A program made the position numbers and the translations under genes. From the NCBI GenBank assembly GCA_018402075.1, contig JAGYJP010000002.1, forward strand, positions 62,001 through 126,000: DNA of 64,000 nucleotides, given 5' to 3'. Below are positions 1 through 64,000 of the stretch, piece after piece (position 1 is the stretch's first letter; each line of letters opens with the position of its first letter). This DNA comes from Candidatus Nanopelagicales bacterium. GTDB taxonomy: Bacteria > Actinomycetota > Actinomycetes > S36-B12. A model generated the notes under the pieces. That model ran no database searches and had not been told where the DNA came from. It worked only from the letters and a program-made list of their open reading frames with translations.

Positions 1-861
1 CGTTTGGTCCCCGGCTGGACCAAGCCGGTGATCGTGGGTCGCCACGCATTTGGTGATCAATACAAGGCAACTGATTTCAAAGTTCCTTCTGCGGGCACGC
101 TCACCATGACATTCACCCCTGCTGACGGCTCAGAGGCCATGGAGTTCAATGTTTTTGATTTCCCCGCGGGTGGGGTTGCCATGGGTATGTACAACCTGGA
201 CGAGTCCATTCGTGATTTCGCCAGAGCCTCCATGCGTTATGGCTTGAACCGCAACTACCCGGTGTACCTGTCCACCAAAAATACGATTCTCAAAGCCTAT
301 GACGGTCAGTTCAAAGATATTTTCGCTGACGTCTACGAAAATGAATTCAAGGCTGAGTTTGAAAAAGCTGGAATCACCTATGAACATCGACTGATCGATG
401 ACATGGTGGCTGCTGCGCTGAAGTGGGAGGGTGGTTATGTCTGGGCGTGTAAAAACTACGACGGCGATGTCCAATCCGACACAATCGCCCAAGGGTTCGG
501 CTCCCTCGGCCTCATGACCAGTGTTCTCATGACCCCAGATGGCCGCACAGTGGAGGCTGAAGCAGCCCATGGCACCGTGACCCGCCACTACCGTCAGCAT
601 CAGCAGGGCAAGCCCACGTCCACCAACCCAATTGCCTCGATTTTCGCGTGGACCCGGGGTCTTGAACACCGTGGCACATTGGATTCCACCCCTGAGGTCA
701 CCGCTTTCGCGCAGACTCTTGAGCGCGTGTGTATTGAGACGGTTGAAGAAGGCAAAATGACCAAGGATTTGGCTTTATTGGTCGGTCCTGATCAGCCGTA
801 CCAAACAACCGAGGAGTTCTTGGTGTCCATTGACGAGAACTTGCAGAAAGCACTTCGATAA
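1..861 (+). CDS. icd: NADP-dependent isocitrate dehydrogenase, C-terminal part (5' end outside window)
   Basis: The visible 286 residues match the C-terminal two thirds of homodimeric eukaryotic-type NADP isocitrate dehydrogenase, which oxidises isocitrate to 2-oxoglutarate in the TCA cycle. The frame is open to base 1 (Arg-Leu-Val-Pro-Gly-Trp), so the TTG at base 4 is an internal codon and not a start. Recognisable family stretches are [14 protein letters not shown] near the left edge, [28 protein letters not shown], the metal-binding NYDGDVQSD and the NADP-binding [10 protein letters not shown]. It ends in TAA and is followed by a separately promoted gene. The sdh operon 5 kb downstream belongs to the same cycle. 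Family assignment is firm; the N-terminal third cannot be checked. Confidence 0.95.
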
Positions 862-907
862 CGCCGGTGCGCTTGCCCTCTCGTCAAGACATATTCGCTT
901 CTCGCCT

Positions 908-913
908 TAGTAT
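908..913 (+). promoter_or_regulatory. -10 box of a leaderless promoter
   Basis: TAGTAT lies exactly 6 bases before the GTG at 920, and no Shine-Dalgarno sequence is present. The transcript probably begins at the start codon. Confidence 0.6.
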
Positions 914-919
914 TTTGCC

Positions 920-3230
<2,311 letters not shown>

Positions 3231-3243
3231 TACTGCCGGCGGA

Positions 3244-4434
3244 TTATCCTTCGAGCTTGATCCGTCCAGGATTCGCTAGCCGTCCACGGTTGCGCTTTCG
3301 GGTCACCGCTGAGCGTGCGCTCACAATCAAGAACGCGCCAATCGCTACAAAGAGGATCATCCATGCCATGGCGAGTGGGTCTAGGGATGTTGCGCTCGTA
3401 CTTGGTCCCGCCGTTGATGTGCTCGTGGGTGCAAGCCCCGGGATTGCCGCAATATCGTCAGTTGCTTCCGTCTCGGAATTCACCGCGGATGTTGGCGTTA
3501 CCTGTTGAGGGGATACCAGCGTGCCAATGGGGGTCACGGTGCTCTTATTGGCAAATGCCCAATCCATTAATTTACCGGCCGCAGATGCACTTGATTCTTT
3601 GATGCCCATGGCTACCACGATCAACGTGACACCTTTGCGTTCGGCTGCGCCGATAAAGGTTCGCCCTGCGTTGGTGGTGAATCCAGTTTTTACCCCAAGG
3701 GCACCCTTATAACCACCGGTGACCAAACGATTGTTGTTATAGATCTCCCTCGTGCGCTTCTTATAAGGAAAGGCGTATTTGCGGGTCTGCACAATGTCAT
3801 TGAAGGCATCAATCTCCATTGCCGCACGGCCAATCAATGCGAGGTCATAAGCGGTGGATAACTGACCGGGTGAGTCGAGTCCACTCGTGTTCTTCGCCAC
3901 GGTGTTCTGCGCACCCACTGAGCGGGCGACCGAGTTCATTTGATTTACCGTCTTGGCCCCTCCGCCATTTGCTTGACCTAATGCAATGGCGGCATCGTTG
4001 GCACTGGGTAGCAGGAGTGCGTAATAGAGATCCTCAATGGTGTACTTCTTGCCACGTTGCAGTCCCACTTTGCTTCCATATGTTTTCACCGCTTTTTTCT
4101 TCGCGGTGGTTACGGACGCTGGGTCCAATTGCGGCATCAGGGTCAGTGCGGTCAGGGTTTTGAGGGTGGACGCGGGAGCTCGTTGGATATGCGGTCCCTT
4201 GGCGGCGTAAATCTCACCGGTGTCTGCGTTTGCCACCAACCAGGTCTTTGCCCACACGGAGGGCAGTGGCTCAGAGTCTGGACCGAGATTCACGATTTTG
4301 CCTTTGCCGACCAGTTGCTCGCCACCCACGGGAGGGTCGCCCGGAGTGGCCACCGCCACCTGCGCGGGAAGAACCAGCGCAACCGCCGTTATCAGCGTCA
4401 CAATGGTCGCGGGCAGAACTCGCAGCGTCAACAT
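3244..4434 (-). CDS. dacA: D-alanyl-D-alanine carboxypeptidase (PBP5/DacA type)
   Basis: A 396-residue low-molecular-mass penicillin-binding protein that trims the terminal D-Ala from peptidoglycan stem peptides outside the membrane. The three catalytic motifs are in order: SxxK as STLK (Ser89, Lys92), SxN as SAN (144-146) and KTG at 249-251. An N-terminal signal peptide (about 1-29) and one C-terminal membrane helix followed by a basic tail anchor it, unlike the amphipathic helix of enterobacterial PBP5. The ATG at 4434 follows a TAGCAT box (4444-4449, minus strand) by 9 bases, so the mRNA leader is very short. Convergent with trpS with a 13-base gap. Confidence 0.93.
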   Translation of the reverse strand: MLTLRVLPATIVTLITAVALVLPAQVAVATPGDPPVGGEQLVGKGKIVNLGPDSEPLPSVWAKTWLVANADTGEIYAAKGPHIQRAPASTLKTLTALTLMPQLDPASVTTAKKKAVKTYGSKVGLQRGKKYTIEDLYYALLLPSANDAAIALGQANGGGAKTVNQMNSVARSVGAQNTVAKNTSGLDSPGQLSTAYDLALIGRAAMEIDAFNDIVQTRKYAFPYKKRTREIYNNNRLVTGGYKGALGVKTGFTTNAGRTFIGAAERKGVTLIVVAMGIKESSASAAGKLMDWAFANKSTVTPIGTLVSPQQVTPTSAVNSETEATDDIAAIPGLAPTSTSTAGPSTSATSLDPLAMAWMILFVAIGAFLIVSARSAVTRKRNRGRLANPGRIKLEG

Positions 4435-4503
4435 GATCGCCCCATGCTAAACGAGGTCCCTTCCCAGGGGAACGGCATCTAGGCGTGTCCACCTGTGGGG
4501 GAC

Positions 4504-4509
4504 TAGATT
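4504..4509 (+). promoter_or_regulatory. -10 box with a short leader
   Basis: TAGATT would start transcription near 4516. A GAAAGG ribosome site at 4526-4531 then sits 6 bases before the ATG at 4538, which supports that start over the TTG at 4508. Confidence 0.45.
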
Positions 4510-4537
4510 GGGCGAAGTATCGAGTGAAAGGTCTCAC

Positions 4538-5995
4538 ATGTCTGTTCCCATGCCTGCTGACGCATTACCCGCCAGCACTCCCACCCGCTTGCTCATTGGC
4601 GGTGAATGGATCCCCACGGCAGCGGGCCTGAATGTGATCAATCCAGCCTCTTACGGGACATTGGCCCAGATCGGAGATGCGGGTGTCCCTGAGGCATTGC
4701 AGGCCGTTGATGCGGCCTATGCAGCTTTTGCCACCTGGTCCTTGACCCCGGCACGCTTTCGCGCCGAGATTTTGCGCAAAGCATTTGATCTCATGACCGC
4801 CAATATTGAAGATTGTGCTCGCCTGATTGCCCTGGAAAATGGCAAGGCTTGGCGCGATGCCATGGGCGAGGCTGTCTATGCAGCCGAGTTCTTCCGCTGG
4901 TTCTCCGAGGAAGCTGCCCGCGTGGAGGGTGGTTTCCGTTATGCACCCGCACGCGATAAAACAATCATTACCGATCACCGCCCCATGGGTGTTGCCTACA
5001 TGATCACCCCGTGGAATTTCCCCGCCGCCATGATCACCCGCAAACTCGCACCGGCACTTGCCGCCGGATGTACCGCAGTGTTGAAGCCGCCGGCTGAAAC
5101 GCCGCTGACCGCACTGTGGATCGGTGACATTCTGCAGCAGGCGGGGGCTCCCGCCGGGGTCGTGAACATTGTCACGACATCCCATTCCGGCCCGATCTCC
5201 GAAGCGATTCTGGCCGACCCGCGAGTGGCCACCCTTTCTTTTACCGGTTCCACCTACGTGGGCAAGTTGCTCCTTAAGCAAACAGCGGAGCGTGTTCTTC
5301 CTTCATCAATGGAACTCGGTGGCAATGCACCGTTTTTGGTCCTGGAAGGTGCCAATGTCGATGACGCTGTCGCCGGTGCCATGATTGCAAAAATGCGCAA
5401 TGGTGGTGCAGCATGCACCGCCGCGAACCGCTTTTATGTTCACGAATCAATCAGCACCGAATTCGCTGACAAATTTGAAGCAGCACTGCGCGGCCTCAAG
5501 ATTGGTCCGGGAATTGATCAAGCCAATGATCTCGGTGCCATGGTGAGCGACAAAGAGCGCGACAAAATTCTGGAGCTCATTGGCGCGGCCGCTGCTGAAG
5601 GGGCCAACATCACTGAGGCGGGCACTGTTCCGGGAACCGGCGCATTTGTGGCGCCCCATGTTGTTCGCGGAATCGAGCACGGTTCCGTACTCACGCGCAA
5701 TGAAGTATTCGGCCCTGTGGCGCCGATTGTGACCGTGGCAAGTACCGATGAAGCTGTCCTGATGGCCAATGACACCGAGTACGGCCTCATGAGTTACGTC
5801 TATGCCAAAGATGCTGGCGAAGGTATCAAGGTTGCGCGCCGCATTGAGTCCGGCATGGTTGCCATTAATCGTGGAATGGCATCCGATCCCGCAGCGCCAT
5901 TTGGTGGCATGAAGGAATCAGGGCTGGGTCGTGAGGGTGGTTTCGCTGGAATTCATGAGTTCCTAGAAACTCAGTATTTTTCAGTAGACGTGTAA
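4538..5995 (+). CDS. gabD: NAD(P)-dependent succinate-semialdehyde dehydrogenase-like aldehyde dehydrogenase
   Basis: A full-length ALDH of 485 residues. The general-base Glu lies in ELGGNAPF (about Glu259) and the nucleophilic Cys in GGAACTAANRF (about Cys293). The segment NGKAWRDAMGEAVYAAEFFRWF and the ending FGGMKESGLGREGG place it in the GabD/succinate-semialdehyde branch, which feeds succinate into the TCA cycle. That fits the convergent sdh operon 34 bases away, but the exact aldehyde cannot be proven from sequence. ATG 4538 is chosen because GAAAGG lies 6 bases upstream; the TTG at 4508 would overlap the promoter box. Confidence 0.85.
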   Translation: MSVPMPADALPASTPTRLLIGGEWIPTAAGLNVINPASYGTLAQIGDAGVPEALQAVDAAYAAFATWSLTPARFRAEILRKAFDLMTANIEDCARLIALENGKAWRDAMGEAVYAAEFFRWFSEEAARVEGGFRYAPARDKTIITDHRPMGVAYMITPWNFPAAMITRKLAPALAAGCTAVLKPPAETPLTALWIGDILQQAGAPAGVVNIVTTSHSGPISEAILADPRVATLSFTGSTYVGKLLLKQTAERVLPSSMELGGNAPFLVLEGANVDDAVAGAMIAKMRNGGAACTAANRFYVHESISTEFADKFEAALRGLKIGPGIDQANDLGAMVSDKERDKILELIGAAAAEGANITEAGTVPGTGAFVAPHVVRGIEHGSVLTRNEVFGPVAPIVTVASTDEAVLMANDTEYGLMSYVYAKDAGEGIKVARRIESGMVAINRGMASDPAAPFGGMKESGLGREGGFAGIHEFLETQYFSVDV

Positions 5996-6029
5996 AACCG
6001 CACCGTGGACATGCAAACAGCAATAAGTA

Positions 6030-6785
6030 TTAGACACGCTTAAAAATCAGCGCCCGCTTTACTTCCTGGATGGCTTTGGTCACTTCAATGCCACGTGGGC
6101 AGGCATCGGTGCAGTTGAAGGTGGTGCGACACCGCCATACGCCTTCCTTTTCATTCAATATCTCGAGGCGTGCTTCGGCACCGGCATCGCGGGAATCAAA
6201 AATAAATCGGTGAGCGGCCACGATCGCTGCTGGACCAAAGTACTGTTCATCGGTCCAAAACACCGGGCAGGAAGTGGTGCAGCAAGCGCACAAAATGCAC
6301 TTGGTGGTGTCATCGAAACGAGCCCGGTCTTCGGCTGACTGGATTCGCTCCTTGGTGGGCTCATGGCCCTCGGGCATCAAGAAGGGCAGAACCTGGCGAT
6401 ACGCGGAGAAGAACGGCTCCATGTCCACCACGAGGTCTTTTTCCAAGGGAAGCCCTTTGATCGCTTCCACGGTAATGGGCTTGGAAATGTCCAGATCTTT
6501 GACCAGTGTCTTGCAGGCGAGACGGTTGCGCCCATTGATCCGCATGGCATCGGAGCCGCAAATCCCATGGCCACAGGAGCGGCGAAATGTCAGGGAGCCA
6601 TCGAGTTCGGATTTGACTTTCTCTAAAGCGGTGAGCACGCGATCTGTGGGGTACAGCGCCACCGTGTAGTCCTCCCAGTGCGGCTCCGCATCAAAGTCGG
6701 GACGGAAGCGGCGAATCCTAAAAGTGACATCGGTAGCGACGGGAACGGGCGTCTCCGGTACGGAAACTTCAGCGGTGAGTGTCAT
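6030..6785 (-). CDS. sdhB: Succinate dehydrogenase iron-sulfur subunit
   Basis: This 251-residue subunit carries electrons from SdhA to the membrane anchor. The [2Fe-2S] ligands are in SCGHGICGSDAM, the [4Fe-4S] and [3Fe-4S] ligands in CILCACCTTSCPV and in CRTTFNCTDACPRGIEV, which is the complete set. It is the last gene of sdhCDAB on the minus strand; its ATG overlaps the sdhA stop by one base (TAATG), which implies translational coupling. The roughly 20-residue N-terminal extension before TFRIRRFRPD is slightly longer than in enterobacteria and is typical of actinobacterial SdhB. Confidence 0.97.
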   Translation of the reverse strand: MTLTAEVSVPETPVPVATDVTFRIRRFRPDFDAEPHWEDYTVALYPTDRVLTALEKVKSELDGSLTFRRSCGHGICGSDAMRINGRNRLACKTLVKDLDISKPITVEAIKGLPLEKDLVVDMEPFFSAYRQVLPFLMPEGHEPTKERIQSAEDRARFDDTTKCILCACCTTSCPVFWTDEQYFGPAAIVAAHRFIFDSRDAGAEARLEILNEKEGVWRCRTTFNCTDACPRGIEVTKAIQEVKRALIFKRV

Positions 6786-8539
6786 TAGTACTTGCGCTCC
6801 ATTGGCTGGTAGCGAGTAACGACCACGGGCTTGTAATCCAGGGAGACATATTCCTCACCCTGGGCATTGACCTTGCGACTGGCCATGGTGTGGCGCATGT
6901 AGTTGACATCGTCGCGGTGCGGGTAGTCCTCGCGGGCGTGGCCGCCACGTGTTTCCTTGCGCTCGAGGGCGCTCACCACGAGTACTTCGGCCAAGTCCAG
7001 AAGGAAGCCAAGTTCAATAGCCTCCAAAAGATCGGTGTTGTAACGGGTCCCCTTGTCCTGGATGGACACATTGCGGTACCGATCACGCAGCGCTTGAACA
7101 TCATTGAGTGCTTGCTTGAGAGTGACCTCGGTGCGGTACACCTGAGCATTCATGTCCATGGTCTCCTGCAGTGCCTTACGCAGGGGAGCCACTCGCTCGC
7201 CACCGGTACAGGAGCGAAGTTGCTCGACCAGCGTGATTGTTTGGGTTTGTGAGTTCTCGGGAAGGTCCACGTGCTTGACCGAGTTGGCGTATTCCGCGGC
7301 GGCGATACCCGCCCTGCGACCGAATACGTTGATGTCCAGCAGTGAGTTGGTGCCCAATCGATTTGCTCCGTGCACTGACACACATGCACATTCACCCGCG
7401 GCGTAGAGACCGGGAACAATGTGCTCGTTATCGCGGAGTACCCGAGTTTCTACGTCGGTGGGAATTCCTCCCATGGCGTAGTGGGCGGTGGGGAATACCG
7501 GTACGAGTTCGGTAACCGGATCCACGCCCAGATAGGTACGAGCGAATTCGGTGATGTCCGGAAGCTTCGACTCAATTTGTTCCTTGGGCAGGTGGGTGAG
7601 GTCGAGGTAGACGTAATCCTTGTGCGGGCCAGCACCTCTGCCATCGCGTACTTCTTGCACCATTGCGCGTGCCACCATGTCGCGTGGGGCCAAATCTTTA
7701 ATGGTGGGTGCGTATCGTTCCATGAACCGTTCACCGGTTGAATTGCGCAGAATTCCACCTTCGCCGCGGGCGCCCTCGGTCAGCAGAACGCCGAGACCGG
7801 CAAGACCCGTGGGGTGGAATTGATAGAACTCCATGTCTTCAAGGGGCAGTCCCTTGCGCCAAATAATGCCCATGCCATCTCCGGTCAAAGTGTGGGCATT
7901 GGAAGTGGTCTTGAAAACTTTTCCGAAACCGCCGGTCGCGAAGATAATGGACTTCGCTTGGAAAATGTGGATCTCACCGGTGGCGAGTTCATAAGCCACC
8001 ACACCAGCAGCGACCGGTTCACCTGATTCTTCATTGAGCAGAACATCGAGTACATAAAACTCGTTGTAGAACTCCACACCCTCTTTGATGCAGTTTTGGT
8101 ACAGGGTCTGCAGGATCATGTGGCCGGTGCGGTCGGCGGCATAGCAGGAACGGCGAACCGCTGCCTCACCGTGATTGCGGGTGTGGCCACCAAAGCGGCG
8201 CTGGTCAATTCGGCCTTCGGGCGTGCGGTTAAAGGGGAGACCCATCTTCTCGAGGTCTAGTACTGCGTCGATTGCTTCCTTGCACATGACCTCGGCCGCG
8301 TCTTGGTCAACGAGGTAGTCGCCGCCTTTGACGGTATCGAAGGTGTGCCACTCCCAGTTATCTTCTTCCACATTTGCTAATGCCGCACACATGCCGCCTT
8401 GCGCCGCTCCCGTGTGGGATCGGGTGGGGTAGAGCTTGGTGAGTACGGCGGTGCGCGCCCGGGTGCCCGATTCAAGAGCCGCCCGCATGCCGGCGCCACC
8501 AGCACCAACAATCACGACGTCGTAAACATGTGTCTGCAT
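6785..8539 (-). CDS. sdhA: Succinate dehydrogenase flavoprotein subunit
   Basis: A 584-residue catalytic subunit that oxidises succinate to fumarate. It begins [26 protein letters not shown], a Rossmann FAD-binding motif, followed by [15 protein letters not shown] containing the His that binds FAD covalently. Substrate-site segments HPTGL, GGIPTD and the fumarate reductase C-terminal domain are present. An open frame runs upstream to 8749, but it crosses sdhD and lacks family similarity. The ATG at 8539 is preferred because AGGGAGA lies about 6 bases upstream and the FAD motif follows at once. It sits 14 bases after sdhD and one base into sdhB. Confidence 0.97.
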
Positions 8540-8553
8540 GTGATTCTCCCTAG

Positions 8554-8958
8554 TTAGCCAAGGTTTGGATCGAAGGTAAATATGACCAGTGTCCCCAACG
8601 CGATAATGAAAGCAGTAGAAACGTAAAGCAGCATCTTGAGCCAGAAACGGGTCTGATTGCGCTCCGCGTAGTCGTTGATAATGGTGCGCATTCCGTTTCC
8701 GCCATGCAACATGGCCAGCCACAGCATGGACAGGTCCCAGACCTGCCAAAACGGGCTCGCCCAGCGACCGGCCACAAATGCGAAGTTGATTCGCTGGACA
8801 CCGCCATCGAGAATATTCATGATGAACAGGTGGCCAAGAACAAGGAAGACAAGCACGATGCCCGAAATGCGCATGAACAACCAGCCATAAAGTTCAAAGT
8901 TGCTGCGCTGCTTGGTGCGGGATCCGCTGCGAGGGGCGGCCAGGGGGGAAATGCTCAT
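8554..8958 (-). CDS. sdhD: Succinate dehydrogenase membrane anchor subunit SdhD
   Basis: A 134-residue protein with three hydrophobic helices and a short cytoplasmic N-terminus rich in Ser, Arg and Pro. It holds the haem and quinone site of complex II together with SdhC. Candidate haem or quinone contacts are His in VLGHLFIM and the [11 protein letters not shown] segment, which is conserved in the family. Its start overlaps the sdhC stop by four bases (ATGA), and sdhA follows after 14 bases. Confidence 0.93.
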
Positions 8959-9380
8959 GGGGTGCTCCCGAACAGTGCATCGATGGTGTGGATCATCATG
9001 TAGTAGGTGCCGGGGATCATGACCACGAGCCAGACCGCTGCGACCACCCAGGTCATTTGGCGCTGCACACGAGGTCCGCGCTTCCAGAAGTCAATCAAAA
9101 TAATGCGAATGCCGTTGAGTGCGTGGTAGAGCACTGCACCCACCAAACCAACTTCGAGGAGGTTCACAATGGGGGTTTTGTAGGTGGCAATGATCATGTC
9201 GTAGGCCTCGGGGGAGACGCGCACGAGAGCGGTGTCTAAGACGTGCACAAAGAGAAAGAAGAAGACTGAGACACCCGTGATGCGTTGCAGCACCCATGTC
9301 CACATGCCTTCGCCACCCCGATACAGGGTGCCAATGGGTAGCGCCCTGAGCGATACCGGCGATTTACTGGCCACGATCAC
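8955..9380 (-). CDS. sdhC: Succinate dehydrogenase cytochrome b subunit SdhC
   Basis: A 141-residue membrane subunit that begins the sdhCDAB operon. After a short N-terminus comes LYRGGEGMWTWVLQRITGVS, the family signature, then three membrane helices. Two conserved His residues, in LFVHVLDTAL and in LYHALNGIRIILID, are the expected haem-b ligands. The start is not settled: GTG 9380 and GTG 9374 are both in frame and neither has a convincing ribosome site. The 22-bp repeat array begins about 90 bases upstream of this start. Confidence 0.93.
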   Translation of the reverse strand: MIVASKSPVSLRALPIGTLYRGGEGMWTWVLQRITGVSVFFFLFVHVLDTALVRVSPEAYDMIIATYKTPIVNLLEVGLVGAVLYHALNGIRIILIDFWKRGPRVQRQMTWVVAAVWLVVMIPGTYYMMIHTIDALFGSTP

Positions 9381-9472
9381 ATCCCATTTCCGAAAACCCT
9401 CGATCGACTGAAAACTCCTACGTGCTCAGGGTAGTCCCATGAGGGAAAACTGGCACAGCGGATCTGATACAT

Positions 9473-9604
9473 ATATATGTGATGTTCGCGACCAATATAT
9501 GTGACGTTCGCGACCAATATATGTGATGTTCGCGACCAATATATGTGACGTTCGCGACCAATATATGTGACGTTCGCGACCACGACCTGTGATGCTCGCA
9601 GTTC
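9473..9604. repeat. 22-bp tandem repeat array (five near-identical units plus one degenerate)
   Basis: Five units of 22 bases start at 9473, 9495, 9517, 9539 and 9561. They differ only at one position, GATGTTCGCG or GACGTTCGCG, after an ATATATGT head, and a diverged sixth copy lies at 9583-9604. The unit ends in TTCGCGACCA and contains a TGTGA half site of the kind CRP/GlxR regulators bind, though without the matching TCACA. A period near two helical turns would put bound proteins on one face of the DNA. An operator array or a simple minisatellite are both possible. Confidence 0.85.
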
Positions 9605-9678
9605 GGTGAAAACGCTCTCATTCGCTCGAGATGACCTATCTCACGTATATTCGGGAATCGGTCTAGGTGGTTGCCCCC

Positions 9679-9684
9679 TAGGCT
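9679..9684 (+). promoter_or_regulatory. -10 box of a leaderless promoter
   Basis: TAGGCT lies 6 bases before the GTG at 9691, which makes 9691 a better start than the in-frame GTG at 9685. Confidence 0.6.
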
Positions 9685-9690
9685 GTGCCC

Positions 9691-11271
9691 GTGAGTTCAC
9701 TGAGTGAGTCCGGCTTCGAGATCAAGCCGGTCTATGACACAACCGACCTTATCGATTTTGATGTAACCACTCAATTGGGTGAGCCAGGCCAGTACCCCTA
9801 CACCCGAGGGGTTTATTCCTCCATGTACACGGGTCGGCCCTGGACCATGCGCCAGTATGCGGGTTTTGGTACCGCGGCGGAGTCTAATCAGCGCTACAAG
9901 CAGCTCCTTGCCGCCGGAACCACCGGACTTTCGGTGGCCTTTGATCTGCCCACGCAAATGGGTATGGACTCAGATGCCCCATTGGCCCACGGCGAGGTGG
10001 GCAAGGTGGGGGTCGCGATCGACTCCATTGAGGACATGCGCACCCTGTTCAATGGCATTCCACTCGATGAAGTCTCCACTTCAATGACCATTAATGCCCC
10101 GGCCGCGATTTTGTTATTGCTGTATCAGTTGGTTGCGGAAGAAAATGGAATTGATGCAAAGAAACTCAATGGCACAATTCAAAACGATGTCCTGAAGGAA
10201 TACATTGCGCGTGGAACTTATATATATCCACCCAATGAATCGGTCCGATTAATCACTGACATTTTTGCTTATTGCAAAGATGAATTGCCGAACTGGAACA
10301 CAATTTCAATTTCTGGGTATCACATGGCAGAGGCAGGTGCTAATCCTGCGCAGGAAATCGCATTCACTTTGTCGAATGGCAAGGCATATGTTCAAGCTGC
10401 CATTGATGCGGGCCTCGATGTTGATGAATTCGCGCCACGGCTGGCGTTCTTCTTTGTCTCTCGCACCACCATCTTGGAAGAAATTGCCAAATTCCGTGCC
10501 GCTCGCCGAATGTGGGCGCGAATCATGCGTGAGGAATTCGGTGCAAAGAACCCGAAGTCATGGATGTTGCGTTTTCACACTCAAACCGCTGGAGTGCAAT
10601 TAACAGCACAACAGCCGGAAGTGAATTTGGTTCGGGTGGCAGTGCAGGCTCTCGCCGCAGTTTTTGGAGGTACCCAATCACTGCACACGAATTCATATGA
10701 TGAAGCAATTGCACTCCCCACGGAAAAAGCCGCTCGTTTGGCTCTGCGCACCCAGCAGGTAATTGCGTTTGAGTCCGATGTCACCGAGATCGTGGATCCC
10801 TTCGCTGGCTCCTATGCCATGGAGTCGTTAACCGACGAAGTAGAGAAAGTTGCCCTTGAACTTATGGCTGAGGTGCAGGCCCGTGGTGGTGCTGCCGCAG
10901 CAATTGAGCAGGGTTTCCAAAAACTGGAAATCGAAAACACGGCTTATGCAATAGCCCAAGAAATTGATGCAGTGGAGCGAGTCGTGGTGGGTGTCAATAA
11001 GTTCACCATTGATCAAGAAGAACCTTATGAACCACTGCGCGTGAACCCAGCCATTGAAGCCGAGCAGGTTGCTCGACTCGAGAAGTTGCGCGCGAGTCGT
11101 GACAACGCGAAAGTCGCCGAACTCTTGGAGACCATCAGCACCACTGCGCAAGGCAATGGCAATCTTCTGTACCCCATGAAGGAAGCGCTCAAAGCGAAAG
11201 CAACAGTGGGCGAAGTCTCCGATGCGCTTCGCAAGGTGTGGGGCGTTTACGTCCCAAAGGATTTCTTTTAG
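9691..11271 (+). CDS. Methylmalonyl-CoA mutase-type acyl-CoA mutase, large (substrate-binding) subunit
   Basis: A 526-residue TIM-barrel domain of the B12-dependent acyl-CoA mutases, which isomerise (R)-methylmalonyl-CoA to succinyl-CoA. Family stretches include [47 protein letters not shown] and [17 protein letters not shown]. Tyr in [10 protein letters not shown] and Arg in NESVRLI occupy the positions that in methylmalonyl-CoA mutase contact the substrate carboxylate, so this assignment is preferred to isobutyryl-CoA mutase. The cobalamin-binding DxHxxG domain is absent and no gene in the window supplies it, so a separate small subunit must lie elsewhere. The carboxylase genes at 31-36 kb make its substrate and sdh uses its product. 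Confidence 0.88.
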
Positions 11272-11465
11272 ACAACGCGGCTCGAAATCGGCTGTAGTTT
11301 GGGTGCATTCTCGATTTCTCGCCACGCCAGCGATGCACTGAACGCCAACTCTCCAAAATGATCTTTCGCCAGACCCCGCCTCTACACCAACACCAGGCAA
11401 TTGCATCTGGCAGTACAGTCATTTCCAGATGTAAGCCATATCTGTGGATTGTTTATTCGATCTAC
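11272..11465. other. Intergenic region without recognised features
   Basis: About 200 bases after the mutase gene. Apart from the promoter box that follows it, no hairpin with a T-run, tRNA or conserved short gene was seen. Confidence 0.4.
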
Positions 11466-11471
11466 TAGCGT
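11466..11471 (+). promoter_or_regulatory. -10 box of a leaderless promoter
   Basis: TAGCGT lies 6 bases before the ATG at 11478 and decides that start over the in-frame GTG at 11472. Confidence 0.55.
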
Positions 11472-11477
11472 GTGCCC

Positions 11478-12416
11478 ATGGTCAACTCTCCACGGAAAAT
11501 CATTCTTGATTGCGACCCAGGTCACGACGATGCTCTAGCAATCATGTTGGCCACGGCAAGTCCTGAAGTGGAATTGCTCGGAGTGACAACGGTGGCGGGT
11601 AACACCCTGATGGAGAACGCCACTCGCAATGCCCTGATTGTTTTAGACATGGTGAACCGCGCTGATATTCCCGTTCATTCGGGTAGTGATCGGCCACGGG
11701 TTCGGCAGTTGCGGACAGCGGCATCCATGCACGGTGATGGTGGTCTTGACGGTCCCGTTCCGTCTGCGCCGAGTCGGTCCGCGGATTCACCGGATGCTCT
11801 GGGGTTCATCGAAAACGTTTTACGCACGACAACTGAGCCAGTCACTTTGGTGGCAACCGGGCCGTTAACAAATATGGCTCGCGTAGTCACTGAATTGGAT
11901 GAGCTGCATCACAACATTCAAGAACTGGTATTCATGGGTGGGGCCATTGGCTTGGGTAACTGGACCCCCGCCGCGGAATTCAACATTCTGGTGGATCCAG
12001 AGGCCGCAGATATTGTCATGCAATCGGCGTTGACCAAGACCATGATCGGTTTGGAAGTAACCCATGAAGCCTGGCTGGATGATTCCCATGCCAATGAACT
12101 GCGGGGGAGCGGGGCTTGTGGGGGCTTTGTGGCGCAATTACTTGATCATTTTGTGGGATTTCACCAGGACCGATTTGGTTGGCCAGGGGCACCAATTCAT
12201 GATGCCGTCACGATTGCCCACCTTATTGATCCGTCACTCGTGACAACAATATTCACAAACGTCACAGTGGAAACAGAATCAGAACTGACATTGGGTCGGA
12301 CGGTGGTCGATATCTACTCGGTAACGGATAAACCCGCAAATACTCATGTAGGGACACATATTGATCGTGACCAATTTGTAACGCTATTGATGTCCCGTCT
12401 GTCGGCACTTTCGTAA
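11478..12416 (+). CDS. Nucleoside hydrolase (inosine/uridine-preferring IU_nuc_hydro family)
   Basis: A 312-residue enzyme that hydrolyses the N-glycosidic bond of ribonucleosides to base and ribose. The Ca2+-binding signature appears as DCDPGHDDALAI near the N-terminus, followed by GVTTVAGN. The segment LVATGPLTNMARV, the GGAIGLGNWTPAAEFNI loop that contributes ribose and metal contacts, and a late HDAVTIAHLIDP motif are all present, so the active site looks complete. Which base is preferred cannot be read. It starts a nucleoside cluster and is followed after 86 bases by the transporter lipoprotein gene. Confidence 0.92.
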   Translation: MVNSPRKIILDCDPGHDDALAIMLATASPEVELLGVTTVAGNTLMENATRNALIVLDMVNRADIPVHSGSDRPRVRQLRTAASMHGDGGLDGPVPSAPSRSADSPDALGFIENVLRTTTEPVTLVATGPLTNMARVVTELDELHHNIQELVFMGGAIGLGNWTPAAEFNILVDPEAADIVMQSALTKTMIGLEVTHEAWLDDSHANELRGSGACGGFVAQLLDHFVGFHQDRFGWPGAPIHDAVTIAHLIDPSLVTTIFTNVTVETESELTLGRTVVDIYSVTDKPANTHVGTHIDRDQFVTLLMSRLSALS

Positions 12417-12437
12417 CCTTTGCCAACTAGGCTCCCA

Positions 12438-12468
12438 ATGTGATCACATGCGCGCACGGGGTAAACCC
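12438..12468. promoter_or_regulatory. Two palindromes in the promoter region of the nucleoside transporter
   Basis: ATGTGATCACAT at 12438-12449 is a perfect palindrome made of TGTGA/TCACA halves without the usual 6-base spacer, and GGGTAAACCC at 12459-12468 is a second one. They lie 35-65 bases upstream of the lipoprotein start, where an operator for a CRP-like or nucleoside-responsive regulator could be. Confidence 0.35.
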
Positions 12469-12502
12469 TAGGTAACGCACGCACTAATAAATAGGAGATA
12501 CA

Positions 12503-13609
12503 TTGCGAACCAATATGAAAATGGCCGCCGCCATTGTCGGCGTTGCAGCTCTCGTTCTGGCTGGCTGCAGTTCGAGCGACACAACAGAAGACACAGCAGC
12601 AACCGCGACCGAGACCACAACCGAAGCCGCATCTGAAGAACCGGCAGCATCCTTCAAGGCTTGCCAAATCACTGACGTCGGTGGCGTCGATGACAAGGGC
12701 TTCAACCAGAAGGCATTCAAGGGTGTCACCGACGCTGCTGATCAACTCGGCGTCGAAGCTGCAGTTCTTGAATCACAGTCAGAAACTGATTACCAACCAA
12801 ATATCCAGTCATTCATTGACCAGGATTGCGGAATCATTGTGACTGTTGGATTCCTCTTGGGCGATGCCACAAAGGAAGCAGCAAATGCTAATCCAGATCT
12901 GCCCTTCACCATTGTTGACTATGCATATGCAGAAGGCGACATCACCAACAACAACGTTCTCGGTCAGATCTTCAACACTGACGAAGCATCATTCCTCGCT
13001 GGCTACCTCGCAGCAGGCGTGACCAAGACCGGCAAAGTTGGAACATTTGGTGGCGTCAATATTCCACCGGTGACCATCTTCATGGATGGCTTCTATTACG
13101 GCGTTCAGAAGTACAACGCTGACAACGGCGCCAATGTTGAGGTACTCGGATGGGATCCCGCAACACAGTCCGGTCTGTTCACCGAGAACTTCGAGTCACT
13201 CGATGACGGCCGTACATTCGCACAGAACCTGGTTGACGAAGGTGCTGACATTGTCATGCCCGTCGCAGGTCCTGTAGGCCTCGGCTCCGCCGCACTGGCC
13301 AACGAATTGGGCACCGACAAACTGATGATCATCGGTGTGGACAGCGATCAGTTCCTCTCTGATAGCGCCAACTCCGGTGTGTACCTCACTTCGGTACTCA
13401 AGGAAATGGATGTCACCACATTCAATGCAATCAAGGCAGTTGTTGATGGCAACTTCGAAGGTGGCGTCACAATCGGTACCCTCGAAAACGGTGGCGTCAA
13501 TATTGCTGACTACCACGACATGGCATCGGTTGTACCTGCAGAACTGCAGGCACAGCTTGACACCATTCGTGCGGGCATCGTTGACGGCTCCATCAGCGTC
13601 AAGGGTTAA
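12503..13609 (+). CDS. BMP-family nucleoside-binding lipoprotein of an ABC importer
   Basis: A 368-residue exported lipoprotein. The signal peptide ends in the lipobox LVLAGC, so the mature protein is lipid-anchored at Cys, followed by a Thr/Ala/Glu-rich linker and a periplasmic-binding fold of the BMP/PnrA family that begins ACQITDVGGVDDKGFNQ. Members bind purine and pyrimidine nucleosides. The TTG start at 12503 lies 4 bases after AGGAGA (12493-12498); the in-frame ATG at 12515 is 16 bases away and less likely. A strong hairpin terminator directly follows, then the ATPase and two permeases, the usual order BMP-ATPase-permease-permease. Confidence 0.93.
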   Translation: MRTNMKMAAAIVGVAALVLAGCSSSDTTEDTAATATETTTEAASEEPAASFKACQITDVGGVDDKGFNQKAFKGVTDAADQLGVEAAVLESQSETDYQPNIQSFIDQDCGIIVTVGFLLGDATKEAANANPDLPFTIVDYAYAEGDITNNNVLGQIFNTDEASFLAGYLAAGVTKTGKVGTFGGVNIPPVTIFMDGFYYGVQKYNADNGANVEVLGWDPATQSGLFTENFESLDDGRTFAQNLVDEGADIVMPVAGPVGLGSAALANELGTDKLMIIGVDSDQFLSDSANSGVYLTSVLKEMDVTTFNAIKAVVDGNFEGGVTIGTLENGGVNIADYHDMASVVPAELQAQLDTIRAGIVDGSISVKG

Positions 13610-13660
13610 ATAGTTCACAACACCCAGTAGACGAAAGTCCGCTAAACACGTGGGTGTGCG

Positions 13661-13694
13661 AGGAGGGGCCTGAAGTGATTCAGGCCCCTCCTTT
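13661..13694 (+). terminator. Hairpin terminator or attenuator after the binding-protein gene
   Basis: AGGAGGGGCCTGAA (13661-13674) pairs perfectly over 14 bases with 13679-13692 around a GTGA loop, followed by a few T. A weaker CACCCA/TGGGTG pairing (13621-13626 with 13651-13656) precedes it. Its place between the lipoprotein gene and the ATPase gene would make binding protein mRNA more abundant than the membrane parts. Confidence 0.8.
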
Positions 13695-13744
13695 CACTGA
13701 AATCGGTAGCATTTAACCCCTACCCCGAAGGAAGGCATTCGCTC

Positions 13745-15250
13745 GTGAAACTCGAACTGCGCGGGATCACCAAGAGATTCCCGGGCGTGCTGGCCAACGA
13801 CGATGTCTCCCTCACAGCCGAATCGGGCAAGGTCCTGGCCTTAATTGGCGAAAACGGTGCGGGCAAAAGCACCCTGATGAATATTCTGTCGGGAATTTAC
13901 CGGCCCGATAGCGGTGAAATCATCATTGATGGTGTGCAGCAGCAATTTGAGGATCCGGGTCAGGCGATCAAAGCCGGTATCGGCATGGTGCACCAGCACT
14001 TCATGTTAGTACCCGTTTTTACGGTTGCCGAGAATGTGGTTCTCGGAGTTGAGCCCACGATCGCCGGAAACATCTTGAATCGTAAAAAAGCAAATGCAGA
14101 AGTGGAAGAAATATCCCGCAAGTACGGCCTGGCTGTTGATCCCAGAGCATTGGTTGAAGATCTCCCCGTGGGAATTCAACAGCGGGTGGAAATTATCAAG
14201 GTGCTTTTGCGCGGTGCCAAGATTTTGGTTTTTGATGAACCCACAGCGGTGCTGACCCCCCAGGAAGTCACCGAGTTCTTTGGAATCGTTGAAGAATTGA
14301 AAGCCCGTGGCGCCACCATTATCTTCATTACACACAAACTCAAAGAAGCCCTTGCAATCGCCGATCACATTACGGTTTTGCGTGGAGGCAAGGTGGTAGG
14401 TCAGGCTAACCCCAAAACAGCAACCCCAGAAGAACTCGCTTCCATGATGGTGGGGCGCAATATTGACCTCACCGTGACAAAGTCTGAGTCTGCACCTGGC
14501 GATGTCGTGCTGGCGTTGAACAAGGTCCTGGTAATCGACGATTACGGCCGACCCTTGCTGGACAATATTGATCTAGATGTTCGCGCCGGCGAGATTGTCG
14601 GGGTGGCTGGCATTCAGGGTAATGGCCAAACCGAACTCGTCGAGGTGATCACCGGTCTGATCCCACTTGCCGGGGGCAAGATCACATTGCTGAATGAAGA
14701 GATAGGGACATCAACTCCTCGGAGAATTCACAAGGATGGTGTGGCACACGTTCCTGAGGATCGCAACCGCATGGGCATGATTGGGTCGTTCACGGTTGCG
14801 GAGAACTTGGTTTTGGATTCCTACTACGCAAAGCCTTTTTCCAAAGGCATCCGCATGCAGCGCCAAGCCATAGAACAATCAGCGCAACAGTTGGTCAAGG
14901 ATTACGATGTCCGCCCGCCACTCATTGAAAATATGGGCAGCACGCTTTCTGGCGGTAATGCCCAAAAAATGATTGTGGCCCGTGAGTTCAGTCGCGAAGT
15001 GCCCCTATTGTTACTGGCGCAACCCACCCGCGGAATCGATGTCGGTTCGATTGAATACATTCACGAGCAAATTGTGCGAAAGCGCGACAGTGGCACTGCT
15101 ATTTTGGTGGTGTCCACCGAACTAGACGAAATCTTTGCTCTCTCCGATCGAATTTTGGTGATGTTTGACGGCAAGATCGTTGCGTCCCTGAAGGCATCTG
15201 AGACAACACCCACACAGGTGGGTCTGTTTATGGCGGGGAAGGCAGCATGA
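13745..15250 (+). CDS. Nucleoside ABC importer ATPase (two nucleotide-binding domains)
   Basis: A 501-residue protein with two fused ABC domains as in the RbsA/NupB group. In the first the Walker A is GENGAGKSTL (about residues 36-45), the signature LPVGIQQR and Walker B ILVFDEPTAVL. In the second the Walker A is the degenerate GIQGNGQTEL, with Gln in place of Lys, while the signature LSGGNAQK is intact. Such asymmetry is normal in this family. The protein powers uptake through the two permeases that follow. The GTG start lies about 10 bases after GGAAGG. It overlaps the next gene by four bases. Confidence 0.94.
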   Translation: MKLELRGITKRFPGVLANDDVSLTAESGKVLALIGENGAGKSTLMNILSGIYRPDSGEIIIDGVQQQFEDPGQAIKAGIGMVHQHFMLVPVFTVAENVVLGVEPTIAGNILNRKKANAEVEEISRKYGLAVDPRALVEDLPVGIQQRVEIIKVLLRGAKILVFDEPTAVLTPQEVTEFFGIVEELKARGATIIFITHKLKEALAIADHITVLRGGKVVGQANPKTATPEELASMMVGRNIDLTVTKSESAPGDVVLALNKVLVIDDYGRPLLDNIDLDVRAGEIVGVAGIQGNGQTELVEVITGLIPLAGGKITLLNEEIGTSTPRRIHKDGVAHVPEDRNRMGMIGSFTVAENLVLDSYYAKPFSKGIRMQRQAIEQSAQQLVKDYDVRPPLIENMGSTLSGGNAQKMIVAREFSREVPLLLLAQPTRGIDVGSIEYIHEQIVRKRDSGTAILVVSTELDEIFALSDRILVMFDGKIVASLKASETTPTQVGLFMAGKAA

Positions 15251-16416
15251 ACGCCGACCTGACACCACAGGAGAAAGAAGAATTGGTCAACCCCAAGGAT
15301 CGCTCATTTGCCTTGCGCTTGGCTACCGCCACCGACTGGCGAACCGGCTTGGTTATTCCGCTTCTAGCAATTCTGACCGCCCTCATTATTGGTGTGTTCA
15401 TCATTATGGCGACGGGATCCAGTTTCTCTGATGCCATGAAGGCGTACGCGGCGCTGGTACAAGGTTCGGTGGGATCCCTTCGCGCCATCTCGGAATCATT
15501 GACGGCGGCGACCCCATTGATTTTCGCCGGGTTGTCGGTGGCACTGGCATTTCGCGCCGGCCTTTTCAATATTGGCGGTGAAGGTCAGGCCCTGATCGGT
15601 GGCATGTTCGCCGTGTGGGTGGGTTTCTCCATTACCGGTCTTCCGTTGTATGTGCACCTGCCTCTGGCTATTCTCGCCGGAGTCGTTGGCGGTGCGATCT
15701 GGGGATTTATTCCAGGTGTGCTCAAGGCTAAGACGGGGGCCCACGAAGTCATCACCACGATCATGCTCAACTACATTGCCTTGCGCTTGGTTGATTACTT
15801 CCTCAAAACAAGTATTTTTCAGCGCGAGGGGCGCAATGATCCGATCTCCAAGAATGTGGAGTCCACCGCGAACTACCCCGCGTTTCTGTCGAGTATTGAT
15901 CCGTCGCTTCGGGTGCATGCGGGTCTATTCGTGGCCCTCGGTGCTGCAGTTTTGATTTCCTGGTTGCTGTTTCGCACCACAATTGGTTTCGAGTTTCGCG
16001 CGGTGGGAGCTAATCCCAACGCCGCCCGTTATGCAGGCATCTCGGTTACCAAGGTCTACATCCTGGTCATGATGATCGCCGGCGCCCTCGCGGGGTCAGC
16101 GGGCGCAGGCCAGGTACTTGGTGTTCTCGACCGGGCAACCCCGGGTTTCAGTGAGGGCCTTGGCTTCGACGGAATCGCCGTTGCGCTCCTGGGTCGCAGT
16201 AACCCTTATGGTGTTGTGGCTGCGGCGTTGCTCTTCGGTGGGTTGCGGGCAGGTGGTCAACAAATGCAGGTGTCTGCGAATGTGGGCATTGACCTTATTT
16301 CGGTCATTCAGGCTTTGATCATCATGTTCGTTGCCGCTCCGGCACTGATTTCAGCGATTTATCGACTGAAAAAACCCGTTGCTTCCACTCAGATCAGTAA
16401 GGGGTGGGGAGCATGA
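15247..16416 (+). CDS. Nucleoside ABC importer permease 1 (BPD_transp_2 family)
   Basis: This 389-residue membrane protein has about eight to ten hydrophobic helices after a charged N-terminal tail. Family stretches include ESLTAATPLIFAGLSVALAFRAGLFNIGGEGQ, where the GGEGQ motif is the coupling region of the simple-sugar/nucleoside permeases, and GFEFRAVGANPNAARYAGI. It pairs with the next gene to form the transmembrane channel. Both ends overlap neighbours by four bases, which indicates a single coupled operon. Confidence 0.93.
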   Translation: MNADLTPQEKEELVNPKDRSFALRLATATDWRTGLVIPLLAILTALIIGVFIIMATGSSFSDAMKAYAALVQGSVGSLRAISESLTAATPLIFAGLSVALAFRAGLFNIGGEGQALIGGMFAVWVGFSITGLPLYVHLPLAILAGVVGGAIWGFIPGVLKAKTGAHEVITTIMLNYIALRLVDYFLKTSIFQREGRNDPISKNVESTANYPAFLSSIDPSLRVHAGLFVALGAAVLISWLLFRTTIGFEFRAVGANPNAARYAGISVTKVYILVMMIAGALAGSAGAGQVLGVLDRATPGFSEGLGFDGIAVALLGRSNPYGVVAAALLFGGLRAGGQQMQVSANVGIDLISVIQALIIMFVAAPALISAIYRLKKPVASTQISKGWGA

Positions 16417-17723
16417 GCACCCAAGGCAATGGATTTGAGTACCAAGAGCTGCCTGTCGAGCCGTATGCCGCAGGTGAGAAAAAAACCAAAGCACTCACCA
16501 AGAACAAGATCCGTCGAGCCCGCATTACCGGTGTGGTGTTATTGATTCTTGCCGGTGTGGTCATGTTTATTCTGGCGCCCGCGACCGAAGGCAATTCCAC
16601 TTTTGGTTTGAGTTTCCCCGACGAGCGCTTTCAACTTGAGGCTCTGTCGGTGCCAAGCACCGCATCCCTGTACATCCTCGCTCTGGTTTTAGGTTTTCTG
16701 GGAGGAACCCAATTCATAAAAGGATTCCAAAGCAAATCCACCATGATCCTGGGAATCTCTTTCGCAGTTTTTGTTGTTGCCGTCATGGTCTGGGCCACGG
16801 CCGGCGAGCAGTTCTCGCTGATCTCCATGCTTGTCTCCACCATTGCGCGATCAACACCCATTGCTTTGGGTGCCCTCTCCGGCATTTTGTGTGAGCGCGC
16901 AGGCGTGGTCAACATTGGTATTGAGGGCATGTTGCTCGGTGGTGCGTTCACCGGCGTGGTCATGGGTTCACTGGTGGGTGGCTGGATTGGTCTGATCTCT
17001 GCCACAATCGTTGGCGGACTGCTGGCGTTACTGCTGGCCTTCTTGGCGATTAATTACCGGGTGGACCAAATCATTATTGGTGTGGTCATCAATATTTTGG
17101 TGTTGGGCTTAACGTCCTTCCTCACGGCTCAGGTTCTGGTGTCTCGCCCAGAGTGGAATAACGCGCCGATCTTTCCGTCCATCAAGATTCCGATTCTCGC
17201 CGATATTCCGATTATTGGGCCCATGTTCTTCAATCAGACCGTGATCGTGTACGCCATGTTTGGGCTGGTGGCGTTCACCACCTACATGTTGTTCCGCAGT
17301 CGTTGGGGTCTGCGCACCCGTTCGGTGGGGGAGAACCCCAAGGCAGCCGACTCGCTCGGCATCAGTGTGTCCAAGACCCGCTACCTTGCGGTGATTTACG
17401 GTGGCATGGTTGGTGGTTTCGCCGGTGCCTGGTTCACCCTTGGCACCGTGGGTCGCTTCGACGAAGGCATGACCGGTGGCACCGGCTTTATTGGTCTAGC
17501 GGCCATGATCTTCGGTGCGTGGAATCCCGTGGGGGCATTCGGCGCCGCGTTGATCTTTGGTTTCTCCGAGTCATTCCAGCAGAAGTTGGCACTGATCAAC
17601 ACACCCATTCCCACCGAGTTCCTGGCCATGACCCCGTACCTGGTCACAATCATTGTGGTGGCGGGCCTGGTCGGACGAGCCCGTCCGCCAGCAGCCGATG
17701 GCCAACCATTTGAGAAGCAGTAG
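16413..17723 (+). CDS. Nucleoside ABC importer permease 2 (BPD_transp_2 family)
   Basis: The second permease, 436 residues, carries the family pair ERAGVVNIGIEGMLLGGAF and LRTRSVGENPKAADSLGI. An N-terminal extension of about 40 residues plus additional helices makes it longer than permease 1. The ATG at 16413 overlaps the previous stop (ATGA); a GTG at 16404 is in frame but would lie deeper in the upstream gene. A cytidine deaminase gene follows after 10 bases, which supports nucleosides as the substrate. Confidence 0.92.
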   Translation: MSTQGNGFEYQELPVEPYAAGEKKTKALTKNKIRRARITGVVLLILAGVVMFILAPATEGNSTFGLSFPDERFQLEALSVPSTASLYILALVLGFLGGTQFIKGFQSKSTMILGISFAVFVVAVMVWATAGEQFSLISMLVSTIARSTPIALGALSGILCERAGVVNIGIEGMLLGGAFTGVVMGSLVGGWIGLISATIVGGLLALLLAFLAINYRVDQIIIGVVINILVLGLTSFLTAQVLVSRPEWNNAPIFPSIKIPILADIPIIGPMFFNQTVIVYAMFGLVAFTTYMLFRSRWGLRTRSVGENPKAADSLGISVSKTRYLAVIYGGMVGGFAGAWFTLGTVGRFDEGMTGGTGFIGLAAMIFGAWNPVGAFGAALIFGFSESFQQKLALINTPIPTEFLAMTPYLVTIIVVAGLVGRARPPAADGQPFEKQ

Positions 17724-17733
17724 GGAAAATCAC

Positions 17734-18177
17734 ATGACAACATCAGAGCAATGGCAGGAACTACAAACGGCCGCCCAAGGCATTATGGCCAAGGCCTATG
17801 CCCCTTACTCCCGATTCAAGGTGGGTGTTGCGGGGCTCATGGACGACGGCCGAATCGTGGTCGGCTGCAATGTGGAAAATGCCGCTTATGGTGTGGGATT
17901 GTGCGCGGAGTGCGGCATGGTTTCCAGTATTCACGCCACCGGTGGTGGCAAGCTCACCGCCATTACCTGTGTTGATCAACATGGTAATTCACTGATGCCC
18001 TGCGGCCGCTGCCGTCAATTGCTGTGGGAGAACGGCAAGCCAAACACCGAGATCACAACTCCCGAGGGGATCAAGACCCTGGCTGAGATTTTGCCGCAGG
18101 CATTTGGCCCTGAAGATCTCGCGGCACGTGCCGAGGATCAATCACCATTAGGTCAATCACCAATAGATAAATCATGA
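17734..18177 (+). CDS. cdd: Cytidine deaminase
   Basis: A 147-residue homotetrameric-type zinc enzyme that deaminates cytidine and deoxycytidine to uridine forms. Zinc ligands are Cys57 (CAEC, with the catalytic Glu59) and Cys90/Cys93 (PCGRCRQ); the substrate stretch NVENAAYG is intact. An open frame reaches back to 17653 but it overlaps the permease gene; ATG 17734 follows TAGGGAAAATCAC, and the family begins here. The C-terminus holds a 15-base in-frame duplication (QSPLG/QSPID). It overlaps deoA by four bases. Confidence 0.96.
   Translation: MTTSEQWQELQTAAQGIMAKAYAPYSRFKVGVAGLMDDGRIVVGCNVENAAYGVGLCAECGMVSSIHATGGGKLTAITCVDQHGNSLMPCGRCRQLLWENGKPNTEITTPEGIKTLAEILPQAFGPEDLAARAEDQSPLGQSPIDKS
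18138..18167 (+). repeat. 15-bp tandem duplication at the end of cdd
   Basis: TCAATCACCA occurs at 18138-18147 and again at 18153-18162 with a 15-base period. The second unit is slightly diverged in its last five bases. The duplication is in frame and gives QSPLG then QSPID. Confidence 0.75.
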
Positions 18178-19466
18178 ACCCCACAGAACCCTTCGCGGCC
18201 GTTGACGTTATTCGAGCAAAGCGCGATCACCATGAATTAACCACCGACCAAATCAACTGGACAATCGACGCTTACACCCGTGGTGCTATTGCCGATGAAC
18301 AAATGGCAGCGCTTGCTATGGCGATTTTGCTCAACGGCATGAATTCCCGGGAGATTGTGGAGTGGACAAACGCCATGATTAACAGTGGTGAGCGCATGGA
18401 TTTCAGTGATCTGTCCCAACCCACCGTGGACAAACACTCCACCGGTGGTGTGGGTGACAAAATCACTCTTCCGCTGGCACCACTTGTTGCTGCGTGTGGT
18501 GCTGCGGTTCCGCAACTCTCCGGTCGCGGCCTCGGTCACACCGGTGGCACCCTCGACAAAATGGAAAGTATTAAGGGTTGGAGAGCCGACCTCACCAATA
18601 AAGAAATGCACCAGATTCTGCAGGATGTTGGCGCGGTGATCTGCGCGGCGGGCCCAGGTCTTGCCCCCGCTGACAAGAAACTTTATGCATTGCGCGATGT
18701 CACCGGAACGGTGGAGGCAATTCCCCTGATTGCATCTAGCATCATGAGCAAAAAGATCGCCGAGGGTGCTGGGGGATTGGTTCTCGATGTCAAAACAGGC
18801 AACGGCGCATTCATGTGGGATCCGGATAAGGCTCGTGAATTGGCCCGCACCATGGTCAACCTCGGTAATGATGCTGGTGTGAAAACAACAGCGTTGATCA
18901 CCGCCATGGATGTCCCGTTGGGCATGGCGGTGGGTAACGCCCTCGAGGTCCAGGAAAGTATTGAGGTTCTTCAAGGTGGTGGACCCGCCGATGTCCGTGA
19001 ACTCACTCTCACCCTCGCCCGCGAAATGTTGCAGCTTGCTGGCATTGACACTGACCCTGCGGAGAAGCTCGATACCGGTCAAGCATTTGACCTCTGGCAG
19101 CGCATGGTTGCGGCCCAGGGTGGCGACAACAACGCGCCGCTCCCGGTCGCGAAACACAGCCACACGGTCACGGCATCTGAATCCGGAACCATCACCACTA
19201 TGAATGCCCTTGCAATTGGCATTGCCGCGTGGCGGTTGGGCGCAGGTCGGGCCCGCAAAGAAGATCAGGTCAGTGCTGGTGCCGGAATCATGTTGCACAA
19301 GAAACCCGGTGATCAGATCACGGCGGGTGAACCACTCCTTACCATGTTCACAGATGAGGAACCACGTTTCGAACTGGCCCAACAAGCACTCGATGAAACC
19401 CCAATCACCATTGGTACCGCCAACGAGGTCAATCGACTCCCACTCATTATCGAGAGAATCAGTTAA
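18174..19466 (+). CDS. deoA: Thymidine/pyrimidine-nucleoside phosphorylase
   Basis: A 430-residue enzyme that splits thymidine, deoxyuridine or uridine with phosphate to base and (deoxy)ribose 1-phosphate. The phosphate-binding glycosyl-transferase signature is the stretch DKHSTGGVGDKITL near residue 83, followed by GRGLGHTGGTLDKMES, and the C-terminal PYNP domain has the GAGIMLHKKPGD segment. The length matches bacterial pyrimidine-nucleoside phosphorylases. The ATG overlaps cdd by four bases, so deaminated cytidine is handed to this enzyme. It supplies the deoxyribose phosphate used by DeoC. Confidence 0.95.
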   Translation: MNPTEPFAAVDVIRAKRDHHELTTDQINWTIDAYTRGAIADEQMAALAMAILLNGMNSREIVEWTNAMINSGERMDFSDLSQPTVDKHSTGGVGDKITLPLAPLVAACGAAVPQLSGRGLGHTGGTLDKMESIKGWRADLTNKEMHQILQDVGAVICAAGPGLAPADKKLYALRDVTGTVEAIPLIASSIMSKKIAEGAGGLVLDVKTGNGAFMWDPDKARELARTMVNLGNDAGVKTTALITAMDVPLGMAVGNALEVQESIEVLQGGGPADVRELTLTLAREMLQLAGIDTDPAEKLDTGQAFDLWQRMVAAQGGDNNAPLPVAKHSHTVTASESGTITTMNALAIGIAAWRLGAGRARKEDQVSAGAGIMLHKKPGDQITAGEPLLTMFTDEEPRFELAQQALDETPITIGTANEVNRLPLIIERIS

Positions 19467-19474
19467 GGAGACCC

Positions 19475-19852
19475 ATGCCCGAATTCATTCCCGGACCCGT
19501 CCAAATCCCTGTGCCTGGCGGCAAAATGATTCAAGAATTTGCCGGCCACGCATCCACCGGAGATGACTCCGTCTCCGTGGCACTCATGAATGCGCCAGCG
19601 GGCTGGGGTGAACCGGTACAGACACCGGAATTTGACGAGTTCACCGTTGTTATTGACGGGTCACTCACCGTGGACAGTGAAGATGGCCCCATCCATGTCA
19701 GGGCGGGGGAAGCGATCATTGCGCGCAGCGGTGAATGGGTGCGCTATTACACCGAAGAAGGGGCGCGCTATTTCGCGATTTGCGTCCCGGCTTTTTCCGT
19801 TGAGACCGTGCATCGGTCCGATGAAGACATTAGTGTGATTGATCCGGAGTAG
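19475..19852 (+). CDS. Small cupin-domain protein
   Basis: A 125-residue single-domain cupin. The core follows the pattern of the two cupin boxes: FDEFTVVIDGSLTVDSED and a later VRAGEAIIARSGEWVRY, but the usual His ligands are replaced by other residues in the first box, so metal binding is uncertain. AAGGAG sits directly upstream of the ATG, 9 bases after deoA, which puts it in the nucleoside operon. A function in sugar or nucleoside handling is inference. Its 3' end overlaps the convergent membrane protein gene by 23 bases. Confidence 0.75.
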   Translation: MPEFIPGPVQIPVPGGKMIQEFAGHASTGDDSVSVALMNAPAGWGEPVQTPEFDEFTVVIDGSLTVDSEDGPIHVRAGEAIIARSGEWVRYYTEEGARYFAICVPAFSVETVHRSDEDISVIDPE

Positions 19853-20879
19853 TTTTCTTTCTTCCGTAAATGGTTCGAAGAATTAGTTGCACGACAAGTC
19901 CGCTAATTAGGGCAATGGCAACACCAAGCAATGTGTAGGCCACTCGCAATAGATCCACGGTAGCTTGGTCCGCCACCGCATTGGAATCCAAAAGTACAAC
20001 TCCGGGAGTTAAGAAAAACACATACTTCCAATATGGCCCAGGAACGAAATATGACATGGAAACAGAAATGAATATCAGGGCTAGAAATAATTGGACCAGT
20101 CCATGCTGCCAATCCAATGCTTCCAATATTTCCAGGATGATAAAAGCGGCAACACCACCGGCAACAGTTCCAATAACACGATCGCGTGTGCGAGCTCGGC
20201 GTCTATCTGGATCCGGTTGATACACCACAAAGATCGTTAGAATCAGCCATGCCCCAACGCCACCGGGCGAGTAGGTCATCAGGAAATAGGTCGAAAGTCC
20301 GGTCGAGATCCCAAGGGCCAAACCATAGGGAACAAGTATTTTCATGGAGCGCTGGGATGACTCAGGTGTTGTGGGAATCCACTTGCGAATTGTCGCGATC
20401 ACCAACCGTGCCCAAAGGCCACCAATGAGTAGCAGGACTGCGGTCACAAGTACGGGATTGAGATCGTCGAGCACTTGGTTACCGGACACCCCGAGTTTCG
20501 GCGGATTGATCACCAGAAATGCGAGCGAGATTCCGACAAACAAGATAGGGCTGGAAAGTCCACGTCTAGCTGATATTCCAATGAGGAAGGCCACCACGGC
20601 AATGAGCAGCGCGGAGGGCACCGGTGATCCGTCAAAGGCTCGAGCGAGGGTCCCGGACACCACCATCACGGCAATGATTCGTGCACTAGCCGATGTGGCT
20701 CCGCCAAAGTAGGCCACCGCCACCGGAAGTGCACCAAAGAGCAGGATGCTGGCAGCTCCGCTAACCAAGAACGTGCCGATTAACACACCGGGAAGTAGCA
20801 GCACCAAGAGGAAACCAAAGCCTAAGAGTGGCGCAGTCGCTATATGCCAGATGGGCTTCTTCGCTGGGGCTGAGCTCAC
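19830..20879 (-). CDS. FUSC-like multi-pass membrane protein
   Basis: A 349-residue protein with about nine hydrophobic helices in two blocks, separated by a cytoplasmic stretch (about residues 160-185) and with a PDPDRRRARTRDRVIGTVAGG segment after the sixth helix. That segment and the repeat of two helical bundles resemble the FUSC/aromatic acid exporter-like family. Its substrate is unknown. The GTG start follows TAGACT by 6 bases, and it is divergent from add with overlapping 3' end to the cupin gene. Confidence 0.65.
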   Translation of the reverse strand: MSSAPAKKPIWHIATAPLLGFGFLLVLLLPGVLIGTFLVSGAASILLFGALPVAVAYFGGATSASARIIAVMVVSGTLARAFDGSPVPSALLIAVVAFLIGISARRGLSSPILFVGISLAFLVINPPKLGVSGNQVLDDLNPVLVTAVLLLIGGLWARLVIATIRKWIPTTPESSQRSMKILVPYGLALGISTGLSTYFLMTYSPGGVGAWLILTIFVVYQPDPDRRRARTRDRVIGTVAGGVAAFIILEILEALDWQHGLVQLFLALIFISVSMSYFVPGPYWKYVFFLTPGVVLLDSNAVADQATVDLLRVAYTLLGVAIALISGLVVQLILRTIYGRKKTTPDQSH

Positions 20880-20885
20880 TTCGTG

Positions 20886-20891
20886 AGTCTA
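20886..20891 (-). promoter_or_regulatory. -10 box of a leaderless promoter
   Basis: TAGACT on the minus strand lies 6 bases before the GTG at 20879. Confidence 0.55.
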
Positions 20892-20959
20892 GTGAATCGC
20901 ATCAACACCTTTTTGGAATTCTCGACTCGGGGCCGTGCAATCTGCCTGTCCTTTGAGCG

Positions 20960-20965
20960 TAGGTT
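20960..20965 (+). promoter_or_regulatory. -10 box of a leaderless promoter
   Basis: TAGGTT lies 6 bases before the ATG at 20972, divergent from the membrane protein promoter 70 bases away. Confidence 0.6.
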
Positions 20966-20971
20966 TAGCCT

Positions 20972-22117
20972 ATGAACGCTACTTCCTCCTCAGTTGATCC
21001 AGCTACCTTCAGCCCTGTTCCCTTGGACTTGATCATTCAGGCTCCCAAGGCGCTTCTGCATGATCACTTGGATGGGGGTTTGCGTCCGCAGACGGTGTTG
21101 GAATTAGCGGAGGAGGTTGGGTACGCGGATTTGCCTGCCCAGGATGCTGAGTCCTTGGGCCGCTGGTTTTCTGAGGCTGCCTATTCGGGTTCACTCGAGC
21201 GTTATTTGGAGACTTTTAAACACACTGTTGGTGTGACACAGACCAAGTCGGCTCTGACGCGGGTTGCACGAGAGTGCGCGGAGGATTTAGCTGCAGACGG
21301 TGTGGTGTACGCGGAGATTCGGTATGCGCCCGAGTTGCACGTTGAGAAAGGATTGAACGAACACCAGATCATTGAAGCGGTGTTGGACGGTTTCGCTCAA
21401 GGTGTTGCGGCAATCAAAGCTGGGGGCCGGACATTGCGGGTTGGTGTGTTGTTGACGGCCATGCGTACGGCGGCGAATGCTCGCCAGATCGCTGAGTTAT
21501 CTGTTGAGTATCGGAATAAGGGTGTTGTTGGTTTTGATATTGCAGGAGCTGAAGCAGGATTCCCACCCACCCGTCACTTAGATGCCTTTGAATATTTGCG
21601 CAGGGAGAATGCCCACTTCACCATTCACGCGGGTGAGGCTTTTGGGTTGCCGTCTATCTGGGAAGCGATTCAGTGGTGCGGGGCAGATCGGTTGGGTCAC
21701 GGCGTTCGGATTATGGATGACATCACGGTGGATTCATCCGGTAATGCAACCTTGGGTGGTTTGGCCGCGTATGTTCGCGATCGCCGGATTCCACTTGAGT
21801 TATGTCCATCGTCCAATGTTCAAACAGGTGCCTCGGAGTCAATTGCGACGCACCCCATTGGGCTGCTGCGCAAGTTGGGTTTCCGAGTAACGGTCAACAC
21901 CGATAACCGATTAATGTCGGGAACATCCATGTCTCACGAAATGAAATTGCTCAGTGAGGCATTCGGTTGGGGATTGAAGGATCTGGAGTGGTTGACCATT
22001 AACGCCATGAAGAGCGCGTTTATCAGTTTTGATGAACGCTTGGAGATCATCAATAATCAAATCAAGCCCGGTTACGCTGAAATTCGCTCGGAACTTGCTT
22101 CGAGAATTAATCGTTAA
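20972..22117 (+). CDS. add: Adenosine deaminase
   Basis: A 381-residue metal-dependent deaminase that converts adenosine and deoxyadenosine to inosine forms. Zinc ligands and catalytic residues are in the expected order: HDHLDGG near residue 30, FTIHAGE near residue 218, [13 protein letters not shown] and [10 protein letters not shown]. An N-terminal tail of about 20 residues precedes the fold. The length matches actinobacterial Add. Product inosine would pass to the nucleoside hydrolase or purine nucleoside phosphorylase encoded in this window. Confidence 0.96.
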
Positions 22118-22254
22118 TTTCGATTCATCTCATAGATATTTTCATAGATATTGGCGTATCCACAGGCGGTATTTTCTTGGCCAGCCACCCACAGACTCGC
22201 GCATCAGGTGGGCGATTAGCCCTGTTGGTGGCAGATTTCCGCTAAGAAAACCGA
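22118..22254. other. Intergenic region after add
   Basis: This stretch holds a CATAGATATT direct repeat at 22131-22140 and 22143-22152 and no recognisable gene or terminator. Confidence 0.4.
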
Positions 22255-22286
22255 AATTCTTTACTTTTTGTATTTAATTCTTTACT
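22255..22286 (+). promoter_or_regulatory. Candidate operator: AATTCTTTACT direct repeat
   Basis: The 11-base sequence AATTCTTTACT occurs at 22255-22265 and 22276-22286, 21 bases apart (two helical turns). The second copy overlaps the -10 box of the antitoxin gene, as expected for autoregulation by the AbrB-fold protein. Confidence 0.5.
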
Positions 22287-22288
22287 CT
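22283..22288 (+). promoter_or_regulatory. -10 box of a leaderless promoter
   Basis: TACTCT lies 6 bases before the GTG at 22295 and favours that start over upstream in-frame codons. Confidence 0.5.
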
Positions 22289-22294
22289 GTGGAG

Positions 22295-22540
22295 GTGGCC
22301 GGAACCGTGTCCAGTAAAGGACAGATCACTATTCCCAAGAAGGTGCGGGATGCATTAGGCATTGAGCAGGGGGATGCACTGGAGTTTGAAGTTCGAGGAC
22401 AGGAATGCGTTCTGCGAAAGAGAGAAAAGTCCGCGTCTGGCATTGATTGGAACCGTGTCTACGGTGTTGTCGATCTTGGAGGTCGGACGACAGACGAGGT
22501 CATGAACGAATTGCGCCCGGTTCGTGCGTGGGATGAGTGA
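22295..22540 (+). CDS. vapB: AbrB/MazE-fold antitoxin (VapB type)
   Basis: An 81-residue protein whose first 45 residues form an AbrB/SpoVT swapped-hairpin DNA-binding fold, seen in [20 protein letters not shown] and in [17 protein letters not shown]. The C-terminal 35 residues, acidic and Trp-containing, are expected to wrap around and block the toxin. The GTG at 22295 is chosen from the -10 box. The PIN toxin gene follows after 15 bases. Antitoxins of this kind repress their own operon, and a direct repeat over the promoter fits that. Confidence 0.85.
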
Positions 22541-22555
22541 CAGGATTGATCCTTC

Positions 22556-22978
22556 ATGACCACAACCGCAATTGATTCCAATATTTTGATTGATATTGTC
22601 AGTGCTGATCCCACTTTCGGTCCAAGCGCTAAAGCTGCTTTGGAAACTTGCGCACAAGAAGGTGTCCTGATTGTTTGTCCAGAAGTTGTTGCCGAGTTTG
22701 CTACCGGCTGTAGTTCAGCGGCGGACTCGTTACTCATTCTGGAGCTACTAAAAATTAATTACCGGGATATTGGTATGCCTGCCGCAGCCCAAGCAGGGGA
22801 AGTGCGCTCCAGAAAGAACAATGGCGGACGAATTCTTGCCGATTACTTCATTGCCGTACATGCTGCGGCGCACGCGGATCGATTACTCACTCGCGATAGT
22901 GGGTTTGCTCGACTGGACATACCGGGGTTAGTTGTTGTTACTCCACCCTCGCTGATTGCAGGGGCTTCCGAAAATTAG
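22556..22978 (+). CDS. vapC: PIN-domain ribonuclease toxin (VapC family)
   Basis: A 140-residue PIN domain, the usual length for VapC. The acidic catalytic set is present: Asp7 in AIDSNILID, Glu47 in VVAEF, Asp96 in LADYFIAVHA and Asp114 in TRDSGF. VapC toxins are Mg2+-dependent RNases that cut tRNA or rRNA; the target here cannot be told. It is paired with the AbrB-fold antitoxin immediately upstream. Together with the second PIN module it sits between add and the aldehyde dehydrogenase genes. Confidence 0.9.
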   Translation: MTTTAIDSNILIDIVSADPTFGPSAKAALETCAQEGVLIVCPEVVAEFATGCSSAADSLLILELLKINYRDIGMPAAAQAGEVRSRKNNGGRILADYFIAVHAAAHADRLLTRDSGFARLDIPGLVVVTPPSLIAGASEN

Positions 22979-23008
22979 GTGTACCACCTTATTCTTGTGG
23001 TGGTACAC
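22979..23008 (+). promoter_or_regulatory. Inverted-repeat operator of the second PIN module
   Basis: GTGTACCACC (22979-22988) and GGTGGTACAC (22999-23008) form a perfect 10-base inverted repeat with a 10-base spacer. The right arm overlaps the -10 box TACACT, so binding there would block transcription of the antitoxin-toxin pair. Confidence 0.7.
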
Positions 23009-23009
23009 T
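23004..23009 (+). promoter_or_regulatory. -10 box of a leaderless promoter
   Basis: TACACT lies 6 bases before the ATG at 23016 and shares bases with the operator. Confidence 0.6.
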
Positions 23010-23015
23010 TGAACT

Positions 23016-23282
23016 ATGCCAACACTTCGACCGAGAATTCAAGTGACGGAGACCTCGGAATTGACGCAAGCTCTCGCTATTGCGGAGGAGCTGTGGCCTG
23101 GGGAGTCAAAGTCTTCCCGGGTGTGCCGCTTGGCGGCCCTCGGCGCGGAATCTGCCATTGAGCGGCGCTTTGCTCAGACTCTGGAGAGGCAGCAAGCCAT
23201 TGCGGAATTGCAGCGCGAATTGGGTGACACTTTTGCCGGACTGACTTTGAAAGAAGTGCGGGCCGCGTGGGATCGGGATTAG
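23016..23282 (+). CDS. Antitoxin of a PIN-toxin pair, no named family recognised
   Basis: An 88-residue protein. Residues 1-45 (including TLRPRIQVTETSELTQALA and ESKSSRVCRLAALGAESAIERR) have the strand-helix-helix outline of ribbon-helix-helix repressors, and the last 40 residues are helical and charged, as antitoxin tails are. The identification rests on context: a perfect operator at the promoter, a 16-base overlap with a PIN toxin gene, and small size. It is not related in sequence to the AbrB-type antitoxin next door. Confidence 0.7.
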   Translation: MPTLRPRIQVTETSELTQALAIAEELWPGESKSSRVCRLAALGAESAIERRFAQTLERQQAIAELQRELGDTFAGLTLKEVRAAWDRD

Positions 23283-23662
23283 TACTTGATGCGAGTGCGT
23301 TTATTGCTTTGCTTAATCCCCGAGACGCGCACCACGCCGACTCGATAGATCTCGCAGGGGCGCCAGTTTGGGATCGGGGTTTATTTCTCCACGAAGTCTC
23401 CCTTGCAGAATGTCTGGTTGGGGCGACAAGCGCGGATTCAGTGGATCTCATGATTCGTGAAATCGAACGAATAAAAATTCAAGTTGTAGATTCGAGGGGT
23501 ATAGGCGGTGCGCAGCGAATTGCAGCACTAAGACAACAAACCAGGTGCTCGCTGCCCGACTGCTACGTACTTGACGGCGCCTTAGAAGAAAACTTGACCC
23601 TTGGGACTTTTGATCAACGAATGCTCGCTGCGGCAAAAAAGTTGGGTATTGGCCTGCCCTAG
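23267..23662 (+). CDS. vapC: PIN-domain toxin, second module
   Basis: This 131-residue PIN domain carries Asp8 (VLDASAFIALL), Glu48 (LAECLVG), Asp98 (LPDCYVL) and Asp116 (TFDQRM), a complete catalytic set for a VapC-type RNase. The GTG start overlaps the antitoxin gene by 16 bases. Its sequence differs from the first toxin, so the two modules are not a recent duplication. The 3' end overlaps the convergent aldehyde dehydrogenase-like gene by four bases. Confidence 0.85.
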   Translation: MGSGLVLDASAFIALLNPRDAHHADSIDLAGAPVWDRGLFLHEVSLAECLVGATSADSVDLMIREIERIKIQVVDSRGIGGAQRIAALRQQTRCSLPDCYVLDGALEENLTLGTFDQRMLAAAKKLGIGLP

Positions 23663-24534
23663 ACACCCATCGGGTGCCACACGGTCTTTATTTCCGTGAA
23701 CGCACGTACGCGGGAAAGCGTTGGGGTTGCAGAGAAATCCGGGTTCGCAGGTGCGGTGCGCACGCGCTTCACCGTTCCAGCTGCATCCGACTCCAACTGG
23801 GTGAGCAGTTCATGATCGGTAATGCCGGTCAGGTCAAGGGCGTTGACATCTGCATGTGTTGCTAGGTGCGGCATGATCTCAGCCGGGTCACCGGTGAGAA
23901 TATTGATATTGCCGCCAATGACATCGCTTGTTGCTAGGCACTCACTCAATGTGATCGCGGGAATGGGATGGGTGTAACTGGCGATCACGATCACGGAGTT
24001 ACCGGTCATGACAATCGGGGCGATCACACTGATCAGACCGAGCAGGCTAGGGGAGTCGGGCGCAACGGCAGCTACAACACCGGTGGGTTCAGGAACACTG
24101 AAGTTGAAGAAGGAACCGGCCACCGGGTTGGTGTTACCAATTACCTGCGAGTACTTGTCCGCCCAGCCGGCATACCAGACCATGCGGTCAATAGCTGCAT
24201 TTACCTGATTGGTTGCTTTCTTGGCGCTCACACCTTCAGAGTCTTGAATGTCATGAACGAATTGGTCCCTGCGACCCTCCATGACTTCAGCAATGCGGTA
24301 GAGCACCTGGCCGCGGTTATAGGCGGTGGCCTTGGACCACGCGGTGAATGCACTGCGGGCGGCAATGACAGCGTCGCGAGCATCCTTGCGACTGGCCATA
24401 GCGATATTGGCGAGGAACTCGCCGTGTGAGTTGGTGGCTTCGTAAGTGCGGCCGGATTCACTGCGCGGGAATGCGCCGCCAATGAAGAGCTTGTGGGTCT
24501 TGCGGATCTTGACTCTGTCATTGCTGTTGATCAT
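23659..24534 (-). CDS. Short aldehyde dehydrogenase-like protein lacking the catalytic cysteine
   Basis: A 291-residue protein that aligns with the N-terminal NAD-binding half of aldehyde dehydrogenases (LFIGGAFPRSESGRTYEATN, DKYSQVIGNTNPVAGSFF, PTGVVAAVAPDSPSLLGLI) and then stops before the domain with the nucleophilic Cys. In the usual Pro-Trp-Asn-Phe position it has PDSPSL, and the ELGG Glu motif is missing, so it should be inactive alone. The gene overlaps the full-length aldehyde dehydrogenase upstream by four bases. The pair recalls ALDH16, in which a normal ALDH domain is fused to a second, catalytically dead one. It is probably an accessory subunit, not a pseudogene. Confidence 0.8.
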   Translation of the reverse strand: MINSNDRVKIRKTHKLFIGGAFPRSESGRTYEATNSHGEFLANIAMASRKDARDAVIAARSAFTAWSKATAYNRGQVLYRIAEVMEGRRDQFVHDIQDSEGVSAKKATNQVNAAIDRMVWYAGWADKYSQVIGNTNPVAGSFFNFSVPEPTGVVAAVAPDSPSLLGLISVIAPIVMTGNSVIVIASYTHPIPAITLSECLATSDVIGGNINILTGDPAEIMPHLATHADVNALDLTGITDHELLTQLESDAAGTVKRVRTAPANPDFSATPTLSRVRAFTEIKTVWHPMGV

Positions 24535-25973
24535 GATGGATCCTCCACGCGTAGGTAGGCACCTAATCCTTGGACTCCGCCCTCACGGCCAAAGCCTGAC
24601 TCCTTATAACCGCCGAAAGGACTGGTGGGGTCGAACCTGTTGAACGTGTTGGCCCAGACAACACCGGCGCGCATCTTGTTGGCCATCCAAAGAATGCGAC
24701 TGCCTTTCTCCGTCCAGATTCCCGCACTCAGACCGTACGGCGTGTTATTGGCTTTCTCCACGGCTTCATCTGGCGTGCGGAAGGTGAGCACGCTGAGCAC
24801 CGGACCAAAAATTTCCTCGCGGGCAATTCGGTGCGCTTGGGTGACATTGGTAAATACGGTGGGGGCAAACCAGAAACCTTTCTCGGGGATCGCGCAGTCC
24901 GGGCTCCAGCGTTCGGCGCCCTCGTCTTCGCCACTCTTGGTCAGATCAATGATCCGGTTGAGTTGCTCGCGGGAATTAATGGCACCAATGTCAGTGTTTT
25001 TATCCAGTGGGTCGCCCAGCCGCAGTGTTTGTAGTCGGCGCTTGAGTGCGTCAATCACGTGCTCGGCAATACTTTCCTGCACCAGAAGTCTGCTGCCTGC
25101 ACAACACACATGACCCTGGTTGAAGTAGATGCCGTTAACAATTCCTTCGATCGCTTGATCAATCGGGGCGTCATCGAAAACAATATTCGCGGCCTTGCCA
25201 CCCAACTCGAGTGTTAAGCGTTTATCGGTGCCGGCAACTTGCCGTTGAATTGCTTGCCCCACGGCGGTGCTGCCGGTGAATGCAATCTTGTTGACATCCG
25301 GGTGTTCCACGAGCATGCGCCCGGTGTCACCAGCGCCGGTAATGATGTTGACTACGCCGGGCGGAAGGTCAGCCTGCTGGCACACCTCCGCGAATAACAG
25401 AGCAGTGAGCGGTGTTGTTTCCGCTGGCTTGAGCACCACCGTGTTGCCAGCGGCGAGAGCTGGTGCGATCTTCCAAGCAAGCATGAGCAGCGGGAAATTC
25501 CACGGAATGATCTGCGCGGCAACACCGAGTGCTTGTGGATTGCTGCCGTATCCGGCGAACTCGAGTTTGTCCGCCCAGCCCGCGTGATAGAAGAAGTGCG
25601 CAGCGGCGAGGGGAACATCAACATCGCGTGACTCTTTAATTGGCTTGCCGTTGTCCATGCTCTCCAGCACGGCAAACTCGCGGGCCCGCTCCTGCATGAT
25701 TCGCGCAATGCGAAATAGGTACTTGCCCCGATCGGCACCAGACATTCGTGACCAGGTTTTGTCGTACGCCTTGCGGGCAGCAGCAACGGCAGCATTGACA
25801 TCGGCCTGATTAGCTTCAGCGACCTCAGCGAGTACTTCTTCGGTAGCAGGATTGATTGTTTTGAACGCGGTGCCATGCCCTGGGGTGAACTCACCATTAA
25901 TGAACAGGTCGTAGCTGCTCATTATGTTCACAATCGAGGTGGACTCGGGTGCTGGTGCGTAATCGAAAGTCAT
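24531..25973 (-). CDS. Aldehyde dehydrogenase, catalytic partner of an ALDH16-like pair
   Basis: A 480-residue complete ALDH: PWNFPLLMLAWK, ELGGKAANIVF with the general-base Glu, GHVCCAGSRL with the nucleophilic Cys, EEIFGPVLSVL and the ending FGGYKESGFGREGG. It lies 25 bases after deoC and overlaps the short ALDH-like gene by four bases. In this context it probably oxidises acetaldehyde released by DeoC from deoxyribose 5-phosphate; that is inference. The ATG at 25973 follows an AGAGAA site by 6 bases; a longer frame to 26093 overlaps deoC and has no similarity. Confidence 0.88.
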   Translation of the reverse strand: MTFDYAPAPESTSIVNIMSSYDLFINGEFTPGHGTAFKTINPATEEVLAEVAEANQADVNAAVAAARKAYDKTWSRMSGADRGKYLFRIARIMQERAREFAVLESMDNGKPIKESRDVDVPLAAAHFFYHAGWADKLEFAGYGSNPQALGVAAQIIPWNFPLLMLAWKIAPALAAGNTVVLKPAETTPLTALLFAEVCQQADLPPGVVNIITGAGDTGRMLVEHPDVNKIAFTGSTAVGQAIQRQVAGTDKRLTLELGGKAANIVFDDAPIDQAIEGIVNGIYFNQGHVCCAGSRLLVQESIAEHVIDALKRRLQTLRLGDPLDKNTDIGAINSREQLNRIIDLTKSGEDEGAERWSPDCAIPEKGFWFAPTVFTNVTQAHRIAREEIFGPVLSVLTFRTPDEAVEKANNTPYGLSAGIWTEKGSRILWMANKMRAGVVWANTFNRFDPTSPFGGYKESGFGREGGVQGLGAYLRVEDPS

Positions 25974-25998
25974 GTCGGTTCTCTTTCGCTCTCGTCGT

Positions 25999-26919
25999 CT
26001 AATCGATGGTGACGTAGTCGGGGCCGGAGTAATGGCCGGTGAGCATTTTCTGTCGCTGTAATAAAAGATCGTTAAGAAGTGTGGAAGCACCAAAACGGAA
26101 ATAGTCCGGGGTCAACCAATCCTCACCCACAGTTTCGTTGACCAACACCAGGTACTTGATGGCGTCTTTGCTGGTGCGAATGCCACCCGCAGCCTTCACA
26201 CCAATTCGCGTTCCTGTTTGGGTGTAGTAGTCCCGCACCGCCTCGAGCATGACCAGTGTCACGGGAAGAGTCGCAGCAGGTGTCACCTTGCCAGTGCTGG
26301 TCTTAATGAAATCCGCACCCGAGCGCATGGCGAGGTAACTTGCTCGCTTGACATTGTCGAGTGTCTTGAGTTCACCGGTCTCCAGAATTACTTTCAGGTG
26401 AGCGGGACCGCAGGCTTCCTTGACCGCTTCAATCTCCCGAGCGACTTTGGCGTAATCACCGGAAAGAAATGCGCCGCGATCAATCACCATGTCGATTTCA
26501 TCTGCACCAGCAGCGACGGCTTCTTTGGTGTCCAGAAGTTTCACTTCGAGGCTGGCGCGACCACTGGGGAAGGCGGTTGCCACAGCGGCCACATGAATGC
26601 GATTGCCCACAACGCTGCGTGCCGTTTCCACCAGGTCGCCGTACACACACACCGCGGCCACGCTGGGAGTCGTCAGATCTGTGGGATCAGGATGCAGAGC
26701 TTTGCTGCACATGGCCTTGACTTTGCCGGGTGTGTCAGCACCCTCAAGGGTGGTGAGATCCACCATGCTGATCGCAGTGTCAATCGCCCACAGCTTGGAT
26801 TCCTTTTTAATGGAGCGAGTACCAAGCGCTGCGGCCCGAGCTTCAGCGCCAACTTGGTCAACACCGGGAAGCCCTTCGAGGAAGCCCCGAACGTCGCTGG
26901 CGGGAAGTGGTGAACTCAC
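25999..26919 (-). CDS. deoC: Deoxyribose-phosphate aldolase
   Basis: A 306-residue class I aldolase that cleaves 2-deoxyribose 5-phosphate to glyceraldehyde 3-phosphate and acetaldehyde. The Schiff-base Lys lies in ADFIKTSTGK, and the second active-site Lys in IGVKAAGGIRT. DEIDMVIDRGAFLSGDY and VCVYGDLVETAR are further family stretches. It is longer than the 220-260 residue short form, with an N-terminal extension like DeoC of many actinobacteria and animals. It starts the deoC-ALDH-ALDH-like operon from a leaderless promoter. Confidence 0.95.
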   Translation of the reverse strand: MSSPLPASDVRGFLEGLPGVDQVGAEARAAALGTRSIKKESKLWAIDTAISMVDLTTLEGADTPGKVKAMCSKALHPDPTDLTTPSVAAVCVYGDLVETARSVVGNRIHVAAVATAFPSGRASLEVKLLDTKEAVAAGADEIDMVIDRGAFLSGDYAKVAREIEAVKEACGPAHLKVILETGELKTLDNVKRASYLAMRSGADFIKTSTGKVTPAATLPVTLVMLEAVRDYYTQTGTRIGVKAAGGIRTSKDAIKYLVLVNETVGEDWLTPDYFRFGASTLLNDLLLQRQKMLTGHYSGPDYVTID

Positions 26920-26925
26920 GCGCCC

Positions 26926-26931
26926 ACTCTA
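26926..26931 (-). promoter_or_regulatory. -10 box of a leaderless promoter
   Basis: TAGAGT on the minus strand lies 6 bases before the GTG at 26919. Confidence 0.55.
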
Positions 26932-26985
26932 GACCCTGAAGGAAATCACCCTCCCGGATTTATTGCACTTGCAGTGAATGCCTGG

Positions 26986-27255
26986 CTATCGATAAACAGC
27001 CCGGCGATGACCGATGCGAAGAATGAGAACGAGGAAAACTTCATCTTCGAAGTGAGCAATGAGCCGGTAGTCACCTACCCGAAACCTCCATAAGCCAGCG
27101 AAGGCATCTCCAGCAAGTGGTTCGGCAAGGGACCGTGGATCTGTGCTGGGCTCTATTCGTTCAGAAAGAAAGCGGAGAATTCGCTCTCGTGCTGGGCGGT
27201 CTAGTCGCTGGAACTCTTTCTGTGCACGACGGTCGAACTCAATCTGCCAGGTCAT
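26986..27255 (-). CDS. relE: RelE/ParE-superfamily toxin
   Basis: An 89-residue protein with the RelE fold: MTWQIEFDRRAQKEFQRLD at the start, GLWRFRVGDYRLIAHF in the middle and the ending ILRIGHRRAVYR, where basic and Tyr residues act in ribosome-dependent mRNA cleavage. It overlaps the upstream antitoxin gene by 17 bases. Such toxins slow translation under stress. It stands 66 bases beyond the deoC start. Confidence 0.92.
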   Translation of the reverse strand: MTWQIEFDRRAQKEFQRLDRPARERILRFLSERIEPSTDPRSLAEPLAGDAFAGLWRFRVGDYRLIAHFEDEVFLVLILRIGHRRAVYR

Positions 27256-27469
27256 GTTCTGTCATGACCGTGGCGAGATCGACCGAGTCAGACAACCCAC
27301 GTCGGATATCACTCAATCTGGACTGAGCCAGATAGGCATCTTCAAGGTCGTCGATGGTTTCGTTTAATGCTTCTAATACGTAGTAGGACTTGGTGCGCCC
27401 TGTTTGGTTGGCGAGTTCCTCTAATCGAGCCGCCAACTGATCGGGTAGGCGAACGGATAGGGCGGTCAT
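27239..27469 (-). CDS. relB: Ribbon-helix-helix antitoxin of the RelE toxin
   Basis: A 76-residue protein with an N-terminal ribbon-helix-helix of the CopG/RelB kind (ALSVRLPDQLAARLEELANQTGRTKSYYVLEAL) and an acidic C-terminal tail. GAGGAG lies 5 bases before the ATG. It is expected to neutralise the RelE toxin and repress the operon. The region upstream carries two adjacent 18-base operator-like sites. Confidence 0.9.
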   Translation of the reverse strand: MTALSVRLPDQLAARLEELANQTGRTKSYYVLEALNETIDDLEDAYLAQSRLSDIRRGLSDSVDLATVMTEHDLAD

Positions 27470-27500
27470 CGATACTCCTCGCGCTCAGTGGAACTGATAC

Positions 27501-27536
27501 CGTACCACATGTATTACACGTAAGTCATGTCTTACG
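27501..27536 (-). promoter_or_regulatory. Two tandem 18-bp CGTAA-N8-TTACG operator candidates before relBE
   Basis: CGTAAG-N6-CTTACG (27519-27536) is a perfect inverted repeat, and the directly adjacent CGTAC-N8-TTACA (27501-27518) is an imperfect copy. Both match the pattern CGTAA-N8-TTACG that also stands before the XRE gene. They lie between the XRE stop and the relB start. Confidence 0.6.
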
Positions 27537-27549
27537 CGGTTGAGTGTTC

Positions 27550-27939
27550 TCATTCGACCTGTATGACCTTGAGCAGCTGAGTGATTTTCTGCGAGTTAAT
27601 TGGGGTGCCTTCGCGCAAGGGGCGAGATAGGTACTCGTCCTCGGAATCGGAAAGTGGTTCGAGGGTAACTCGCAATCCCAGTACAGAAGCAATATCGGCC
27701 AACGTTGAGATTGTTGGGTTGACTTGCTCTGCAGAGAAGAGCCTTCTTAGCGCCGCAGGTTCTAGTTGAAGACTGCGAGCAAGTTCCGCTTTTGTTAAGC
27801 CAAGGGAAGATCGCACGTTATCTAGCTGGTTCACCAGGGAATCAATGGTTGAAATTCTCAGTGACTCCACAATGTAAGCGCGGGCGAATTCAGGGTTCTT
27901 GAGATCCTCAGTGAGGTCGTCCCAAAACACGCTATTCAT
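27550..27939 (-). CDS. XRE-family helix-turn-helix regulator
   Basis: A 129-residue protein with a helix-turn-helix (about residues 38-95; QLDNVRSSLGLTKAELARSLQLEP and NPTISTLADIASVLGLRVTLEPL) after an N-terminal helical segment starting NSVFWDDL. That N-terminal segment with DLTEDLKNPEFARAYI is seen in HigA-like antitoxins, but no toxin gene accompanies it directly. It is followed after 80 bases by relBE. The shared operator pattern suggests it controls both itself and relBE. Confidence 0.8.
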   Translation of the reverse strand: MNSVFWDDLTEDLKNPEFARAYIVESLRISTIDSLVNQLDNVRSSLGLTKAELARSLQLEPAALRRLFSAEQVNPTISTLADIASVLGLRVTLEPLSDSEDEYLSRPLREGTPINSQKITQLLKVIQVE

Positions 27940-27968
27940 TGATATCTATACCTCCTCGTCACCCGTAG

Positions 27969-27986
27969 CGTAACAAATATGTTACG
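27969..27986 (-). promoter_or_regulatory. CGTAA-N8-TTACG operator before the XRE gene
   Basis: CGTAACA-AATA-TGTTACG is a perfect 7-base inverted repeat. It contains a TAACAT -10-like box on the minus strand, so binding would block the XRE promoter. Confidence 0.6.
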
Positions 27987-28010
27987 GATAGGCAAGGCAG
28001 TGGGTGGGAG

Positions 28011-29699
28011 TTATTCAAGCCATCGTTGTGCGTCAGCTGCCATTGCGGTGATCTGCTCTCGGGCAGTTTCGCGGGCCGCCTGTAGGTGGGTGTGGTCGGT
28101 AACGGGAACCACGCTTTGTAGGTACACCTTTACCTTGGGCTCGGTGCCACTGGGACGAACAATGACTCGGCCGCCACTTTCCAGATGAAAAAGCAGGCCG
28201 TCAGTAGGTGGGAGTCGGTCATGCGGTTGTTGGAGATCAATGAACTCCGTGACACGTTGCCCGGCAATGGTCTCGGGAGGATCGGTGCGCAATGCATGCA
28301 TGATGCTGGGAATCAGGCTGAGGTCGCTCACTCGCACGGACACTTGATCAGTGAGGTACACACCGAATTCGATCGCGATGTCATCCAGGGCATCGAGAAT
28401 TGTCTGTCCTTGTTCCTTGAGATCCCGTGCCATTTCCATGACCAGCAAACCCGCAGAAATACCGTCTTTGTCTTTGACGTAGTCAGGATCCACGCAGTAA
28501 CCGAGTGCTTCTTCATAACCAAACACCAGATGAGGGATAGGACCAATCCACTTAAACCCGGTGAGAGTGACCCGGTACTCGTAACCGCGGGCTTCTGCAA
28601 TCGCCTTGAGTTGGGTGCTGGAAACAATGGACTGGGCAAAAACTGAAGCGGTATTGGGTAAACCCTGGGCTTGACGTTTGCGGGCAATATGCACAGCGAG
28701 CAGTGAACCGACTTCGTCACCATGCAACATGCGCCATGATGTTTTTTCTTCGCTGAGGGGAATGGCCACTGCGCAGCGATCCGCGTCAGGGTCATTGGCA
28801 ATCACAATGTCAGCGAGGTGCTCGATTGCAGTAGTGACTGCGAGATCAATGGCACCCGGTTCTTCTGGATTAGGAAATGTCACGGTGGGGAAAGTGGCAT
28901 CGGGGTAAAACTGCTTGACCACAGGTATGGGTGGCGCGAATCCAGCTTGGGTTGCGGTGGTGGTGAAAATCTCACCACCAACACCGTGCATGGCGGTGTA
29001 CACCACGGTCAGGTTATTGGGCTCAATGTTCTTGGGTGTGACAAGGCTGGCAGTGCGATCTTGATAGGCACTGATGACCTCCTGCGGAATCTTCTCCCAG
29101 TCGCTGCCGTGAGGAAGGTCAGCAACCTTTCCGCGCAGCGTCACCTGCTCAATACACGCACTGATCTCGGCATCTGCGGGGGGAATGATCTGTGAACCGG
29201 ATGCCAAGTACACCTTGTAGCCATTGTCCTGTGGTGGGTTGTGACTTGCGGTAACCATGACACCTGCACTCGCGTGCAGGTGACGAATCGCAAAAGCGAG
29301 GATGGGTGTGGGCACGGTGTGATCAAATAATTTGGCCGTGATCCCGTAGCCACTGAAAATCTGCGCACTCACCTGCGCAAACAACTCTGAATTGTGACGG
29401 GCATCGAAACCGATAACCACACTGAGATCCGCATTGGGTTTTTCTTGTAGTAAATATTCCGCAAGACCCGCTGCTGCACGAGCAACCACCACCACATTCA
29501 TGCGATTGGGGCCTGGGCCAATCTTGCCGCGCAGCCCAGCGGTGCCGAACTCCAATGAACCATTGAAGGAGTCATGCAATTCCTGCAGGGCATCCGGATC
29601 GGCTTTGCCCGCCTGTTCAATCAGTATGCGAAGTTGGTGCCGGGTTTCCTCGTGGGGATCGTCAGCCAACCAGTCCTTTGCAGTACTGATGATGTTCAC
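28011..29699 (-). CDS. Phosphohexomutase/phosphopentomutase (PGM2-like alpha-D-phosphohexomutase superfamily)
   Basis: A 562-residue four-domain phosphosugar mutase. The substrate loop begins GTAGLRGKIGPGPNRMN, the phosphoserine is in TASHNPPQDNGYKVY, the metal site is DPDADRCAV and the phosphate-binding loop is RPSGTEPKVKVY. Its length and motifs fit the PGM2/PgcA group, which includes phosphopentomutases. Because it follows purine nucleoside phosphorylase after 2 bases, a role in converting (deoxy)ribose 1-phosphate to the 5-phosphate is the preferred inference; phosphoglucomutase or phosphomannomutase activity are the alternatives. Confidence 0.85.
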   Translation of the reverse strand: MNIISTAKDWLADDPHEETRHQLRILIEQAGKADPDALQELHDSFNGSLEFGTAGLRGKIGPGPNRMNVVVVARAAAGLAEYLLQEKPNADLSVVIGFDARHNSELFAQVSAQIFSGYGITAKLFDHTVPTPILAFAIRHLHASAGVMVTASHNPPQDNGYKVYLASGSQIIPPADAEISACIEQVTLRGKVADLPHGSDWEKIPQEVISAYQDRTASLVTPKNIEPNNLTVVYTAMHGVGGEIFTTTATQAGFAPPIPVVKQFYPDATFPTVTFPNPEEPGAIDLAVTTAIEHLADIVIANDPDADRCAVAIPLSEEKTSWRMLHGDEVGSLLAVHIARKRQAQGLPNTASVFAQSIVSSTQLKAIAEARGYEYRVTLTGFKWIGPIPHLVFGYEEALGYCVDPDYVKDKDGISAGLLVMEMARDLKEQGQTILDALDDIAIEFGVYLTDQVSVRVSDLSLIPSIMHALRTDPPETIAGQRVTEFIDLQQPHDRLPPTDGLLFHLESGGRVIVRPSGTEPKVKVYLQSVVPVTDHTHLQAARETAREQITAMAADAQRWLE

Positions 29700-29701
29700 G
29701 A

Positions 29702-30529
29702 CTAAATCTTTCGAATCACTTTGCCGAGTAGTTCGCCCATTTTCGTCGCAGCATCTTTGCCCGCCTGAAGTACTTCTTCATGATTGAGTGGCTCGCCACT
29801 CATACCGGCTGCTGCGTTGGTGACCAGGGATAAACCAAGGATCTGCATACCCAAGGACCGAGCCACAATCGTCTCGAGCGCGGTACTCATGCCGACCAAC
29901 GTGCCACCCATATTGCGCACCATGGTGATCTCCGCAGGGGTTTCGTACATGGGGCCCCGGAACTGCACGTACACGCCTTGGTCGAGTGTCGGGTCAATCT
30001 CCTGACACATTCGGCGAAGGGTAGGTGAATACACATCGGTGAGGTCAACAAAGTGTGCACCGTGTAGTGGGGACTTCCCGGTGAAGTTGATGTGATCTTT
30101 GATCAACACGGGAGTGCCGGGAGACCACCGCGGATCCAAGCCACCGCAGCCGTTAGTGAGCACCAGGGTGGAGCAACCGGCAGCTGCTGCCGTGCGCACC
30201 GCGTGCGTTACTGCATCCACACCCTTGCCTTCATAAAGATGGGTGCGACCAAGGAACACCAACACCTTGGTGCCATCTGCATCCACACTGCGGATTTTTC
30301 CCGCGTGACCGGCAACACCGGGAGCAGAGAAATGGGGAACATCGGTGGCATCGAACTCGGAAATTGTTGGGCCGATCAAGTCTGCAGCGGGAACCCACCC
30401 GGAACCTAAAACTACGGCGACATCGTGCCGGGGGACTCCGGTGAGCTGCGCAATGGTGGCCGCGGATTCCTTCGCCTTGGCATTGAGAGCATCAGTCTCG
30501 GGGTTCACGCTCGTGTCAATTGAGTTCAC
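29702..30529 (-). CDS. punA: Purine nucleoside phosphorylase
   Basis: A 275-residue trimeric-type PNP that releases purine base and ribose 1-phosphate from inosine and guanosine. Phosphate-binding residues are in VVLGSGWVP and in GRTHLYEG; the base site includes TNGCGGL, and MYETPAEI with GMSTALETIVAR closes the active site. It is expressed from its own leaderless promoter and is coupled with the mutase gene that follows. Together with add, cdd and deoA it completes a nucleoside breakdown pathway. Confidence 0.95.
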   Translation of the reverse strand: MNSIDTSVNPETDALNAKAKESAATIAQLTGVPRHDVAVVLGSGWVPAADLIGPTISEFDATDVPHFSAPGVAGHAGKIRSVDADGTKVLVFLGRTHLYEGKGVDAVTHAVRTAAAAGCSTLVLTNGCGGLDPRWSPGTPVLIKDHINFTGKSPLHGAHFVDLTDVYSPTLRRMCQEIDPTLDQGVYVQFRGPMYETPAEITMVRNMGGTLVGMSTALETIVARSLGMQILGLSLVTNAAAGMSGEPLNHEEVLQAGKDAATKMGELLGKVIRKI

Positions 30530-30535
30530 CGGTAA

Positions 30536-30541
30536 AACCTA
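30536..30541 (-). promoter_or_regulatory. -10 box of a leaderless promoter
   Basis: TAGGTT on the minus strand lies 6 bases before the GTG at 30529. Confidence 0.6.
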
Positions 30542-30713
30542 GTGCTTTGCATTCCGGTTAGTCGGGGTCACGGTGAAGTCGGCGGCCCGCCTCAGCAATG
30601 GACGTCGAAAGACTGGGGAAAACGGTAAACGTGGAGACCACCACCGAACCCACCTGCAAGGATCTGGCAGGTACGGCCACATGCGGATCCTTCCCTATCT
30701 GGTGATTACGCTC

Positions 30714-30719
30714 TAACCT
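30714..30719 (+). promoter_or_regulatory. -10 box of a leaderless promoter
   Basis: TAACCT lies 6 bases before the ATG at 30726. Confidence 0.6.
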
Positions 30720-30725
30720 GACCCA

Positions 30726-31172
30726 ATGGCGCTCTATGCCGCATATGCGGGAAACCTGGACCCCAGCCGAATGGCGCTGCGGGCACCAGCATCCCCTCCG
30801 GCAGGATCAGGTTGGCTGCGCGGCTGGCGCCTGACTTTTGCCGCCACCGACCTCAGTTGGAGTGGGCCGCTGGCCACCGTTGTGGAAGACCACCTCGGCG
30901 AAGTGTTCGTCATGCTGTACGAGGTGACCGAATCTGATGAACGCTCCTTGGATGAATGGGAAGGGGTGGCCCTTGGGCTCTGGCGCAAGATCAGGGTGCG
31001 GGTGGACTCCATGCGCGGATCCCAGTTGGCCTGGCTCTATGTCCTCGATGCATATGAAGGGGGATTGCCCACCCAGGAATATGTGCACTTGATTGCTGAT
31101 TCCGCACTCGCAGGTGGGGCTCCTGCCGATTACATTGCTTGGCTACTCGGCCTGCCGTGCTCCCCAGATTGA
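30726..31172 (+). CDS. Gamma-glutamylcyclotransferase-like protein
   Basis: A 148-residue protein with the GGCT/AIG2-like fold. It begins ALYAAYAGNLDPSRM, the family's YxxYGSNL-type substrate loop with Ala in place of Gly, and has a conserved acidic residue in LDEWEGVALG that corresponds to the catalytic Glu. The reaction in the family is cyclisation of gamma-glutamyl amino acids to 5-oxoproline, but many actinobacterial members are uncharacterised. It stands alone between divergently oriented operons and is preceded by 185 bases with no gene that could be supported. Confidence 0.75.
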   Translation: MALYAAYAGNLDPSRMALRAPASPPAGSGWLRGWRLTFAATDLSWSGPLATVVEDHLGEVFVMLYEVTESDERSLDEWEGVALGLWRKIRVRVDSMRGSQLAWLYVLDAYEGGLPTQEYVHLIADSALAGGAPADYIAWLLGLPCSPD

Positions 31173-31185
31173 TCAGGCGACATGG

Positions 31186-31341
31186 GTGATTAACGACGGT
31201 GTACACCGCAAAGTGAAATCCATGGCGGCCTTCGCGGGAACTACCGTGACGTCTTTGGTTGAACAGGCGATCGCGGATTCACTCGTTACCCAGATATCTC
31301 GCTCTTACTTTTCACACACACTTCTCGCGAGTGAGACCTAA
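31186..31341 (+). pseudogene. Ribbon-helix-helix-like fragment
   Basis: Up to 51 codons encode VHRKVKSMAAFAGTTVTSLVEQA, which resembles the helix-turn-helix part of ParD/VapB ribbon-helix-helix antitoxins. There is no ribosome site and no TANNNT box at a suitable distance, and no toxin gene adjoins it. It may be the remnant of a lost toxin-antitoxin pair or a chance open frame. It overlaps nothing but ends one base before the carboxylase gene on the opposite strand. Confidence 0.35.
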
Positions 31342-33096
31342 TCAGGTAATTTCGCAGAGAGCCGTACCTGCTTGCACCGTTGTGCCCACCTCAGCGTTGA
31401 GTGCAGTAACGGTGCCAGCTTTGTGTGCGGTGAGTGGTTGTTCCATCTTCATGGCTTCGAGGACAACAATCAGGTCACCGGCCTGAACTTCCTGGCCTTC
31501 GGTCACTTCCACCTTCACGATTGTCCCCTGCATGGGTGCGGTCACCGAGTCCCCCGTTGCCACGGCAGCTTTCTTGCGTTCACGCTTCTTGCCACTTGGG
31601 GCAGTATTCGTGCTACCACCACTCGACATGCTGAACTCGGCGGGCAGTGAAACTTCAAGGCGCTTGCCATTGACTTCCACCACAACGTTATTGCGGGCTG
31701 TTGGGTCTTCTGAACCCTGAGCTGAAGCGGTGTAAGCCGGAATCTGATTGTCGAACTCTGTTTCAATCCACCGGGTGTGTACGGTGAAGGGTGCGTCCGG
31801 GTCTGTAGGTGCAAATGCAGGGTCACTGACCACAACACGGTGGAATGTCAGTGCCGTTGCAATTCCATCAACTTTAAATTCTTCGAGCGCACGGCGCGAA
31901 CGTTCAATTGCTTCCTGGCGATTCTTACCGGTAACAATCAACTTTGCCAAAAGTGAGTCGAAGTTGCCGCCAATGACATCGCCCGCTTCAAATCCAGTGT
32001 CCACGCGTACACCGGGACCTGCGGGTAGTTGCCACACATCCAAAGTGCCGGGAGCGGGGAGGAATCCGCGACCGGGATCTTCACCATTGATACGGAACTC
32101 AATGGAGTGACCGCGTAACTCGGGGTCGTCGTAATCGATGGTGCCGCCGCGAGCAATGCGGAACTGTTCCCGTACCAGGTCAATTCCAGCAACTTCTTCG
32201 CTTACCGGATGTTCCACCTGCAAGCGGGTGTTCACTTCGAGGAAAGAAATGGTGCCGTCAGTGCCAATCAGGAATTCGCAGGTGCCGGCGTTGTAATAGC
32301 CAGCTTCTTTGATGATTGCCTTTGATGATGCGTAGAGCGATTTCAATTGTTCGTCAGTGAGGAATGGAGCGGGTGCTTCCTCGACAAGTTTCTGATGACG
32401 GCGCTGGAGGGAGCAGTCGCGGGTGGATACAACAACAACATTGCCCTCGCGGTCGGCAAGGACCTGTGTTTCCACATGGCGAGGGTTGTCCAGGTAACGT
32501 TCCACGAAACACTCACCGCGACCGAAAGCGGCAACAGCCTCGCGTACGGCGGAGTCATAAAGTTCGGGGATTTCTTCGAGAGTGCGAGCCACCTTCAGTC
32601 CGCGACCACCACCACCAAAAGCTGCTTTGATCGCGACGGGAAGTCCGTATTCCTTGGCGAAGGCAACAACTTCAGTAGCGTCTTTGACCGGGTCAGGAGA
32701 GCCGGGCACCTGCGGAGCCCCTGCACGCTGGGCAATATGTCGAGCACTGACCTTGTCTCCCAGTGAACGGATCGCCGCGGGTGGCGGACCAATCCAGATT
32801 AGACCAGCATCAATGACGGCTTGAGCAAAGTCAGCATTCTCGGAGAGAAAACCGTAACCGGGATGAACGGAATCAGCACCTGAGTCCTTAGCGGCTTGAA
32901 TGACTTTGGCAATGTCGAGATAGGACTCGGCGGCGGTGCTACCACCTAAGGCATAAGCGTGGTCAGCCATGCGCACGTGCATGGCATCGCGGTCAGGATC
33001 AGCATAAACTGCGACAGATTCAATGCCTTCGTCCTTACAGGCACGAATAACTCGTACGGCGATCTCGCCTCGATTGGCGATCAACACTCTCTTCAC
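31342..33096 (-). CDS. pccA: Acetyl/propionyl-CoA carboxylase alpha subunit (biotin carboxylase and BCCP)
   Basis: A 584-residue fusion of biotin carboxylase (residues 1 to about 450, with the ATP loop [12 protein letters not shown] and active-site segments [12 protein letters not shown] and [14 protein letters not shown]) and a biotin carrier domain. The biotinylated Lys is about residue 550 in LEAMKMEQ. The linker between them is Ser/Gly/Lys-rich. It charges biotin with CO2 for the beta subunit. The GTG start at 33096 is preceded by AGGAA 7 bases upstream and a TAGCAT box. It is last in the pccB-accE-maf-pccA order. Confidence 0.95.
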
Positions 33097-33136
33097 TGTG
33101 CTGTTCCTTTCATGCTATGTCAGAGGAGCCTAGCGG

Positions 33137-33769
33137 TTAGGTTTGTTTGTCGGACTCCGACCAAAGGTCAGTCCACGTCAGGCCGCATTCGTTCACCAAT
33201 CGCCTTAATGTGGGTAGGGAAATTCCCACCACATTGGATGGATCGCCCTTAATTCCTTGAATAAATGCACCACCCAAGGAGTCAATGGTGAACCCACCGG
33301 CAACCTGCAATGGTTCACCCGACTCCAGATAGGCGTCGATTTCCCGGGGGCTGAGTTCACCCATGGTGACGTCGGTACTTGCCGTTGCCGAAGCGGTGTG
33401 GCTATTGCCCGCGGAGTCCAGGTACACCAGATGGTGTCCAGTATGCAAAGTGCCAGTGTTATTCATCATGAGCGCCCAGCGTTCACGTGCCACGTCCGTT
33501 GTCTCAGGTTTTCCATAGGCCTGTCCATTGAGTTCAAAAACGGAATCACACCCGATAATGATCTGATCTGGATCCGTGCGCGTGCGGACAACTTCCTCGC
33601 ACTTAGCCTGCGCCAGCATTTGTGCCAATTCGCGAGGAGTGAGATGCGGATTTTCTTCCTGAAGTTTTTCTTCGTTCACGTAACTCACCTGAACTTCAGG
33701 ATCAATTCCAGCATTGCGCAGTGTTGTGAACCGCGCAGGCGAAGCAGAAGCAAGAACAACTGTTGTCAT
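33137..33769 (-). CDS. maf: Maf-family nucleotide pyrophosphatase
   Basis: A 210-residue Maf protein. It begins TTVVLASASPARFTTLRNAG, the family nucleotide loop, and has the catalytic metal segment IIGCDSVFELNGQAYGKP and the YLESGEPLQVAGGFTID stretch. Maf proteins hydrolyse dTTP, UTP or modified nucleotides. The open frame extends to 33949, but those residues overlap accE and are unrelated; ATG 33769 is four bases after the accE stop. Position within the carboxylase operon is typical for actinobacteria. Confidence 0.93.
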   Translation of the reverse strand: MTTVVLASASPARFTTLRNAGIDPEVQVSYVNEEKLQEENPHLTPRELAQMLAQAKCEEVVRTRTDPDQIIIGCDSVFELNGQAYGKPETTDVARERWALMMNNTGTLHTGHHLVYLDSAGNSHTASATASTDVTMGELSPREIDAYLESGEPLQVAGGFTIDSLGGAFIQGIKGDPSNVVGISLPTLRRLVNECGLTWTDLWSESDKQT

Positions 33770-33773
33770 GGCG

Positions 33774-34001
33774 TTATTGGGCCATCCCTGAAGCTCGCCA
33801 TGCACCGGGCCCAGGAATCGGGAAATGCCGGAACATATTTTCTTTACTGCTCCACGCGTGAATATCGTCGTTAGCGGGCTCGGAATCACCTGAAGTTCCA
33901 ATAGCAGCGAATAAGGCAATGAGGGCGCCAACATCTTCAGGGCTTGCATCGCCCTTGGTAATGCGCAACAAAGGTTCGGTGCTCAAAGGTTCGGTGCTCA
34001 C
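33774..34001 (-). CDS. Acyl-CoA carboxylase epsilon subunit
   Basis: A 75-residue protein that matches the small epsilon subunit of actinobacterial acyl-CoA carboxylases, with the conserved block [22 protein letters not shown] and the C-terminal W-R-x-S-G-M end. The subunit holds alpha and beta together and raises activity. The GTG start overlaps the pccB stop by four bases. Its first ten residues are an exact tandem duplication of STEPL, so the N-terminus has changed recently. Confidence 0.88.
33970..33999 (-). repeat. 15-bp tandem duplication at the start of the epsilon subunit
   Basis: Two identical 15-base units (33970-33984 and 33985-33999) encode STEPL twice, in frame, directly after the start codon. 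Confidence 0.9.
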
Positions 34002-35575
34002 AGGGGAATATTTCCATGCTTCTTGGGTGGAAGAGTTGCTCTCTTATTGCGCAATGCGCGCAATGCGCGAGTCAACTGGAGCCGTGTTTCATGGGGCAAA
34101 ATTACTCGATCCATGTATCCGCGTTCCGCGGCAACATATGGATTAGCAAACTTCTCGGTGTATTCCTCGATGCGTTGTGCCCGTTCAGCATCGGGGTTGT
34201 CCGAGGCCGCGATTTCCTTGCGGTAGAGGATGTTGACCGCACCCTGGGCACCCATGACAGCGATTTCTGCAGTAGGCCATGCCAGGTTGATGTCCGCACC
34301 AAGATGCTTTGAACCCATGACAACGTAAGCGCCACCATAAGCCTTGCGAGTCGCCACGGTAAGCAGCGGAACTGTTGCTTCAGCGTAAGCATAAATCAAT
34401 TTTGCGCCTCGACGAATGATTCCATCCCATTCTTGATCGGTGCCGGGCAGGAAGCCGGGAACATCGACAAACGTGATGACGGGAATATTGAATGCATCGC
34501 AGGTGCGGACAAAGCGCGCTGCCTTTTCTGAGGCTTCGATATTTAATGTTCCTGCGAATTGCATGGGTTGATTCGCCACAATGCCTACCGAGTGGCCCTC
34601 CACTCGACCGAATCCACACAGCATGTTGGGAGCGAACAGCGCTTGGGTTTCCAGGAATTCACCATCGTCAAGAATTGCCTCCAGAATTTTATGCATGTCA
34701 TATGGCTGATTCGGAGAATCTGGAATTATCGTGTCGAGGGCGTAATCCTCGTCGGTGAACTCCATGGACACCTGGGTCGGGATAACCGGTGGCTCGCTGA
34801 GGTTATTACTCGGTAAGTAAGACAAGAGTGCCTGAACATATTCAAGGGCGTCATTTTCATCGGTTGCTTGATAGTGCGCTACCCCGCTCTTGGTGTTGTG
34901 GGTGTGTGCGCCGCCGAGCTCCTCGAAGCCAACGTCTTCACCGGTGACGGTCTTAATGACATCAGGTCCGGTAATAAACATGTGAGATGTTTTATCTACC
35001 ATCACAATGAAGTCCGTGATCGCTGGGGAGTACACCGCACCTCCGGCGCACGGCCCCATAATGAGTGATATCTGTGGAATGACACCGGATGCCTGAACAT
35101 TGCGATAAAAAATCTCGCCATAAAGTCCAAGGGAAACAACACCCTCTTGGATCCGAGCACCGCCAGAGTCATTCAGGCCGATCATGGGGCAACCGGTTTT
35201 CAGGGCCAAATCCATAACTTTCACGATCTTCTCGCCGAAAACCTCACCTAATGAGCCGCCGAAGACGGTGAAGTCTTGGGCGAATATGCATACGGGCCGA
35301 CCATCGACGGTTCCGTAGCCTGTCACCACGCCATCTCCGAAGGGCCGGTTCTTCTCCTGGCCAAAGTTGTGGGAACGGTGGCGGGTCAGGCCATCAATTG
35401 CTTGAAATGAGCCGGGATCGAGGAACGCTTCAATGCGCTCCATGGCCGTCATTTTTCCTTTGGCATGTTGCTTATCAATGGCTTCTTGCCGAGCACCGGC
35501 GGCCTCCTGGCGGCGGGCACGCAAAATCTCCGCCTTGCCTGCCGTGGTGTGGTGATCGGAATTTGTCGTGGCCAT
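33998..35575 (-). CDS. pccB: Acyl-CoA (propionyl-CoA) carboxylase beta subunit
   Basis: A 525-residue carboxyltransferase that moves CO2 from biotin to acyl-CoA. Family stretches are [38 protein letters not shown], and in the C-terminal half [10 protein letters not shown] and [15 protein letters not shown]. Its Asp at the position that selects propionyl over longer acyl-CoA in AccD5/PccB fits propionyl-CoA, but this needs experiment. The ATG at 35575 follows AAGGAGAG. It is first in a four-gene operon divergent from birA, and with the mutase gene it forms a route from propionyl-CoA to succinyl-CoA. Confidence 0.93.
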
Positions 35576-35600
35576 TTTCTCTCCTTGCAAAGGTCATGCG

Positions 35601-35607
35601 TACCTTA
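35601..35607. promoter_or_regulatory. Overlapping divergent -10 boxes for birA and pccB
   Basis: TACCTT (35601-35606, plus strand) lies 6 bases before the birA ATG. The complementary TAAGGT (35602-35607, minus strand) would start the pccB mRNA with a leader that contains the AAGGAGAG ribosome site. RNA polymerase can probably use only one direction at a time. Confidence 0.5.
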
Positions 35608-35612
35608 TCCGC

Positions 35613-36413
35613 ATGGATTCATATAACGATATCAATGCGTCAGATGTGATGAACATCATCGCTCTGGAGTCGGTGGATTCCACCAATTCCGAGTTGGTTC
35701 GGATGTGCGCAGATGGCCCTGTTGCTCCGTGGACCGTTGTAGTTGCCGGTGAGCAGACTTCAGGGCGTGGTCGTTTGGGTCGAATGTGGCAGAGCGATCC
35801 AGGTGCGGGAATGTGGGCATCGGTTGCCGTGGATCTAAATGGCTGTCTTAATTCGCAGTGGTTGCCTCTGGTGGCGGGGTTGTCACTGTGCACCGTGGTG
35901 TCGGAATTCACGGGTGTCGAAGTCGGGGTCAAGTGGCCCAATGACGTGATGTTAGGCGACCGCAAACTCGCCGGAATTCTCACCGAAGCGCTTCCTGGCC
36001 CTGATAAGTACGTGGTGGGTATGGGCTTGAATTTTGACTCAGATGTGTATCCCGGTGCCGTGGGTGTCCGAGAGTTGATGCCCGCTACCTTTGTCATTAA
36101 CCGCGACCAGATTCTCCTTAAGGTGATCCATTCATTGCGGGATCTGATTACTGTTTGGCGGGATTCATCCTGGGATACCGAAGAGATCAGGCATCAGTAT
36201 GAGCGGGCATGCGTGAGTATCGGTGCTGACCTTGTAATCACTGAACCGTCAACTGGTGAATCAGGATCTTCCACCTGGAGCGGCTATGGACACGGGGTTG
36301 ACCCAGCCGGGCACTTGGTTGTGAAGCAACACGAATCAGGATTTGAGCGAACAGTTGTTGCTGCAGACGTTGTTCATGCCACTATTGCGCCATGTACCCC
36401 CAAAAACTCCTAG
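35613..36413 (+). CDS. birA: Biotin-[acetyl-CoA-carboxylase] ligase
   Basis: A 266-residue biotin protein ligase without the N-terminal DNA-binding domain, so it ligates but does not repress. The biotin and ATP sites are seen in SVDSTNSELV, GEQTSGRGRLGRMWQS (GRGRxGR motif), and GVKWPNDVMLGDRKLAGIL. It activates biotin and attaches it to the Lys of the carboxylase alpha subunit encoded in the divergent operon. ATG 35613 is chosen from the -10 box spacing. It overlaps the PH-domain gene by 22 bases. Confidence 0.94.
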   Translation: MDSYNDINASDVMNIIALESVDSTNSELVRMCADGPVAPWTVVVAGEQTSGRGRLGRMWQSDPGAGMWASVAVDLNGCLNSQWLPLVAGLSLCTVVSEFTGVEVGVKWPNDVMLGDRKLAGILTEALPGPDKYVVGMGLNFDSDVYPGAVGVRELMPATFVINRDQILLKVIHSLRDLITVWRDSSWDTEEIRHQYERACVSIGADLVITEPSTGESGSSTWSGYGHGVDPAGHLVVKQHESGFERTVVAADVVHATIAPCTPKNS

Positions 36414-36901
36414 CCCCCGGCGAGACAATTGCATTTGAGTTGAAGCCGCACTGGCGTGCATTGCTCTGGCCGGTCATTGTTCTGTTGATCGAAGTCTTTG
36501 CGGGAGTCTTTCTCTTCATGACTTTCAGTAACTCCATTATCCGATGGATCATTATCGGCGTAGGCGTTGTCATTCTCGTATGGCAGACATTGTTGCCATT
36601 TGCTCGCTGGCTCACCACCCAGTATGTATTCACCAGTCGGCGAATAATTGTTCGCCGAGGTTTGCTCACCAAAGAGGGTCGCGATATGCCGCTCGCAAAG
36701 GTCAATAACGTGTCATTTTCGGTCAGCGTCTTGGGCAGGATTATTAACTACGGAACACTTGTAGTGGAATCCGCGAGTAACGATGGCGATCTCGTGATAG
36801 ATGATGTCCCCGACGTAGAGAATGTGCAGCGAAGTGTCTACGAGCTTCATGAATCCGATGATGTCCGCCGCCGCAGTGGTGGGCAGGCTGCGCCCGAGTA
36901 A
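36392..36901 (+). CDS. PH domain-containing membrane protein (bPH2/YdbS type)
   Basis: A 169-residue protein with a short cytoplasmic head, two membrane helices (about residues 26-70) and a C-terminal bacterial PH domain. The domain begins YVFTSRRIIVRRGLLTKEGRDMPLAKVNNVSF and is followed by the GTLVVESASNDGDLVIDDV sheet. Function is unknown; such proteins often follow birA in actinobacteria. It overlaps birA by 22 bases and probably shares its transcript. Confidence 0.85.
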   Translation: MYPQKLLAPGETIAFELKPHWRALLWPVIVLLIEVFAGVFLFMTFSNSIIRWIIIGVGVVILVWQTLLPFARWLTTQYVFTSRRIIVRRGLLTKEGRDMPLAKVNNVSFSVSVLGRIINYGTLVVESASNDGDLVIDDVPDVENVQRSVYELHESDDVRRRSGGQAAPE

Positions 36902-36936
36902 CTCGCTGTCACGCCTGCCACGGAAAATACGATTTT

Positions 36937-37464
36937 TTAAATCGGAGTCGAGGCATCGCGCTCGGCTAGCTCGTGTTCTGCACTGTGCGCCGGATCTCGA
37001 GGGATCGCAGGGAACACGAATTTGCGGTAAGACCAGAACCGGAACATGGTTCCCAGGCCCAGTCCCACGACATTGGCGCTGATGTTGTCAGCGAGTGCAC
37101 TAGTCCAGCCCATGACATAGTGGCTAAACCACAAACAACCCACGGCGATCAACATTGCGATTGCATTGAGTCCAAAGAACATGATGTATTCGCGGCCCAT
37201 GCTGCTACGGCCCCGGTCCCTAAATGTCCAATAGCGATTTCCAAGGTAGGCAAATGAGGTGGCCACGGCAACGCTAATGATTTTGGATGAAATTGGTCGG
37301 TCATACATGGGTCCTTGACCATCGGGGCCATAGAACCTCAGGAGATTAAAAAGGCCGATATCGACGACAAGTGCGGAGAGGCCAACAATTCCGAATTTTG
37401 TAATTTCACGCCAGAGTTCGTGGAAGGTTGTGCGCAGTTTTGTCAGGATTCTGGGCTGCGGCAT
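36937..37464 (-). CDS. GtrA-family membrane protein
   Basis: A 175-residue protein with four hydrophobic helices, beginning about residue 23 in FGIVGLSALVVDIGLFNLL, and the conserved segment FAYLGNRYWTFRDR at the end of helix 2. GtrA proteins are thought to flip or bind polyprenyl-phosphate-linked sugars for cell wall polymers such as arabinogalactan. The location is close to the surface polymer locus and supports this. It is expressed divergently from purK from a leaderless promoter. Confidence 0.9.
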   Translation of the reverse strand: MPQPRILTKLRTTFHELWREITKFGIVGLSALVVDIGLFNLLRFYGPDGQGPMYDRPISSKIISVAVATSFAYLGNRYWTFRDRGRSSMGREYIMFFGLNAIAMLIAVGCLWFSHYVMGWTSALADNISANVVGLGLGTMFRFWSYRKFVFPAIPRDPAHSAEHELAERDASTPI

Positions 37465-37470
37465 TCGCGC

Positions 37471-37476
37471 AGTCTA
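37471..37476 (-). promoter_or_regulatory. -10 box of a leaderless promoter
   Basis: TAGACT on the minus strand lies 6 bases before the ATG at 37464. Confidence 0.6.
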
Positions 37477-37506
37477 ACTATCTTGTGAAGGAAATTTGGT
37501 CACCAC

Positions 37507-37512
37507 TAGATT
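37507..37512 (+). promoter_or_regulatory. -10 box of a leaderless promoter
   Basis: TAGATT lies 6 bases before the purK GTG at 37519. Confidence 0.6.
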
Positions 37513-37518
37513 TCTCTT

Positions 37519-38673
37519 GTGGCGGCGGAGTTGGGTCCAATGGTTGGCTTTATTGGTGCGGGCCAACTTGCTCGCATGAGTGCCGCACCGGCCGCAGCTC
37601 TGGGGATTGGGTTTGCGGTGCTCGCAAATTCCCTCGATGAACCCGCGGCCCTCGTCAGCAGCAATGTCACCGTTGGATCAAAGGATGACCCAGACACGGT
37701 ATTGGAATTTGCGCGCGGCTGCGATGTTGTCACTTTTGATCACGAACTTCTCACCCCAGAGGTCTTGCAGGCGCTTACCGATTCAGGAATTCCTTTCTAT
37801 CCGTCTGCATCTGCTGTTGTGTATGCCCAAGACAAATTACTGATGCGCCAGGCACTGACCGACCTAGGTATTCCTTGCCCCACCTGGCGGCACATCACAT
37901 CCCTTACCGATGCTCAAGACTTTGCCGAAATGGTGGGTTACCCGTTTATTCTTAAGACATCGCGTGGTGGTTATGACGGCAGGGGAGTCTGGACAATCAC
38001 CGGCCCTGATGAACTGGCGGAGGTTGTAAGCCAGCCTTTACCCGCAAACGGTGAATGGCTTGCTGAAGCAATGATCCCTTTCACCCGCGAACTTTCTGCT
38101 CAAATTGCCCGCTCACCTTCTAATCAATGTGTGGCGTATCCCGTTGTGCAGACCATTCAGAGAAATGGCATCTGTGCTGAAGTTGTTGCCCCCGCCCCTG
38201 GCCTTGATCCGCGCAGGGCAGAGCAGGCACAGGAAATGGCATTACGCATTGCACGCGAACTTGATGTTGTGGGAATGCTTGCTGTGGAACTCTTTGACAC
38301 CGGCACCGAAATTGTGGTGAATGAATTAGCCATGCGCCCACACAATTCAGGGCATTGGAGTATTGAAGGCGCGGTGACCGGTCAATTTGAGAATCATCTG
38401 CGTGCCGTTCTTGATCTCCCATTGGGTTTACCACGCGCGGTTGCCCCCTGGTCCGTTATGGGAAATATTCTTGGCGCGGATGTAGGTGACCTGTACTCGG
38501 CCTACCGACATGTTTTTGCTAGAGACCCCGGACTCCATGTTCACCTTTATGGGAAAGAGGTGAAACCCGGACGAAAAGTGGGACATGTCACCGCTGTCGG
38601 AAGTGACCTGCCAGACTTGCGTGCACGAGTGAATCACGCCACCGACTATTTTTCAGGAGAGATTAATGAGTAG
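37519..38673 (+). CDS. purK: N5-carboxyaminoimidazole ribonucleotide synthase
   Basis: A 384-residue ATP-grasp enzyme of purine synthesis that carboxylates AIR at the expense of ATP. It starts GPMVGFIGAGQLARM, has FILKTSRGGYDGRGVW in the ATP-grasp loop and EIVVNELAMRPHNSGHWSIEG in the active site. The GTG at 37519 follows the -10 box by 6 bases. purE follows with an 8-base overlap, so they are co-translated. This is the usual PurK/PurE pair. Confidence 0.95.
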   Translation: MAAELGPMVGFIGAGQLARMSAAPAAALGIGFAVLANSLDEPAALVSSNVTVGSKDDPDTVLEFARGCDVVTFDHELLTPEVLQALTDSGIPFYPSASAVVYAQDKLLMRQALTDLGIPCPTWRHITSLTDAQDFAEMVGYPFILKTSRGGYDGRGVWTITGPDELAEVVSQPLPANGEWLAEAMIPFTRELSAQIARSPSNQCVAYPVVQTIQRNGICAEVVAPAPGLDPRRAEQAQEMALRIARELDVVGMLAVELFDTGTEIVVNELAMRPHNSGHWSIEGAVTGQFENHLRAVLDLPLGLPRAVAPWSVMGNILGADVGDLYSAYRHVFARDPGLHVHLYGKEVKPGRKVGHVTAVGSDLPDLRARVNHATDYFSGEINE

Positions 38674-39151
38674 TGCACGCGTTGCAATATGCATGGGTAG
38701 TGATTCAGATTGGCCAACCATGCAAGCCGCTGCTGACATTCTCACTTCACTTGGAATCAGCAACACCCCCATGGTGCTCTCGGCTCACCGTATGCCCAAA
38801 GAAATGGTGGCCTTCGCGGAGAGTGCACGTGATCAAGGTTTTGAAGTAATCATTGCCGGTGCAGGGGGAGCAGCCCACCTCCCCGGCATGATCGCGTCCC
38901 TGACCACCCTGCCCGTGATTGGTGTGCCCGTTGCCGTTGGCTCACTGGATGGCATGGATTCACTTCTATCGATTGTGCAAATGCCAGCGGGTATTCCGGT
39001 GGCCACGGTTGCAATTGGCAATGCAAAAAACGCGGGCCTACTTGCCGCTCGGATTCTGGGTGTCGGTGACTCACAGCTCGCCAAAAAACTTTCCGCCTAC
39101 GCCACCGAGCTCAATGAATCCGCCAGAAAGCGCGGGGAGAATCTCAACTAG
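38666..39151 (+). CDS. purE: N5-CAIR mutase
   Basis: A 161-residue class I PurE that moves the carboxylate of N5-CAIR to C4. It begins ARVAICMGSDSDWPTM, with SAHRMPKEM and IAGAGGAAHLPGMIA carrying the active-site His and the phosphate loop. AGGAGAG precedes the ATG by 5 bases. Convergent overlap of eight bases with the CoA-binding gene. Confidence 0.95.
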   Translation: MSSARVAICMGSDSDWPTMQAAADILTSLGISNTPMVLSAHRMPKEMVAFAESARDQGFEVIIAGAGGAAHLPGMIASLTTLPVIGVPVAVGSLDGMDSLLSIVQMPAGIPVATVAIGNAKNAGLLAARILGVGDSQLAKKLSAYATELNESARKRGENLN

Positions 39152-39545
39152 AAATACGCGGCCATTCGATAACCGGACATGTATCCATCACCATGGTGGC
39201 GCCTGCTTGGCTAACTCGCTCAGCTGCCGCATGATCCACCACGCCCACTTGGAACCACACAACTTTCGCGCCGGCCGCGATAGCTTGATCAGCGAATTCA
39301 CCAGCGCGACTGCTGCGGACAAATACATCGACAACATCGGGTGGACCCCACACTTCCGCGGCATCGGCAATTGTTGTAAAGCCTTGTTCGCCGTGAACTA
39401 TTTCCGCGCGCGGGTAAATCGGCACAATCTGCTTGCCGTGTTCTTGTAGAAATTTTGAGACACCGAATGCGGCCCGCTCGGGGTTATTGCCCAGACCGAC
39501 CACGAACCACAGGTGGGTTCCGGCCAGAATCTCGGGGATGTTCAC
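39144..39545 (-). CDS. CoA-binding domain protein (YccU type)
   Basis: A 133-residue Rossmann-type CoA-binding protein with the segment WFVVGLGNNPERAAFGVSKFLQ, the domain's nucleotide loop, and VVWFQVGVVDHAAAERV and the end GATMVMDTCPVIEWPRI. Family function is unknown. The GTG at 39545 overlaps the ugd stop by four bases; an in-frame extension to 39593 lies wholly inside ugd and is not conserved. Confidence 0.85.
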   Translation of the reverse strand: MNIPEILAGTHLWFVVGLGNNPERAAFGVSKFLQEHGKQIVPIYPRAEIVHGEQGFTTIADAAEVWGPPDVVDVFVRSSRAGEFADQAIAAGAKVVWFQVGVVDHAAAERVSQAGATMVMDTCPVIEWPRISS

Positions 39546-40858
39546 GCGGCAGGTCGACCCAGTGCCCGAATATTCCAACCGGCCGAACGCCAAACATCAA
39601 TATCGAGTTTGTTACGGGCATCAATAATATTGGGAGTTCGAACAACCGAAATCAACTCACGCGGATCAATCTCCCGGTAATCCATCCATTCGGTTCCGTG
39701 AATAATCAGGTCAGCATCGGTGGCTGCTTTGGTGATATCGGTGGAATAGGTCAGGGTTGGGTAGACCCGCTCGGCGTTGACAGTTCCTTTGGGATCGTGG
39801 ACAACAACAACCGCACCGGCATTGGCCAGCGCCACGGCAACATCTAATGACGGTGAGTCTCGGACATCGTCACTATCGGGTTTGAAGGTGGCACCGAAAA
39901 TGCAAATGTTTTTACCGCGCAGCACACCCCCCAATTCATGGGTGGCGAGGTCAACCGTATGACTCCTGCGACGAAGGTTGATTTGATCCACCTCGCGCAA
40001 AAACGTGAGAGCTTCTTCGGCGCCGAGTTCACCCGCACGTGCCATAAAAGCTCGAATATCTTTTGGCAGGCACCCGCCACCAAATCCCAAACCGGCATTG
40101 AGGAATCGGTTACCTATTCGAGTGTCATAGCCAATTGCTTCGGCCAACTGGACAACATCTGCTCCGGCAGCTTCACACACTTCAGCCATGGCATTAATAA
40201 ATGAAATCTTGGTGGCGAGGAAAGAGTTGGCGGCGACTTTGACCAATTCCGCTGTCGGGAAATCGGTCACAAGAAATGGCGTGCCCTTGGCAATTAGTGG
40301 TGCATATGCCTCACGCAGAGTTGCCTCCGCCTGTGCGGACTTCACCCCGATCACAAGGCGATCGGGTTCCAGGGTGTCTTGCACGGCGAATCCTTCACGC
40401 AAAAACTCTGGGTTCCACGCGAGATCTACACCCGGTGCTGACACCGCTAATTGTTCTGCGATGGCCGCCGCCGTACCGACGGGAACGGTGGATTTGCCCA
40501 CAACAAGGTCACCTTCTTTGAGGTGCGGGGCAAGTGAAGTCACCGATCCGAAAACCTGGGTCATGTCGGCGGCATAGGAACCGGACTGCTGGGGGGTGCC
40601 CACGCAAATGAAATGCACCGTGGCGAACTCGGCCGCCTCCTCAAACGAGGTGGTGAATCGCAGGCGCCCCGCTTTGATATTTCGTTGCAGGACTTCCTCG
40701 AGTTCGGGTTCATAAAACGGTACGTGGCCGTCATTGAGGAGGTCCACTTTCCCCGGCACAACATCAAGTCCGATCACCTCGAAACCCAACTCCGCCATGC
40801 AGGCAGCATGGGTAGCACCGAGATAGCCGGTTCCAATTACCGAGAGACGCAGACTCAT
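39542..40858 (-). CDS. ugd: UDP-glucose 6-dehydrogenase
   Basis: A 438-residue NAD enzyme that makes UDP-glucuronate for surface polysaccharide. It begins LSVIGTGYLGATHAACMAELG, and has the catalytic Cys in GFGGGCLPKDIRAF. The hydride-acceptor domain and the C-terminal FGATFKPDSDDVRDSPSLDV are intact. ATG 40858 is chosen from a TAACCT box 7 bases upstream; an upstream start at 40876 overlaps that box. It is divergent from the glycosyltransferase operon. Confidence 0.95.
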   Translation of the reverse strand: MSLRLSVIGTGYLGATHAACMAELGFEVIGLDVVPGKVDLLNDGHVPFYEPELEEVLQRNIKAGRLRFTTSFEEAAEFATVHFICVGTPQQSGSYAADMTQVFGSVTSLAPHLKEGDLVVGKSTVPVGTAAAIAEQLAVSAPGVDLAWNPEFLREGFAVQDTLEPDRLVIGVKSAQAEATLREAYAPLIAKGTPFLVTDFPTAELVKVAANSFLATKISFINAMAEVCEAAGADVVQLAEAIGYDTRIGNRFLNAGLGFGGGCLPKDIRAFMARAGELGAEEALTFLREVDQINLRRRSHTVDLATHELGGVLRGKNICIFGATFKPDSDDVRDSPSLDVAVALANAGAVVVVHDPKGTVNAERVYPTLTYSTDITKAATDADLIIHGTEWMDYREIDPRELISVVRTPNIIDARNKLDIDVWRSAGWNIRALGRPAA

Positions 40859-40865
40859 GCAGACA

Positions 40866-40871
40866 AGGTTA
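40866..40871 (-). promoter_or_regulatory. -10 box of a leaderless promoter
   Basis: TAACCT on the minus strand lies 7 bases before the ugd ATG at 40858. Confidence 0.5.
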
Positions 40872-40907
40872 GCCATATCAACGACCAGAAAGGCATCTCC
40901 GACCCCC

Positions 40908-40913
40908 TAAAGT
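40908..40913 (+). promoter_or_regulatory. -10 box of a leaderless promoter
   Basis: TAAAGT lies 7 bases before the GTG at 40921. The in-frame GTG at 40912 overlaps the box and is unlikely to be the start. Confidence 0.5.
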
Positions 40914-40920
40914 GTTGACC

Positions 40921-42492
40921 GTGAGAGGGTCATCTCGCCGATCGGGCGCAAACAATGAGCGCGAGAGCAAAATCCGCGACCTGGGCCAGGGGCGGTTCAC
41001 GGTCACCGCGCACAACCGCGATGCCCTGCGAGTCCTTATTTCAGCAAGTGCCAGCGATTCCCGGCCGGTGAACGCCCTCACCGTGGTGGTCAACAACGCC
41101 AAAGCCCCCCAATGGGGCTGGTCGGGCCAGCCCGGAATCCAACCGCTCAGCGCCTCGCTGGTCTGGAATGAATCGGGATTCGAATCGGAATTGAACTTCG
41201 GGAAACCGGTCAATCTCTCGGTTGCGCTGGCGGCCGTTGCCCGCATGAGCATTCCGCTGCCCACCGGATCAAGTGCACCAGATATTGCCTGGGTGCCCAC
41301 CGCATTGCCCAAGTCAGGATTGGCGGCTGAAACCCTGACCGAATTTGTGACCCAGGAGAGCGATCCGCATCTGCGGTTCACCGACCTTGTTATTACCGAT
41401 TCAACGGTGGTGGATGTTGGTCACGGATCTCTGATTCAAGTGAATGGAAATCGTTGGCTCGGACCCAATGCCTCACGAGATGTGTACGTCGATCCACTCG
41501 TGCATCGACCGATTGGTCGCCGGTCTGTTGGGAATGAATCGGTAGTGACCGTTGCTGAACTAGATCTTCCGGAGTACCTGACCACACCAGATGTCCGCTC
41601 CATCAAAGATGTCTCCGTTGTGCGCGGTGCCGAGTCGTTGACCGAACAACAAAGAGTCCAGTTGCAGGCAAGTGGAGTTGTTCTATCGAATACTCCGATT
41701 GATGCAAGTGAGATTGACGTTATTTCAGTTGCCGGGCGGTGCATTGCGTTGCGTGAACACACCGCGCAACCCCTTATTTTTGGATGGCCCAGTGTCACCA
41801 TGCTGTTGGCTACCCACCGACCAGATTTTCTGCATCGCATTGTTGAGATGCTGTCCCAACAGACATATCCGGTCCTCGAACTTGTGGTGCTCACTCACGG
41901 ATTCGACCTCGATGACCACATCGGTTCACATCTATCCGAATTGCGTTATCCGGTGATTCATCAAGAACTCCCTAGCCACATGAATCTCGGTGAGGTACTC
42001 GCGGTCGGTACGTCTTTGGCCAGTGGTGAACTCATCACCAAAATTGATGATGATGACTTCTATGGCCCCGAACATGTCTGGGATCTAGTGACTGCTCGAA
42101 TGTATTCGGGTGCACAAATAGTGGGCAAAGCCTTAGACCATATTTACTTAGCTGCTCAGGATCGCACCGTATTTCGCCCCACCTACGCAGCGGAAAAATA
42201 CGCAGACTTTGTTGCAGGGGGAACCATGTTGATTTCCCAGGGAGACCTGCGAAGTGTCGGTGGCTGGCGACCTGTACCCAAATCGGTAGACCGCGCACTC
42301 CTCGATCGGGTTACCCAGCACGGAGGATTGGTGTACCGCACACATGGGCGTGGTTATATCTACGTTCGGCATGGAGATGTTCCGCAAGCAAATACGTCGC
42401 TTGTCTCCGATGCTCACTTTGAAACCAAAAACCAAGGTAGTACACAAGGATTAGATCGCTCGGTGCTCGCAGATTATGGATCCATAAAGTGA
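40921..42492 (+). CDS. Family 2 glycosyltransferase with long N-terminal region
   Basis: A 523-residue protein. The C-terminal half (about residues 296-520) is a GT-A fold family 2 glycosyltransferase: VTMLLATHRPDFLHRIVEML, the DDDD donor-metal motif in ITKIDDDDFYGPEHVW, and a later ADFVAGGTMLISQ acceptor loop. The N-terminal 290 residues have no family recognised; they are soluble, without membrane segments, and may recognise the acceptor. The donor sugar is unknown. It heads an operon of five glycosyltransferase genes, linked by overlaps or 2-base gaps. Confidence 0.8.
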   Translation: MRGSSRRSGANNERESKIRDLGQGRFTVTAHNRDALRVLISASASDSRPVNALTVVVNNAKAPQWGWSGQPGIQPLSASLVWNESGFESELNFGKPVNLSVALAAVARMSIPLPTGSSAPDIAWVPTALPKSGLAAETLTEFVTQESDPHLRFTDLVITDSTVVDVGHGSLIQVNGNRWLGPNASRDVYVDPLVHRPIGRRSVGNESVVTVAELDLPEYLTTPDVRSIKDVSVVRGAESLTEQQRVQLQASGVVLSNTPIDASEIDVISVAGRCIALREHTAQPLIFGWPSVTMLLATHRPDFLHRIVEMLSQQTYPVLELVVLTHGFDLDDHIGSHLSELRYPVIHQELPSHMNLGEVLAVGTSLASGELITKIDDDDFYGPEHVWDLVTARMYSGAQIVGKALDHIYLAAQDRTVFRPTYAAEKYADFVAGGTMLISQGDLRSVGGWRPVPKSVDRALLDRVTQHGGLVYRTHGRGYIYVRHGDVPQANTSLVSDAHFETKNQGSTQGLDRSVLADYGSIK

Positions 42493-43469
42493 GTGCACTG
42501 CCCAGCGTTGCAATAGTGATGCCTATTCTCAATGAAGAAAAGCACATTGCACAGGCAATTGATCGATTGCTGGAGCAGGATTACCAAGGAAGTATGTCGA
42601 TTGTGATTGCGGTGGGCCCTAGCCGCGATCGCACAACTGAGGTTGTCGATTTATTAGTCGCACAACACTCGCAGGTGATTCGAGTGGATAATTCCAGTGG
42701 CCGAACTCCATCGGGGCTCAACGCAGCCATCGCAGCAACAGATGCTGAGGTGATTGTCCGAGTGGATGGGCATGCACTCGTCCCTTCCGATTATGTTCGT
42801 CGCGGTGTGGAAACACTCATGCGCACGGGAGCAGACAACGTGGGCGGCATCATGGATGCTGAAGGAGTCACACCATTTCAACGTGCCGTTGCCGCCGCCA
42901 TGACATCAAAGTTTGGGGTCGGCGGTGCCGCATTTCATGTGGGGGGCCAAGAAGGTGAAGCCCTCACCGTGTATCTGGGCTGTTTTCGCAGGAGTGCACT
43001 TGATCGAGTAGGCGGATACGACGAATCCATGATTCGCGCCCAAGACTGGGAAATGAACTACCGCATTCGTGACACGGGTGGAACCGTGTGGTTTACCCCC
43101 GACATGCGAGTGCGCTACCGCCCTCGGTCTACTCCTGCGGCATTGGCTCGACAATATTTTGGTTATGGAACATGGCGCCGCGAAGTTGCCCGGCGTTACC
43201 CCAACACTATTTCCATGCGCTATCTCGCAGCGCCCGTCATGGTGCTTTCTGTGTTCATTGGGGTTGTTCTTGTTATTGCCGGGTTAATTGCCGGTTCAGC
43301 CATTCTCAGCCTGATTGGACTCATCCCCGTAGCACTTTATGGTGCGGGTGTGTTGTTGGCCAGTGTGAGGACGGGACGCGGGGTCACCAAACTCCTGCTG
43401 CTGCTTGTGTTTCCCATCATGCATTTTTCGTGGGGAACGGGTTTTCTTCTTGGACGGGCGCGGTCATAG
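42489..43469 (+). CDS. ExoA-like family 2 glycosyltransferase with C-terminal membrane helices
   Basis: A 326-residue protein with an N-terminal family 2 domain (VAIVMPILNEEKHIAQAI, VRVDGHALVPSDYVRRGVE for the metal motif, and SMIRAQDWEMNYRIRDTGG) and three hydrophobic segments after residue 245 that anchor it. The arrangement matches succinoglycan ExoA and similar enzymes that extend lipid-linked oligosaccharides at the inner face. The GTG start overlaps the previous stop by four bases. Confidence 0.85.
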   Translation: MSALPSVAIVMPILNEEKHIAQAIDRLLEQDYQGSMSIVIAVGPSRDRTTEVVDLLVAQHSQVIRVDNSSGRTPSGLNAAIAATDAEVIVRVDGHALVPSDYVRRGVETLMRTGADNVGGIMDAEGVTPFQRAVAAAMTSKFGVGGAAFHVGGQEGEALTVYLGCFRRSALDRVGGYDESMIRAQDWEMNYRIRDTGGTVWFTPDMRVRYRPRSTPAALARQYFGYGTWRREVARRYPNTISMRYLAAPVMVLSVFIGVVLVIAGLIAGSAILSLIGLIPVALYGAGVLLASVRTGRGVTKLLLLLVFPIMHFSWGTGFLLGRARS

Positions 43470-43471
43470 CC

Positions 43472-44386
43472 ATGTCACTTTTCACAAGAAAGAAAAAGGG
43501 CAAGTGGGCAATAGTGACATCGGCTCCCAAGGGTGAAGCCGGACGCCAGTGGGGTGATTACTGGTTTGCCCAGGATTTGGCGGATGCCTTAATCCACGAA
43601 GGAGTGGACGCAACCGTCCATTCACGTGCGGGTGCGCAGTCACCTGCTCGGGATGACGACGATGTCGTCGTGGTGTTACGCGGACTTCGTCGAGTTGTGC
43701 CCAGCAATGACACGGCGAAGTGGTTTCTCTGGGTGATTTCGCACCCGGAACTCGTGGAACCGGGTGAAGCAGATCAGTACACCGCTGCATTCGCTGCGAG
43801 CGAATTGTGGAATCCCGGTGGGGATTTAGGAACATTTGCGCCGTTACTGCAGGCGACAAATGTGGATCGATTCCGTCCAGTTGCTGCACCCGAGAATTCC
43901 GGAGTGTTATTTGTTGGTTCCACTCGCGGGGAGTTTCGTCCGATTGTTCGCGATGCCCTGTCCCAAGGAATCCCGCTGTCGCTCTACGGTGTGGGGTGGT
44001 CCGATTTCGTTGACCCGTCTGTGATCAGTGGCGAGTTTCTCGACAACTCACAATTGCCCGCAGCGTATTCCAACTCAGCGTTAGTGCTCAACGATCACCA
44101 TGCAGACATGGCGGCGAATGGTTTTCTTTCTAATCGACTTTTCGATGCCGTTGCAGCGGGTGCCCGAGTGGTGAGTGATCCGGCAACGGGGTTGGCGAGT
44201 GTTTTTGGTTCCAGCGTGGTGGAGTATCAATCACCCGAGCACCTTGCCCAGATTGTTGCCGATCCGGATTCCTTCTTTCCTGATTCCACAGCTGAGCGTG
44301 AGCGAATTCGTCGTGAACACAGCTTCACGGCACGGGCCCGCTATTTGATTGAGCAGGCCCAGTCAGATGGAGCAGGCGCGTCATGA
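43472..44386 (+). CDS. Glycosyltransferase with CgeB-like C-terminal domain
   Basis: A 304-residue soluble protein, with the late segment LVLNDHHADMAANGFLSNRLFDAVAAGARVVSD that matches the donor-binding half of GT-B glycosyltransferases of the CgeB/Glyco_trans_1_2 kind. The N-terminal 100 residues begin KKKGKWAIVTSAPKGEAG and carry no clear signature. The open frame reaches back to 43088, but those residues lie in the previous gene; ATG 43472, two bases after it, is chosen. It overlaps the next gene by four bases. Confidence 0.75.
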   Translation: MSLFTRKKKGKWAIVTSAPKGEAGRQWGDYWFAQDLADALIHEGVDATVHSRAGAQSPARDDDDVVVVLRGLRRVVPSNDTAKWFLWVISHPELVEPGEADQYTAAFAASELWNPGGDLGTFAPLLQATNVDRFRPVAAPENSGVLFVGSTRGEFRPIVRDALSQGIPLSLYGVGWSDFVDPSVISGEFLDNSQLPAAYSNSALVLNDHHADMAANGFLSNRLFDAVAAGARVVSDPATGLASVFGSSVVEYQSPEHLAQIVADPDSFFPDSTAERERIRREHSFTARARYLIEQAQSDGAGAS

Positions 44387-46473
44387 TTGATGTCTCCGTC
44401 ATTCTCATTGGGTACAACGATTCCCGTCGCCTGCCCGCTGCGTTGGCGTCCATTCAGCAGCAATCCTTGCGAAATATCCAGATCATTGCGGTGGACGATC
44501 ACTCGACCGACAACTCCATGGAGATTTTGCAGGCTGCAGCACGTACTGATCCGCGAATTCACGTGGTGCAGTTACCGATAAATTCGGGCGGGTGCAGTGC
44601 ACCGCGTAACAGGGGTCTTGAATCTGCCACAGGTGAGTTCGTCATGTTTTGTGACTCTGATGACACGCTGGACCCACACGCATGCCGCAATTTGGTCACC
44701 GCCGCTCGGAACATGCAGGCCGATGTGGTTGTGGGGGCGGCGGAACGATTCTTGGTGGACACGGGTGAGAAGAAGATCTGGTGGCCAGAGCTTCATTCCG
44801 ATTCACGGGTAGTCGAAAAACTCAGTGACTGCACCGATTTGCTGTATGACACCATTTCTGTGAATAAAATTTACCGTCGAGATTTTTTGCGCGATCACTC
44901 GATCACCTTTCCCGAGGGATTACTTTTTGAGGATCAACTCTTTACGCTGGAGGCGTATCTCGCGGCCACAAGAATCGGGATAATCGCTGAAGTTGTGTAT
45001 CACTGGAATGTGCTTCGCGGAGACACCTCGCAATCGATAACCCAATCCCGCAAGGAACTGCGCAACCTGAATGATCGAATTGAAATCAACAGGCGCATGG
45101 ATCAACTACTTATTGCTCATCCACAGATCGCCATGGCCAAACACATTAAGTTCCTTCGCCATGAAGGTTCGTTGTATCTCACCACCATCTTTGAGGCGGA
45201 TCCCGAGACTGCACTAGCGCTTGCGCAGGTTCTGGCAGGTTATTGCCGCTCGATCCCTGCGGCCGCTTACGGCGAGATACGTCCAGGCCTGCGAATTGCA
45301 ATGTATTACCTGCTGCTCGGAGATCACGACAGCTTGATCACCAGCCTATGGTGGGAAAAAGGGGGAGGAGTCGTTGCCACTGCACTCGAGTTCACCTCGA
45401 GTGACAAAACCTCGAGTGACAAAACCTCGAGTGGCAAAACCTCGAGTGGCACGGTGCTCTGGCGGCCCGCGCGTGGTGAGTGCTTAGGCCAGGCCGAGCA
45501 ATGGTGGCGCGATGCAACTGCCTTGCACCTTCCATTGATTCCACCAGGTCGTCGCCGTTATCTGCATTCGTGGCAAAGTGGTAACACGGTTGTGACAGTG
45601 GATCCTTTCGGAGATCTCGACAACAACACCACCGCTGAATTGATTTTTGTGGAACACCGCAATGGCGCCCTGGCTGCTATGCCCTTGAATTTTGTATCGC
45701 GCAGCGAAGACAGAGTCACGTGGGAGTTGGATCGTGGTTCGCTGGCTCTCATTCAAGATCGTGGCATTAACCCTGGTGAGTCCGGGACCGTGGTCGTGGA
45801 AATGCAGGAGAGCCACGGTCATTGGCGTAACCGAAGTGCCGTCACGGATCGCGAGGGTGTGCATGCAGGTTCATCATTGGACCTCAGCTCATTAGCAAGT
45901 TTCGATTGCGCTGATTCACTTGTGCTGGCTACAACCCCGCAAGGAACGCTGATCTGGTCAGCATCAGGAACATCAAAGAGTTTTGGCTCGGTAGTGAGGA
46001 AATTCCGACGCAAAATTGCTCCCGGCTTTACCCAGCGTCCAGCCATATTCGATACAGCCACTGATCGACCAATATTCCTTTACGCACCCGCGCCGCTTCC
46101 TGACTTTGACTCCAGGCTTACTCGGTTTGACACCCAGGCGTGGATAAATGAATTTGGAACTGATGCCTATCTGCTCATTCCGCAGGAGTCATTTACACCT
46201 GCACCGGCCCGATTCAGTTACGCGTATCGCACCTACTCGCCACAACGTTTATCCGCAGCTAAGTCGGTAGCGACTTATGTCATTACGGATCAACCGGCAC
46301 TGGTGGATTCTGACAGCGCAATTGGGTTTAGACAGGATCTCGGTCCGGCTCGATACCTGCTGCCGCCGCTCAACACCACGGTGTTGCGCGCCCAGGTATT
46401 GCAGACAACCCAAGAACTCCATGCCCGGGTGCGCCACCTTCTTGACCAGAGCAACTCGGGTGGTACGCCATGA
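44383..46473 (+). CDS. Family 2 glycosyltransferase with large C-terminal region
   Basis: A 696-residue protein. Residues 1 to about 230 are a classic family 2 domain: VSVILIGYNDSRRLPAALASIQQQ, IAVDDHSTDNSMEIL, NSGGCSAPRNRGLE and the metal motif FCDSDDTLDPHACR. Residues about 230-330 are helical, followed by a variable segment with a tandem TSSDK/TSSGK repeat (about residues 338-357) and 330 residues without a recognised family that are rich in beta-strand patterns, as carbohydrate-binding modules are. It may be a polymerase of the surface glycan, which is inference. The ATG overlaps the previous stop by four bases. Confidence 0.8.
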   Translation: MIDVSVILIGYNDSRRLPAALASIQQQSLRNIQIIAVDDHSTDNSMEILQAAARTDPRIHVVQLPINSGGCSAPRNRGLESATGEFVMFCDSDDTLDPHACRNLVTAARNMQADVVVGAAERFLVDTGEKKIWWPELHSDSRVVEKLSDCTDLLYDTISVNKIYRRDFLRDHSITFPEGLLFEDQLFTLEAYLAATRIGIIAEVVYHWNVLRGDTSQSITQSRKELRNLNDRIEINRRMDQLLIAHPQIAMAKHIKFLRHEGSLYLTTIFEADPETALALAQVLAGYCRSIPAAAYGEIRPGLRIAMYYLLLGDHDSLITSLWWEKGGGVVATALEFTSSDKTSSDKTSSGKTSSGTVLWRPARGECLGQAEQWWRDATALHLPLIPPGRRRYLHSWQSGNTVVTVDPFGDLDNNTTAELIFVEHRNGALAAMPLNFVSRSEDRVTWELDRGSLALIQDRGINPGESGTVVVEMQESHGHWRNRSAVTDREGVHAGSSLDLSSLASFDCADSLVLATTPQGTLIWSASGTSKSFGSVVRKFRRKIAPGFTQRPAIFDTATDRPIFLYAPAPLPDFDSRLTRFDTQAWINEFGTDAYLLIPQESFTPAPARFSYAYRTYSPQRLSAAKSVATYVITDQPALVDSDSAIGFRQDLGPARYLLPPLNTTVLRAQVLQTTQELHARVRHLLDQSNSGGTP
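45394..45453 (+). repeat. 15-bp tandem repeat (four units) in a glycosyltransferase gene
   Basis: Units at 45394, 45409, 45424 and 45439 read ACCTCGAGTGACAAA or the variant with GGC. They are in frame and encode TSSDK, TSSDK, TSSGK, TSSGT. Units 1 and 2 are identical; 3 and 4 differ by single bases. Confidence 0.9.
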
Positions 46474-47561
46474 GCACCTATGTGATCACCGCAAACAACA
46501 TTGCCGAACTCGGCGGAGCCCAGAATGTTGCCCACACACTGGCTCGAGGTTTGGCATCCCGCGGTCACGCCGTGTACCTGGTGGGGATCACTCCGGTTAC
46601 TGAGCCACACACGTACACGCCCTCGCACCCTGATGAGGCCTACACCTCGCTGACATTGATGCCACAGATCTGGCCGGAGAAAACCAGCACCAATGGTGAT
46701 CTGCGCGCGAACCTTCGTGCCCACGCTGTGTCAGAGATGCAAACACTCCTGCAATCCCTGGGCAGCGCGAATATTGTGGCAACGCAACTGTGGTCATTAG
46801 AAATTGTTCTCGATGCCCTGGGCGGCCCGAACCTCAACTTCCCAGTTATTGGCCAGTACCACGGCTCCTTTGCGGCCGCTGCCGGCGGACGTGATCTTCG
46901 CCGAGCACAGAAGTCGGCGGGCGCCTGTGATTATTTTGCCGTGCTCAGTCGCGAAGATGCCCAAGCATTTGCCGCGGCTGGCCTGACAAATGTGATCTAT
47001 GTGCCCAATCCGATCACTCTTACTGCTCGCCAGTTCAATGCTGCGTTGGCATCTCGTCCAGGACAGACCTCTGTGCACATGATCGATTTTGTGGGGCGGC
47101 TCTCCGAGGAAAAGGGTCCTGATCTTCTTCTGGACGCATGGGAAATCAATCGTCCTCCGGGCGTGACACTTCGCCTAACCGGTAGCGGACCTATGGAGTC
47201 TGAACTCATTAATCGTCATGTGGAAGGCGTGGAATTCCACCCACCGGTCACAGATGTGGCGCCGCTTATTGCCCAATCACGAGTTGTGGTGATTCCCTCT
47301 CGCACCGAGGGTGCTCCGCTGGTACTTGCGGAGGCATTAGCTCTTGGGGTACCCGTTGTTGTCACGGATGTCTCTTCGGGAATCCGTGAAATGGTGGCTA
47401 ACAATTCCCGAGCTATGTTGGTGGAAAGCGAAAACGCACAGGCGCTCTCGCACGGCATTTTGCAGGCGCTTTTACTATCACCCGATCCGGAACCGACTTT
47501 GCCTGATGACTCCCATATCTATTCACAATGGGAAAAATTGTTCGCTACAGATGCGAATTAG
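46470..47561 (+). CDS. Family 4 glycosyltransferase (GT-B)
   Basis: A 363-residue retaining glycosyltransferase. The N-terminal half has NIAELGGAQNVAHTLARGLASRG, the acceptor side loop, and the C-terminal half has the FVGRLSEEKGPDLLLDAW segment and the EX7E motif in EGAPLVLAEALALGVPVV, which binds the nucleotide sugar. The donor is unknown. The ATG overlaps the previous gene by four bases. Its 3' end overlaps the convergent nucleotidyltransferase gene by 17 bases. Confidence 0.88.
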   Translation: MSTYVITANNIAELGGAQNVAHTLARGLASRGHAVYLVGITPVTEPHTYTPSHPDEAYTSLTLMPQIWPEKTSTNGDLRANLRAHAVSEMQTLLQSLGSANIVATQLWSLEIVLDALGGPNLNFPVIGQYHGSFAAAAGGRDLRRAQKSAGACDYFAVLSREDAQAFAAAGLTNVIYVPNPITLTARQFNAALASRPGQTSVHMIDFVGRLSEEKGPDLLLDAWEINRPPGVTLRLTGSGPMESELINRHVEGVEFHPPVTDVAPLIAQSRVVVIPSRTEGAPLVLAEALALGVPVVVTDVSSGIREMVANNSRAMLVESENAQALSHGILQALLLSPDPEPTLPDDSHIYSQWEKLFATDAN

Positions 47562-48237
47562 CTCGAGTTAAATCTTCTTCGAAGTCAACTTCCACCGCAT
47601 ACAGGTCTGAAATATCAATGGGAATGAATCGTGTGGAATTTCTGTCAATGGAGATTTCAATTCCGCGCTCAAAGTAATCGCTGTCCTCACAGGCCTCGAG
47701 TCCGGCAATGAGGTCTGCTTTGTCTTTCTCGGCGACAAAGTTGATGCCGACTGACTCGCCGAGTGCATTGACAACCGTCTTGGACAGTTCGCTGATCAAT
47801 CCGTCAGAGCCAACGCGGTACTTGACTTCTTCCTCGCCAACGGCAGCCGTGTTCACGCAGACAAATGATTCATCGCGATCAATGTATTCCTGAATTCGAT
47901 CAAGGACGCGCGGGTCAAAAACAACATCGCCATTCATCCACAGCACACCACCGGGTCCAGAAAGACGCAGCGCTTTAAGCAGACTTCTATTGGTGTTGGT
48001 TTGGTCAAATGCCTCGTTGTAGACATAAAGATTATTAGGGAAAGACTCAATAATGAGTTCCAATTTAAAACCAATGACCGTCATGATGCGAAGTTCGTCG
48101 CCAAAAGCCTTGGTGAGATTGTCCACCTGTTGCCGCATGATTGTGCGGCCATCGGACAGGGGAGTAAGTGGCTTGGGCCACGGCCGACCGAGTCGGGTTC
48201 CCATTCCTGCCGCGAGGATTACCGCTGTTTGAGTCAC
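47545..48237 (-). CDS. NTP-transferase (LicC-like choline/polyol-phosphate cytidylyltransferase type)
   Basis: A 230-residue sugar/polyol nucleotidyltransferase. It begins TQTAVILAAGMGTRLGRPWPKPL, the GxGxR-K NTP-binding loop, has Asp in LWMNGDVVFDP for the metal, and EVDFEEDLTRA at the end. Family resemblance is to phosphocholine or polyol-phosphate cytidylyltransferases, so it may make a CDP-activated alcohol for the glycerophosphotransferase-like gene next to it. That is inference from the neighbourhood. The GTG start follows TAGGCT by 6 bases. Confidence 0.8.
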   Translation of the reverse strand: MTQTAVILAAGMGTRLGRPWPKPLTPLSDGRTIMRQQVDNLTKAFGDELRIMTVIGFKLELIIESFPNNLYVYNEAFDQTNTNRSLLKALRLSGPGGVLWMNGDVVFDPRVLDRIQEYIDRDESFVCVNTAAVGEEEVKYRVGSDGLISELSKTVVNALGESVGINFVAEKDKADLIAGLEACEDSDYFERGIEISIDRNSTRFIPIDISDLYAVEVDFEEDLTRANSHL

Positions 48238-48243
48238 CGCAAA

Positions 48244-48249
48244 AGCCTA
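48244..48249 (-). promoter_or_regulatory. -10 box of a leaderless promoter
   Basis: TAGGCT on the minus strand lies 6 bases before the GTG at 48237 and overlaps the end of the upstream gene, so the nucleotidyltransferase can be expressed alone. Confidence 0.55.
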
Positions 48250-49497
48250 CTCACTGATGTTTCGAGTGCGTTGGAGTCCTTGAAGGGCGACATCATGTTG
48301 ATGGATTGCGGAGGTGAGTTCCCGCCAGAACTTTTCCGTACTGGCACCTCGGGTCACGTCACCGAAATAGTGAGTACGCATTGCTTCGCGTTGCTCCCTG
48401 TGGCTGTCCTCTTGTAATGCCGCTGTGATCATGCCGTCAATATTTTGCACGTTAGTCACGTCAACGACCTGGCAGGCGGACACCACGGGAGAATCAATAA
48501 TCAGTTGTTCACGGTCACTCCGCCGATCGGTCACAATGATTGGTGCAGTCGGGGAGAGATACAGATGATCAAGTGTCACACTGGAAATATCAGCAATCAA
48601 TAAATCTGTCGCAGGCAAGACACCAAGGATGTTGCCACGAGCAACATAACGGTGTTCGCTTCCTGCGTTCTTGATGAGTTCCACAATTTCTTTGTGTCTG
48701 GCACGAACATTCGGATCCGAAGAGTCGATCACCCTGGGATGAGGCTTGTATACAAACCGCACCCCCGGTGTTTTGAGTGCAGCATTGGCTATCGCCACAC
48801 CATAAAGATCCACCGAGGTGTAGTTATTGGCCTCGTCTTCACCTTCCCAAGTGGGGGCATACGTGATTGTGATGAGTCCGGTATCCGGTAGCGGATTCTT
48901 GATATCAAGATCAAGTTGCGGTCGGCCAACGGGAATCAGATGCGAATAGTCAAACCATGCAATTGCAGCTCGGTGGCGATCAATGGCTGCTTGGCCGGCA
49001 ACAAATACTTTGTCGTATGCCTTGGCCTGATTGCTGACCATGCAAATTTTGTCACTCTCGCCATGATTGACATGAATATGCACGGCCTGTTGAAATGAAA
49101 GTGATTGAAAATTGGTCCACCCATTATTGACATACACGACAGCATGAAAACTTGCTCTGTCATAAAGTGCCATGAGATCCTCATAGCGTGGAACCAGTAG
49201 CACCTGCAGTGTGGTGATCTTTTGTAATTCCAAATACGACTCAATATTGCGAACCACCACAATCGTGGTGAGATCGCGTTGCTGTTCAAAAATGGGGAGC
49301 CATTGAGTGAGTTGGTACAACTTTGCCGGTTGATCGGCAAAGTACAGGGCAATGTCGGCGTCGGGGATATTGTCTAATTCGAAGCCCTCAGGCTCCATGC
49401 TGCCGAAATCTCGCATACGGCGACTCAGCCCACGGGCAATCCGCTTGGCAAATAGGCCCGCGGTGCTGTTTTGACTCTTCTGGGAACTGGACGCCAC
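48247..49497 (-). CDS. CDP-glycerol glycerophosphotransferase-like protein (TagB/TagF family)
   Basis: A 416-residue protein with the Glyphos_transf domain: VHINHG-type acceptor loop as HIHVNHGESDK, TYAPTWEGEDEANNYTS, VRFVYKPHPRVID and LLIADISSVTLDHLYLSPTAP. In TagF/TagB these residues bind CDP-glycerol and transfer a polyol phosphate to a growing teichoic acid chain. GTG 49497 is chosen because a TATCGT box lies 7 bases upstream; an in-frame GTG at 49506 overlaps the box. The nucleotidyltransferase gene follows and would supply the CDP-polyol. Confidence 0.85.
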   Translation of the reverse strand: MASSSQKSQNSTAGLFAKRIARGLSRRMRDFGSMEPEGFELDNIPDADIALYFADQPAKLYQLTQWLPIFEQQRDLTTIVVVRNIESYLELQKITTLQVLLVPRYEDLMALYDRASFHAVVYVNNGWTNFQSLSFQQAVHIHVNHGESDKICMVSNQAKAYDKVFVAGQAAIDRHRAAIAWFDYSHLIPVGRPQLDLDIKNPLPDTGLITITYAPTWEGEDEANNYTSVDLYGVAIANAALKTPGVRFVYKPHPRVIDSSDPNVRARHKEIVELIKNAGSEHRYVARGNILGVLPATDLLIADISSVTLDHLYLSPTAPIIVTDRRSDREQLIIDSPVVSACQVVDVTNVQNIDGMITAALQEDSHREQREAMRTHYFGDVTRGASTEKFWRELTSAIHQHDVALQGLQRTRNISE

Positions 49498-49504
49498 GTG
49501 CTGC

Positions 49505-49510
49505 ACGATA
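49505..49510 (-). promoter_or_regulatory. -10 box of a leaderless promoter
   Basis: TATCGT on the minus strand lies 7 bases before the GTG at 49497. Confidence 0.45.
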
Positions 49511-49527
49511 CGACAAGAGGTGTCATC

Positions 49528-49533
49528 TAATGT
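49528..49533 (+). promoter_or_regulatory. -10 box of a leaderless promoter
   Basis: TAATGT lies 7 bases before the GTG at 49541; the in-frame GTG at 49520 precedes the box and is rejected. The divergent box at 49505 is only 18 bases away. Confidence 0.5.
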
Positions 49534-49540
49534 AAACGCC

Positions 49541-50314
49541 GTGCGCGTCCTTTGGGAGCACCGTCAAGTGCTCCGCATGCTGGTCTTACGAGACCTGCAA
49601 CGCCAATACACGAAATTCAGGCTTGGCTACCTCTGGTCCTTACTCGAGCCCCTTGGCATGGCGCTGGTGCTCTGGCTGGTCTTTTCTGTCCTTTTGGGCG
49701 AAAGAGCACTTGGTTTGCAGCCGTACCTCCTGTTCTTGTCTGTAGCGATTTTGCCCTGGTGGTGGTTTCTCAAAAGCGTTCAGGCTTCCACCAAAATCTT
49801 CCGGCGCATGAGGGGTGAAATTGCCTTCTCGGGGCTTCCGCTACAAATTTGGGTTTTGCGTACCGTTATTTCCTCCATGGTGGAATTTATTTTCTCCCTC
49901 CCCGTGATCTTGATCGCCGTTGCGGTCACAGGTTTCCTTCCAGGGCCGTGGATTGCGTTATTCCCTGTTGCTATCGCACTTCAGTTCCTCTTGCTTTACG
50001 GCATCGGATTGTTGGTGGCATCACTCAGTGTTGTTGCACCAGATGTCACTCGAGTTGTCAAAATAATTCTCCGAGCAATGTTCTACCTGTCACCGATTTT
50101 GTATTCCATTTCCAACATCCCTGCCAGTGTCCAACCTATTGCTGCGCTTAATCCACTGGTGGGAATTTTGGGGCTATATCGGATTGGCTGGTGGCCAGAA
50201 GAACAGACCTCCGCCTGGGCGCTGGTTACTTCCCTAGCCGTAGCTGCTGCATTCCTTATTGCAGGTCTGATCACATTTAAAGTTCTCAAGCCCAGAATTT
50301 TGAAGGAGGCGTGA
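49541..50314 (+). CDS. wzm: ABC-2 type polysaccharide export permease
   Basis: A 257-residue membrane protein with six hydrophobic helices, typical of Wzm/TagG permeases: an N-terminal amphipathic LRDLQRQYTKFRLGYLWSLLEP segment, and a later SPILYSISNIPASVQPIAALNPL. Such proteins export teichoic acid or O-antigen-type polymers across the membrane with an ATPase partner. The next gene fills the partner's position but its ATPase motifs are eroded. ABC-2 assignment is firm; the polymer is unknown. Confidence 0.92.
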   Translation: MRVLWEHRQVLRMLVLRDLQRQYTKFRLGYLWSLLEPLGMALVLWLVFSVLLGERALGLQPYLLFLSVAILPWWWFLKSVQASTKIFRRMRGEIAFSGLPLQIWVLRTVISSMVEFIFSLPVILIAVAVTGFLPGPWIALFPVAIALQFLLLYGIGLLVASLSVVAPDVTRVVKIILRAMFYLSPILYSISNIPASVQPIAALNPLVGILGLYRIGWWPEEQTSAWALVTSLAVAAAFLIAGLITFKVLKPRILKEA

Positions 50315-51069
50315 TGGAAAACATTCTTGAGTTCAGTCATGTCTCACTCACCATGTCCCAAACCAAGCGTCGCTCAGGTGCGGGGAAGTCTAAGCGTTTA
50401 CGTCGATTTGCGGGGGAAACCAAACGCCAGGTAATCCCCGTTGTCAACGATCTCTCATTTACCGTGCAGCCGGGACAATCAATTGCACTCGTTGGTGGCC
50501 GAACACTTGCTCGCACATCAATTCTCAGATTGGCCGCAGGCACGTTAATTTCGGATTCGGGCACAGTGTCACGGACTGAGCCGATTGTTCCCATGATTGG
50601 TATTGCCCGAGCACTGGGTCGCGGGTACACCGTTCGGCAAAATATTTATCTCGTGTGCGGACTCCTCGGTCTTTCCCCTGAACAAGTGGAACAACGAATC
50701 CCGCAGATCACAGAATTCGCTGACCTGAAAAATATATTGGACCGACACTTGGGTGTTGCACCAGCAAGTACGCGACAAAAGTTGGCGTGGAGCATCGCTA
50801 TGTCACTTGATGCCCGTTTCTATGCCGTTGATCAGACTTTGGTGGTTGGCGAGCGTGATTTCCGCCAAAAGTGTTGGACTCATGTGGATCAACTGCGTGA
50901 GCAGGGTGCAACATTCATCATCTCTGCGGACAACTCCAAGGTCTACCGACGATTCTGTGATCGCGCACTGTATTTCAGTCAGGGCAAACTTGAAGCCGAC
51001 ACCACCGTGGCTGAAGCTCTTTCCTTGGCGCGCAAGGCTCGGCATGCGGCGCGAGAAACTGAGGATTGA
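50314..51069 (+). CDS. Wzt-position ABC domain with all catalytic motifs degenerate
   Basis: A 251-residue protein with the overall fold of a Wzt/TagH ATPase, positioned directly after wzm. The motifs that catalyse ATP hydrolysis have changed: the Walker A position reads GGRTLARTS (Arg67 for Lys, Ala66 for Gly), the signature GG is APASTRQ, the Walker B ends in AVDQTLVVG (Gln174 for the catalytic Glu) and the H-loop His is Ala205 in ISADNS. The flanking fold-defining positions, including VVGERDF and CDRALYFSQGKLEAD, are preserved, so it is an intact protein, not a frameshifted remnant. ATG 50314 lies 4 bases after AAGGAGG; GTG 50311 is 1 base after it. It may act as a structural partner, or another ATPase drives export. 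Confidence 0.85.
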   Translation: MENILEFSHVSLTMSQTKRRSGAGKSKRLRRFAGETKRQVIPVVNDLSFTVQPGQSIALVGGRTLARTSILRLAAGTLISDSGTVSRTEPIVPMIGIARALGRGYTVRQNIYLVCGLLGLSPEQVEQRIPQITEFADLKNILDRHLGVAPASTRQKLAWSIAMSLDARFYAVDQTLVVGERDFRQKCWTHVDQLREQGATFIISADNSKVYRRFCDRALYFSQGKLEADTTVAEALSLARKARHAARETED

Positions 51070-51098
51070 CGTAGCCGCATATGCGTGTGCGCGCCGAT

Positions 51099-51104
51099 TA
51101 GGCT
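51099..51104 (+). promoter_or_regulatory. -10 box of a leaderless promoter
   Basis: TAGGCT lies 7 bases before the ATG at 51112. Confidence 0.5.
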
Positions 51105-51111
51105 TGCCCCC

Positions 51112-52281
51112 ATGGTGAATGAATCACAGGCCGGGCTCGGCCCTGCGATTTCACCCATTGCCTCGGACGGTGTACTCCTACATATCGGGGTCCACAAGAC
51201 CGGCACCACGGCCATTCAAGCCGCTCTTGCCGATGCTCGCGAACCTCTGGTTGAGCACGGGGTGCGATATCCGGGCAAGTTGCAGGCCCAGCACCGCGCT
51301 GCTCTTGCGGTCCTAGGTCGCCCTTGGGGTTGGAATACCCGAGGCGGTGGCGTTCTTGACCGCGAGCACTTTGATCGCCTGGCCAAACGAACTGCGCAGG
51401 CGCCAGGGCGGGTGGTGATCAGCAGTGAGTTTTTCTGCGAAGCGCCCGAAGACACGGCGGTGGAAGTTATTCGAGACCTTCGGGGTAGGTCCAATCGCCC
51501 GGTGCAGGTGGTTGTGACTTTGCGCAATTTGGGCAAATTATTACCTTCATCGTGGCAGCAGTATTTGAAGTACGGGCTTACCACTCCTTATGACAAGTGG
51601 CTCGAAGATGTTTTCGCCACACCGGGAAGTTCAAAAATGACACCTACTTTTTGGAAGCGGCACGATCACGGCGATGTTGTGCGTAGGTGGTCTCGTGCAG
51701 TGGGTCCAGAAAATTTATCGGTACTCATTCTTGAAGATGTTCCCCGGGATTTTGTCTTCCGCTCATTTGCGCAGTACCTCGGCGTCCCTGAAGAAATTCT
51801 GACCAGTCGAATGGACCTCACCAGCAATCGCTCCATGACAGCGGCTGAAGCTGAAGTATTAGTGCGGCTCAATAAGCGCGTGAAGAAATCCATGCAATGG
51901 GGAGACTATGTTCGCCTCGTTCGTAGGGGAGTGGCCCTGGGCATGGTGGAGGGCCGTGAGCCTACTGAAATCGAGGTGAAGCTCTTCACTCCGCAGTGGG
52001 CACTAGATGCAGCGCAGCAGGCGGGCGAGAAATCCGCCAATGCAATCATCGAATCTGGTGTCACCGTTTTGGGAAATGTGGATGCCTTGCGGGTTGGTCT
52101 AGCCAGCGGTGAGCAGCCGCAGGAAACTGATTCACTTCCCATCGATGCTGCGGTACAAGCACTGGTCTCGGTTATTCAGGCATCTGGTGAGAGTCCCACC
52201 TCACGCGAATTAGCCGGTCGTCTGGTTCGCCAAACTAAAAAAGATGGTATTCGCTCTCTCTGGCGAAAGAATTCCGAGTGA
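51112..52281 (+). CDS. Sulfotransferase-like protein
   Basis: A 389-residue protein whose residues about 20-45 read LLHIGVHKTGTTAIQAAL, the P-loop that binds the 5'-phosphosulfate of PAPS in sulfotransferases, and which later has VVVTLRNLGKLLPSSWQQYLKYG where a 3'-phosphate loop with Arg and Ser is expected. The C-terminal 130 residues are without assignment. It may sulfate the surface glycan or a related lipid, which is inference from the neighbourhood. It begins the operon that includes the two CDP-alcohol phosphotransferase genes and overlaps the next gene by four bases. Confidence 0.75.
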   Translation: MVNESQAGLGPAISPIASDGVLLHIGVHKTGTTAIQAALADAREPLVEHGVRYPGKLQAQHRAALAVLGRPWGWNTRGGGVLDREHFDRLAKRTAQAPGRVVISSEFFCEAPEDTAVEVIRDLRGRSNRPVQVVVTLRNLGKLLPSSWQQYLKYGLTTPYDKWLEDVFATPGSSKMTPTFWKRHDHGDVVRRWSRAVGPENLSVLILEDVPRDFVFRSFAQYLGVPEEILTSRMDLTSNRSMTAAEAEVLVRLNKRVKKSMQWGDYVRLVRRGVALGMVEGREPTEIEVKLFTPQWALDAAQQAGEKSANAIIESGVTVLGNVDALRVGLASGEQPQETDSLPIDAAVQALVSVIQASGESPTSRELAGRLVRQTKKDGIRSLWRKNSE

Positions 52282-53993
52282 CGTTCACTCTTGCCCTGCA
52301 AGGGGACACCGCCGCCGAACAAATCGACAGTGTGGTGGCAGCGCTTGGCGAATCTGAAGACGATCTCGTCATTATTTCTGGGGATCTAGTGATCAACCCT
52401 GCGGTACTAGCTTCGGTCACTGAGAATCCCTTCGCCGGTACCTGTGCCGCTGTTCGTAGATCGCGGGACGGAAACCTGCGAGTGCTTCACCACCATCTTG
52501 TGGCTGCTGGTACCTCCTTTCACACAGTGAACTCCACAAATGCCGTGAGTGTGGGAGCGCTGCGATTGGCTCGTCGCGATCATGCGCGCATACTCCCGGT
52601 GCTGACATCACTCTTGGATTTCGTGTTCGATCAACAAGATGTAAAGCCAGATGAGTCACTGGAACTAATCATTACGGCACTGCTTCGGGCGCAGATTCAG
52701 GTGAAAGAAGTCGAAATTATCGATGCTCCGTGGTTTCGCTCACCACAGGATCTTGACATGGCGAATCACGAAGTTTTTTCGATAAAGGAAACAACCATTC
52801 GGCGGTTACAGGCAAACCGAATAGACGATGGATTCTACTCGACATTCGTTGTTCGCAAACTTTCCAAGCCACTTACCGGGTTAGCCATTCGCTGGGGGCT
52901 CAGCCCCAATGCAATAACTCTGATTTCATTTGTCGTCGGTTTGCTCGCGGCCGCGTCATTTGCTGCAGGAAATAAATGGTTCCTTGTACTCGGGGCAATC
53001 TTGCTTCAATTCTCGCTCGTCATTGATTGTGTTGACGGGGAAGTTGCCCGAGCAACACGACGCTTTTCCACTCTCGGTGCGTGGCTAGACGCCTCTACCG
53101 ATCGGGTCAAGGAATATGCGGCGTATGCGGGCCTAGCCGCTGGTGCCGTTGTCATGGGTGTTGACTCGTGGCGAGCATGGAGTTTGGCTTTGATTCTCAT
53201 GGTGGTGCAAACAGCGCGCCACATGGGTGATTACAACTTTGCCGCCATTCAACGGATTCGCGAAATTGGTCTGCCATTCGCTGCGATTAATGATCCCCAA
53301 GATCCCTGGGGTTCGCAGTCGGGTGCTATTGCTCTTTCCACGCAGATCAATAGTCGCCCGATTATTCGATGGGCGAAGAAAGTCATTCATATGCCCATTG
53401 GTGAGCGCTGGCTTGTACTCAGTGTGGTGGCGATCATCTTCAACGGATATTGGGCGCTACTTGCGTTATTGATATTGACATCTTTCGCCTGGCTTTACAC
53501 ATTGGTGGGTCGGGTACTTCGCACATTGCGCTGGTCACATGAACCCGCGGGAGTGGAGTTGATTGCGGATCAACTTGATTTTGGTCCACTCCTAGGTTCA
53601 TTAGCCTCGCGCATCAATGTGTTGCCAACATCCCGGTGGAACTGGTCGTTTCCCATGTTGCTTCGGATTATCGAAATGGGACTGGTGGCGGCTATTGCCA
53701 TATACGCCTATCCGCAATGGGAAACATTGGCATTTGGCTACCTATTCATTATTGCTTTTCATCACTATGACAACCTGTATCGAGCATTGGGTGGAACGCA
53801 AGCACCTCGCTGGATCACGTGGTCAGCTCTGGGAGTGGACGGTCGCACATTGATCATTGTGGTTGCCGGCCTCCTTGGCATTACCGCATTCCATGACACC
53901 CTTAATCTCGGAGTAGCGTGGTTGTTCATGTGGTGCGTGGTAATCGCGTCGGTTCAGTACCTAGGTGCGCAAAAGAAGGTGGAGTTGCTGTGA
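52278..53993 (+). CDS. CDP-alcohol phosphotransferase with N-terminal nucleotidyltransferase-like region and C-terminal DUF5941-like region
   Basis: A 571-residue protein. The central membrane domain holds the complete CDP-alcohol phosphatidyltransferase motif: D250-x2-D253-G-x2-A-R-x8-G267-x3-D271-x3-D275. The first about 165 residues resemble a nucleotidyltransferase core (SGDLVINPAVLASV) but lack the N-terminal GxGxR loop, so NTP binding is doubtful. The C-terminal third adds further helices like DUF5941. Similar fusions of a nucleotidyltransferase with a CDP-alcohol phosphotransferase make inositol phosphodiesters in other organisms; here a phospholipid or wall polyol is possible. GTG start overlaps the previous stop by four bases. 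Confidence 0.75.
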   Translation: MTFTLALQGDTAAEQIDSVVAALGESEDDLVIISGDLVINPAVLASVTENPFAGTCAAVRRSRDGNLRVLHHHLVAAGTSFHTVNSTNAVSVGALRLARRDHARILPVLTSLLDFVFDQQDVKPDESLELIITALLRAQIQVKEVEIIDAPWFRSPQDLDMANHEVFSIKETTIRRLQANRIDDGFYSTFVVRKLSKPLTGLAIRWGLSPNAITLISFVVGLLAAASFAAGNKWFLVLGAILLQFSLVIDCVDGEVARATRRFSTLGAWLDASTDRVKEYAAYAGLAAGAVVMGVDSWRAWSLALILMVVQTARHMGDYNFAAIQRIREIGLPFAAINDPQDPWGSQSGAIALSTQINSRPIIRWAKKVIHMPIGERWLVLSVVAIIFNGYWALLALLILTSFAWLYTLVGRVLRTLRWSHEPAGVELIADQLDFGPLLGSLASRINVLPTSRWNWSFPMLLRIIEMGLVAAIAIYAYPQWETLAFGYLFIIAFHHYDNLYRALGGTQAPRWITWSALGVDGRTLIIVVAGLLGITAFHDTLNLGVAWLFMWCVVIASVQYLGAQKKVELL

Positions 53994-54796
53994 GTAGTCA
54001 ATCTCAACCGAAATCGCATCCGACCATTGCGCAAATCCGCGAGGTGTGTCAACCGCCATCTGTGCGTGGCCGTAAAAATTCCGAGCACTGGGTTGCAGAT
54101 GTGTATCTACGCGATCTTTCTCCCTACCTCACCAGCCTTTTACTGCGAACACCAATCACCGCGAATGGCGTGACCTATCTCATGATTTTGACCGGCGCAT
54201 TGGCCGGAGTGGTCTTGCTGATTCCTGGCATGCCCGGTGCAACGCTCGCACTCATCTTGGGACAAATGCAAATGTTGTGGGATTGCTCTGACGGTGAGGT
54301 GGCACGCTGGCGCAAAACATCGTCCCCTAAAGGCGTTTTTCTTGATCGAGTTGGGCATTATGTTGCGGAAAGCATCATTCCTTTGGCATTAGGTCTACGT
54401 GCAGCGGGATTCCCCGAAGCAGGGTGGCTTGATACTCCGTGGCCGCTGATTGGTGCGTTGCTCGCGCTGATCATCATGTTCAACAAGGCTCTCAATGACA
54501 TGGTGCACGTATCGCGTGCATACAACAACATGCCACGACTTGAGGACAGAGAGAGTGTGGGTGTTCCCACCGTCGGTGCGGTGCGCAAACTCCGCTCCCT
54601 TGCCCGCCTCTTTCCCTTCCAGCGTGCATATCACTCGGTTGAGCTCACCATTTTGATTTTCCTGGCGGCTGTAGGTGACCTCTTCACAGGTGATCTCAGT
54701 GTCACGCGATTCCTTCTAGCGGCGTTAACCGTACTGGGTGTTGTCACGATTATTGGCCACTTCATTTCGATCATGACATCGAGCAAATTGCGGTGA
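53990..54796 (+). CDS. CDP-alcohol phosphotransferase with His in place of the fourth Asp
   Basis: A 268-residue membrane protein. The CDP-alcohol phosphotransferase motif starts D98-x2-D101-G-x2-A-R-x8-G115-x3-D119, but the last position, normally the catalytic Asp, is His123 in LDRVGHYVAE. It could act with His as base, or be inactive as a partner of the preceding protein. Several helices flank the motif. GGTGGAG lies 5 bases before GTG 53990, which overlaps the previous stop; the longer in-frame start at 53918 would lie inside that gene. Confidence 0.78.
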   Translation: MSSQSQPKSHPTIAQIREVCQPPSVRGRKNSEHWVADVYLRDLSPYLTSLLLRTPITANGVTYLMILTGALAGVVLLIPGMPGATLALILGQMQMLWDCSDGEVARWRKTSSPKGVFLDRVGHYVAESIIPLALGLRAAGFPEAGWLDTPWPLIGALLALIIMFNKALNDMVHVSRAYNNMPRLEDRESVGVPTVGAVRKLRSLARLFPFQRAYHSVELTILIFLAAVGDLFTGDLSVTRFLLAALTVLGVVTIIGHFISIMTSSKLR

Positions 54797-55653
54797 CCAG
54801 TTTCGGTGTGGTCATTTTGACCATGGGTTCTCGACCTGCCGAGTTACGTCGAGGAATTGAATCAGTTCTTGCCCAGCAGGCAGTGACCACTGACATTGTG
54901 GTTGTCGGCAATGGTTGGTCACCGACGGATCTCCCTTCCGGGGTCAAGGCGCTTGCGCTTTCAGAGAATGTCGGAATTCCCGCTGGGCGCAATGCTGGAG
55001 TGCACCAAGTGAAGGGCGATTATCTATTTTTCCTCGATGACGATGCCGAGTTACCGTCACCAGATTTCCTTGCCCGCATCTCGCATATTTTCCAGCAACA
55101 TCCTGAGGTCGGCTTGATTCAACCGCGAGTGGTGGATCCCACGGGTGTTCCCGGTCCCGGTCGTTGGGTACCTCGATTGCGCACAGGTGATCCCAGCACC
55201 TCCAGTCCAGCAACAACCTTGTGGGAGGGAGCAACTGCCATTCGCCCCGAAGTATTTGTGGCGTGCGGTGGGTGGCCCGAAGAATTCTTCTACGCCCATG
55301 AAGGAATCGATCTAGTGTGGCGGGTGTGGGACGCAGGTTACCTTCCCTGGTACGCCGGTGACATTGATGTGTATCACCCGGTGATCAACCCGCTGCGGCA
55401 TGAAGAGTTCTTCCGCATGCAAGCACGCAACCGCGTGTGGTTAGCTCGCAGAAATCTTCCTGTGGTTCTCGAGCCGCTGTATATCGGAACGTGGTCGGCA
55501 CTCACTCTTGCACGAACGCGAGATAAGAAGTCACGACAGGCATACATTGCGGGCTTGCGTGAAGGATTTACCGTCGCACCAAATGATCGCTCACCCATGA
55601 AGTGGTCCACCGTGTGGAAAATGACTAAAGCTGGCCGACCGCCAATAATCTAG
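54793..55653 (+). CDS. Family 2 glycosyltransferase
   Basis: A 286-residue glycosyltransferase, cytosolic, of the rhamnosyl/galactofuranosyl-type family 2: FGVVILTMGSRPAELRRGI, NVGIPAGRNAGVHQVKGDYLFFLDDDAELPSPDFL for the metal motif, and FFYAHEGIDLVWRVWDAGY in the acceptor region. The operon position after the CDP-alcohol phosphotransferases suggests it adds sugar to their product. The GTG overlaps the previous stop by four bases. Convergent to the LCP gene with 18 bases between stops. Confidence 0.88.
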   Translation: MTSFGVVILTMGSRPAELRRGIESVLAQQAVTTDIVVVGNGWSPTDLPSGVKALALSENVGIPAGRNAGVHQVKGDYLFFLDDDAELPSPDFLARISHIFQQHPEVGLIQPRVVDPTGVPGPGRWVPRLRTGDPSTSSPATTLWEGATAIRPEVFVACGGWPEEFFYAHEGIDLVWRVWDAGYLPWYAGDIDVYHPVINPLRHEEFFRMQARNRVWLARRNLPVVLEPLYIGTWSALTLARTRDKKSRQAYIAGLREGFTVAPNDRSPMKWSTVWKMTKAGRPPII

Positions 55654-55684
55654 CTCGCGCAGGTTTCGACACTAGCTCGCGCAG
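55650..55684. repeat. 13-bp direct repeat spanning two convergent stop codons
   Basis: CTAGCTCGCGCAG occurs at 55650-55662 and 55672-55684. The first copy contains the glycosyltransferase stop and the second the LCP stop on the opposite strand. It looks like a short duplication of the LCP end. Confidence 0.7.
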
Positions 55685-57276
55685 AAACTCTCCTCGGCGG
55701 TATTCACATTCGCCGTTTTATCCTTGAGCGCTTCACTGATCGTGACCGGTTTCGCCACGGTGAAGTCAGGTCCAATTATCAATTGCATGGTGGAGCCATT
55801 GCCCTTTTGTGTTTCTTGGATTGTGACGCCGGCTGAGTATGCAATTGTTTTGGCGGAGACATCCCAACCAGGGTCATAAATAAGAGTTGTTTGAGCGACG
55901 GTAGGTCCCTTCTTGACATTGACGACATTAAAGCCCTCGGAGCGAAGCTCCTTCTTGGCTTTCTTTCCGGCACCCTTGACTCCTGTGCCATTTACGATTT
56001 CTACGCGGATGTCTTGTGGAGCTGTGCGAAGTAGGGGTTGATCATTGGCGGCCTTTGGTGGCCAGGGTGTGTCTTTGATCATTGAGCGGAAGAGTGGCTT
56101 GGCCTTCTTTTTGTTCATCAGGACGTTTGCGCCATCGCCCGCGGGGTACCACGGCAAAGTGGTGAAAGTAATGTCACCGGGACGTAAGTCCTTCATGCTC
56201 ACCGCGAGTTCGCGCAGGTTGTCAATATTGGCAAGCTGGGGATCGGCGGTGAGGGATTCGGTCGCGGCATTGAGTACACCGAGAAGGGATGCGGGGTTGA
56301 GCAATGTTCCACTGGAAAGAACCTGGCGCGCCATGGAGGAAAGGAATGCCTGTTGCCGGCGAATGCGGGAAGTATCAGAACCATCGCCCAAGGTTTTACG
56401 GGCACGAACAAATGCAAGTGCTTGCTCGCCAGAAACCATATGTGTACCGGCGTCCAGCTTTAATCCGCTCAGAGGGTCATTTACGGGTTCGCTCAAGCAG
56501 ATTTCCACCCCACCAATAGCCTCGGTGATTCGTTTGAAGGCACCGAAGTCAATAACCATGAAGTTATCAATTGTCATTCCTGACATTTCTTCGACGGCCT
56601 TTAGGGTGCAGCCGGGGCCGCCTATTGTCATTGCTTCATTGAACTTGCCGGTGCCACCTCCAACCGTCTTGCCCTTGACCTTGCATTTGGGCAAAGTGAT
56701 CAAGGTGTCGCGGGGAATGCTGACCGCGGTAGCCGCTGATCGATCGGCGTTCACATGCAACAAGATGGTGGTGTCTGAGCGCTCGGAAGTTCCAAATTCG
56801 GCGGCGCTGCCGTATCCCCGGTTGTCTTTACCTACCCGGGAGTCACTTCCCATGAGCAGAACATTAAAAGGAGCGGTTTCCCCAGTTTCTTCATCGATGA
56901 CAACCGAATCGGTGCTCTCGATTGTTGAGCCAGTCTGCTCGGAGACATCGAGTGCGGTGATATTGCCTTCAAGTTGATTCAGGACCGCGGTAGCTCCCGC
57001 CCCCACCGCGGTGACGGCCAGAATCGCACCGCTGGTGGTCGCTGCAACCACTCGGGGCCAACGTTTAGCACTCACTGAATCGAATATTCCTTCGGCAGTA
57101 GTGGGGAAGTGCCGCTCGGGATGATTGGCATCTCTGTATGCGAACTCCCATAGTAAGCGGATCCTTTTGAGGTCAGAGGTATGACGCACCCGAAATCCGG
57201 ATAGTTCCGTTGCCAGAGTTTGGCCAATATTTTGGCGCAATCCCCGGAAATACGGGCTTTTCATGGATTTTGACAT
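55672..57276 (-). CDS. LytR-CpsA-Psr wall-polymer transferase with LytR_C domain
   Basis: A 534-residue membrane-anchored protein. A single membrane helix (near residue 85, VVAATTSGAILAVTAVGAG) follows a cytoplasmic head, and the LCP domain includes NVLLMGSDSRVGKD, SDTTILLHVNAD, VSIPRDTLI and EAIGGVEICL. The C-terminal LytR_C domain begins DIRVEIVNGTGVKGAG. LCP proteins transfer polyprenyl-linked glycopolymers to peptidoglycan outside the membrane, so this is the natural last step for the polymer made by the neighbouring genes. The start ATG 57276 lacks a clear ribosome site. Confidence 0.92.
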   Translation of the reverse strand: MSKSMKSPYFRGLRQNIGQTLATELSGFRVRHTSDLKRIRLLWEFAYRDANHPERHFPTTAEGIFDSVSAKRWPRVVAATTSGAILAVTAVGAGATAVLNQLEGNITALDVSEQTGSTIESTDSVVIDEETGETAPFNVLLMGSDSRVGKDNRGYGSAAEFGTSERSDTTILLHVNADRSAATAVSIPRDTLITLPKCKVKGKTVGGGTGKFNEAMTIGGPGCTLKAVEEMSGMTIDNFMVIDFGAFKRITEAIGGVEICLSEPVNDPLSGLKLDAGTHMVSGEQALAFVRARKTLGDGSDTSRIRRQQAFLSSMARQVLSSGTLLNPASLLGVLNAATESLTADPQLANIDNLRELAVSMKDLRPGDITFTTLPWYPAGDGANVLMNKKKAKPLFRSMIKDTPWPPKAANDQPLLRTAPQDIRVEIVNGTGVKGAGKKAKKELRSEGFNVVNVKKGPTVAQTTLIYDPGWDVSAKTIAYSAGVTIQETQKGNGSTMQLIIGPDFTVAKPVTISEALKDKTANVNTAEESFCAS

Positions 57277-57406
57277 CGGGGGCCCCTGGATTAATCCCCC
57301 AACACCCCGACCCGGGGCTTTGCCGTACGGGGGAACGTGTGTGACACTACTGAGACATTAAAAATGTTGACTATGTTGCCCAAGTTGTAAATGTGAAAGG
57401 TGAGGC

Positions 57407-60400
57407 GTGCTTTTTCCCCAAGGCATGAAGCCCCGGTTCATCCTGCCCGCGATCCTGATCGTGGCGGGCTCCCTAATCCTTCCCGTGGCCGGTTCGGATC
57501 TCCTTACCAGCGATTCCTCTAAGCCTCGACCTTCTGATTCTCAACTTCTTGGTAATCAGACTCTTGGTTCCCCCACTCTTGATTCCCGCTCCGATGCTCA
57601 ACTCTCTCCCTACACCGAGCAACGGATCCCACTTCAGGGAATCGATCCGAATGTTGTCACCGCAGGCCAAGCCGCCATGGTCAACTACGAGGCCTTATTG
57701 GATGGCGCCATCATCACCGATGCCCTCTATCGACCTGAGGACACGGAATCCGCAATTGCTCACGCTGATCATGATGCTCACGCTGATCATGATGCTCACG
57801 CTGATCATGATGCTCACGCTGATCATGATGCTCACGCTGATCATGATGCTCACGCTGATCATGATGCTCACGCTGATCATGATGCTCACGCTGATCATGA
57901 TGCTCACGCTGATCATGATGCTCACGCTGATCATGATGCTCACGCTGACGAAGTCTCAGCTGATCTCGAACCCGTCATTGCAACTCGCAGCGCACAGACA
58001 AAGCCGTTCACGTTGGTGGGAATCAGCGCCGCGCAACCATTTGATGAAGGTTCACAGGTTGTAGTTCGGGTTAAAGAAGAAGACGGCTGGACAGAATGGG
58101 CGCCATTGCCCATTAGTGAGCATCTTCCCGATGCCGATGAAGCTGTCGGCATTGTCTATGGAACAGAGCCGTTGTTAACCAGTGAGGCAACGGGAGTTGA
58201 AGTCCGCATTGATACTCCCGGAGGAAGCGAACCGGTTAACCCTGAAGTTGTATTACTTGATGCACCGGTGATTGATTCCGACTCTGATCTTCCAGATCCA
58301 GGAGAGGGATTCACCCCGATAAGCGCCGTGGCAGCGAGTACCGTGAGCGCACCGATGCCGCTGATCATCACCCGCGACCAATGGGGTGCCAATGAATCCC
58401 AAACTCGTTTGGGACCGAAATATGCCCCCACCATTAAAGCGGCCTTCGTTCATCACACGGCCTCCCGAAACGACTACTCGCCCGAGCAATCGGCTGCCCA
58501 AGTGCGCAACCTTTACAACTGGTTCACCAAGGGCCTGAAGTACTCGGACATGGCATACAACTTTTTGGTGGATCGTTATGGCCGTCTGTACGAAGGTCGT
58601 GGGGGTGGCGTTGATAAGGCTGTAGTCGGCGGCCACACCGCAGGTTTCAATGATCAAACTTTTGCAGTGTCGGCAATTGGTAATTTCCAAAAACTTAAGC
58701 CGAATGAGCCAGAGATGACTGCAATTGTTGATTCGATGTCTTCCTTGCTTGCCTGGAAGCTGTCCATGAACCATCGGGATCCCAATGGCCAAACAACACT
58801 TGTATCTGACTCTGCCGCGGGTACCTCACGCTATAAGCCGGGGCAAACAGCGACTGCCAGTGTCGTTGGTGGGCATGGCGATATTGGATCGACGTCGTGC
58901 CCGGGTCGCTATCTGGAAGAACAATTACCTGCTATTCGCGCAGCTGCGGGCGCCAAAATGGGCGCGAGCATGATTAATCCTGCGGCGGCGCCCGCATCGT
59001 GGGGAACACAAACTCCCGTGCGAATTGGCGCGGTGACAAATGCGCCACTTCAATGGAATCTCACCTTGCGCTCCCAATGTGGCGACGTGGTTCGGACCCT
59101 GAGCGGAGCCCAAGAAGCTCCGGGGGCCATGTCCATTGACTGGGATATGCGCAATGACGCTGGCCAGCCAGTTCCTCCCGGCACCTACTCCATCACCATG
59201 AATTCCACCGGAAACGGTGAACCGTTGTACCCATGGTTCGGGCAGGCACAAGTTCTTGCGACGTCAGAATCGCCACCAGATCCATGTGCACCTCCGGCAA
59301 CTTTTACCCTGAGTGGGTCGGGATTTGGTCACGGAGTGGGGCTATCCCAGTGGGGTGCTCGCGCAATGGCGACAGCAGGAATGGATGCACCGTCCATCCT
59401 TCGCTACTACTATCAAAATACGGAAGTCGTTCCCGTCCAAGATGATATGGAAATCTCCGCCAATATCGAATACCAAAAAGTTCGCATTGACATGAGAAGT
59501 GAAGCCTTAGATCCCTCCGGCGGCGCACTGGAAGTTTCCGTGGGTGGCGTGGTGTATCAGGGGTCACCATCAGATGTCTTCCAATTCCAGCGCTCCGGGT
59601 CACAGGTTCGAGTGGTTCGTATCGCGGGTGGATCCCAAAGCGTTATTGGCGAAGGGCCAAATGCGACTGCAAGACCGCTGGGCGCGACCCTGGTGCAAGT
59701 TGTAAACAAAGGACGCAGTCTTTCTACTTCCGGGAGTCGTTTCCGTTATGGATTCATCGAGGTAACCCCCGTGACCTCTGGGGGCAAGAATTTACTTAAT
59801 GCGGTCAACAAACTTCGGTTACACGAGGAGTATTTGTACGGAATCGCAGAAGTCCCGAGTTCGTGGCCGGATGCCGCACTTCAGGCACAAGCAATTGCGG
59901 CGCGCACATACGCCTTATCCAAAATCAACTCAGGAATTAGAGCGAGTTGTAATTGTCATGTTGACGATGGGTACGGACCATTTACCGATCAGACATTTGT
60001 CGGGTGGTCCAAGCAGTCAGCTGCACAGGGTGATCGTTGGGTGAATGCCGTCAATGCAACATTGGCTTCTCCCAACACCGGACTCGCAGTCCTGCATGCA
60101 GGCCAACCGATCAGGGCGTTTTACTCCGCATCCAATGGCGGTGCTAGTCAAGCCAGTGCGGATGTGTGGGGTGGCGCACTGCCGTATGTCGTGTCGGTAC
60201 CTGATCCGTATTCACTGGATCCGGCAAACCCTGACAGTTCATGGACAAAAACACTCACCCAAGATGAAGTAGCTCGAGCCTTCGGTGTCAGCGGCGTGTG
60301 GGCACTGAACGTGACGGAGCGCCATGGATCTGGTGCGGTGAAAACAATTGCCGCAACTTTGGCGGACAGCACCATTGTCACGAAATCTGGGGGCGAAATG

Positions 60401-61135
60401 CGCTCCGCACTCGGCCTGAAATCATCTTTTGTCAATGCGATCGACGGCAATGTCGGCGTTGCCGTGACAGCACCACAAGCTCCGGCTGCGGTGCCAGTTC
60501 CGGTGCCTGCCACTGCGAGTGAACGCAGCGTGGTGATCACTACAGCCAGTAATGCGGCGCAACCAGCAGGAAAACCATTTACGGTGAAAGGAAAGGTGAA
60601 GCCTGGCAAGAAGGGCCTGAAAACCCAACTTCAACAACAGGTTGCGGGCGAGTGGAAAGTAATTGCGACCAAAAAGACTCGCAAGGCTGGCAAAGTCACC
60701 TACCGCGTGAAGGAAGCATGGCCACCCAGCACGACCCAGTTGTATCGCATTGTGACCACGAAAAAGAAGAGCATTGTGGGCGCAAGCACTGAGTTAAGTA
60801 TTGGCGTGGTTCCCAGCGTTGCTCCGCGCACGGTATCCCTTCGCTCGGAAGCCGCGGTGACCGTCAAGGCGGGCAAGGGCATGACGATTAAAGCAATCAT
60901 TCGCCCGAAGAAAAAAGGATTAACAGTGTGGCGTCAAGTCCTGGTCAGTGGCGATCCTGAAACGGGTGAGTGGAAGACAGTCGATATTAAAAAGACTGCA
61001 AAAAAGGGTCGAGTAACATTCCGCATCAAAAAAGCTAAGCCGGCCGGAGCTACCTACACCTATCGGTTGTTGGTCGTGGATAACCGACAGGCGGCAGGAG
61101 TGAGTCCACTCGTTACGGTTGCAGTAGGCGGGTAA
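57407..61135 (+). CDS. Large secreted amidase/SpoIID-domain protein with His/Asp-rich repeat
   Basis: A 1242-residue exported protein. A signal peptide (about 1-28) is followed by a low-complexity stretch, ten identical DHDAHA units (about residues 118-177), a linker, a PGRP/amidase_2 domain (about 320-500; zinc ligands in AAFVHHTAS, GGHGDIGSTSCPG), a FlgD-like segment (about 540-610), a SpoIID domain (about 635-960; active-site Glu in LHEEYLYGIAEVP) and C-terminal Lys-rich Ig-like repeats. The amidase cuts stem peptides and SpoIID cuts glycan at stripped sites, so the protein combines two peptidoglycan hydrolase activities. GTG 57407 lies 6 bases after GAAAGG. Confidence 0.88.
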   Translation: MLFPQGMKPRFILPAILIVAGSLILPVAGSDLLTSDSSKPRPSDSQLLGNQTLGSPTLDSRSDAQLSPYTEQRIPLQGIDPNVVTAGQAAMVNYEALLDGAIITDALYRPEDTESAIAHADHDAHADHDAHADHDAHADHDAHADHDAHADHDAHADHDAHADHDAHADHDAHADHDAHADEVSADLEPVIATRSAQTKPFTLVGISAAQPFDEGSQVVVRVKEEDGWTEWAPLPISEHLPDADEAVGIVYGTEPLLTSEATGVEVRIDTPGGSEPVNPEVVLLDAPVIDSDSDLPDPGEGFTPISAVAASTVSAPMPLIITRDQWGANESQTRLGPKYAPTIKAAFVHHTASRNDYSPEQSAAQVRNLYNWFTKGLKYSDMAYNFLVDRYGRLYEGRGGGVDKAVVGGHTAGFNDQTFAVSAIGNFQKLKPNEPEMTAIVDSMSSLLAWKLSMNHRDPNGQTTLVSDSAAGTSRYKPGQTATASVVGGHGDIGSTSCPGRYLEEQLPAIRAAAGAKMGASMINPAAAPASWGTQTPVRIGAVTNAPLQWNLTLRSQCGDVVRTLSGAQEAPGAMSIDWDMRNDAGQPVPPGTYSITMNSTGNGEPLYPWFGQAQVLATSESPPDPCAPPATFTLSGSGFGHGVGLSQWGARAMATAGMDAPSILRYYYQNTEVVPVQDDMEISANIEYQKVRIDMRSEALDPSGGALEVSVGGVVYQGSPSDVFQFQRSGSQVRVVRIAGGSQSVIGEGPNATARPLGATLVQVVNKGRSLSTSGSRFRYGFIEVTPVTSGGKNLLNAVNKLRLHEEYLYGIAEVPSSWPDAALQAQAIAARTYALSKINSGIRASCNCHVDDGYGPFTDQTFVGWSKQSAAQGDRWVNAVNATLASPNTGLAVLHAGQPIRAFYSASNGGASQASADVWGGALPYVVSVPDPYSLDPANPDSSWTKTLTQDEVARAFGVSGVWALNVTERHGSGAVKTIAATLADSTIVTKSGGEMRSALGLKSSFVNAIDGNVGVAVTAPQAPAAVPVPVPATASERSVVITTASNAAQPAGKPFTVKGKVKPGKKGLKTQLQQQVAGEWKVIATKKTRKAGKVTYRVKEAWPPSTTQLYRIVTTKKKSIVGASTELSIGVVPSVAPRTVSLRSEAAVTVKAGKGMTIKAIIRPKKKGLTVWRQVLVSGDPETGEWKTVDIKKTAKKGRVTFRIKKAKPAGATYTYRLLVVDNRQAAGVSPLVTVAVGG
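57758..57937 (+). repeat. Ten identical 18-bp tandem repeats encoding DHDAHA
   Basis: Ten copies of an 18-base unit starting GCTCACGCTGATCATGAT run without a single mismatch from 57758 to 57937, followed by a partial unit. They encode a 60-residue segment with 20 His and 20 Asp. Identity at the DNA level, not only in protein, shows recent expansion or active homogenisation. Confidence 0.95.
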
Positions 61136-61760
61136 TTTTCTCCTGATTCACGATCGATTCAATTCGTTCTGATGATTGCGCGTGCTTGTTGATGAATACC
61201 ACTGAACCCCGGGTAATCAGCGGCAGGAGGAATGGACCGTAGAAGTATGTGTCCGAATCGGTGTGATCAGTGTGCGCAATTCCAATACGCTCTGCTCCTT
61301 TTATGCCGTGGGTTTCTGCCCAATTGCTCACCGTTTCAATGAGCTCATATTGATCTGGGAAGTACTCCGGGTACATCCATGCATCGGGTTGGCCCAAAAC
61401 ATCTTGGGTTATTTCATCGGGGCCTCCAGCAGGCAATCCGAGCGGATGTGTGGAGACTAAGAGTGAATTAATGGAAAAGACATCTGCATGTGTCGAGTGG
61501 GTGTGGACCAGATCGAGTCCCGCGATCAAGGCCGCGCCCTGCCACACCGACTGCTGCCAAGTCCAGCCAAGATTCACCATCACGGGTTCTCCGGGATCGA
61601 TATCCAGAACATCGCGAAATGCATTTGCTGATTTGGCAATTCCGTTGGCCAATGTCCTACCGGAAAGTTCCACGCGTCCGTTGTCATCAATCACCGTGAC
61701 GAAGGGTTGATCAGGGTGGGCAATTCCCTGGAGAAGTTGCCAAATATCCGGATGCTGCAT
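61113..61760 (-). CDS. TIGR03089 family protein
   Basis: A 215-residue protein that matches the actinobacterial TIGR03089 family by its opening MQHPDIWQLL, VELSGRTLANGIAKSANAF and the AALIAGLDLVHTH stretch, which resembles the N-terminal part of acyl-CoA synthetases or AMP-binding enzymes but without the catalytic core. Function is unknown. It sits between a wall hydrolase and manC, its usual genomic place. ATG 61760 follows TAACCT by 6 bases. Its 3' end overlaps the amidase gene by 23 bases. Confidence 0.8.
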   Translation of the reverse strand: MQHPDIWQLLQGIAHPDQPFVTVIDDNGRVELSGRTLANGIAKSANAFRDVLDIDPGEPVMVNLGWTWQQSVWQGAALIAGLDLVHTHSTHADVFSINSLLVSTHPLGLPAGGPDEITQDVLGQPDAWMYPEYFPDQYELIETVSNWAETHGIKGAERIGIAHTDHTDSDTYFYGPFLLPLITRGSVVFINKHAQSSERIESIVNQEKITRLLQP

Positions 61761-61766
61761 TTGTGC

Positions 61767-61772
61767 AGGTTA
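61767..61772 (-). promoter_or_regulatory. -10 box of a leaderless promoter
   Basis: TAACCT on the minus strand lies 6 bases before the ATG at 61760. Confidence 0.55.
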
Positions 61773-61797
61773 ATCGAGGTTATCTAAGGGTCTGTGG

Positions 61798-61803
61798 CAG
61801 GCT
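61798..61803 (+). promoter_or_regulatory. -10-like box before manC
   Basis: CAGGCT lies 6 bases before the ATG at 61810. Its first base deviates from the TANNNT pattern. Confidence 0.4.
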
Positions 61804-61809
61804 GCCCCT

Positions 61810-62901
61810 ATGCGTGAGGCAATACTCCTTGTTGGTGGTCAGGGCACTCGTCTGCGTCCGCTCACCATCAATACCCCCAAACCGATGCTCCCGGTGGCAG
61901 GTGTTCCGTTCACGGTGCACCAAATCCTGCGCGCCCGCGACGCAGGGGTTACCCGAATTGTGCTGGCCACCAGTTACAAAGCAGATGTTTTTGCGGACTT
62001 TATGTCGAACTCCGAATTGAGTGGCGCAGATAGTGGAATTGACGTCGTGATTGCCACCGAAGAAGTTCCGCTGGGGACGGGGGGTGCCATTCGCTATGCG
62101 TCGTCATTTCTCACCTCGAAACCAAATGACCCCGTGATTGTTTTTAATGGCGATGTCCTCACCGGGCTGGATATCAATGCATTAGTGCGCCACCACGAGG
62201 AAACACATAGTGACGTCACTTTGTATTTAACAAGGGTGAGTGACCCTCGCGCATACGGGTTGGTACCCACGGATACCAATGGACGTGTCCTGCAGTTCCT
62301 CGAAAAGCCACAAACACCTGAAGAAATCGTCACCGACCAAATCAATGCAGGTTGCTATGTATTCACTCGATCCGTGATTAATGAAATCCCTGAAGGCCGA
62401 CCAGTGTCAGTGGAGCGTGAGACTTTCCCTGACCTGTTAGCCCAATCGCGTGTGGTCAGCGGAGTTGTTGACCCCGGATATTGGTTGGACCTTGGCACGC
62501 CGCTGGCATTTGTCCAAGGATCGGTGGATTTGGTTCGCGGAAAAGCACCCTCTCCCGCAGTGGTCGCCCCAGGAGAGTCATTGACCCTTGCCAACACCGC
62601 GGTTGACCCCACGGCGGTGATCTCCGGTGGAACCACGCTGGGAGCCAATAGCCAAGTGGGAGCTGAGTCGGTCATTGACGGCAGCGTGGTGTTTGACCAG
62701 GCCGTAATTGGCGCTCATTGCGTGATTCGTAACAGCATTATTGGTGCGGGCGCGGTGATTGGTGACCACTGCACCATCGATGGCAGCCTGATTGGCGATT
62801 ACAGCAACATTGGTGCTCATAATGAGTTGCGTGAAGGTGTGCGGGTGTGGGTGAACTCGGTAATACCTGAGTTGTCAGTCCGTTTTTCCTCGGATCAATA
62901 A
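61810..62901 (+). CDS. manC: Mannose-1-phosphate guanylyltransferase
   Basis: A 363-residue sugar nucleotidyltransferase that makes GDP-mannose for cell-envelope mannosides. The NTP loop is LLVGGQGTRLRPLTINTPKPMLP, the metal Asp lies in FNGDVLTGLD, and the sugar site has PVSVERETFPDLL. The C-terminal about 90 residues are a left-handed beta-helix with hexapeptide repeats, for example SQVGAESVIDGSVVFDQ and NSIIGAGAVIGDHCT. Its 3' end overlaps fbiB by 27 bases. Confidence 0.94.
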   Translation: MREAILLVGGQGTRLRPLTINTPKPMLPVAGVPFTVHQILRARDAGVTRIVLATSYKADVFADFMSNSELSGADSGIDVVIATEEVPLGTGGAIRYASSFLTSKPNDPVIVFNGDVLTGLDINALVRHHEETHSDVTLYLTRVSDPRAYGLVPTDTNGRVLQFLEKPQTPEEIVTDQINAGCYVFTRSVINEIPEGRPVSVERETFPDLLAQSRVVSGVVDPGYWLDLGTPLAFVQGSVDLVRGKAPSPAVVAPGESLTLANTAVDPTAVISGGTTLGANSQVGAESVIDGSVVFDQAVIGAHCVIRNSIIGAGAVIGDHCTIDGSLIGDYSNIGAHNELREGVRVWVNSVIPELSVRFSSDQ

Positions 62902-64000
62902 CGACTCAATATCAATTTCGGTACGTTCTCTTGCGGGTGCAGATGGCTCACCAACCGCAATCCCACCTAGGGGCCAATACGTATCTGGAAGATCGAGAAT
63001 GCGTCGCATTGTTAACGGGCAAAATATTGACGATGAAATCCACGCTGACCCGAAATTGTCGGTAGCGATACTGATCAGCATATTTTCAATCGCTGCACCA
63101 CCGGCAATGTGGAACATAGTGCGTTCGCTGTCATTGCGCTGGCCAATATCAAGACCGTCAACAATTGGGTACGTATGTGCACCCGCACCGAGATCAACAA
63201 AAGGAAAAATCACCGTTGGAGCTGAGCGTAAAATATTGCCTCGGCTCACTCTCTTCTCGATTTCCTCAGGTGTGCGACCTTCTGCTGCAAGGTCTGATTT
63301 CCAGGTGTCCTGCATCGCATTAAGTAGCTCCCCTCGGAGGTGATCATTTTCGCCGCGAACTAATACAAGAAAGCGCCATGGCATGGTGTGGTGAGGAGCA
63401 GGGGCGCTCGCTGCTGCGCGCAGCGCGCGTTTAATCACGGCCGCAGGCACGGGTGAGTCGGTGAATGAACGCACGGTTCGCCGGAGGTAGATAGCATCAC
63501 GGGCACCTTCTAGGCGCGCTTCATTGGTGCCCAGTGAAAACAGATCCTCAGATGAGGGACGGATTAAATCCCGTGCAGATTGGCCCCGTGCAGATTGGCC
63601 CCGGTCATCGATGACCCAAGAATCCGCACCGCGTATCACCGCAACGGGTGTCATGCCGCTTTTGGCACGCACCAGTTCACTTGCCGCCGCTAATTGATCT
63701 GCCACTGCAACCATTGTCATCTGGAGTTGTTGTCCAAAAGAATCGGTGGTGCCGGTGAGATCATCGAGTACGTGGACGCCGGAGGCACCGATTGCGTGGT
63801 CGGTCACGCCAAGTCGCCATGCCCGCCCCAGTGTGTCGGTAATAATCACGCCGAGGGTGATTTCCAGGGCGTTCTCCAAGGATTCGCGCAATTCCCGTGC
63901 ACTCGCATCCGGGTTGTGTGGGAGAAGTACCACTGTTCCATCTTCGGTATTGCTGGCATCGACACCGGCAGCAGCCAGTATCAATCCATGTCGCGTTTCG
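62875..64000 (-). CDS. fbiB: Coenzyme F420:L-glutamate ligase FbiB, partial (N-terminus outside window)
   Basis: The visible part carries the end of a CofE-type gamma-glutamyl ligase domain (GLILAAAGVDASNTEDG, IIVITDTLGRAWRLGVTDHAIG-like stretch) and a complete C-terminal nitroreductase-fold domain (RRTVRSFTDSPVPAAVIKRALRAAASAPAPHHTMPWRF and a late WPLGGIAVGEP). FbiB adds the polyglutamate tail of F420. The frame is open to the right edge (…Glu-Thr-Arg-His-Gly), so the ORF's TTG near 63984 is not the start. A 15-base duplication lies in the linker between domains. Confidence 0.92.
   Translation of the reverse strand, partial: ETRHGLILAAAGVDASNTEDGTVVLLPHNPDASARELRESLENALEITLGVIITDTLGRAWRLGVTDHAIGASGVHVLDDLTGTTDSFGQQLQMTMVAVADQLAAASELVRAKSGMTPVAVIRGADSWVIDDRGQSARGQSARDLIRPSSEDLFSLGTNEARLEGARDAIYLRRTVRSFTDSPVPAAVIKRALRAAASAPAPHHTMPWRFLVLVRGENDHLRGELLNAMQDTWKSDLAAEGRTPEEIEKRVSRGNILRSAPTVIFPFVDLGAGAHTYPIVDGLDIGQRNDSERTMFHIAGGAAIENMLISIATDNFGSAWISSSIFCPLTMRRILDLPDTYWPLGGIAVGEPSAPARERTEIDIESLLIRGKTD
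63570..63599 (-). repeat. 15-bp tandem duplication in fbiB
   Basis: Two identical 15-base units at 63570-63584 and 63585-63599 encode GQSAR twice, in frame, in the linker between the two FbiB domains. Confidence 0.9.

Follow-up and report, generated by a model that had tools for sequence, protein, structure and literature searches.

A conserved Wzt orthologue without a recognisable ATP site in Candidatus Nanopelagicales

How a cycle of ATP hydrolysis moves a long polymer through WzmWzt or TarGH is an unsettled question, and the known exporters of this kind do hydrolyse ATP, as described in PMC7078476 and PMC9445017. The window analysed here, a stretch of 64,000 nucleotides from a Candidatus Nanopelagicales bacterium (contig JAGYJP010000002.1), encodes in the position of Wzt an ABC protein whose ATP site can no longer be recognised, and it raises the question of what such a subunit does beneath its membrane partner. 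A natural lineage possessing the channel and the gate but no ATP site separates both roles and may show what is enough for docking and for gating.

The gene of this protein, hereafter pseudo-Wzt (50314-51069, forward strand; P0001), is an open frame of 251 codons plus a stop. Its ATG overlaps by one base the TGA of wzm (50312-50314, giving TGATG), and the direct reading of the DNA places a ribosome-binding-like AAGGAGG ahead of it (50303-50309, forward strand). The product matches Pfam ABC_tran at 26.2 bits, barely over the cut-off of 25, and in NCBIfam the top models, TagH and the galactan Wzt, score far under their cut-offs; the mycobacterial Wzm-Wzt is a galactan exporter. Among PDB chains, hmmsearch best matched 6m96 (2e-44) and 7k2t (8e-44), and the AF2 model (pLDDT 90.1) predicts an ABC nucleotide-binding domain (NBD) nearest to Wzt/TagH in Foldseek and VIA-align comparisons. 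The sequence-only reading of this stretch, namely an ABC ATPase in the Wzt position whose gene is intact and coupled to wzm, is thus borne out by the open frame, the overlap and the retained fold.

Aligning the protein to intact Wzts (32 rows, 31 of them distinct) located the remains of the ATP site, all on the forward strand. In the former Walker A (residues 61-69, GGRTLARTS; 50494-50520), Ala66-Arg67-Thr68 replaces the GKS of intact Wzts, while in the former signature motif (residues 149-153, APAST; 50758-50772), which is followed by a conserved RQ (154-155), SSGM has become Pro150-Ala-Ser-Thr153. The former Walker B (residues 169-174, FYAVDQ; 50818-50835) retains Asp173 and has Gln174 in place of the catalytic glutamate, and the former H-loop position is occupied by Asp206 (50929-50931). 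Arg67, Ala66 and Gln174 had been correctly read beforehand, but the lost H-loop histidine had been placed at Ala205, one residue too early. Likewise, the signature had rightly been called lost, although not through several missing glycines, intact Wzts carrying a single one (SSGM in 31 of the 32 rows, STGM in the other). Walker A, signature, catalytic glutamate and H-loop histidine of a working ABC ATPase are hence all absent. To judge from its sequence, the protein is a member of the Wzt/TagH NBD family by descent without the features of a working ABC ATPase, and we infer from the motif loss that it does not use ATP.

Are these losses peculiar to one copy? The search with pseudo-Wzt gave 250 protein matches, the best 120 of which all had E < 1e-74, and motifs were tallied in 172 degenerate rows comprising 121 database proteins (query included) and 51 locus proteins identical to none of them, near-identical rows being retained. 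The Walker A lysine (position 67) is present in 0/172 of these rows, the signature glycine (152) in 3/172, the catalytic glutamate (174) in 8/172 and the H-loop histidine (206) in 45/172, versus 32/32 intact rows for each of the four. Loss is thus complete for the lysine and almost so for the signature, with glutamate and histidine surviving in a few branches; since 117 of the 172 homologous rows lack all four residues, the motif loss in the window protein is not due to chance. The initial reading proposed to check whether the substitutions are conserved in close homologues, and the losses are indeed shared by relatives. Had nearby genomes carried normal motifs, this copy would have been taken for a decaying gene, but the near kin (L001, L002 and L003) are all degenerate and normal motifs are seen again solely in less closely related genomes of the order and the class. 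In three loci (L075, L076 and L077, from G104, G099 and G103, respectively), the H-loop histidine is present (SSHGGKH) and the other three features (Walker A, signature and catalytic glutamate) are gone, suggesting that the losses were stepwise or that one residue was regained. In another subclade (L101-L104 and L133-L136), the former Walker A has one inserted residue and no P-loop pattern, and most of these loci have a different neighbour beside pseudo-Wzt (cluster c21, 294-297 aa, opposite strand).

That every catalytic motif has changed would suit a decaying pseudogene, a possibility that we consider negligible and reject on the grounds of dN/dS and conservation. Indeed, the frame is intact, with its ribosome-site-like sequence and its overlap with wzm, and dN/dS (Nei-Gojobori) lies between 0.040 and 0.135 in ten out of ten degenerate pairs computed and between 0.042 and 0.075 in three intact pairs, dS being near saturation (1.09-1.80, hence above 1) in two degenerate and two intact pairs. 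R19, R20, R31, R72 and W159 are among the positions invariant in 54 thinned degenerate rows. Pseudo-Wzt is therefore not decaying but strongly conserved. This conservation is unevenly distributed: 12 positions of the ATP site have a mean entropy of 1.80 bits in degenerate versus 0.02 in intact rows, and the loop of the gate helix goes in the opposite direction (1.07 versus 2.12). Furthermore, few stretches of the protein vary more than the Walker A loop, 96% of windows of the same length being equally or more conserved. These figures also bear on whether the site might still bind nucleotide in an unusual manner, with Arg67 for the lysine and without normal catalysis. An arginine at the lysine position in 158/172 rows and Asp173 in 139/172 would fit such binding; however, the variability of the Walker A loop, the replaced signature and the branch whose former Walker A has an extra residue and lacks a P-loop pattern make it very improbable.

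Regarding the gate helix, it is described in PMC6379404 as an insertion between strands 1 and 2 which in WzmWzt forms an electropositive pocket, the proposed substrate site. By this definition, the insertion is present in the model of pseudo-Wzt (strands 5-19 and 36-51, helix 25-32), and the corresponding loop (residues 17-38; 50362-50427, forward strand) is basic and conserved. The net charge of residues 15-40 has a mean of +9.0 (range 5-10) in degenerate rows and is 3-7 in 28/32 intact rows, with intact outliers including -1, 10 and 10, so that both sets overlap at the top. As few stretches of pseudo-Wzt are better conserved than the gate-helix loop, in contrast to the ATP site, a substrate-binding or gating role, one of the options initially envisaged, is favoured by these sequence comparisons.

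How widespread is this protein? In the order Candidatus Nanopelagicales, to which genome G002 belongs, 54 of the 166 genomes reach 247-457 bits as their best score with the family profile. In G106, the 55th, the match is a fragment of 79 positions at the edge of a contig (127 bits). The intact relatives score 184-198 bits (G007, G012 and G124-G130), and none of the other genomes of the order exceeds 150 bits. Beyond the order, in searches that scored six first-look candidates per genome and could miss a weak extra homologue, a class-wide sample of 394 genomes gave ten scores above 245 bits, all from genomes already in the order list, with intact Wzts elsewhere reaching up to 201 bits, and in a phylum-wide sample of 396 genomes only G002 itself passed E 1e-62. 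In these samples, the family is restricted to one order (55/166 genomes), and the titles of L002 and L003 name Candidatus Nanopelagicales. One cluster (P0043) bears an Alphaproteobacteria name in its source, presumably that of a mis-binned contig, and G112 has a second, partial copy on another contig (G112:C253:3910-4404; 166 aa, 198 bits), perhaps a duplicate or a contaminant.

In an 86-row tree, all 54 degenerate rows (one from the window and 53 from other genomes, leaving out the degenerate fragments of G037 and G106 and second fragments of G074 and G112) lie on one side of a single branch with SH-aLRT 100, adjoining class-wide and acI-like intact orthologues. The clade persists with SH-aLRT 99 after removal of the motif and gate-helix columns, and a grouping driven by the motifs is thus rejected; both trees are quick searches with SH-aLRT support only, and a very long stem leads to the degenerate rows (2.05 changes per column), which calls for a long-branch warning at that point. 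Intact acI-like copies in L089, L091, L092 and L094 occupy the same locus as the degenerate ones, in the order purK, glycosyltransferase, wzm, wzt, CDP-alcohol phosphotransferase, GT2, LCP and manC; we read L089-L095 as acI from their small genomes (0.8-1.3 Mb). As these orthologues stand in the same locus, the ATP site was probably lost in place and not via an added second gene. The whole lineage of inactive partners imagined at the outset hence does exist, as one monophyletic and strongly constrained family that we file as a variant of the Wzm/Wzt (type V) exporter. In searches of the open-licence PMC literature, none of the titles or abstracts listed describes this family.

The membrane partner has stayed normal. 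The window's wzm (49520-50314, forward strand; PF01061, 52.8 bits) encodes a type V ABC-2 membrane subunit whose AF2 model (pLDDT 84.8) matches WzmWzt, TarGH and KpsM chains, with a TM-score of 0.79-0.87 (by query) to Wzm/TarG chains. A Wzm lies upstream on the same strand for 51 of 54 distinct pseudo-Wzt sequences, that is, for all 51 having upstream sequence, the three loci where none is visible (L071, L083 and L122) being within 108 bases of the locus end. Both frames are spaced by -3 to +7 bases in 44/51 cases, and the longer overlap in seven loci arises from ORF calling at the earliest start. In a tally covering ORFs of 201 to 419 aa, which left out L133 and several over-extended ORFs, the equivalents of LG-loop L35, G36, W39 and P44 are present in 47/47 aligned Wzm rows of the clade. 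The TM5 aspartate, probably equivalent to Asp167 by position and motif, is present in 46/47 rows, the last one having an unread letter. Such pairing in the genomes suggests that pseudo-Wzt binds Wzm.

The surrounding genes hint at what this pair may handle. Upstream on the forward strand are four glycosyltransferase-like genes (42489-43469, 43088-44386, 44383-46473 and 46470-47561), the first of which has NCBIfam matches under cut-off and membrane segments recognised by eye. They are followed on the reverse strand by genes for a nucleotidyltransferase (PF12804; 47545-48237) and a CDP-glycerol:poly(glycerophosphate) transferase-like protein (PF04464; 48247-49506), both assigned by Pfam and synteny. 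Downstream of pseudo-Wzt, the forward strand encodes a conserved protein of 51085-52281, recognised by synteny and without Pfam or NCBIfam match, whose HKTGTT motif we take to be sulfotransferase-like. Then come a CDP-alcohol phosphotransferase with an N-terminal extension and DUF5941 (PF01066; 52278-53993), a second CDP-alcohol phosphotransferase (PF01066, also by synteny; 53918-54796, with its true start probably downstream of 53918) and a family 2 glycosyltransferase (Pfam and synteny; 54793-55653), before a LytR-CpsA-Psr (LCP) ligase on the reverse strand (PF03816 plus LytR_C, and synteny; 55672-57276). Together, the glycosyltransferases, the poly(glycerophosphate) transferase-like protein, the CDP-alcohol phosphotransferases and the LCP ligase suggest a phosphate-containing wall glycopolymer; judged from these genes, the substrate may thus be a teichoic-acid-like, phosphate-containing and lipid-linked wall polymer. 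Some subclades apparently lack part of this gene set. The locus also encodes a SpoIID-domain protein of 1242 aa containing a perfect 18-base tandem repeat (57757-57948; 10.7 copies, 100% match) which encodes (DAHADH)n, a His/Asp-rich stretch. Close to purK, and some 12 kb upstream of wzm, lies the gene of a GtrA-family membrane protein (PF04138; 36937-37464); GtrA proteins are candidate flippases for lipid-linked sugars. Farther away, at 22268-23662 and 26986-27255, are genes resembling toxin-antitoxin systems: a PIN-domain protein accompanied by a MazE-type antitoxin, another PIN-domain protein preceded by a small ORF, and a ParE-like toxin. An anti-phage role was set aside, PADLOC giving no match.

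If pseudo-Wzt does not hydrolyse ATP, another ATPase might. An intact ATPase could act in trans, a multitask NBD of another ABC system replacing pseudo-Wzt or pairing with it under Wzm. Shared ABC ATPases such as MsmX have been described, heterodimers with one dead site are reported as common (PMC7756269), and G002 and G070 have 46 and 50 ABC_tran matches, any of which could possibly serve. A search for a second, intact Wzt had been proposed from the sequence, and we ran it in the 55 degenerate-clade genomes with an intact-Wzt profile, scoring at most 48 first-look candidates per genome, which could pass over a weak extra homologue. Its outcome is split. Another Wzt is found in 35/55 genomes (33 above 220 bits, one in G070 at 189 bits and a contig-end fragment in G044), while for 20 nothing listed scores more than 122 bits apart from the degenerate locus itself (G002, G003, G036, G038, G047, G064, G065, G066, G067, G068, G071, G073, G074, G082, G085, G099, G104, G106, G107 and G109). 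Among the other-Wzt loci read, 36/39 have an adjacent Wzm of their own, the remaining three ending at the Wzt; all 39 have the Walker A GKS, with no signature recognised by pattern in L228, and L230 is cut short. In G002, each of four ABC2_membrane genes adjoins an ABC ATPase gene, and pseudo-Wzt alone among these four neighbour ATPases missed PF00005 at 1e-6. Three candidates for a second Wzt were discarded: G002 C18, the best non-degenerate TagH-model match of its genome, adjoined by an ABC-2-like membrane ORF, and G003 C2, the next best in its own, are by eye peptidase-fused ABC ATPases, and G070 C3:712261 has its own Wzm. Export by another Wzt ATPase, another initial proposal, is hence unlikely as a general rule. 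On the evidence of this Wzt search, a multitask ATPase in trans also appears improbable, since a further Wzt match is missing from 20 genomes (the near kin G002 and G003 included), the other Wzts mostly have a Wzm of their own and pseudo-Wzt would need to pair with a distant NBD.

Alternatively, the pair may not be an exporter but a membrane scaffold or regulator which binds the lipid-linked precursor and organises the wall-polymer enzymes, another flippase moving the polymer. We searched 16 of the 55 degenerate-clade genomes and four intact ones for Wzx-like proteins (PF01943, 1e-5). Matches, weak at 27-48 bits, occur in 12/16 degenerate-clade genomes (11 over cut-off) and in 1/4 intact genomes; G002, G047, G068 and G073 have none at this threshold. 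A Pfam rescan covering L231, L233, L235, L236 and L239 of ten such loci (L232, L234, L237, L238 and L240 being left out) found Polysacc_synt in 3/4 degenerate-clade proteins, the exception being that of G003, and in the intact-genome one. These matches speak for a scaffold, as does the conserved gate helix, which would fit precursor binding without transport. Against it stand the four genomes without match, the absence of any Wzx-type flippase among the Pfam-scanned ORFs of the window's locus and the invariance of translocation-linked LG-loop and TM5 residues of Wzm, which a scaffold would not obviously need. We therefore regard a scaffold as rather unlikely, if worth keeping in mind.

The reading that we tentatively prefer, at slightly less than an even chance, is that of a retained Wzt/TarH orthologue, a pseudo-ATPase subunit that gates the channel and docks the substrate in a type V exporter which is not driven by its own ATP hydrolysis. 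ATP binding and hydrolysis would have been lost once, early in one Candidatus Nanopelagicales lineage, and the protein retained as a pseudo-ATPase docking beneath the normal Wzm dimer. At the mouth of the channel, its basic gate helix would hold a lipid-linked wall polymer, probably an anionic one, by its pyrophosphate end, and the subunit may gate or orient the Wzm channel. WzmWzt is described as forming a continuous channel without nucleotide (PMC6379404; PMC9445017), and it is suggested in PMC6379404 that membrane potential helps to reorient UndPP, with its anionic head group outward. The exporter could likewise be held in a channel-like state and translocate without its own ATP hydrolysis, the likely pull coming from the membrane potential on an anionic substrate, polymer synthesis in the cytosol and irreversible LCP ligation outside. 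Several findings run against this preferred reading: the characterised exporters of this type hydrolyse ATP, the PF01943 matches offer the polymer another possible route out, the losses are non-uniform (histidine 206 and glutamate 174 persisting in some rows), the gate charge overlaps that of intact rows and another Wzt exists in 35 genomes. A bolder version, possible but doubtful, is that of an ABC exporter which gave up ATP altogether in one lineage of aquatic Actinobacteria. Wzm and two pseudo-NBDs would form a gated channel through which membrane potential, synthesis and ligation outside drive a polyanionic wall polymer linked to lipid. If polymer still passes, an ABC transporter would have become passive or potential-driven; the lineage also bears on the cell wall of an abundant order of aquatic bacteria.

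Finally, how does pseudo-Wzt compare with known systems? In the O antigen ABC transporter WzmWzt of Aquifex aeolicus (PDB 6m96, 7k2t, 8dne and 8dl0), Wzt is the ATPase, whereas the window protein lacks the Walker A lysine, the signature, the catalytic glutamate and the H-loop histidine and is too short, at 251 residues, to include a C-terminal carbohydrate-binding domain. The glutamine found in 6m96 at the position of the catalytic glutamate comes from a Walker B mutation of the construct, as stated in PMC6379404. TarGH, the wall teichoic acid flippase (9cfl from S. aureus, 6jbh from A. herbarius), is reported to hydrolyse ATP (PMC7078476), in contrast to pseudo-Wzt and its unrecognisable site. 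Heterodimeric ABC exporters with one degenerate site likewise keep, for structure, an NBD whose catalytic motifs are lost; they are described as retaining one canonical site (PMC7756269), whereas in the pseudo-Wzt complex every site would be dead if it is a homodimer, no intact partner being apparent. Wzm-Wzt of Mycobacterium abscessus (9qfx to 9qhx) is likewise an actinobacterial type V exporter with the same folds and, unlike what is predicted for pseudo-Wzt, it binds nucleotide, both the wild-type and the E178Q proteins having been solved with ATP according to the structure titles.
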